A DNA stretch of 34,088 nucleotides from Calocera cornea HHB12733 (lineage: Eukaryota > Basidiomycota > Dacrymycetes > Dacrymycetales > Dacrymycetaceae): positions 51,973 through 86,060 of the forward strand of contig KV424055.1 of assembly GCA_001632435.1 (NCBI GenBank), given 5' to 3'. Shown in pieces: positions 1 through 34,088 of this stretch. The position numbers and the translations under genes are program-made. How positions within the stretch are numbered: position 1 is the first letter of the stretch; the number at the start of each line of letters is the position of its first letter. The notes under the pieces are model-generated. The model was not told the DNA's origin. It did not search any database and saw only the letters and a list, made by a program, of their open reading frames with translations.

Positions 1-173
1 GCTGGGGGAGGGGGACGAGGCGCAGCTCGGGCAGCTGGGGGAGGGGGACGAGGCGCAGCTCGGGCTGCTGGGGGAGGGGGACGAGGCGTGGCTCGGGCAG
101 CTGGGGGAGGGGGACGAGCCACAGCTCGGGCTGCTGGGGGAGGGGGACGAGCCGTCGCACGGGCTGCTGGGGA
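1..173. repeat. G-rich 33-bp minisatellite, cut by the window edge
   Basis: Core GCTGGGGGAGGG recurs at 1, 34, 67, 100 and 133, with a degenerate copy at 166, so the period is exactly 33 bp. Spacers read roughly GGACGAGGCGCAGCTCGGGC. The same core recurs at 4454-4600, 5214-5300 and 7029-7165. On the minus strand all frames through this block are nearly stop-free, giving Pro/Leu/Gln-rich translations, so it may belong to an exon of the neighbouring minus-strand gene (see the 249-3691 entry). Confidence 0.9.
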
Positions 174-248
174 GAATGCCGGTTAAGAGACAAGAGCTGC
201 ATTGATCTCGTCCTATATTACAGAGTTGTGTAATACGAGGTACGAGGC

Positions 249-3200
249 TCAGGTATGAGTGCGGGCCCGGGTCGATCTCCCCAAGCTCGAACGACTAGCC
301 GGACGCTTCTTGCTCTCAAGCAGTTTACTCACCCGGCTCAGCCCTCCCGCATCTATCAGGTCAGTCCAGTGCATAGGAGGCTTGGGTTCGCCAGGGGGAT
401 TACCGGGGAGATCCGTGCCGCCGGCGAACCACTTTTCACGGAGAAGGTCGTCGATGATCGTGATGGAATACTTGTTCGCGTCGGGGGATTTCTGCTTGGC
501 TTTGGGATCGTATACTCTGTTGCCTTTCGGATCATATCGCTTGACGGATACTGGTAGCAATCAGCTAGGCGTTCAAGAGGTTGAAGGAACGTGTACCGTT
601 GCAATGGGTCAGGGTGCAGAATGAGCAGAGGCCTGGGGCGGCCTTACCAGGACGTTTCTTGCATGTACCGCAGTAGGCGGTTACGAAACGTCGACAAGCA
701 CGTTGAGGACCCACTCGCTTGCTCGAGTCGAGTACCATGCAGCTATAGCACATCCATGGACCGTAGGCCAGCTGCCAGCACCTGTCAGTGACTGTCATTC
801 TCAGAGCGATACAGAAGTACTCACTACAATGTCTTCTGGAAGTGTCGCATCGCCAATGACTGAGGCACCGTCCTTCTTCACCTGATCTAATGTCGGGAAA
901 TGGGCAACATCGTAGCGAGGGAACGACCAGATAGGGAAGGCGAGCTTGTCTTCATCTGGATGGGCGGCAAGGCGGCTGCGTCGGCGGCGAAGTGGCCCAT
1001 CTCGCTCGCTAGTCGGCCTGCTGGAATCTGTTTCCATCTCATCGTCTTCGGGTAACCCTTGATCTTCTTCGTATCCTTGCTCTTGTTCTTCGTCTTCTTC
1101 AGCAGGTAGCGCTGGATGCTTGGTGACACGCGGGGCATTTCGACTGAGAGCGGTGTGTTGCCCATAGCGATAGTGGAACTCCCCTTCCTCCATGGTCTTA
1201 ACGCCCTTGCTCAGCAGCATCTCCCGGGTTAATGGCGGCGCCCGTTGGCCTACGTATCTTCCTTCCCCATCGCGCATCTGTGTTTGTTCCAGCAAGACGC
1301 GCGGCAAGGACGAGATCACTTGCGATGCTACATGGATCTTGAGATCCTCCGTAATAGCAAGCCAGGCGAGAGCATGGTTGGTCGTCGATATCACGGGACG
1401 CGCAAACTCCACAGTGTAAGGAGAGTTGTGCTTCGTATGGGAAGGCACTGAATCAGACTAGACAACGCAGCTTAGTTGAAATCATAACTGGATGCATCAC
1501 ACGACGACGTACGAGTACCAACTGATAGGATTCGAACCAGCTTGTCAGGCGCCGCATGTCTGCATTGCCAAGCGCGGGTTTCGCGGTGTCGACAGCTTCA
1601 ATGGTGCGAATGAATATCGAAGAGTAAAGATCGTAGTTCCATAGTAGTTTAGCGTCCGTAGCAGCGTCTTTCATGATATCCGCCTCGATGGCCTTCCAAT
1701 TGAAGATCTCCCCTACGAGATCTCGTCTGGGAAGCGGGTCCGGGAACTGCACGATAATGTGCCAAGCGAGCAAGAAACGGGCTTCGTCGATAACCGGACC
1801 GCGCATCTCTTCAACGAACTCAATATCCCCGCCGTCAAACATCTCGAAATATCTTTGCTAGACTCATCGTCAGCGCATTGTTGGTACAACAGTGTAATGG
1901 TGCTCACCAGCCATGCACCCCGCGCTCTTATGTTCGACTCTGTTGTCTTTCGTTCTTCTGGGCTGCTCCACCCGCCAAACCAGGGAGTTTCCCAGACTCT
2001 GTTGCGTGCAAGCTCGTCTATGAGCTCTTGTGGAGTATTGCAAGCGCTAATGACTTGATTCGCGGGCAGTTCAGCATGCCTCTTCATGGCCGCAATCTCG
2101 TCACGCATGGAATCGTTTACAGCATCGATCGGCAAGCGTTTGTAGCCTTTGCGGGGCCGAGGTGTCACTCGACCGAGCCTTTGGGACGTGTGGTGGACGT
2201 GCTTGAGGAGGAATTCTTCCAGATGAACGAGATATAGATTGATGCCTGACAGATCTGTGGCAACCCAACCGTCCATGGTGTGCTAAAGATACGTGAGTGC
2301 TACACTCACACAACGCTTAACCGCACACGCACCATAAAACCTTCGGTCTCCTGGAGCCACGCACCCATTTGTTCATCGGAAGCCCGTTTCGGATCAGGAG
2401 CCTTGACCAAGAGTCTGGTCATTCGCCTCGTCCACTTGGAAACATCTTCTTCAGCCGGGTTGGAGACTGACGACGCTTTGCTGTGGGGTGCGCCCGAAGG
2501 AGATCGCGCCCAAGCAGGCGAGGGCGGTTCTTGAATCAAAGCTCCACTAGGTGGGCTGAGAAGTCGGCTGATCGGCGTGCCAAAGTCTTCCTCCTCAGGA
2601 TCTTCGGGCTTGAGCCTGAATTCCCACGGGTTGGGAGAAGCAGGGTGGACATGAGCCTGTCCGCCTGGTGGTATAACGCCACGAGTAGGAGACGACGCCA
2701 ACTCTGCAGGTTGCGGGATGGGAAGAGCAGTCTGCGACATAGGAGAGCGCGCATGTTGGGCAGCCAGGTGACGGCGTGCACCAGGCAGGGAAGAAGGGGA
2801 TTGGTACGGTCCTACAGGATGGGCGTACGCCGATGGGGAGCTGTACGCGCCTACAGCTTGGGCATAAGTAGATGGGGAACTGTACGCCGATGCCGGATGA
2901 GAATACGGCCCCTGCAGGCCGGCTGCTGGGCCAGGGCTAGGCGGCGGATATTGGGCTGCTGGGGGAGGAGGAGGAGCTGGATTGCGAGCTGCCGGGTGAC
3001 GGTAACGCTCAGGAGGTTGGCCTGCCGCGGAAGAACGAGCCGGGGGAGGGAACTGGCCCTGGGGCTGAGGAGGCGGGGGAGGTCGAGCAGGAGGAGGATT
3101 GCGAGCAGCCGGGGGAGGGTACTGGCCCTGAGGTTGGGCTGCTGGGGGAGGAGGAGGAGCAGGATTGCGAGCAGCCGGGTGACGGTAACGCTCAGGAGGT

Positions 3201-3691
3201 TGGCCTGCCGCGGAAGAACAAGCCGGGGCAGGGTACTGACCCTGAGGCTGAGGAGGCGGGGGAGGCCGAGCAGGAGGAGGATTGCGAGTAGCCGGGGGAG
3301 GGTACTCGCCCTGAGGTTGGGCTGCTGGTCCGGCCCCTCTGAAGAACTCTGCAACACGACCGGTGAGGCTGCGTGTCCTTCTTTCGTCCACTTGATTGGG
3401 ATTGGGTAGGTCGGGAAGATTCGGAGGGAAGAATCCACGCTGGCGTTGATAGTTTGGAGCGGGCGGCGGGGCGGGCACGGTCATGAGGGGTGGAAGTGGT
3501 CGATAGTTGCCAATGTTGGGTGGAGGCTGAGGGGGTGGGGGACCAGTTCGAGCACGTTGCCCTGAGACCGCGCCTCGGCGAAGGATCTCCGCATCTGTGA
3601 GCTCTGCCTGAGGGCGACGATATCTTGGGACAGTGAACCTCCCAACGTCGACGGTATCGTCAGAGGACGGATCTCCACTGCGTCGGCTCAT
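249..3691 (-). CDS. Large Pro-rich protein of unknown function with a Cys-rich, putative zinc-binding region
   Basis: I do not recognise this family. Exons (minus strand): 2333-3691, 1908-2282, 1503-1857, 825-1447, 597-771 and 249-550. All introns are GT-AG, 46-56 bp, and phases agree throughout. The start at 3691 has A at -3 and begins MSRRSGDPSSDD. Roughly the first 450 residues are Pro/Gln/Ala-rich low complexity with two tandem 61-residue copies. A globular middle follows (motifs MDGWVATDLSG and FLLAWHIIVQFPD), then an acidic stretch. The Cys-rich part has CYSC, then C, CGTC, CSFC and C within about 50 residues, suggesting a zinc knuckle or ribbon. The end is uncertain: the open frame stops at 249. 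A better donor (GTGAGT, exon end 333) could instead splice to 244-276 and then to 1-166, running off the window through the minisatellite. The 1503 donor is one of two possible. Gene real: confident. Function: unknown. Confidence 0.72.
2953..3318 (-). repeat. 183-bp tandem duplication inside the coding exon
   Basis: Two adjacent units, starting near 2953 and 3136, each encode 61 residues in frame on the minus strand (motifs PPPARPPPPPQPQGQ and SSAAGQPPERYRHPAARNP). The copies differ at only a few residues, so the duplication is recent or homogenised. Each unit contains the GGGCTGCTGGGGGAGG core of the nearby minisatellites, which suggests that the minisatellite seeded this expansion. Confidence 0.85.
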
Positions 3692-4012
3692 CTTGGTAGC
3701 AGAGCGTGGCTGATAGAAAGCGAGATGATCGCCGGGGAAGGGAAAGCGATGCCCGTATTTAATGTCTGGCGTGGTACGTGCAAGAGTCACAGCCAAAGAC
3801 ACGCTGTGAACACGAGGTTTGGACTGCGCCTCGTGGCGGAACCTTTCTTTCGGGCCGAGAGGGAGAGTTCGACGTGATGGTCACCAAATATGCTGAGAGC
3901 TTCCGCGCGATCACCAAATATATTTTCGGCCCGTCCACAAGGATGTGCACACCACAAGTCATTGTGGAGGGAAGGCAATCCACTCTGCACGGGTCCCAAA
4001 TATGTTCTACGG

Positions 4013-4300
4013 CCTGTCCCGATGTGCTCTCCGGCCTGTCCCAAGATATGCTCTCCGGCCGGGCCACCAAATATGCTCTCCGGCCGGGCCACCAAATATG
4101 CTCTCCGGCCGGGCCACCAAATATGCTCTCCGGCCGGTCACCAGATATGCTCTCCGGCCGGTCACCAAATATGCTCTCCGGCCGGTCACCAAATATGCTC
4201 TCCGGCCGGTCACCGAGTATGCTCTCCGGCTGGTCGCCAAATATGCTCTCCGGCCGGTCACCGAGTATGCTCTCCGGCTGGTCGCCAGATATGCTTTGCG
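4013..4300. repeat. 24-bp minisatellite (ATATGCTCTCCGGCCGGTCACC type)
   Basis: About twelve units of 24 bp, each with ATGCTCTCCGGCC followed by GGGCCACCAAAT or GGTCACCAAAT. Degenerate copies lie to the left near 3880-3925 and a single partial copy near 4410. Because 24 is a multiple of three, long artefactual open frames appear on both strands (for example repeating MLSGRSPN). It lies about 320 bp upstream of the start codon at 3691. Confidence 0.92.
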
Positions 4301-4448
4301 CCCCTGCAGCCGTTGTTTCAGCCAGCATAATTGGTAGCCAATCCGGAGCCGGGCAGGGCCATCTGAAACAGAGCTTTCAACTATGTTGGAACAACAATGA
4401 ACGTCAAACTATCCAAATATGCTGTGAGCGAGAGCCGTTGTACGATAC

Positions 4449-4615
4449 GGGCTGCTGGGGGAGGGGCGGGAGCCGTTGCACGAGCTGCTGGGGGAGGGGC
4501 GAGAGCCGTTGCACGGGCTGCTGGGGGAGGGGCGAGAGCCGTTGCACGGGCTGCTGGGGGAGGGGCGGGGACCGTTGCACGGGCTGCTGGGGGAGGGGCG
4601 GGGACCGTTGCACGG
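4449..4615. repeat. G-rich 33-bp minisatellite, second locus
   Basis: The core GCTGGGGGAGGGGCG occurs at 4454, 4487, 4520, 4553 and 4586 with a strict 33-bp period. Spacers read AGCCGTTGCACGGGCT. The G-runs could form G-quadruplexes on the plus strand. The complement has the form of a pyrimidine tract ending in CAG. Confidence 0.92.
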
Positions 4616-4796
4616 GCTGTCGGCGGAGCTTTCGGGCTCAAAGGGCTGTAGGCGTAAGATGATTGATTGCATGTAAGCTATTAACAGTAGAGATGTAGCT
4701 AGTTAGACCATTTGGAAAGGAGGAAATAGAGACTATGTCAAGAGTTAGCAGTGAGTAGAATGAGGAACAAATAAGCTTACCAAAAGGGGAACAACA

Positions 4797-5003
4797 TCAG
4801 AGGGATTTTGGCTTCTCCAAGTCATACGGCAGAGACGCGAGGTAGAGCATCCAAAGTTGCTTGGAGAGCCACTCTTGCATATGGACGAAGCCTTGAAGGA
4901 CGCGATAGGGGAGCGAGTGCAGTACCCAGACGAGGAGGAGCACGGAGGAGACGAGGAACCGCAGGCAGAGGTAAGGCGTTTGCACGTGAGTGAGATCGAG
5001 CAT
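4797..5003 (-). CDS. Possible small hydrophobic protein (68 aa)
   Basis: An ATG-initiated frame beginning MLDLTHVQTPY. Its centre is hydrophobic (LCLRFLVSSVLLLVWVL), compatible with one membrane segment, and it ends LEKPKSL. There is no family match I recognise. A spliceable intron (GTAAGC, CTAAC, TAG) follows the stop within 60 bp, hinting that the locus is transcribed on this strand. Other frames are also open here because the local sequence is GC-rich, so this could be chance. Confidence 0.25.
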   Translation of the reverse strand: MLDLTHVQTPYLCLRFLVSSVLLLVWVLHSLPYRVLQGFVHMQEWLSKQLWMLYLASLPYDLEKPKSL

Positions 5004-5128
5004 GGCGCAAGAGTGGGCGGGTGTGGGCGCAACGGATTTGTGAGTGCGGGCTTAGAGAGATGCAGTCCGGGCGGGCTTCACTCTGCAGTGCGTGGCGAAA
5101 ATCACGTCGGCCCAGTGTGTGTGTCGTG

Positions 5129-7028
5129 TCAAGCAAGGCGTTCGCTCTCCCGTTTGCGAGCCGTCCATTCCTTCAACGTCCATGGTCGACGGTTGCTTGG
5201 AGAGGTCTCTTGGGCTGCCGGGGGAGGGGTGAGAGCCGTTGCTTGGGCTGCCGCGGGAGGGGGGGGAGCCGCTGCTTGGGCTGCCGGGGGAGGGGAGGAA
5301 CGGATCAGAGTACGGTCGTACTCATAGGGCGGTTCACAAGTGGGGCGTCCCTCTGCACGGTCGAGTAGGTAAGAGCGGTAGGGCTCTGGATAGTTGGCCC
5401 TGGTCCCTCGAAGTCTGTCGTCAAACGTTGGGGCATTGAGGGCTGGTTGCAAGGGCCGCCCAAAAGCCACAGATGCTACTTGGTGGTACGAGGTAGTGGG
5501 CACAGGGAGAATGAAATGATTGGCCGGATTGTCGAACCACCGAAGGGTTGGATCGTGGGAGCTGAAAGCAGCTCCAGGTACAAATGAACTAGTCGCTTCA
5601 ATAGCAGACTTCCTTGTGACTCGGCGTTGTGGATCAGGTGAGACGTTTTCACCAAAGAGCGGGTTGTCTTCGTCGTCTTCAGCACCCTCTTGTTCTTGTG
5701 CTTCTTCTTGTGCTCGGCTGGAGCCCGCAGAGGTCTTCTGTCGTTTGTTTGAAGGCAAGCACCCCTCCCCCGTAGTCATAGGCTGACCATTGATGTATCT
5801 GGCAGTGACCACTCTCCTCCGCTTCGTGGGTCGAACAGCTGCCTTCAGCTTGTGCAGCATAAGGCACTGGCGCTCTCGGTACTGTTCAGGGTCGAATTTG
5901 CATTGCCGACCGTACTGCGTCTTGAGGTTGTGGCGGGTAACCTTCACCCAATCGTCCGTGTGGCAGATGTCGTATCGCTTCCCCTGTGAATCGGTCTTCG
6001 ATTCAAGAATAGGGACACCGTCTCGGCGAAGATTGTCTCGCAACTGGAAGTCGAACAAAGTCTCGTGCCGAACGCCCACAAAGTTGTAGACCCACGGCGG
6101 GTTGGTAGGCCCAAGCGGGTATTGGCGCAGGTGGAGGGAGTCGAAGTAGTTCAGTATACCGAGCATATCGCGAGTTTTCGCCTGGGCAATCAGCCATGCC
6201 TTGGTGCAGAGGTTATACAGCATCGGACGTGCGAAGTCCCCGAAGTCAAAACGAGCGGCCCAATGTTCATTCAGCGGCGAATACAACTTGCGAATCCGGT
6301 GATCCGGAATTGTCGTTAGGCGCTGTTGTGCGAGCCGGTAGAAGAGGTCGTGCGCCCGGCGCAGACAGTCGACCCACAACGGATGCATGATACCGTAGTC
6401 GCCAGGACGTTGGCGATCTTGGGAGAACGCCTGTTTGATGGGTACTACCCACCAAACCTTGGCATTGAGAGGGTGAGCCGGGGGGCCCTCGCAGTATGGT
6501 CGATGAGGCTGCCTGATCTCGTAGTCTTGGGCGAAAACAGTCCAGTCTGCATGTGACCGCGCCCAAAGACATTCTTCATACTCCGCCTGGACGAAAGGTA
6601 TATCATAGAGTATGTCGAGCTTGCCTTCTATAGCTTGCCAGACCAAGTGGTGGAAGAAGGCATCACCTGCCAATTCGCCACTGGCATCGCGTTTGGGTAC
6701 TGGATATGTCTTGAGCGCGTAGCAGTCAACGGAGAACAGGGAAGCGGATGTTCCATCCTCTCGCGCCGTGAGGAGAGTGGGCATTACGGCAAACCGCGGC
6801 ACGTCTCTCTCCTTCACGAGCTCGCCAATAGTTTTGGCCGATAGCAATCGTTTGGATGCATCTACAGCTCCATGTCAGTGCACACTCTAACCCAAGTATT
6901 ACTGAGAACTAACCTGTAGAGTGAGCACCTGATACAGTTGTCGGCGCGACAAGCGTAGCATCGTCCGATCGTAGGAGATGTAGCTTCGGACAATATCGTA
7001 GTCCGGTTAGCGGGGTTGCGAACGGCAT
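5129..7028 (-). CDS. Unknown protein, about 615 aa, with a minisatellite-encoded C-terminal stretch
   Basis: Two exons, 6914-7028 and 5129-6861, are joined by a 52-bp intron (GTTAGT ... CACTGAC ... TAG) with matching phase. The ATG at 7028 starts MPFATPLTGLRYC and has A at -3. The frame stays open upstream through the 30-bp minisatellite, so the true start could lie further 5'; a 48-bp in-frame intron at 7169-7216 has good splice signals. Residues of about 40-330 look globular (motifs LNEHWAARFDFGDFARPML and VRHETLFDFQLRDNLRRDG). A basic patch (PTKRRRV) and an acidic linker follow, and the tail carries PPPAAQ repeats derived from the G-rich minisatellite. No recognised domain. It is on the same strand as the upstream-numbered large unknown gene and shares its minisatellites. 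Confidence 0.7.
5209..5302. repeat. G-rich 33-bp minisatellite, third locus (coding)
   Basis: Three units at 5214, 5247 and 5280 with core GCTGCCGGGGGAGGGG. They lie inside the last ~55 codons of the 5129-7028 gene, where the complement encodes PPPAAQ-type repeats. The 33-bp unit keeps the reading frame. Confidence 0.88.
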
Positions 7029-7168
7029 GCTGGGGGAGGGCGAGCCGTAGGACGGGCTGCTGGGGGAGGGCGAGCCGTAGGACGGGCTGCTGGGGGAGGG
7101 CGAGCCGTAGGACGGGCTGCTGGGGGAGGGCGAGCCGTGGGGCGGGCTGCTGGGGGAGGGCGATGCAG
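7029..7168. repeat. G-rich 30-bp minisatellite, fourth locus
   Basis: Five units at 7029, 7059, 7089, 7119 and 7149 with core GCTGGGGGAGGGCGAGCCGT. The period is 30 bp rather than 33 bp, still a codon multiple. It abuts the ATG at 7028 of the minus-strand gene, so it is either a 5' UTR/promoter array or a coding array of SPSPSSPSYG units. Confidence 0.9.
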
Positions 7169-7216
7169 CTGATCTGAGGTCAGAAGGGTCATACGTCTGG
7201 CCAGTAATGTGCTCAC

Positions 7217-8917
7217 CGGACTGCTGAGTGGAGACCTCAATACGGCACCACGTCGTCCGCACAGGCGAAGACTGAGGGCCACGAGCAGAAGACGCGGTGC
7301 CCTGTAAGGCACCGTTCTTGACGCCTTCGTGGTGACTGGAGCGGCAGCCTCTTCTCCTGACCACAACGGCAGTCTCTTCTCCTGGCTACAACGGCAGCCC
7401 CTTCTCCAGTCCAACACGACAGACAGACCCAGACAGAGAGATAAGAGATACAACGATCAGTGCGTAACGCTGCGCCTCTGCGACTTTTGCTTGAACGACC
7501 AGACTTGGGAGCGCCACGCTAAGTGGGCTTCTCCAAGTGGGCCAGTACGAGAACTCAGAGAGGATAACGTTTGTCGAGGGACGGGCGTCGTGACTGCCCG
7601 GTGCTGCCAGTGGAAGAGACGATGAGGAGCCCCTTGAGGCCAGCGAGCGTATGGCATGAGGCCCTGAACGGAAGTAGATTGCACCCGAACGTGACAGTCA
7701 CGTGATCAAATGTGCTTAGTCATCAGGGATTTCGGAGGCGCCCACCCTAAACCCATACGGAGGCAAACGGATGCAAACGGATGCAAACGGATGCAAACGG
7801 AGGCAAATAAAGGCTCCGCCGGCTATTTGGGCCGGGCGGCCGAGGGCCGGGCGGCCGGCGGCCTGGTACTCAGCGGAGCTGGGTATTCTCTGAGTTTTGC
7901 CGGGTGGAAGCGGGGCCGGCCGGCCGCGTTACCCGTGGGCTCCCTCAACCCGCGCGCTCTTACGTAGGCTCGCCGCCCTGACTCGGACTGTGATGACGAT
8001 GGTGAAGGTGTACATCTGCGACACGTCATTATGGGTCAATGCAAACAAGTATGCTAACTCGGTGCCTGTCTGCTGGCAGCAGTCACCGAATGTCACCAGT
8101 CGGCACCAACTGATCGCTGACTGTTATCCCGTCTTTATCTTGCAGGTGCAGGATCCACCCACTACCCACCATCCACCCACCCACCGCTCTCCGCTCTCCG
8201 CTCAGCAGTCCATTTCCAACGTTGACCCGTCCCCCACTTTCCAGGGGAACGGCGCCCGCGGCACCGGGCGTCAGCTAACCGCCAGCATCTCGCACCACTA
8301 CCCGAACAGGGCAACCCATCCAAGCGCACACAGCCGGAGCCGAACGGGACAGGGTCGCGCGGGGAAGTGCTGTTAACGTTTGCCAGCTGAGCCTGCACCA
8401 ACAAGCGTTTGCGCACACTTCGACCGGATAGAGGTGCCTGGCTGGTCAGCTGGCACGACCGCTCTGAGCAGCATTGCACCGAAGGACCCATCCAACGGGT
8501 CGCGGTGGAAGGAGGCAATGGTGGGCGCCGAGAGCGGGCGCGGAAGGCGGATGGGCTGAACTGCTCCCGCATGCAGACAGGACTTCCCGATAAGGAAGTG
8601 CGCGCGAAGCACACATGTGGCTCTGCCGCTCAGCCTTTCTGTCCCGATAAGGCAGGACAGCCCATTCATTCCGCCAACGGGATGGAGGCTCTCAACGAAT
8701 GGGAACCGACCGTTTCGTTACCACTTGGCTGGCCTGCGGAGCGACTATCTTGTCAGGAACCTTGTTTAGATGAGAGCAACGTGGGAATTCATTAAGATGA
8801 TTATATGTAATACATCATAAACCCAATCAGGCTTGAGCGAGAGCCAAAAGGAAAAAAAAAACCTCGATCCGGGAGCCGACTCCCGTGAACGCCCACGAAT
8901 CCGGCGCCGAGGCGCCT
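7217..8917. other. Region without a resolved gene
   Basis: This presumably holds the 5' end and promoter of the minus-strand gene at 5129-7028. A degenerate 25-bp repeat (three copies of GGAGAAGAGGCTGCCG type on the minus strand) lies at about 7335-7415. A 10-bp decamer array follows at 7758-7807. From 7810 to 7930 the sequence is extremely GC-rich with several GCCGGC words. From 8000 to 8900 I see pyrimidine/CA-rich sequence and a short poly-A run near 8850, but no frame with credible codon structure or splice signals. Confidence 0.4.
7758..7807. repeat. Decamer array CGGATGCAAA x5
   Basis: Five head-to-tail 10-bp units: CGGAGGCAAA, three times CGGATGCAAA, then CGGAGGCAAA. A 10-bp period matches one helical turn, so all copies face the same side of the DNA. 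The region is probably the promoter of the minus-strand gene ending at 5129. A single further CGGATGCAAA lies at 23219-23228, directly inside the right inverted repeat of the proposed element and upstream of the gene starting at 23064. Confidence 0.88.
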
Positions 8918-9004
8918 TCATCGGGATCTTCTAAATCCAGCGAACAGGAATCGCAGGACGAGCGCGAGGGCGAGTATGCCGACGAGCCCGCGCTCCTTGG
9001 TCAT
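8918..9004 (-). CDS. Short downstream ORF with one membrane segment (28 aa)
   Basis: An ATG frame starting MTKERGLVGILALALVLRF and ending FRRSR. A single hydrophobic helix is flanked by basic residues. It starts 16 bp after the stop codon of the small spliced gene at 9021-9313, on the same strand. It could be a second cistron on that transcript, the readthrough tail of an alternatively spliced form, or chance. Confidence 0.25.
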   Translation of the reverse strand: MTKERGLVGILALALVLRFLFAGFRRSR

Positions 9005-9020
9005 GCGGCGCGGCTTGTGT

Positions 9021-9313
9021 CTAGTCGGCGTTGCCGGGGAAGCTCTGGGGCGGGACATCGTCCTCCTCGCCTTCGGAGCCGGGGAACTCCTGCTTGTATT
9101 GCTTTGGCTGGCGGTAGGGGCCAGAGGTGGCCCACTGCTTGAGCTTCTGGAAGAGGGTGCGGGCGGACGATGGGTGCAGCTGGTGCGGAGCTGCCGAGGC
9201 GGGTGCGGCTTGGCCCGAGGAGGCGGGCGAGAGCTGGGCGGGGGACGCGGATGTGGACTGGAGGGCAGGTGAGCGGTACGATCACTGGATGCGGAGAGCA
9301 CGCTGCTTACCAT
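9021..9313 (-). CDS. Small protein with KLK-WATSGP and FPG motifs (79 aa), family member 1
   Basis: Exon 1 is only the ATG at 9311-9313. A 53-bp intron (GTAAGC ... CTCCAG, 9258-9310) follows, then exon 2 at 9021-9257. The protein starts MSTSASPAQLSPASS and has a Pro/Ala/Ser-rich N-terminal half. It then contains KLKQWATSGPYRQPKQ, QEFPGSEGEEDD and a terminal QSFPGNAD. The WATSGP block matches the gene at 23538-23973 almost residue for residue. No signal peptide or membrane helix is visible. A TATA box sits about 115 bp upstream of the ATG (9426-9431). The function is unknown and I know of no described family with these motifs. The splice model is supported by the paralogues having the same ATG|intron structure. 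Confidence 0.75.
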
Positions 9314-9425
9314 TATAAATGTAGTTCGGGGGAGTGCTCCGAGTCAGAGACTGATGGTTGCTTAGTGAGCAGGTGGGGAGCGACGACGAGTGATGGCGCT
9401 TACCTCTCACCGCCTCTCAAGGTCT

Positions 9426-9431
9426 TATATA
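9426..9431 (-). promoter_or_regulatory. TATA box of the 9021-9313 gene
   Basis: On the minus strand the sequence reads CGTATATAAGACC, about 115 bp upstream of the start codon. The spacing is similar to the TATA-like sites of the two paralogues (about 131 and 136 bp). Confidence 0.6.
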
Positions 9432-9608
9432 CGACCTGCACCGTGCGTCACGTTCCTGCCCCTCTCCGTCGCGTTCGCGCCATCTTTTCAGTGGCGCTCT
9501 CCGCTCTGCTCCGACCTGGTCAAAACACCAGGTACTGTGGGCGCCTAGGAGCGTACGCGCCCGACATCCGACGTAGTCTTCGCAAGACGTAAATGAAGCT
9601 GAGAGCAA

Positions 9609-9618
9609 GTCCGCGGAC
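9609..9618. promoter_or_regulatory. Palindrome GTCCGCGGAC, copy 1
   Basis: A perfect 10-bp palindrome containing CCGCGG half-sites, upstream of the minus-strand small gene. The same decamer occurs at 9813 and at 23331, the latter upstream of the paralogue at 23538. CGG/CCG half-sites are what Zn2Cys6 transcription factors typically bind (family knowledge); its use here is inference. Confidence 0.5.
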
Positions 9619-9812
9619 GAGGGACAGAAGTCATATGTGGAGTGTCCAGTCAGAGAGCGCGCTGGAAGCGAGCGCCCGGAGGAGGCCGGGCAAAGGCGGC
9701 TGGTTGGCGGAATAACGTGGTGCAGCAGCTTAGTCAGCAGGTGGTTGACACCGAATTGCACCCGAGGGCGGAGGGGCTGGCTCCGGCTTGCCCCGTCGTC
9801 CCGGGTTTGCCT

Positions 9813-9822
9813 GTCCGCGGAC
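9813..9822. promoter_or_regulatory. Palindrome GTCCGCGGAC, copy 2
   Basis: Identical to the copy at 9609, about 200 bp further upstream of the same gene. Confidence 0.5.
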
Positions 9823-10316
9823 GGCCCAGGTCTCCCACTCTCAACAACACCTCGATGCTCTATTTCTCTGATTGAAGGTAGTGGAGGGGATGGCCCATGC
9901 AGCTGGTCATAAATGCTGAAGAACCCATTGACATCATTGTGCCCTTGCCAAGGCACTCTCCACACATGGGCTGTGCGGATAGACGAACCCGTCGACAGCG
10001 GCACCATTCATACAATATCCATGTATGACGGGGAGATACCCTGACTGCTACCCTGACAATACAGCAGGTAGGGCCCGTGTGACCGATGACGTCGCTTCCA
10101 GTCCTGATCGCCCTTAGCTCGGCGAAAGTTGGAATTCAGTATGGACATCACGGGCCGTTTTTCTATTGTCAAGATCGGAAAAGGTCGTGCGGACAGTACG
10201 CGGGCCTGGGCCGGGCTGTACCGGCCTCTTCTCCCCTATCTGTTCGAGCCGCGGCCATGGCTTTTCTCCCCGCAAGGACCACTGCGACATGTTGCCCGCG
10301 GGATGAAGTGCGCAGA

Positions 10317-10324
10317 CATAAAAC
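10317..10324 (+). promoter_or_regulatory. TATA-like box of the 10460-10736 gene
   Basis: CATAAAAC lies about 136 bp upstream of the ATG at 10460. Spacing agrees with the TATA boxes of the two paralogues. Confidence 0.4.
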
Positions 10325-10459
10325 CCGTTGCAGTTCCAGGACATCGACGCGCAGACGAGGTCGTGGCCCTCCCTGAGAAGCTGTTCTCCGAACACGCACG
10401 TTCCCCAGTGCCAAACCGCTGCAACCACACCCTTCTCTGCAAAACAACGCATCAGCAGC

Positions 10460-10736
10460 ATGGTATGTTCTTTGTTGCGCACAGCTTCCGACAATGGCTA
10501 ACGGCTACCGGCAGTCTTCCACACCACCCCCGCCCTATCTCAGCCCGTACCTCTGCCCATACCGGAGCGCGGAATCGTCGTCCTACTTCCCCGACGTCGC
10601 CCCGCCACCCTATCAGGAAGTTGCGCCCGCACTTGCGCCCGCAGACCGTCGTCGGCTGCTGCTGAAGCTTCGGCGCTTAGCCGCTTCTCCGCGCCCTGTC
10701 GTGCCGCAAAAGCTGGTCGTCCGAAATGCTGACTAG
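10460..10736 (+). CDS. Small PPPY-containing protein (74 aa), divergent family member 2
   Basis: Exon 1 is only the ATG at 10460-10462. A 52-bp intron (GTATGT ... GGCTAACGG ... CAG, 10463-10514) has a perfect CTAAC branch site, and exon 2 runs 10515-10736. The protein begins MSSTPPPPYLSPYLCPY and has a second PPPY motif (APPPYQEV). It then has LLLKLRRLAASPRPVVPQ, which aligns with the KLK-WATSGP block of the other two members, and SYFPD in place of FPG. PPxY motifs generally bind WW domains such as those of Nedd4/Rsp5 ligases (family knowledge); a role here is inference. An alternative unspliced start at 10494 would give an 80-residue protein with a different N-terminus. The proposed mobile element begins 268 bp downstream. 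Confidence 0.65.
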
Positions 10737-11003
10737 AGTCCCCCGGCCCTAGCCCTTTTAGAGTGGGGAAGGAGGATGGAGAACGCCACTTATTCCTTCT
10801 TGCCAATGTACCGTATTGCATATCACTGTATCCCTAGTTTTGACGTACCATCACGTGACCACGCCATTCCTACTGTATTTGTACACCCAATAGACGAGAA
10901 TTGCCCCTTGGTTACCCGAGCGCCTAAAATCGAGTGGAGGGTCCCGGAGTGTATCGCGGCCGGCGCCGATCCGAAGCGTCGGCACAGTTGGAGCGGTGCG
11001 TTG
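10737..11003. other. Downstream flank of the small gene, left of the element
   Basis: Presumably 3' UTR and spacer. No gene seen. The four bases 11000-11003 (GTTG) are repeated at 23260-23263 and are read as a target-site duplication. Confidence 0.5.
11000..11003. repeat. Putative target-site duplication, left copy (GTTG)
   Basis: GTTG directly precedes the left inverted repeat, and the same tetramer directly follows the right inverted repeat at 23260-23263. Four-base duplications occur with integrase-type DDE enzymes. A 4-bp match alone has about a 1/256 chance of being random. Confidence 0.5.
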
Positions 11004-11031
11004 GTACGGAAGCCTTCCGTGGACAGCTCGC
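11004..11031 (+). repeat. Left terminal inverted repeat
   Basis: It begins GTACGGAAGCCTTCCGTGG and continues ACAGCTCGC. It is the reverse complement of 23232-23259 with a single mismatch at base 26 (C versus T). The outer 15 bases form a near-palindrome (ACGGAAG-C-CTTCCGT). Just inside, GGACAGC and GCTGTCC can pair into a hairpin (11021-11041). Confidence 0.7.
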
Positions 11032-11254
11032 TATGCTGTCCGCAAACGTCTTCTGGTACCGGGCTGCGCTAGACAGCTGTATCGCCACTCCGTCGGTCTT
11101 AAGATAAGGTCTTCGTACCTTTTTTAAATACTTTTGCGGAGTTCAGACTTGTTGCCTCCGCCGGCAGTCCCCCTTTGCCGGCTTTCAGTCTTAGCCGGCG
11201 TCTTTTGCGCACCGGGTGTTCCTTGCACCACAGGGACAAAGCAAGTGAAAGAAT

Positions 11255-11277
11255 GGTATGTAATCTTGCTGGCCGTC
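11255..11277 (+). repeat. Element repeat core, leftmost copy
   Basis: GGTATGTAATCTTGCTGG followed by CCGTC, matching the core of the ~100-bp repeat family. The following GGCCAGC pairs with GCTGGCC inside the copy, giving a short hairpin. It lies downstream of the minus-strand gene ending at 11383. Confidence 0.85.
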
Positions 11278-11382
11278 TTGGCCAGCAATATAATTAATCC
11301 AGCAATGAACAATGATCAGTACCTATTCTTTACAATGTATCGCTGGGCCCCGTAGTGAACCGCAAACCGCCCCCCTGTGCTC

Positions 11383-12618
11383 CTAGGACGCCATAAAGCG
11401 GGCGATCATGAGAGCTGTAGATATAGTTAGTCAGTTGTAGCTAGAATCAATGAGAGAAAGCTTACCCAATGCGATCAGCGTCGTGACGATCTTGTCGCCG
11501 TTCTCCCAGAGACACTTCACCACGATCGTCGCCGCCCTGCGCACCATCTTTGCCGCTTCCTTTGGGTGAGTGGCCAACCACCCCTTCACCTTGCCAACAC
11601 GATAGGACGCCATGCCCTTGGCATCACGCACGCGCTGCTTGAGCGTGCGCGGGTGGATGTCCTTGTAGGCCTGCGCGCCCTGCTTGCGGCCCGTCTGGTA
11701 CTCCGCCTCCAGGGCGCGGTCGCTCTTGCGCCGCAGGCCGGCCTCCACGCGGGCGTTGTGCAGCTCCTGCCGGGCTTCTTCTTCGAACCAGCCCACCGTC
11801 TGGCCCAGATGGCGCCAGCGAACACCCTCGCCGGCCATCTCGGTTGACCTTGCGGTAACGGGGTCGAGCTTGACGACCTTCTCTTCCATGCACCGCGCGA
11901 TGATAGGGTGCACAGCGCTGGTGCTGTCCGCCGGCGTATCCTGCTGCCTGTCCTCGGGGGCCTGCGCATCCTCGAGCCGGTGAGCCTGCGCGTCCTTTGT
12001 CTCCGGCGCTTGCTGTCCCTGCCGTTGCGCCGCCGGTGCATGATCCTGCTGCTGGGGCAGATCCGTCTCGTCGTCGTCGTCATCGTCAATCTCGTCAGGA
12101 TCTCCGGCAGCGTGCCTAGGGTTATTCGGTGCGATCTGGAGGCGGGTCAGCAAGAAAACGCGCAGGCTGGTCTCCGACGACCAGCAAGATTACATACCAC
12201 CTGCCCAAAGGCAGATGTATGCGCTCTGAAGGCTGCAGGTACTCACCTTGACAGCCCCATCCACCACTACCAGCAGCTCCTCAAACTCCACCGCCGTCAG
12301 TGGAGCCGTCGCCGACCCCTTCTTGGCGAGCATCTCGGCGAAGATGCGCTTCAGGAGCACCTGCTCCTCCCGCGAGACGACGATCTTGCCCTCCACGATC
12401 TCGGTGTTCTTGAGCTTGCCTTTGAGGGCGGACGGATCGGCGAGGATGGGGAGCTTGGGCTTGCTGCCGGCGGAGTCGTTCAGCGCGGGCGCTGGCTTCT
12501 TCCAGACGCCGGTCAGCTTATCGGCAGCGTCCACGCAATCGGCCAGCGAGCCGTCCGAGTCCGGAGAGGAGGGCGACTGGGAGTTGGCGCCGGCGAGAGA
12601 CGAGAGGACGGATTCCAT
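11383..12618 (-). CDS. Element gene 1: acidic/Gln-rich protein with hydrophobic C-terminal tail (357 aa)
   Basis: Exons 12247-12618, 11466-12135 and 11383-11414. It starts MESVLSSLAGANSQ at 12618 (A at -3). Intron 1 is 111 bp, twice the usual length here, because it contains a copy of the element repeat (12176-12199). Intron 2 is 51 bp with a perfect CTGACTAAC branch. The protein has a Ser/Pro-rich start, a predicted helical segment (VLLKRIFAEMLAKKG), an Asp run followed by Gln/Ala-rich sequence, and a basic helical part (GRKQGAQAYKDIHPRTLKQR). The C-terminus ends IVTTLIALALMIARFMAS. The last 32-bp exon completes this hydrophobic tail, compatible with a tail anchor. No family recognised. Confidence 0.75.
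12176..12199 (-). repeat. Element repeat core inside intron 1 of gene 1
   Basis: On the minus strand it reads GGTATGTAATCTTGCTGGTC then GTC. It lies in the sense orientation of the host gene within its first intron (12136-12246), which it appears to have lengthened. Confidence 0.85.
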
Positions 12619-13282
12619 CGTCGACAGTAGGTAAGCGTTAAGTCGAGATGATGGTAAGGACAGAAGGGGGAAGAGGAATGGTCCGCCTGCATACACAGGT
12701 GCGTACAGGGGCTACTGCATTAGGGTCCGCCGGGATTAGGAGAAGAAGCCGGCGCCAGCGGTGCAGCCTCGAGGCTGCAACGAAGCTTTGTGGCCAACGG
12801 ATTTCCAGGGGCCGGTGTGATGCGATGGTGTGCGCACATCGCATCGCAAGATTACGTTGTATGTAATCTTGCTGGTCGTCACCTCGAGGCCAGGGTATCT
12901 ATGCCAGCCGGATTGTTGCTTTCAGCGCTGGAAGGGGCCGTATGTCGCCTAGATACCATTGTAAATCATAGCAGATCGTAGAGACAAAAGGAAATCGAAT
13001 CGGGAATGTCCACGAATGTAAACAATGACGACCCTGAAAATCGGTCTGAGCAAAATCACGAGCCGGCGGCGGATCCAAAGTCGAGCAAAGGGGCGAGCTC
13101 ATCGCCTCAAGACCCCTGCTCATCGTCTCCGACTCTCTAGCAACAACGACCACGACCTACTGACTCAACCTGCTGCTGATATCTCAAAAGCTTTCAGAAT
13201 CTGCGATCAAGTAAGCTGAACTATATCTCAGTGCTCTGGCTCCATGCTGATTACTTGCAGGTTCAACTCAAACCTGCCGGCG
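12619..13282. other. Divergent region between element genes 1 and 2
   Basis: It contains the repeat core with hairpin at 12846-12880. A plus-strand ATG frame (13006-13140, 44 aa, MSTNVNNDDPENRSEQ) could be a first exon of the next gene. A strong intron runs from GTAAGC at 13211 to CAG at 13260 with a CTGAT branch. I could not find a phase-consistent join from this frame into the downstream CDS, so the intron may lie in the 5' UTR. Confidence 0.45.
12846..12880 (+). repeat. Element repeat core with perfect 10-bp hairpin
   Basis: GCAAGATTAC and GTAATCTTGC are perfect inverted arms separated by 7 bp. The right arm is part of the usual core TATGTAATCTTGCTGGTCGTC. It lies between the two divergently transcribed element genes. 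Confidence 0.85.
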
Positions 13283-14417
13283 ATGGATGAGTGTACGCGC
13301 GAGGTTCCAGGAGATGTATCGCCACTGTTGCGTTGGGAGCAGGGCGATCCTATCGTCCAAGGTACACTTGTCCTTGAGAGTCGCTGTATGTGCGTGACTG
13401 ACATTCTCCGCAGACGGCGGCCCGCCAGTCAAGTCCGAAGGAGTGGATAGCCCGGAGCAGCCTGTTGGCGCAGTTGCTCGGGGCAAAGTCCACAGCGCAC
13501 TTCAAGAGCAAGAGGACGATCAGCAAGATTACATACCAACAAACTTCCTTCGCCTGCGGGAGGGCCTGGCAACCGACACCGTTGCCTCAGAGAACGCCTG
13601 TTCAGCGATCTCTGACGTTCAGCAAGATTACATACCAACAAGAGTCGATTGCCTTCGGATCGATGCAACTGCTCTATGCCGGCGGGAGAGCGCGCCCTCT
13701 GTCGTCAACACAGCGGCCAATGTGGCACAGCCGGCTCTGGTCTCGGGTTCAGCTTCCCCCCCGGCTGTCGTCTCTAGGCAGTGCGACGACAGCGCTGATC
13801 TAGGCACCGAGTTCAGCGCGAGCGTCGAGGTCCAGGGAGAAGCACAAGCTGTGAAAGCGACGACCCCTCCCCTTAGCAACAGCGTCGATTCCGTCGTAGA
13901 TGTTCTGCTACAGCACGAGAGCGACATGATCGATGAGGCACCGCCCAGCTATGAGTGGTCCGTCCTCCTGGCACCCGTCTACAAGGCTAGGATGAAGAAG
14001 AAGAAGCCGGCCGACACTCTCCCCACCCCTCCTCATTCGCCGGCTGGATCTCCTGGCCCTTTGGCCATCGATCTCCACGAGATCACGGCCTGGAACAAGG
14101 CTCGCGCCCAGCAGATCGTCGCCCGCGAGCTGGCTCGTCCGAACACCAAACTTAATCCAAACTCCAATCCCCATCCGAACTCCAATTCGCACAGTACACC
14201 TCTTCCCTTGCCGGCTGGCTCTCCTGGGCTCTTGGCCATCGATCCCCACGGGATCACGGCCTGGAACAAGGCTCGCGCCCAGCAGATCGTTGCCCGCGAG
14301 CTGGCTCGTTCAGACATCAATCACCAACCTAACACCGTGTTGTCCCAAACACGCTCATTCAAGAAGCACCACTCCTTCTTCAGCACCGCTGTGCGCCTCG
14401 TCACTGGCAGGGCGTAA
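13283..14417 (+). CDS. Element gene 2: unknown protein with internal duplication and repeat-derived segment (about 360 aa)
   Basis: Exons 13283-13361 and 13414-14417 are joined by a 52-bp intron (GTACAC ... GTGACTGAC ... CAG) with matching phase. The start MDECTREVPGDVS at 13283 is the first ATG of that exon; the true start may be further upstream. Residues of about 60-120 are encoded by two copies of the element repeat in reverse orientation, read in frame as QQDYIPT twice, 34 codons apart. A PPSY motif follows (EAPPSYEWSVLL), then a KKKKP basic patch. Two near-identical ~35-residue copies (ITAWNKARAQQIVARELAR) come next. The C-terminus is basic (KKHHSFFSTAVRLVTGRA). No family recognised. 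Confidence 0.65.
13514..13639 (-). repeat. Two element repeat cores inside a coding exon, 100 bp apart
   Basis: Cores at about 13514-13538 and 13614-13639, reverse orientation relative to the copies in the 20-kb array. Both translate as QQDYIPT in the host gene's frame. The spacing matches the ~100-bp unit length seen elsewhere in the element. Confidence 0.88.
14038..14310 (+). repeat. Coding duplication of about 99 bp, two copies 174 bp apart
   Basis: Copies at about 14038-14136 and 14212-14310 are nearly identical (roughly 90 percent by eye), from CGGCTGG...CTCCTGG through ACGGCCTGGAACAAGG to GAGCTGGCTCG. The intervening sequence is Asn/Pro/Ser-rich (LNPNSNPHPNSNSH). Both copies keep the reading frame. 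Confidence 0.88.
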
Positions 14418-14880
14418 GCCCATCGTTCCATGCCCATGTCTGCTTCTACTATGCTTTCCCTCCCCTTTCCCACCCTTTCCTCCACTGCTCCGCTCTATCC
14501 CGCGCTCCCCTGAGGGGGAAGCTCACACTTTCTTTGTTCATTAGAAAATCATTGTATTTAGGCATGTAGCACCAGGGACCAACTCAATGTCACTCGTTTG
14601 TATCGATTATCACGGCAGCCAGCGTGCATAAACGCTAGCCTGCGGGCGGTCGAACTCGAGCAAGCCGGCGATACCAGGGAACGACAGTGGATTAGATGCG
14701 TGAATCTACGGTACTGTAAAGACGGCAGACAAGAACCAAACGAATGGACGCTGGATCCCCAGCAAAAGGTTCAAGAAACAAGCTAACGAATGGACGCTGG
14801 ATCGCCGGCAAAGGCTACCGAAACAGCTAAATGAATGGACACCGAATCCTTGGCGAATGGTGGAGACCATCTCCTCTGGC
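14418..14880. other. Convergent intergenic region between element gene 2 and the alpha-kinase gene
   Basis: Pyrimidine-rich 3' flank (14430-14520), then a short direct repeat at 14739-14850. No gene seen. Confidence 0.5.
14739..14850. repeat. 46-bp direct repeat, two and a half copies
   Basis: CGAATGGACGCTGGATC starts at 14741 and 14787, with a diverged copy (TGAATGGACACCGAATC) at 14832. It lies immediately downstream of the alpha-kinase stop codon, so it would form part of that transcript's 3' UTR. Confidence 0.75.
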
Positions 14881-17734
14881 TCATTTCGCAACGCAACCGC
14901 CCTGCGCAGCGGCCAGCGCTTTGTGCCTCAAACGGGTGCTTCGGCGTATTGATGTCTCCAAACCTGCTTGGTTTCCACCGGCACATGGGGTGTTTTTCGC
15001 TTGCCGAGAGCGACGCAAAGCTGGAGCCGGCTCCGCAACACCGACCGACCGATCCTTCCCCGTAGGTGGCTTGTCACCACCGGCTTCTACATTCATTGGC
15101 CCACTTTGTACCCCAACCTCCGCCAGTGCGTTCGCCTTTGCTGTAGCCGGAGATGGGAGAGGTGTTGAATCCCTGTTCAAAGAAAAGGGATCCATCGGGC
15201 CATGTGCACTTCGGGCGGCTGCAGGCGCCAGAGGTTCGAGTCCAAATGCCGCGCAGTATTCGTTGCAGATGTGTTTGTTGGGGAAGTCTTCAAAGGCCAT
15301 TGGCACATTCCCGTCCCCAAACACGACTCCGAGAGACCTATAGACACATGTAAGTTTTGACACATTGTCCACGGAAAACATTGAGCATACCGGTCACTCA
15401 AAATCTGCGGGTCAGTAAGCAATGTTAAAGAGCCGTCCCCTTGGTTAAGTGCGCCTGTTGCCAGGGTTAGAAAACGAGCTTTTCAAGAGCTGGCTGATGA
15501 CTTACCTTGATAATCCGTTATCAGTGCCAGTCTTCCTGACTTTTCGTACTGCACATGCTGGAAAAAGCACAGATAGCGGGCCACCGTGCCGGCTTCACCA
15601 TCAGAAACCCTTGGCACTGGCGCGTCGTTGTTGATAAACTTCATGAAGCGCTTTGCAGAACGGTCCTTGACCTTAGCCTTCGTGTCATGAACAATGAGCT
15701 CCTCGATGAGAGTCACCATTTCCTCTGTCTGGGATGGATGCTCCAGCTTCGGCCGCTCATAGCGAAACAAGCCGGCTCGCACCAAGCGGGTGTCAGGAAG
15801 CTCCAGCTTGCTGGCGGCCGAGTCCGGGTGGTCACGCAAGAAGCCTTGAACATATTCCTTGGCGAGCTCGTGTATAGGTATGGCCCAAAAGAGCAAGTTC
15901 CCTTCTCGCTCGAGGAAGCAACACTCCTTCTTGGCGGCTGGGTGATAGCGCGGGCCGCCCGGCGCACGGATAAAGCGCCGTTTGCAGGCCACCTGAGTCC
16001 TTCGACAGACGGGGAACGGTTGCTCCGGCAGGTTCTCCCACGGTATCGGAACCTCTTTCAGGGTAATCTCGGCGGCAAAGGCTTCTTTGAAGGTGCCCGG
16101 CTTGCCCAGCATTTCGCCAGCTGATTCATCAGCCCGCAAGAGGGCATCACAGCCTTTCCCCTTGTAGTCGATGACCAGCTTCTTTTTCTCGCGGATCAAG
16201 TCGGCCCAGTGTAGCTCGGGGATGGGTACAAAGAGTCCCTGGCGTAGGGGAGAAGAGCCTGCTTATGTGTGAGCAACGGGAGGAGACGGTCAAGCGGGCC
16301 ATCATACCGCTTTTGGTTGCCACTTTTCGCGGGTCCGAGTCCATGAGCGCTTGGCGGATAGCATCTATCGATAAGTTGACATCCTGTGTCATACCCCGTG
16401 CTACACGTTTGGGAGGAGCAGATGCTTCTGGGGAGCTGGCTGGCGCTGGACGTTTCCCCATCGGGCGTACCTCTCCGGTAACATATGCCGGCAACCTCTC
16501 AGAATCCCCCGCTTTGCCATCAGCTGAGACAGAAGATAGGAGGTTGCCTTCTAGATGGCGTTGACCGGCTGCTGAGCGGCCATCGGGGACTTGGGGCTGG
16601 CGATGGTAGTTAGGGCCTGCTTGTGTAGGATGCCGCAGGCTCGTATCAGACTATGATAAACATTGGTTAGGGAGAGTTCTTCTCACATACAGCAGGCGAG
16701 GACTTACGATCCACATTTCAACATTGGGCCAGACCTCGGCCTTGATGACAAGCATCACGAGCACGACCTGGTTCTGCACAAAAGTCTTTGTGGTAACACC
16801 GGACTTTGTGCGTTCAATACAGCACTTGTCGTAGACAGCCGGCTGGTCTGGGGCTTTCTTCTCCAGATTCGTGTGTGAGCGTCCGTGGAGCTCGAAGTCA
16901 TCCATGACAAACGGATATCTCCTTGAGTCGTGCCGGAATTTCGGTTCAAGCTCCTTGAAAACCCACTGCTTCAGCTCCGAAGCAGTCAGACGCGCCGGCA
17001 CGTCCTCAAGCTGTTCATAGGATGTCTGTAGTAAAGTCAGTAGCCGGCACGCTTATAAAAGGGCCATCCACGTACCCCGAGCTGTCTTGTCTTACTTTTC
17101 CCCTCCACAGGTATGTGAACAGAGGCGTCCACCCTCATCCACTCCTGCAGGGGTCCCAACATCCTCCGCTTGACTCTCTCGCGCTCATACGGGTACGCTA
17201 CGTGGTTGAGATTGTACCCAACCGGCATCTGAGATTGCTGCATGGCCGGGTGGAACAAATCCCCATATCCACTGCCTGCAGCTGCAGCCGGTCCGTGCGG
17301 ATGACCTGCGACTCGTGTCTGCGCCTGCGGGAAGACCATCCCAACTGCTCGGACTGGTGACTTTCCACCTGCTTATGTTGAGCAAGTTGCAATAATGGCT
17401 GGGGACCCAGCTACTCACCTTGATAATGTGTTCGCTGCATTTTCGCGGTGTCGCGCCGGATTTCTTTCACTGCATCCATAGGGAGAGGCGGGACAACTGG
17501 CATAGGAGAGGCGGCCTGCTCGGAAGATGTTGCTCTGATTATTGTGTCGGTTCTTGATGCATAGATTGTGATACACTGCAAGCAAGCCGGCCGGGGGGGC
17601 AAGAGGGTGTTTGTCCCCCTGATACGAGGGGTGAAAGCCTTCCAGGGATCGCCGGGGCGCAGGAAGACCTTGCACTCCGGAAGTCCTTGGCAAAGGCCAC
17701 CTTTGAAGTCGGTAATTGCTGGAGAGATCTCCAT
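14881..17734 (-). CDS. Element gene 3: alpha-kinase domain protein (847 aa)
   Basis: Seven exons: 17419-17734, 17076-17368, 16708-17025, 16288-16650, 15506-16238, 15391-15454 and 14881-15337. All six introns are GT-AG, 49-57 bp, with consistent phase. Atypical alpha-kinase (eEF2-kinase/MHCK type) features appear in the C-terminal half in the expected order. A Gly-rich-like GKPGTFKEA is followed by a Lys in VACKRR, then VQYEKSGRLALITDYQG and LTDPQILS. The GDGNVPMAFEDF block leads to the zinc-binding HICNEYCAAFGL. The N-terminal ~400 residues are unlike known domains; the C-terminal ~110 are Ala/Pro-rich. The start at 17734 (MEISPAITDFKGG) is the longest ATG; 17503 and 17479 are alternatives. 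Two element repeat cores lie just upstream (17746, 17845). Predicted Ser/Thr kinase activity; substrate unknown. Kinase cargo in an integrase element is unusual. Confidence 0.85.
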
Positions 17735-18441
17735 TCTCGACGCGTGGTATGTAATCTTGCTGGTCGTCTCGGGGCGACACTGGCGGTCTTCGAGGCAATG
17801 CTTTGGCTGGCTGGCGTCTCCCACAGGCGAAGGGAGGGTCTTGGTGGTATATAATCTTGCTGGTCCTTGGAGCCCGAAAGGGCGGTCTCCAGAGCGTGTA
17901 GCAGGAAGAGATCTATGTGCAGCGGTGTGCGTGCTTCGCCATATCCGCTTATAGGGCTGGCTTGTCTCCCCATAAGTGGAATTTTCTGCGTCTCTAACAC
18001 GGCTAGAGGGATTTTCTGCGTGCCATTATCCTGCCGAATTTTCTTACACGGGTATCCGTTGATCGAAATTGGCAGCGGGAGGTGGGACGACCGGTGCTCC
18101 AGGATCGCAAGCTGTCCAAACCGGTTCACATCTGGCTGGGACAGGTTGGAAGCCTGCAGGCTCCGTGTCTGGGCTTACTTCTTATCTGCAGATGAGGTCA
18201 GCAGCCTTGACCTCAGCCGGCCGCCGTACAGATCGTTGCTTGGCAGCTCCGTTTAGAAGCTTTGGATGTGAAGATGGCCGGATGTAATCGTCATCCTCGC
18301 GGTCTTCTTGATGCGGAGGTATCGGGCTTGATGTTCTAGCCGACCGCCCTGGAGTCCCAATAATACGATGATCTGTACAGAGCACTCCCGTATCTTGTCA
18401 TCTACCTGGCCAGCTCTCTGCACTCTCTGCCGGCTGAAACA
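17735..18441. promoter_or_regulatory. Divergent region between alpha-kinase and integrase genes
   Basis: It contains one complete ~99-bp repeat unit bounded by cores at 17746 and 17845. A short degenerate repeat of GAATTTTCTGCGT lies at about 17978-18045. No coding frame with splice support was found. It probably holds both promoters. Confidence 0.5.
17746..17867 (+). repeat. Element repeat: one full ~99-bp unit plus next core
   Basis: Core GGTATGTAATCTTGCTGGTC at 17746 and GGTATATAATCTTGCTGGTC at 17845. Between them are the conserved sub-blocks GGCGGTCTTCGAGGCAATG and CACAGGCGAAG, also recognisable in the 20.2-20.8 kb array. The first core ends 12 bp beyond the alpha-kinase start codon region (ATG at 17734). 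Confidence 0.88.
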
Positions 18442-20190
18442 ATGCAGGAGCGCCTGCGACGGCCGAATCAGCATGACCAAGCGGTTCCTGACCACATTTT
18501 GCGCCCGCTGGTGGAGAAGTACTACTTGTTCGGATATGGGGACAAGAAGATTCTGAAATCAATATCGCGGGAGGTGGATCTGAGAGCACATAGCTGGACA
18601 CTCTCGTACGTCACTTATTTATGCAAATACAACCAGACAGCTGAGCCAAAGACAGGACCAAAACAATCCAACGCCGGCGAAAAGAATGGAGGCTGCCATC
18701 TGTGAAGCAGCAAGCGCATACGTTCGAGACGATTGCACCTTACGTGGAGCAGGTCCGGCTCTACACGAACAACCGGCTGGGTTCCAAATCGATTCGAGAT
18801 CACCTACGGCAGGAGCGGATCCTAGTATCGCGCAAGCTGGTCCAAGACTACAACCAGGCGGTGGATGCAGACGGCAATCGGCAACGGCTAGTGAAAAGAC
18901 TCAAGCCACAGTTCAATTGGAGCACCGGTCTTCATGAATGTTGGTCGATGGACCAGCATGATAAATGGCGTCGCTTTGGTCTCTTCCTGCATGTCGGGTT
19001 GGAGGAGTTCTCGAACTACGTGTTGTGGCTTAAAGTATGGTGGACAAACTCCAACCCACGACTGATTGCCAGCTTTTACCTTGACGCAGCCGGCTTACAA
19101 GGTGGTACGTCTGTTGACCCGCATCTCGGATTGTAGCCTGACGTTTGAAAGGGATACCGCTCATCACTCAAAGTGATCCTGGGACAGAGAATTATGGCAT
19201 TGCCAATGCTCAGACGACCTTGCGCCGGCAGCTGGATCCCACGCTCGAAGGGACACTCCAACATCGATGGATGCGCGGGCATGCCAACATCAAGCCAGAG
19301 ATATTCTGGTCGAAGCTCCGGCGCCAATGGTCTGAAGGATGGGAGCTTCTGTTTCAGGAAGGAATCATAGCCGGCTGGTATGACCCTTTGGTCCCATTAG
19401 AACTGTGCGTGCAAGACTATTATCCATAATAGGCCGGCCAACTGATTGTACATCAGACTATTGTTTCGTTGGCTGGCAGTTCCAATGATTCAGCAGGATC
19501 TCGATCGCTTCAGGCGAATCCACAACACAAGCAAACCCCGACGAGATAAGAAGAAGAGAATGCCGGCAGAAATACCTGCTATGTTATTCGAGCATCCGGG
19601 ATACTATGGACCATTTCTGAACTACAAGGTGAGTGATTTCTGGTTGCCTCTACGCAGTGTACATGAAATCATTCCGATGCTTAGATTGGAGTCGCAAAAC
19701 CCCAGCTGCGTGAGGCGGCTGAGCTGTTTGCTCCAAAGGAGCATCATGTATTCCGGCTGGTGCCGGCTGCCTTTAGCCAGCATGTCACAACACTGTATAA
19801 CAGTGCGCGCTCCTCTTATCTCCCCCGACCTCGGGTTAACACTCTTTTCTAGGCCTTGGTAAACCCCTTGTGGAACGGGGTTCTTTCTGGGACATCTACA
19901 ACATGCTGTTGAAAGGCTTCGCTGAACTCCCCGCCGGCGAGGCCCTGCCGCTACAGCAGGCGGCAGCACAGAATGCCATTGACGAAGCCAAAGTCCAGCA
20001 CGAGTTTATGGACATCCTCGAAGGAAAACCAGTACGCGGGGCGGCTAAGGCGATTCCCTTCGGCGGCGAGCCGGCAGAGGATTATGACGAGGAACCCGAC
20101 ATAGAAGAGGACGACGTTGAGAGTTGCGGGTATTCCGAAGGGGGTGACGTAGCAGATCTTCCAGTATACGAGGTTACAGCTACCGCCTAG
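18442..20190 (+). CDS. Element gene 4: integrase-core (DDE) transposase (485 aa)
   Basis: Six exons: 18442-18605, 18692-19104, 19152-19404, 19457-19628, 19685-19802 and 19853-20190. Phases are continuous. It starts MQERLRRPNQHDQAVPDH. An N-terminal helical DNA-binding-like region is followed by an integrase core of the type abundant in mushroom genomes. The first acidic motif is CWSMDQHDKWRRFGLFLH, followed by LWLKVWWTNSNPRLIASFYLD. The second is TQSDPGTENYGIANAQTTLRR, and then GTLQHRWMRGHANIKPEIFW, probably supplying the Glu. LEHPGYYGPF-type sequences (MLFEHPGYYGPFLNYK) and a GSFWDIYNMLLKGF helix precede an acidic tail. Both putative Asp residues and the Glu are present, with no stop or frameshift, so it looks intact. 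Exon 2 uses a less typical acceptor. This gene is the likely mobilising enzyme of the element. Confidence 0.88.
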
Positions 20191-20996
20191 TTATTAGCGA
20201 GTATGTGATAGCTTAATGTTGGTATCAAAGCCTAGATGAATGAGTGTGGTATGTAATGTTGCCGATGGCCGCTGCCGGCGGGGGTTAACTGAGAGCTTCG
20301 TGGTATGTAATCTTGCTGATCGTCTGGGCTGCCGACAGGCAGTATCCAGGCCATGGTGTTGGTTGCCGGCCCCGGCTGCAGGCGAAGTACCATTAAAGTT
20401 GGGATGTAATCTTGCTGATTGTCGTAGCCGGTATTCGAGGCAATGGTGTCGTTTTCCGGGCTGGCCCGCAGCCTGCGGGCGTATCGTGGAATGTAAACTT
20501 GCTGGTCGTCGCAACTAGCTGAGCAGGCGCTGTTTGACGCAATGCGGCTATTGGCCGGTCCCTCCCGCAGCCTGCAGGTGGCTCGTAGTATCCGATCTTG
20601 CTGATCGTGGGGCCCGCTGAGCCGGCGGTCTTCAACGCGATCCTGTTGAGCACCAAGACCTCCCGCAGCCGGTGGGTGGGTCCTGGTATGTAATCTTGCT
20701 GATTGTGCATGTCTCGGCTCTCCTGCAGGTCAAAGGCTGAATATGTTGGTATGTAATCTTGCTGATCGTCAGAGATCAGCAAGATGATTGCGCGGTGGTT
20801 GGAATCCAATGAATGAATGGAAAAAGCGTGCTTGGATCATTATAGATTGCAATTGGACGGGTACATGATGATGAGTAGTCTATAGTAACAGGAGCCCAGC
20901 ATGAACCCCTTCATCTCTGACCGAGCGTGTCCTTCCATGCATTGCCGACCTGTGCTCTCGCTCGCCGGCTAATCTGTGATGAGTTCGTTCTTGCGA
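20191..20996. other. Convergent region with repeat array
   Basis: It lies between the ends of the integrase gene (20190) and the minus-strand gene (20997). Most of it is the ~100-bp repeat array; 20790-20990 holds no recognised feature. Confidence 0.6.
20248..20785 (+). repeat. Array of seven element repeat cores, period about 90-100 bp
   Basis: Cores start at 20248, 20302, 20401, 20488, 20586, 20685 and 20748. Full units contain the core GGTATGTAATCTTGCTGATC, then a GGCAATGGTGTCG-like block, then CCCGCAGCCTGCAGGCG. The first and last spacings are shorter (54 and 63 bp). The last core ends in a perfect hairpin (ATCTTGCTGATC ... GATCAGCAAGAT, 6-bp loop, 20756-20785). Units diverge by roughly 10-25 percent, so the array is not recently homogenised. 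Confidence 0.9.
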
Positions 20997-23064
20997 TCAT
21001 TCATCTTCGAAGGCGTTGGGGTTGTGTTGCACCTGCTTGCCGGCGCTGTTCCATTGGTGGAGGGTGAGGTTGGCCGGCGCTCGGGGAAGCTTCTTCGGAA
21101 TGAGTACGGGTGCGACGAAGAGCGACTCGCGTAGAGCAGCTTGAGTCTCCGCCTTCATGTGCGGTGCAACGATGTCTTCGTTGAGACCGTGGAAGACCAA
21201 GTCATGCTGTTTCTCGGCGAAGGAGCGCAATTTCTTCCAATCGAGTTGGGGATACTTCTGGTGCAAGGTCGGCAGGGCTAACAAGTCGCGTACGTACCGC
21301 AGCTTGACGAGGACGGCGTCCTGCTCGAGGTATCCGTCGTCTTCGACCGTCGAGATGTAGTCGAGAAGTGCGTCCATGCGTTCCGCCTTCGTGGGCGCCA
21401 GTTCTGTTGGCCGGAGAGGAATGCCGGGGTGGTTTGGACTTCCCTGCTGAGTGGTCAGCCGGCTGCCGGAAAGCATGAAAGGTGAACATACCAGATCGCC
21501 CATCAGCTTCAAGCATTCTTCGGCGGCCTTGCCCATTACCCTGGAGTCTTCGAGGAGCTCGCGCAAAAAGGAGAGTGCATAGGACTGCCCAAGAGGTTCT
21601 CTGAACCACTTATTGAGATTAATCATCTGCCTTTCGATTGTCTCGGATTGCCAGTCGCTGTCGTCGACGTCTGAATGCAACAGTGTTCCAAGCTATATAC
21701 GCGTCAGCGGTGAGATGAGGAAGAAGAGCCGGCAGAGACTCACCTGGGGCTGGGGCGGGGTGGGATGAACAGGCTGAGGCGGCCTTATAAAGCGGAGCGG
21801 AGGGAAAGTGGGTCGACGGAGCGGGGCAGGGTGTTCGGCGCGGGGCGGGTTCGCCGGCTGGCTGCTTGATGCCTGCGAAGGAAGGGAGGGCTTTGGAAGG
21901 TGGACCGTCAGCGGGCTTGGACGCTTGGTCGAGGTATTGGAGGGCTTCGGGGAGTTAACCGCCGGCGGGCTCGAATGCTTGCTTGTCTGCACGTGCACCG
22001 GTGTGGGGCTTTCGACTGGAGGGGGTGATGCGTCAGTAGCCGTTTGCAGCTGATTGCCGGAGTTGAGCCGGCTGCGAGAGCGTAGAGGATACCGATGAGT
22101 CTGGGTTGCCGGCAAGCTGACAGCCGGCGAGGCTGCGTGGGAAGGCTGCGAAGGAGTGCCAAACGGGTCCGCAGGCGCCGGACCGGCAGTGGAAGAGCCC
22201 GCTGTGGGTCTGTCTGGCTGGAGGTTACGAGGGGGAAGGGGAGGGTGCGAACGCGGCGCGCGACGGGCAGTGCGGCGACCAGGAGAGACAGGAGGGACAG
22301 CTAAGGGCGATGTACGGGTAGCTTGCCGTTCTTCTGGGTCGAAGATACCGCGGGCCGGCGCTGCATCCAGTATATGGGGCTGTTCCTCCGGCTGGTCTTC
22401 ATCAGCAGGAGGGGGGTTCGGGTCATTCGCAGGGTTGGGGAGGATGGGATTCCTGGGACGGGCCGGCGGCTGAGACTCGAGCCAGAGTAGAAACTTCTTG
22501 TGCGCAATGTCGGTGCGCGCCGGGTGACAACTTCCATCCTTGACGCGGATAGTCCAACCCAAGTCCCAGAAAGGGCGTTCGCCAGGTAAGAAGTAAATAA
22601 CTTCACGCTCAGGAAGCGCAAGAGCCAGGCGAGCATAGACACGCAGGCTTCTGCGCCAGTGCCACTCTGCGTCAGAGATCAGCGCCGGCAGGGGATGAGA
22701 GTAAGGTGGGCGTACCCCAATACGAGCATTGGACGTAGGCCTGCGGACTGCCGGCATAGCAGCAGGCTGGTAGTAATGAGCGCAGTACAGAGGCACAGTA
22801 GTGAGGAGACTCACAGTATCGTTTGCGCACCACCCATTTCCCATTCTCCATCACGCGGTGCCGCTCGACGGTCGCCGGCCGGAAGTGATAGCAGATCGTC
22901 CGGCTGCCATCCCAGACCGCGCCATGGAGCAACATCCAGTAGGGCCACCACTTCACGTCCATAATATCGATCACTTGATCTTCATCGGGCTTCTCTTCGA
23001 TATGTTGAATCGGCCGGAGGGTTGACAGAATGACGTACGCAGCTGGATCGATAGGTTTAGGCAT
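20997..23064 (-). CDS. Element gene 5: unknown Pro-rich protein (634 aa)
   Basis: Exons 22815-23064, 21744-22747, 21492-21692 and 20997-21446. Introns are 67, 51 and 45 bp. The last is a multiple of three with no stop, so retention would still give an open frame. It starts MPKPIDPAAYVILSTLRPI. The N-terminal ~190 residues look globular and Trp-rich (DVKWWPYWMLLHGAVWDG, FWDLGWTIRVKDG). Residues of about 200-410 are Pro/Ser-rich and basic. The C-terminal ~210 are helical (LNKWFREPLGQSYALSFLRE, LRYVRDLLALPTLHQKYPQ). No family recognised. Its start is 168 bp inside the right inverted repeat. Confidence 0.75.
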
Positions 23065-23231
23065 CGTAGAGTGGTGGGGCCGACGAGCAACGACTAGTGC
23101 GCTGGCGAGCGAGCAGATAACCGGTAGCGGCTGTGCAAAACCTGCGGGAGCAAATAAATGCAGTCTGCACCCGCATTTACCCCAAATTGGGTGAAATACC
23201 CCGCCGGCTTATCCCCGACGGATGCAAATAT

Positions 23232-23259
23232 GCAAGCTGTCCACGGAAGGCTTCCGTAC
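23232..23259 (-). repeat. Right terminal inverted repeat
   Basis: It reads GCAAGCTGTCCACGGAAGG then CTTCCGTAC on the plus strand, the reverse complement of 11004-11031 with one mismatch. Similarity stops exactly at GTAC on the outer side in both copies. Confidence 0.7.
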
Positions 23260-23263
23260 GTTG
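23260..23263. repeat. Putative target-site duplication, right copy (GTTG)
   Basis: Directly follows the right inverted repeat and matches 11000-11003. Confidence 0.5.
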
Positions 23264-23330
23264 GCGACGGCCGCACGGGGTGGCTGTGACGTCCGCCTTC
23301 GGGGGATAGCGGAGGCGCCGACCTCCTATT

Positions 23331-23340
23331 GTCCGCGGAC
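23331..23340. promoter_or_regulatory. Palindrome GTCCGCGGAC, copy 3
   Basis: Perfect 10-bp palindrome about 200 bp upstream of the ATG of the small gene at 23538. The only other copies I found in the window are the two upstream of the paralogue at 9021-9313. Confidence 0.5.
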
Positions 23341-23397
23341 CACTGACCCTTCGCAACCTCCATCCGACTTTTTTCTCCTTCATATGAAGATCGTGTT

Positions 23398-23407
23398 CTA
23401 TATATAT
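23398..23407 (+). promoter_or_regulatory. TATA box of the 23538-23973 gene
   Basis: CTATATATAT, about 131 bp upstream of the ATG. Confidence 0.6.
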
Positions 23408-23537
23408 TCACACGTCTCAGAGAGATGTTGGGAGCCTCAGCATCCCCACATTCGCATCGGCGATTCAGCTCGCTAGCTGATTTACCCAGAATTCACAAGT
23501 TTCCGCATCCCCTAACTTGGTCCGCAAAGTCTACACA

Positions 23538-23973
23538 ATGGTATGTCTCTTCCTTTCATCGGTCAGTTCTTTTGCTAATTTCCTCTCTGTAGTCTACGCA
23601 ATTTAGTCCAACCAACTCGCGCGCGCCGTCTCTCGTCATCCCCACCTCCACCGACTCCCTTCTTCCTCCGTACCCTCGCTCGCCCTATCCAGCTCCCCCG
23701 CCCTCGCTTCTCCACAAGCTAAAGCACTGGGCTACCTCGGGACCGGAGCGACAGCCCCAACTAAGCGAGCAGCAGTTTCCCGGCCAAGTGACGCGACATC
23801 ACGGGCAGACGTTCCCAGGCGCCGTGAACTCGTCGAGTCATCAATCCTTCCCTGGAGAGAATTTGCGGATACGTGATCAGCAGTTCCCAGGAGAGATGTC
23901 GAGACAACGCGGGCAGGTGTTCCCTGGTGCCGTACGGTGGTCCAGGGACCAGGTGTTCCCTGGAGAGGTGTAA
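23538..23973 (+). CDS. Small protein with six 12-residue FPG repeats (127 aa), family member 3
   Basis: Exon 1 is only the ATG (23538-23540). A 52-bp intron (GTATGT ... GCTAAT ... TAG) follows, then exon 2 at 23593-23973. The protein starts MSTQFSPTNSRAPS, has an LPPY-type proline-rich part (LLPPYPRSPYPAPPP), then KLKHWATSGPERQPQL. The C-terminal half is six tandem copies of a 12-residue unit: QQFPGQV, QTFPGAV, QSFPGEN, QQFPGEM, QVFPGAV and QVFPGEV, with basic/polar linkers such as TRHHG and SRQRG. No signal peptide, membrane helix, CAAX box or dibasic processing sites are visible. It shares the ATG|intron structure, MS(T/S) start and WATSGP block with the gene at 9021-9313. The function is unknown and I know of no described family. 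Confidence 0.78.
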
Positions 23974-24209
23974 TCTGACTTCTTCATTGTACACATAGTC
24001 TCCGCGGTTTTGCGCTCGCGCCTTTATCATCTTTGGTCACTCCTCAGTTGTATCTCAGTTTCACCGCCCCCGTTTACCTATACAGTATTCACTAGTAATC
24101 GACTGCAAGCAATACTATGTAGTTACTCAGAAACATCTATGGGGTAGAATGACCACTGGATCGCGTCTCCCTCCACCTCACAACCTGCTCCACCTTCGCG
24201 GTACGTGCT

Positions 24210-25327
24210 TCAATCGAGCGTGTCGAGGAAGTCTTGCAAGGCCGCTCTGGTTATATCTTTCCATTTTGCGGTATTCTCAGTGGCAATTTCAAGGCGGTGC
24301 AGAGTGTTATCCAGCATCTCGTCCCAAACTCTCATGAAATCCCGCCTACCCTCCGACTTCTTGATACCATGCATCGACTGCAGGATCTTCTGAACTCGAC
24401 CTTCGAATTCTTTACTGCGTTTGCACTGCATAATGAGCGATAGGAGTTCCTCCGCCGATGTTCGAAGGTGAATTTCAGCCGGTGGAGCCGGCATCCGAGT
24501 GGGCAACTGGTCGGAAAAGGAAAGCCGACGGCCGTGACGTTTTGGTACAGAAGTGGACGAGTCGCTGTCCGCGTCCGTCTGTGGCATATTGGTCCCAGAA
24601 TCTTCGTCCGTTGAATCTGTCAATGAATGCTGGTGCATGTCCGCAGAGTCCACTAGCGAAGAAGAGCCAGCTCCAGGAAGGGCAGTCATATCAGGTGCTT
24701 CGACGCCCCCGTGATACTGAATATCCCCATCACGCCCTGTTAGGTGGCACCAGCGTCAGCCGATCAAGTTGAGAACAATCAATGAGACTCACCGATAGAC
24801 TCATCTGGAGTCTGGCACCTGACATAGCTTTGTTCAATAGATATCGGTGGTCCGGGGGGGTGGCAGAGATTCGGAACAAATTTGGGCCAGTCTACCACGG
24901 GGACAAGAGGTTGCCCTACGGCCCTCGGCGCACGGTCTTGTGCAGCACGCCCGATCTGACTGCCTGTACTGGTTGTGAATCACCTTGCTGAAGTGGGCTG
25001 GATGCATGACTCACGAGCCTCGGAGGAAGCCTTGGTGACGGCCATTGCACAGTTACGATGTTTCTCTACCACCTGGCAAATGTAGCATCCATCTTTGCCA
25101 TGCTCTTCCCTAACACAAGGCTTTTGTAGCCGTTGACAAGCAACGCACTTGCCCACTCCGACGTCAACCTCCAACAACAGTCAGACAGATGTGGTCACCA
25201 GACTCAAAAAGGTCAGTCGGCGTACCAGGAGTGTCAGCTGACCCCGGGGAAATGCAATCCTGGTGGTCTGGTCCCGATACTGCCACAATTCGTCTACCGT
25301 TGACAAGCAGGGTTTTACGGGATGCAT
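24210..25327 (-). CDS. Zn2Cys6-like cysteine cluster protein, possible regulator (317 aa)
   Basis: Exons 25226-25327, 25015-25168, 24793-24963 and 24210-24736, all phase-consistent. It starts MHPVKPCLSTVDELWQYRD. Residues of about 42-74 contain six cysteines spaced C-x2-C-x6-C-x9-C-x2-C-x8-C (from CVACQ to HRNC), which fits the fungal Zn2Cys6 consensus (C-x2-C-x6-C-x5-12-C-x2-C-x6-8-C). Typical Zn2Cys6 domains have more basic residues between cysteines 2 and 3; here QRLQKP is only moderately basic. The middle is Pro/Ser/Asp-rich. The C-terminal ~90 residues are predicted helical (AEELLSLIMQCKRSKEFEGR), possibly for oligomerisation. No fungal-specific TF domain is present, so it is short for a classical regulator. 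It lies next to the small-gene family, whose upstream regions carry CCGCGG palindromes. Confidence 0.72.
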
Positions 25328-28300
25328 TTGGTGAATATGCCGTCCAGCAAGGAGGAGAGGAATGAAACCCCAGGGGGGACGGGGGAAGAGAAGATAGTGT
25401 TACTGGTCTCTGCAGAGGCGTCTGGTCGAGGCTTGGACCAGACTTATAGGGTGGGCCTATAATTCTTGACAAAAAAGCGGCGCAACGGAGCAAGATTCTG
25501 TCGATTGAATACTACCAGTTATGGCAGGCGATGGGAAGATCAAAGGCGCAGAAAATGGGACCCCGTTAGCTACCAAGCAACGGGGGTGGGTGATCGTGTT
25601 CCAGGAGCTGCACGGCACGAATTCGGCATTCGATTGACTCTGAGGCATTCGAAGACGATAGAACTGAAGCCAGCGTTATTGACGGACAGGATCACCGCTC
25701 GGACGCATATGACTGGAATTTGCCTACGTATGACCTCAATGCGGGCATATTGGGAGCTTCTATCGCAACTTGCATCAGACCGCCGAGCGTGCCCTAGCTC
25801 CGAGCACGCGATGGACACGTAACATACCGATGTTCAAGAAGATGGGTCTGTCTGCGCAGCACGCAACGCTTCAGTCATGCACTGATACTAAAAAAAGCCA
25901 AATCCCGAGGACCGAGTAGAACATCCAGGTCGTGCGGGGCATTCACACCTGTCTGGCTACATATCTTGCGTCCCGCACGAGTTGGCCCCCAAACCCACCC
26001 GGAAGACAGCTCCGGTGAGCGCAGTGTGCGAAGGCGATACTACTCACTGGGAGTTCCCGACGCAAAAAACGGAGAAGAAGATGCCAGAGTCCGCGCAGGC
26101 AGTGCCTCCGGAAGCCTCCAAGGGCCCTTATCTGTCCCTAGCACGCCGCCGATCGGATAGGCCCACAAATACTGTATTCCACGGTCAAGTCGTGACAGCC
26201 ACGTGTCTGGCCAGATTGCCAATCTGTACGCGCGCCTCGCCCCGCGAAGCTCCAAAGGAAAATTCCTTGGTGGACGGGTCGGGGTTGTCCTTCAATTCTG
26301 CCAATGACCGCGCTAGAACCAAATGTGAACGAGAGCTGAAAGGTGACCGTGGGAAAGCCTTGGAGGACTGACGACAATGCTTTACCGCCGGACAACATCC
26401 CCTGTGACAGTCGTTATGCGAGTCTTTCTGTTTGATGTTCTCTGCGCCATCGCCCAGAAATCTCGTTAGAAGCGGACAAGCCGGCAACTGAATGGCTGTC
26501 TGGCTCGGTGCCCGAGCTCTCAATCAGGAGCCCTGACCCTCGGGTCACAAGCCCTCAGAATACAAGAAGCACCTAAATAACGCCCACAAAGCAAGAGCAC
26601 TGGCCGTCGGAGAAGCACAAGGCGCTGCTCGGGGGTTGCCGTATTGTAGATAGCCAAAGCTTTCAGCGTCGTGCCATCGGTATGGACGGTGCCAGTGCTC
26701 TGTTCCGCCTCGTCTCGAAGCTTCCATCCCAGTGCCTACCCCCTGAAAAGGATTTTTCCCTTTCGCATGGCCTCTTCGCTCTCTTCCCCTGATCACTCAC
26801 ACTTCCGCCATCTCATGCTGCACTCCTCCCCCCGGCGGTCCGACCCCTCAACCCGACTCCTGGCACCCACTCTTGAGTGTCGCCCCTCGGTCCCGTTTTC
26901 ACCACAGCTCACCAAGATCCGGCATCGCATAGCGCATCGGGGGCTTGTACCCTGTTATCCAACTTAGGACGAGTTTGGCTATCGGGATCACACGCGCCGC
27001 CCACCTTCCTCCGCATCAGTATCCCGCATCCCATCCTACTCCGTGCAATATTTTCCCTTCAATGATCATTCATCTGGGACCACTCATCCGCCGATGGGAA
27101 CACGCACGTCGCCCTTAGCTGGGCCCTCGACCCCATGCAACAATCATTTGATCCGGATTCTTCTGCTTCTCTTCTTCCTTCCCGTCTAAACCATCCAGTT
27201 TGTTCCATATTTTGCTTCCCCGACCCTCCGAGACAGTACCGTCTTGATACCGGCTTATACGCCTTTGACCATTCAGGGGATCCAAGCTAATCGCCCTATT
27301 TCGCCCTCCGCGCGCCTTTCATCAATTCTGGACGGTCCCTTGATACCGGCATCCTGCGCCTTGCGCGCCGTCCATGGGAACCAGTACGCAAACCCAGTAG
27401 CAGAATTTGCCCCGCATGCCTTCTTTCTTTTGTATCTCACCCCTTCCCTCTCACTGGAACGACGCTGTGCCCTTCCAACTCCGGAGCTCGATCTCTCTTG
27501 GGCGCTGGCGGGCTGCGGCGTCCTGCACCTTCCATCGCAAGACAATCACGCAACGCTCCACATGCTGACATTCTGTGCGACCCAACACGTGGGGCCGAGC
27601 GCTTGTTTTCCGCTCACATGCTTCGCATATTCCATCACCCACGCTCGTCCGCCGACCCCAACCATCCCCCTTCCCGGCCTCATGGTCCATCCCCAATCTT
27701 TCCAGAGGGCCACGAGGGCATGCACCACCCCCGGGTCTCGCAGCACTGGACAGCTAGCGGACTGTCCGGACCTTGTTCATTCGTGTGAGGAGGCCACGTG
27801 CTGAGGTAGGACGGGCAAGATAGAAGGTTGGCGAACGAGGGAGGGGCTGTTCAGGTACGAGCGGACGGAGGACAATGTCCGCACGTGAGTTGGGCAGCCG
27901 GAACTTTCGTACGGGGTCACTCAGTGCCTCTGCACCTCCTGCAGCTTGAGCTTTGCAGCAGGGCCGAGCGAGCACCTCCAGCTTGGGCGTTTGAGAGAGG
28001 GGATTCGACGTGTCGGTTTGTCAGTATCTTATCTCATGTAGCTCAGCTCAACGGACTAACGTACGACCGCTTTAGCGTGCGTCGTGGGCCAACTGGTGTA
28101 GTCGCGTTGACTTGACAGTCTTTGCTACAGTAATCTGCTGACGGGAAGGCGGGGCCTATAGGAGTGGAAGCAAGATCCGGAGGAGTGTCGCGGTACCGTC
28201 GCGGTGCGGTGCATACTGGAGGCTGCGGCAGCTTCAAGGGAGGTAGAACATGAATATCCGGTATTGAAGTGTTACAACATCCCATCCTGGACGGATGATC

Positions 28301-29023
28301 CAGTATTCGTTGGTATCGCATCACCGTCAGCAGAATGCCCGTGCACCATCCCCCATCGAGAAAGTGTCAAGATCGCCGTGAAGCCTCCGTAGACCGAGAG
28401 CACCACCACCATGAACGAGCATTGAGGTGCCGCAAACTGCTTTCGTCGAGACCCGCCTGCCCGGGGTGGGCTGTGTGCTGAGCAAGTCTGGGCAGAAAGG
28501 GAGTCTGCAGGTGTGGAGGGATAAGTTAGAATTACGCAGAAGTGCTGCGAGGCGAACACGGATGAGGGCTGAAATAAAATACATCGATAGGCAGGCTTTC
28601 AAACCTGTGGCTTGAGTTCTTTCCTCGGAGACGGCAGACTCAAAGAAACGGTGAGGATCACGTCGGATATGTGAGCAAAGAACCCGGAGTCACCCAACAG
28701 ATGATCGTCCGAAATGAGTGGGCGGCCGACCCGAAGCCACCCGAACCCTTTGCGAACCCGCGGTTGCCTCCGGAAAAATGCTCGGCGCGAGGCCAATGGT
28801 CGGTGCTGTGCTGTCTGGTAGGGACCGCCGGGCGCGTCATACCGTCCGCGGGTGGTCCCATCGGGACAGCGGGACGGCAGGCGCACGACTTTCTTCACCT
28901 TTTCATCATCATCATCAGCAGCAGCATTGGGTTGTAAGCTCATTAATACCCTGAGGCCTCTGCTCGCTCCCCCTGTCCAACTCACACTCTATCACGCGTC
29001 ACGCTCGACTCGGCGCCCAAACA
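25328..29023. other. Gene-poor region, about 3.7 kb
   Basis: I find no gene I can support. A plus-strand frame at 25982-26371 (LAPKPTRKTAPVSAVCEGD...) has a coding look for about 60 codons but no ATG at its start and no splice partner. It may be a relic. Bases 26670-27800 are strongly pyrimidine-rich on the plus strand with long open frames lacking coding character. Bases 28600-29020 should include the promoter of the DUF1275 gene. No tRNA, rRNA or repeat array was seen. Confidence 0.45.
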
Positions 29024-30074
29024 ATGGCCACCCCCGCCCCGGACCCGGCCTCCGCATCGACATCCACCGCCCTATCCGAGCTCCCCGCGCCCGCCTCCTC
29101 CCCCCAGCGCGCACCACTAGGACAGCGGATATACGAGCACCTGAACGCGGACGTCGATGCGGACCTGAGCACCGTCCCGCTGAGCATCTTCTGCTTTATG
29201 ACAGGCTTTGTGAGTGCGGTGCGTTGGGTAGGTGGAGGGAGTGCTGATTGTTGGTGGGGTAGATCGACGCATTAACGTTCAGCGCGTGCTATGTCTGGTG
29301 TGCGTTCCAGACGGGTGCGCATATATCTGCTGTGAACGTACAACCCATGCTAACGCACTGCTAGGCAACACCGTCCAGCTCTCCCTGGCCATCGGCCGGC
29401 TCTTCACGGGCCCCTACCCGCGCGAAATCGGCTTCCAAATACCTGACCAGCAAGCACTGTGCTCCCTGATCACCTTCCTCATCGGCGCCTTCATCGGGCG
29501 GATAGGCGACAAGCTCGGCTCGCGCAAGCGCATCTGGCTCATCTGCGGCACGTTCATCCAGGCCGCGATGACGCTGGCCGCGTGCCTGACCGCGCTGTAC
29601 TCGGGGCAGACGAGCTTTGCGGGCGTGAGGGGACAGCCGACCTGGACTAGCCCGCTGGGGTTTGCTGCGCTGGGGTTTGCGAGCGCGAGCATGGGCCTGC
29701 AGGCGCACTTGGGTACCCGGTGCGTTTCTCCTCCGCACTCTCTCTTCCACCCAACAGTATCCTAACCGTACCACTCCCACAGGCTCGGCTCCCAATTCGC
29801 CACCACCGTCGTCCTCACGACAATCTGGGTGCAGTTCATGGGCGACCCGAAGCTCTTCAGCCCGCGCGCGCCCATAAAGTCGCGCGACCACAAAGCCCTG
29901 GCCATCCTCATGCTCTTCCTGGGCGGGCTGATCGGGCGCGCGCTGGACGGCACGATCGGCGCGGCGAATACATTTGCGGTCGGCGCGGCTATACGACTGT
30001 TGATTAGTGTCAGCTGGTGGTGGGTCCCGAGGAAGGAGCCGAAGAAGGAGCAGGGGGGCGCGAAGCAGGGTTGA
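29024..30074 (+). CDS. DUF1275 (YoaK-type) membrane protein (294 aa)
   Basis: Exons 29024-29209, 29263-29314, 29365-29719 and 29783-30074, phase-consistent. It starts MATPAPDPASASTSTALSE, a Ser/Pro/Ala-rich cytosolic lead. The DUF1275 core follows in order: FCFMTGFIDALTFSACYVW, then FQTGNTVQLSLAIGRLF, LITFLIGAFIGRIGDKLGS, FIQAAMTLAACLTALY, GFASASMGLQAHLGTRLG and LFLGGLIGRALDGTIGA. The SFQTGNT-type motif and about six membrane segments are characteristic of the family. The C-terminus is basic (WWWVPRKEPKKEQGG). Molecular function is not established for the family; a transport role is often assumed. It converges with the S1/P1 nuclease gene. Confidence 0.9.
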
Positions 30075-30442
30075 ACGAGGGGAGGTGCGGTTAGACGGGT
30101 GCAGGCGAGGGTGCATGTGCATGTATACCATTCTTCTGTTCATTCTCGGCAAACTCACACATAGAATGGGCTAGCGCAATAGTGTCTCCCAACAATCACA
30201 ACAATCTCATGACGTTGCTGCATGGGCGTGCGCTTGCGCCCGACAACTACCGCTTTGCACCACTCCTACGGCTGGCTACATGCGCGCTACGCGCACCGGA
30301 AGTTGGTTCAGGTTGGAAAAAGCAACCGCATGAGGTATTAACATCCACACTGCGGCCCTTCAACGCCCGCTTGGAATAGACATCGCACCTTCAGCGACCA
30401 CCGTTCCACATCTACTACTATACAGCCCCTCCCCTGGCCCGC
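30075..30442. other. Convergent 3' region
   Basis: It lies between the stops of the DUF1275 gene (plus) and the S1/P1 nuclease gene (minus). It holds both 3' UTRs; no other feature seen. Confidence 0.5.
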
Positions 30443-31651
30443 TCACTCCCAAACCAGTCCATCCAGTCCATGCCCCAGCGCGCTCTTCTCCCCCTCATCC
30501 CCCAGCAAGCTATTCAGCACCGCCGCGAGCCTCACGCCCGCCATAGCCAGCAGCCGCTCGACGACATGCTGATCCCTGATCGGCCCGAGGTACGCGGGCG
30601 TGTCCAGCTCGGGCGGCTTGCCCCGCGTGTCGTAGTGCGGCGGCCAGACGTACTTGCAGTTGAGAGGGTGGAGGGCGGTGGCCCATGACTGTGGGCAGAT
30701 GGGCAGGGAGGGGGGGTCGATGGGTGGTTGTGGGCCGGCACCGAGGATCGCTTGTCCCTGCGAGACATCTGGATGGATGGGGAAGTCCACACTGTCCTCG
30801 TCCATATTGCGCGGGACGAGCAGCGCCGGGTCCAGGTCGCCGCCCTCCGGGCACGAGGGCCAGGCGAGCCAGTCGTTAGCCCACCAGCCGCGGATCCCCT
30901 CTACCACGATCCACCGCACGTAGGCGTCGTAGATTGAGCCACGGAGGGCGGACTCGATGCGCTTGCTTGAGGTTGGGCGCGTGTAGTTGGAGAGCGTGCG
31001 GATCGACTGGGTTATTAGGAGCGTGTCCCAGACGGTGTGCAGATCTGGCAATGGGAGTCAGAGGTGAGGCGGAGACAGCCAGGAGACTCACTTGTCATGC
31101 GGCCCTCGAATTTGACGTGATCTATAGCACATCCGGTCAAAATCGTGACAGTTTGTGTATGAGAAGGAAGGATGCATACCGTCGTTTCCACCGCGATCGC
31201 GGCCGGACAGATGCATCGGCATATGCAGATCTCCCAGGTAGTGGGTCAGGAACCTGATCGCGATGTCCTGCCTCGACCCTCCATACTGCTGCGTCTCGTA
31301 CGTGACGTTCACGAGCGCCGTCAGCAAGTTCTTCTCGCTCGACCAGCCCTTCTCCCCAAAGACACAGTGCTCCGCAGGGTAGTCGCCGATGCCGTTGACA
31401 TAGTGCAGCGAGCTAGTCCAGCGCCACTGCGGCTGGCGCTTGATGCTATCCGCCCATGCGGCATAGGGGGCCAGATGGCAGCGCGCGTTGTAGGGGAGGA
31501 TGTCGCAGAGCTGTTCGCGCACCGAGGGGAGCAGGTGGATCTGCGCGATGGTCGCGACGATCTGGTGGCCAGCGACGCCCCAGGCGATGACGCGCGCGCT
31601 CTGGAGCAGGCAAAGCAGGGCCGGGAGGAGGAAGGATGCGTGTATGCGCAT
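30443..31651 (-). CDS. Secreted S1/P1-type zinc nuclease (367 aa)
   Basis: Exons 31180-31651, 31092-31121 (30 bp) and 30443-31044. The introns are 58 and 47 bp, and the phases agree. A signal peptide (MRIHASFLLPALLCLLQSA) is cleaved before Trp in AWGVAGHQIV, and this Trp is the N-terminal zinc ligand of mature S1/P1 enzymes. All zinc ligands are visible in order: W and H in WGVAGHQ, D in YAAWADSIK, H in SSLHYVNG, H/D/H in HYLGDLHMPMH, and H/D in NLHTVWD. These coordinate the trinuclear zinc site that cleaves single-stranded DNA/RNA and 3'-nucleotides. A Pro-rich insertion (PQPPIDPPSLPICPQ) lies before the final helix (LLAMAGVRLAAVLNSLLG). Predicted extracellular nutrient or phosphate scavenging enzyme. 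Confidence 0.95.
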
Positions 31652-31918
31652 AGTGGGTATCGCACTCTCTGTGGATGAGGGCCAGAGACGTCAGCCGCGT
31701 GTATGCGCAGGGGGAGGGGGAAAGGGGTGGACAAGGGGGCAGCGGCGGTGTTCTTATAGCCCGCAGCGCGAACCCTAACAACGCCCCTAGGGTGCGCATG
31801 ACATCAGCTGTGGCAGTGCACTCCGAATTCCGACTTTGACCGGCAACGTTTCTCCGGAAGCCACGTGCACGGTCCCCTTACCTGAGTCCCTTTTGTCGCC
31901 TGCAGGCGCCCAGCCGCG

Positions 31919-33070
31919 ATGGCGGCCTCTACGCCGCCGTTGGTCAACCTACCTCCAGGCTCGGAGCGGGTCACAGACGCGGACGAGGAGGTCTTCCTCT
32001 TGTACAGCTTGCTTTCCTCTTCTTCTCCTGGCAGCGAACCGGAATCGGGGCTCGGATTCGTGGACGCGAAGAAGGGCGAGATCACCGTGTCGTTCGACAT
32101 CCCCCCTCCTCTTGTGGAGGCGTCGTCACCGCATTTACATGGCACCACGGGCACCAAGCACAGAGATAGACACAGGAGAAGGCGGTCGAGTGGCAAGATG
32201 GATACGGAAGGAAAGCACATTGAGGTCACTCTCGCTCAGGATCTCGGAGGGTTGCGGAATCGGAAGGGAGATACTGGTCAGCCTCTGTACTCTCCTGTAT
32301 CCGACTTGGTATGAATACAATTCTGTAAAGGTAGCGTACTATGGAGGGCGAGGTACGAGCCCTCTCAGCGATGTCGAACGGTCTTAGTATGACGGAACCA
32401 CAGCATGCACCTCGCCCAGCAACTCCTGCAAGAGCACCACTATCCCCCCACACCGCCCCTTACCCCCCTGCTCTCCCCCTGCCACCTCCCCTCCGCCCAC
32501 ATCCTAGAACTAGGCAGCGGCACCGGTCTCCTCCCCGTGCTCCTTTCCCCCCTCGTGCGGAACTACACCGCCACCGACCTGGCGGCGCTCCTCCCGCTCC
32601 TGCGGAAGAACGCCGCTTCGAACGGGGTGGGCGAGAAGGTGGCGGTGGAGGAACTGGACTGGGCTGCGCTGATGGGGCTGAGTGAGGAGAGGAGAAAACT
32701 GTACTTCCCGCTCCCCGACCCGCCGGAGCTGGTGCTGGCCGTGGACTGCCTGTACAACCCCTCTCTCCTCCGCCCGTTTCTCGCTACCCTCTCCTACCTG
32801 TGCCATCCCTCCACTCCCACCCCGTCCAGCCCATCTGACCCATCCGACCCATATGATCCCCCCCAGAAACGCCCGGTCGCGCTGGTCATGTCGGAACTGC
32901 GCGACCCGGAAGTAATGCGCGAGTTCCTGGCGCTGTGGCTCGAGCTGGACCGGGATCAGGGCGGGTGGGAGGTATGGAGAGCGGGGGAGGGGTGCGTGAG
33001 CGGGACGAGGTGCGTCATTTGGGTGGGATGGCGGACAGGAGGAAGAGGTGGCGGTTGGGGCGGTGGATGA
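31919..33070 (+). CDS. Family-16 lysine methyltransferase, RKM5-like (348 aa)
   Basis: Exons 31919-32276, 32331-32352 (22-bp microexon) and 32404-33070. Joining them restores GDTGSVLWRASMHLAQQLL, the conserved GxTG-x-x-x-W segment that precedes the Rossmann fold in Methyltransfer_16 proteins. The SAM-binding motif is ILELGSGTGLLPVLL. The next acidic motif is NYTATDLAALLPLLRKN, and the family's post-II motif region is LVLAVDCLYNPSLLRPF. Late sheet residues are VALVMSELRDPEVMREFLALW. The N-terminal ~115 residues are acidic and disordered before HIEVTLAQDLGGLRNRKGD. Yeast Rkm5 methylates a ribosomal protein lysine (family knowledge); the substrate here is inferred only. A gene finder could wrongly start it at the internal ATG at 32405. 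The last ~15 residues are Gly/Arg/Trp low complexity. Confidence 0.88.
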
Positions 33071-33345
33071 GCCGGCGGGAAGGCGGGGGCTGAGGATCGC
33101 GCCTTTACGCTCTCCGCGAGTGAAAGTAGGTTTCATGTTTTCAATTGGCGCACAGACACAGGTAGACAATGCGGTCTCTTCCGAATATACTCAGGGGTAC
33201 ATCCAATCAGCCCCGCGCACATGACAACAGTCTATGCGCCGGTGGTCCTCACGCCGCGTAATGGAATGCCACCAAGCACTGGCACACTGGCCTGATCTCG
33301 CTCTCATATGACTGCACAGTGTCGCGTGAGCTGGGTCGCACTCAC

Positions 33346-33478
33346 CTCACAGTTGCACTTGTCGTTGCACCCGCAGCTGGCGTCGCCGCAGTGCTCGTCG
33401 ACGATGACGATCGATGTGGGCTGCGTAGGCAAATGTTCGCTCAACTCCAAGAGACCATTGGTAAAGCACGTGACTCAT
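33346..33478 (-). CDS. Metallothionein-like Cys-rich peptide (5' part resolved)
   Basis: A 9-bp first exon (33470-33478, MSH) and a 49-bp intron precede exon 33346-33420, encoding PTSIVIVDEHCGDASCGCN then DKCNCE. The cysteine spacing C-x4-C-x-C-x3-C-x-C is typical of small fungal metallothioneins, which bind Cu/Zn/Cd in the cytosol. A donor GTGAGT follows the last codon. The remaining exon is unresolved: acceptors after about 54 or 62 bp give short tails, and reading through also gives a short tail, so the total length is probably 35-60 aa. The exact start is uncertain as well. Confidence 0.5.
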
Positions 33479-34088
33479 AGTCAATTTGGATCTGTTGAGA
33501 AGTAGGGTGATGTACTCGAAAATGAGGATGAGCAAAGCATCATGCAGGGAGTGGTGGGGGTCATGAGGCTAGGACGGTACCATATTTAGGGAATCAGAGA
33601 AGTGCCAGCAACGTAATGAACTTCATCCGGATCTTGCTTCCAGTCCTGCGGCTCCTCTCTTCCAAGTGCCTACTGAGGAAGCGAGGGAACCCAGTGCTGG
33701 GGAGAACGAGCGCTCCCAGGTAAACATTCCCACTTTTACAGCTACTATCTCCATGCTGCACATAGATAGATACTTCCCTGCTCTATTATTGATAATACAG
33801 AACGCACTCGACACCTTCTCTACACACATAAAGCTGTCATCTCCTTTCCCTCAGGTACATATTCCCTTCCAAAACCTTGCGGTCCTGCCTGCTCGTGTGA
33901 CTGAGGCTGCTGGTTTCCGGCGCTGCACTAGGCTTAATACGCCCCTCGGCGGTCCTTGGTGCACTTGTGTCAGGAATGGGCAGGGGCGAGGTCCGGCAGG
34001 GATTGGTCGTATCGAGCCGGGGGCGGGGACAGGGACTAGGCAGAGGGGAGACTGGGTAGATTGAGCTAGGCTAGGTACAGGGGAAGAC
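33479..34088. other. Right-edge region without a supported gene
   Basis: It includes the promoter of the metallothionein-like gene. A plus-strand open frame (33666-34064) has no ATG at its start and drifts into Gly/Arg low complexity; I do not call it. Confidence 0.4.

Follow-up and report, generated by a model that had tools for sequence, protein, structure and literature searches.

What is the block of five genes that lies between inverted repeats in the fungus Calocera cornea HHB12733, and did its genes come together as one set? The window considered here is the whole stretch of 34,088 nt analysed, positions 51,973–86,060 of the forward strand of contig KV424055.1 (GCA_001632435.1); genome-wide searches covered the host genome only, and loci are named by contig (C5, C26, C43, etc.). 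A sequence-only reading of the window had proposed a 28-bp inverted repeat with a GTTG duplication on its flanks. The repeat is indeed present (11004–11031 and 23232–23259, 27/28 matching), but 14 further pairs of related ends, set beside it, show that its outermost base pair does not belong and that the element starts at TA, giving a whole element of 12,254 bp (11005–23258). End comparison thus yields terminal inverted repeats (TIRs) of 27 nt with 26 matching—TACGGAAGCCTTCCGTGGACAGCTCGC on the left (11005–11031, + strand) and its counterpart on the right (23232–23258, − strand)—and reading of the flanks yields a perfect 6-bp target-site duplication, CGTTGG (10999–11004 and 23259–23264), of which GTTG is the inner part.

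These ends belong to a family. The host genome holds 51 matches to the TIR, as against none for the reversed control, with the consensus TAYGGARGC...CGYGGACAGCT in inverted orientation (ends TACGGAAGC). Flanks were read for 30 of the 51 matches, which form 15 pairs (the remaining 21 are unpaired in the list and lie outside the duplication count), and all 15 pairs are flanked by perfect duplications, 13 of them of 6 bp and two of 7 bp. Twelve of the 15 are short elements with no match to the window genes A–E among those listed. At C16, C119, and C282, the ends are 96–97% alike through the final TIR base and unrelated beyond it, save for one base in one pair. Within the window, a scan for 20-nt inverted ends (at most 6 mismatches) flanked by duplications of 6 or 7 bp, run over 7 kb on the left by 6.5 kb on the right, recovered the window pair with no mismatches and one other pair with 6. 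A chance inverted repeat is ruled out by the 51 matches against none in the control, the 15 duplications, and the exact boundary; so is the promoter-motif alternative that the sequence-only reading had itself raised, since similarity stops exactly at the TIR, a true boundary. That reading had also named a lack of further copies as a refutation; further copies exist for the TIR, but the whole 12.3-kb element is single-copy, with no second copy in the host genome.

The five genes, on alternating strands as first described, all stand as open spliced models, built from sequence alone. Gene A (11383–12618, − strand; 357 aa; exons 12618–12247, 12135–11466, and 11414–11383) and gene B (13283–14417, + strand; 360 aa; exons 13283–13361 and 13414–14417) form a divergent pair between the left TIR and gene C; A has no Pfam match and B none over the cut-off, and Pfam detected no DNA-binding domain in either. 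Gene C (14881–17734, − strand; 847 aa, 7 exons) encodes an alpha-kinase (PF02816, E 5.6e-14) that aligns to eEF2 kinase across the TDPQI / FGDGN / H-x-CN-xx-C block. Head-to-head with it lies gene D (18442–20190, + strand; 497 aa, 6 exons), predicted to encode an integrase-core transposase by its match to rva_4 (PF24764, E 2.3e-9), with no Pfam match to rve (PF00665); we propose D154, D213, and E254 as its putative catalytic triad, assigned by eye from motifs, with 40 residues between D213 and E254. Gene E (20997–23064, − strand; 633 aa, 4 exons) has no Pfam match, and its relatives are listed for residues 389–591 only. Neither A nor E matched NCBIfam, neither D nor A matched PDB, and the predicted fold of A (exon 2; pLDDT 53) is of no use as structure. 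We rejected a virus origin: D had no match in viral_contigs, C had one unconfirmed pattern match, and the dispersed motif described below had one match, taken as chance.

Across the genome, relatives of D mostly travel with a divergent alpha-kinase gene C, and E lies downstream at a few loci. A D relative occurs within 10 kb of 17 of the 23 alpha-kinase loci recognised by Pfam (chance at most 2% for each), leaving six without D; among 33 kinase loci found with protein C alone, 23 have a D relative near, head-to-head by listed strands in 21 cases. Conversely, nine of 32 D loci, grouped by hand from 96 D matches, lack a kinase neighbour by matches within 10 kb, and four of those nine belong to another rva_4 family. 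High-scoring rva_4 loci (C34, C94, C2, C21, C52, C48, and C14; at least 200 bits) make up this separate family, which is 23–25% identical to D at four listed loci, all four without a kinase match within 10 kb. Identity of D and score of C are correlated (Spearman 0.78) over 17 of 22 non-window pairs, with one hand-picked exon identity listed per locus; C20, C130, C23, and C64 (no protein C score) and C295 (partial match) were left out. Two sister elements carry these genes between TIRs with target duplications—C, D, and E at C43 (7.3 kb), and C and D at C5 (7.5 kb), where E was not among the matches listed. Ends for C25, C155a, and C155b were searched for and not found. Stops seen in D relatives might have marked them as pseudogenes, a view we rejected when spliced alignment placed the stops in introns: at 10 of 11 loci tried, no frameshift or stop interrupts the aligned range, although a false intron may mask a stop and this result does not extend to the relatives' start and stop codons. 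The nine open loci besides the window are 40–64% identical to the window D, with introns mostly at common positions. From the company that D relatives keep, C-D, with E, is likely to be the core of a transposon family, and we hold with near certainty that the mobile core is a cut-and-paste DNA transposon with D as its predicted integrase-core (D-D-E) transposase. The sequence-only reading had called the element an autonomous or recently active multigene integrase transposon; it does look autonomous, given the TIR family, the duplications, the open integrase gene, and the sisters, whereas recent activity has for its basis just the open genes, near-identical TIRs, and perfect duplication.

Among known systems, the element fits a TIR DNA transposon with an integrase-core transposase in its exact-boundary TIRs, its near-fixed duplication length, and its predicted D-D-E core, the triad being read by eye. 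Integrase-type DNA transposons include Ginger, IS3EU, and Polinton/Maverick, which have an integrase-core transposase, TIRs, and a short target duplication in common with the window element; it differs from all three in having rva_4 without rve, an alpha-kinase partner, and a TIR starting TACGG. Target duplications measure 6 bp in Polintons and IS3EU, 4 bp in Ginger, and 2–3 bp in CACTA elements. The 6-bp duplication of the window element thus agrees with Polintons, but protein-primed DNA polymerase B, protease, packaging ATPase, and capsid domains are absent from its five proteins by Pfam; it departs from Ginger, and it agrees with IS3EU in duplication length. Starships are large multigene fungal elements whose captain is a DUF3435 tyrosine recombinase; the window element is likewise large and multigene, but it has TIRs and an integrase-core protein, and Pfam found no such captain among its five proteins. 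Nor does it resemble an LTR retroelement, as its ends are inverted and no reverse transcriptase domain was found by Pfam in the five proteins.

The A-B pair has a different distribution. Its relatives occur at three other loci—C7, C26, and C149, with B relatives beside A relatives—that have no D match near and lie apart from C-D-E. C26 alone among these loci was read further for a transposase (951 bases); there, a CACTA-type transposase (Transposase_21) adjoins the pair, and the 3' end of B with 3' non-coding sequence is common to C26 and the window (72%, 178 nt). Likeness between C26 and C149 starts at (T)CACTGCATG, an end for which no inverted partner was found at 3 or fewer mismatches and which was not found in the window element; inside the latter, the only two instances of CACTGCA or its complement, at 17468 and 17574, both fall in gene C. 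The element has the A-B module and its motif in common with CACTA/EnSpm transposons, as seen at C26, but differs in its 6-bp duplication and in having neither Transposase_21 nor CACTA/CACTG ends. The five genes, at first taken as one set, thus divide: C-D, with E at some loci, recurs, whereas A-B appears from sequence comparison to be a separately occurring module, extra to C-D(-E), so that the five are not one ancestral set.

A dispersed motif, TGGTATGTAATC-NNN-CYGRTC, accompanies the A-B pair and is present in both the window element and the C26 setting. It has 47 matches in the host genome against one for the reversed control; 12 are in the window, and 32 of the other 35 fall on six contigs (C26, C149, C249, C7, C239, and C13). 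A looser local scan raises the count in the window element to 14: TGGTATGTAATCTTGCTGRTCGTC, followed by an inverted arm (11254–11277, + strand); a 24-nt copy in intron 1 of A (12176–12199, −); one in the divergent gap between A and B (12857–12880, +); two copies 99 nt apart inside the B coding sequence (13515–13637, −); two in the divergent gap between C and D, directly upstream of the C ATG (17745–17868, +); and a seven-copy array in the convergent gap between D and E (20247–20770, +), spaced 54–99 nt apart, in which five copies have 0–3 mismatches to the 24-mer and the other two have 4 and 5. A tandem-repeat finder reported no array at the motif sites. The NNN subtype is TTG in 12 of 12 window copies, GAT in eight of nine at C7, and GTT in five of five at C149 and seven of nine at C26; subtypes are mixed in C249 and C239.

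We read the window element as an integrase transposon that probably acquired an accessory module from a CACTA element, and several other histories were weighed against this one. A CACTA element or fragment carrying A-B and the motif may simply have inserted in a C-D-E transposon, leaving A-B as a passenger without function for its carrier. That A-B sits at one place, with the left TIR on one side and C on the other, would fit such a nested insertion, as would the position of the C match at C5 and C43, within ~0.5 kb of the TIR, and the inclusion of the 3' non-coding part of B in the similarity to C26. Yet a search of the window element turned up no CACTGCATG end, TTG-subtype copies also occur beyond A-B, in the C/D and D/E gaps, and A and B are open; we regard this history as possible but on the unlikely side. 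Coding sequence might also have been the source of the motif, which reads DDQQDYIPT in one frame; on this view, a 99-nt unit encoding a 33-residue repeat would have spread as decayed coding sequence. The two copies in B are in frame and 99 nt apart, and five of six spacings in the 20247–20770 array are divisible by three; 12 of 14 copies, however, are non-coding in our models (one intronic), spacings of 98 and 100 are out of frame, and the core is kept while the remainder of the unit is ~70% alike. Moreover, the constant part recurs at C26, C149, and C7 in combination with a different subtype, and at C26 and C149 copies lie beyond the A/B matches too; a coding origin seems improbable.

Composition raises the prospect of arrival from another fungus, with the signature of a GCCGGC-rich, single-copy element reflecting the habit of its donor. 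The compositional signature noticed in the sequence-only reading is real: the element contains 56 GCCGGC palindromes (36 coding, 20 non-coding), whereas 21.8 kb of flank has 12, and the 36 in coding sequence exceed a codon-shuffle expectation of 9.3 ± 2.7 (maximum 18 in 500 shuffles), an excess beyond codon usage. An order-4 Markov test does not single out GCCGGC, since CCGGC is itself in excess. Density reaches 4.6/kb in the element, against 0–0.6/kb across stretches from eight D-type loci and ~0.5/kb over 52 kb of upstream sequence from that contig. Enrichment is confined to the window element and absent from its sisters; with no copies in 2.1 kb of A-B pieces from C26, it does not follow A-B. 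Against horizontal arrival, the host genome already contains families that the TIR, introns, and gene order match, and relatives of A-B and of the motif are local in comparisons made within that genome; we consider it unlikely. The view that this is an ordinary cluster of host genes whose inverted repeats arose by chance, for which open genes and D relatives open at 40–64% identity might speak, is refuted by the TIR matches, duplications, and exact boundary set out above, and its probability is close to nil.

Returning to the acquisition of a CACTA module by an integrase transposon, there is good reason to think that A-B was acquired. D would cut at the TA ends and join these to the two target strands at positions 6 bp apart, C and E may serve the element (for example, by phosphorylation of D or of a host chromatin or repair factor), and A-B with its motif may have been gained through recombination with a CACTA element. 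As a guess, A and/or B could bind the motif, marking and protecting their own element. The TnpA protein of Spm binds short repeats dispersed through subterminal DNA, and VANC is the anti-silencing system of VANDAL elements in Arabidopsis; like the latter, the window element combines accessory genes and a short motif that is scattered, mostly in non-coding parts of the same element, and largely uniform in subtype per element, a likeness of arrangement, with host and transposase unrelated. By this analogy, a role for A-B in protecting its carrier against silencing is a tentative suggestion, to which we give less than an even chance. More doubtful is that A-B and its tag form a portable self-recognition (anti-silencing) module passed between unrelated superfamilies, CACTA and integrase/alpha-kinase: carriers differing in tag subtype are as expected if protein and tag co-evolve, but the mixed subtypes of C249 and C239 make subtype uniformity weak, and we hold this reading lower for that reason.

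Alpha-kinases have expanded in some fungi; in this genome, most alpha-kinase loci that were found are tied to a single transposon family (C-D), which offers a testable reason for the multiplication of such kinases. The locus also provides a case of two transposon classes with a common accessory gene pair and sequence tag, a sequence-based hint at an exchange of accessory systems between mobile elements; whether protective systems pass from one transposon to another can then be put directly to the test in binding and methylation assays. Counting in favour of the reading adopted here, the observed/expected CpG ratio is 0.92 in the window element, 0.93 in the C26 A-B pieces (2.1 kb), and 0.92 and 0.91 in the flanks, compared with 0.47–0.51 in stretches of two non-autonomous TIR elements. 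The high value in the window element could result from youth alone. Ten D-type loci without A-B span 0.60–0.96, three of them (C25, C155b, and C26) at 0.91–0.96.

The sequence-only reading had described terminal inverted repeats (TIRs), and these were borne out by a sequence check of the window; comparison with other copies in the host genome (32.1 Mb in 302 contigs, numbered C1 onwards, with the window at C142:51973-86060) moved the outermost base of each end inwards by one, placing the element at 11005-23258 (12,254 bp). The same comparison replaced the proposed GTTG flank duplication with CGTTGG on both sides. When a left interval (7000-14000) was scanned against a right interval (20500-27000) for inverted ends of 20 nt flanked by duplications of 6 or 7 bp, this pair was recovered at 0 mismatches and one other pair at 6. 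Three of ten flank ORFs, all right of the element, had Pfam matches (S1/P1 nuclease twice, one below cut-off, and a methyltransferase), and because of these matches the insertion site looks like ordinary chromosome.

All five proposed genes stand as open models with GT-AG introns, whose shortness suggests a fungal genome: A (minus strand, 357 aa) and E (minus, 633 aa), both without Pfam matches; B (plus, 360 aa), with one match below its cut-off; C (minus, 847 aa), an alpha-kinase (E = 5.6e-14); and D (plus, 497 aa), an integrase-core transposase (rva_4, E = 2.3e-9). The alignment of eEF2 kinase to protein C spans the TDPQI/FGDGN/H-CN-C block, which is the catalytic and zinc-binding part. TIR transposons with an integrase-core transposase are a known kind, and we know of no earlier description of an alpha-kinase partner for one.

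Further copies of the repeat, which the earlier reading had proposed looking for, were found, with 51 genome matches to a degenerate TIR versus 0 for a reversed control. Perfect target duplications flank all 15 correctly oriented TIR pairs read, window included, and are 6 bp long in 13 and 7 bp in two (C16, C124); a D-type integrase would act on the TA-terminated TIR with the 6-bp stagger that these duplications suggest. Twelve of the 15 pairs delimit short elements of 0.4-2.8 kb, within which no A to E match occurs among the matches listed on those contigs. None of the five proteins matches the parts compared of the C16 and C119 elements or of a third end at C282, and these three are 96-97% alike as far as the TIR end and unrelated outside. 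The C5 (7.5 kb) and C43 (7.3 kb) elements both carry D with C to its left, and a gene E match is present in the latter and absent from the former among the matches listed. Two elements of about 0.4 kb (C57:127601-128018 and C172:17689-18082) carry an identical 39-base sequence at either end and are MITE-like derivatives of the family. By eye, the string TCGGTCTTAAGATAAG is common to window 11093-11108 and, about 50 bases inside its TIR, the C275 element, at the kinase-side end of both.

Relatives of D comprise 96 exon matches grouped into 32 loci, four of them accounted for by a high-scoring rva_4 family. In spliced alignments, 10 of 11 D loci, window included, had neither frameshift nor stop (C25 had one of each); since the nine others are 40-64% identical to the window's D, we infer that the D lineages are old and maintained by selection. 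The 25 Pfam alpha-kinase matches fall into 23 loci, of which 17 lie no more than 10 kb from a D relative, versus at most 2% at random, and 15 no more than 5 kb. Adding loci found by protein C alone gives 23 of 33, and a kinase match lies beside 23 of the 32 D loci, the remainder being C155 (at 5 kb), C18, C48 (at 1 kb), C54 and C226, plus all four loci from the high-scoring rva_4 family. By listed strands, 21 of 23 pairs are head-to-head (exceptions C71 and C126), and D identity tracks C score across paired loci (Spearman 0.78, n = 17). Kinase loci without D at C47 and C19 lie near contig starts, 2-2.4 kb from a correctly oriented TIR. That C accompanies D so steadily argues for a function of the kinase in the element. 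Relatives of E, at seven loci and restricted to residues 389-591, adjoin D at C43, C155 and C13, lie 6 kb from it at C295 and beside a TIR at C279, and at C26 and C72 have no D next to them. The second rva_4 family (at least 200 bits; domain in a single open frame of 481-531 aa) was placed by profile score at C34:215290-215853, C94:124645-125208, C2:387164, C21, C52, C48:106276 and C14, with identical scores for C34 and C94.

Genes A and B form an extra module with relatives elsewhere. Protein matches to A lie at C26:78.3-79.5 kb, C149:75.6-76.8 kb and C7:16.7-17.9 kb, besides a weak match at C66; at the first three, B relatives adjoin in the window's divergent arrangement, the matched exons contain no stops, and no D match is nearby. 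The C26 and C149 copies are near-identical (590/600 and 600/600 over the 1,200 bases compared), and their likeness begins abruptly at (T)CACTGCATG, an end that occurs three times in the genome and for which no inverted partner was found at up to 3 mismatches. At C26, the one locus of the three read beyond B as far as the transposase region, a 951-base piece about 1.7 kb past B codes for Transposase_21 (first exon piece E = 2.6e-12, the second below cut-off), the CACTA transposase. To our knowledge, a module common to an integrase transposon and CACTA elements has no earlier description. C26 holds both a C-D locus (229-235 kb) and this A-B locus with its CACTA transposase (77-87 kb), about 150 kb apart. 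The B/C gap of the window, where module and core meet, contains a 46-nt tandem repeat (2.3 copies, 14738-14840). At C275 (about 7190-7850), kinase and TIR of the element are separated by some 2 kb that include an ORF coding for a small and strongly hydrophobic protein, which may be different cargo in the place that A-B takes in the window.

A dispersed 24-nt motif, in which a variable NNN precedes CYGRTC, has 14 copies in the window, 12 outside CDS: 3' of A, in A intron 1, in the A/B gap, in B (two), upstream of C (two) and in the D/E gap (seven). With no more than one mismatch allowed, its 18-nt core has 11 genome copies, all of them in the window. A loosened form has 47 matches versus 1 for the control: 12 in the window, nine each on C7 and C26, five on C149, four on C249, three on C239, two on C13 and one each on C143, C114 and C36. 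The NNN subtype is TTG in 12/12 window matches, GAT in 8/9 on C7, GTT in 5/5 on C149 and 7/9 on C26, and mixed on C249 and C239. By eye, an inverted arm continues from 3 of the 14 window copies and from both copies in stretch L092.

Action of A-B by promoter activation alone fits poorly, because the largest motif array lies where D and E face each other with their 3' ends; the better fit would be 'self' marking all along the element. We lean somewhat against a protective role of A-B. CpG is undepleted in the window element and the C26 pieces, in line with protection, but youth explains this equally well, and CpG is also undepleted at three D-type loci without A-B.

The compositional signature noted for the element's genes is upheld by an excess of the palindrome GCCGGC, with 56 copies in the element, where no other palindromic hexamer exceeds 10, and 36 in CDS versus 9.3 in codon shuffles; in stretches of eight D-type loci it occurs at 0-0.6 per kb.
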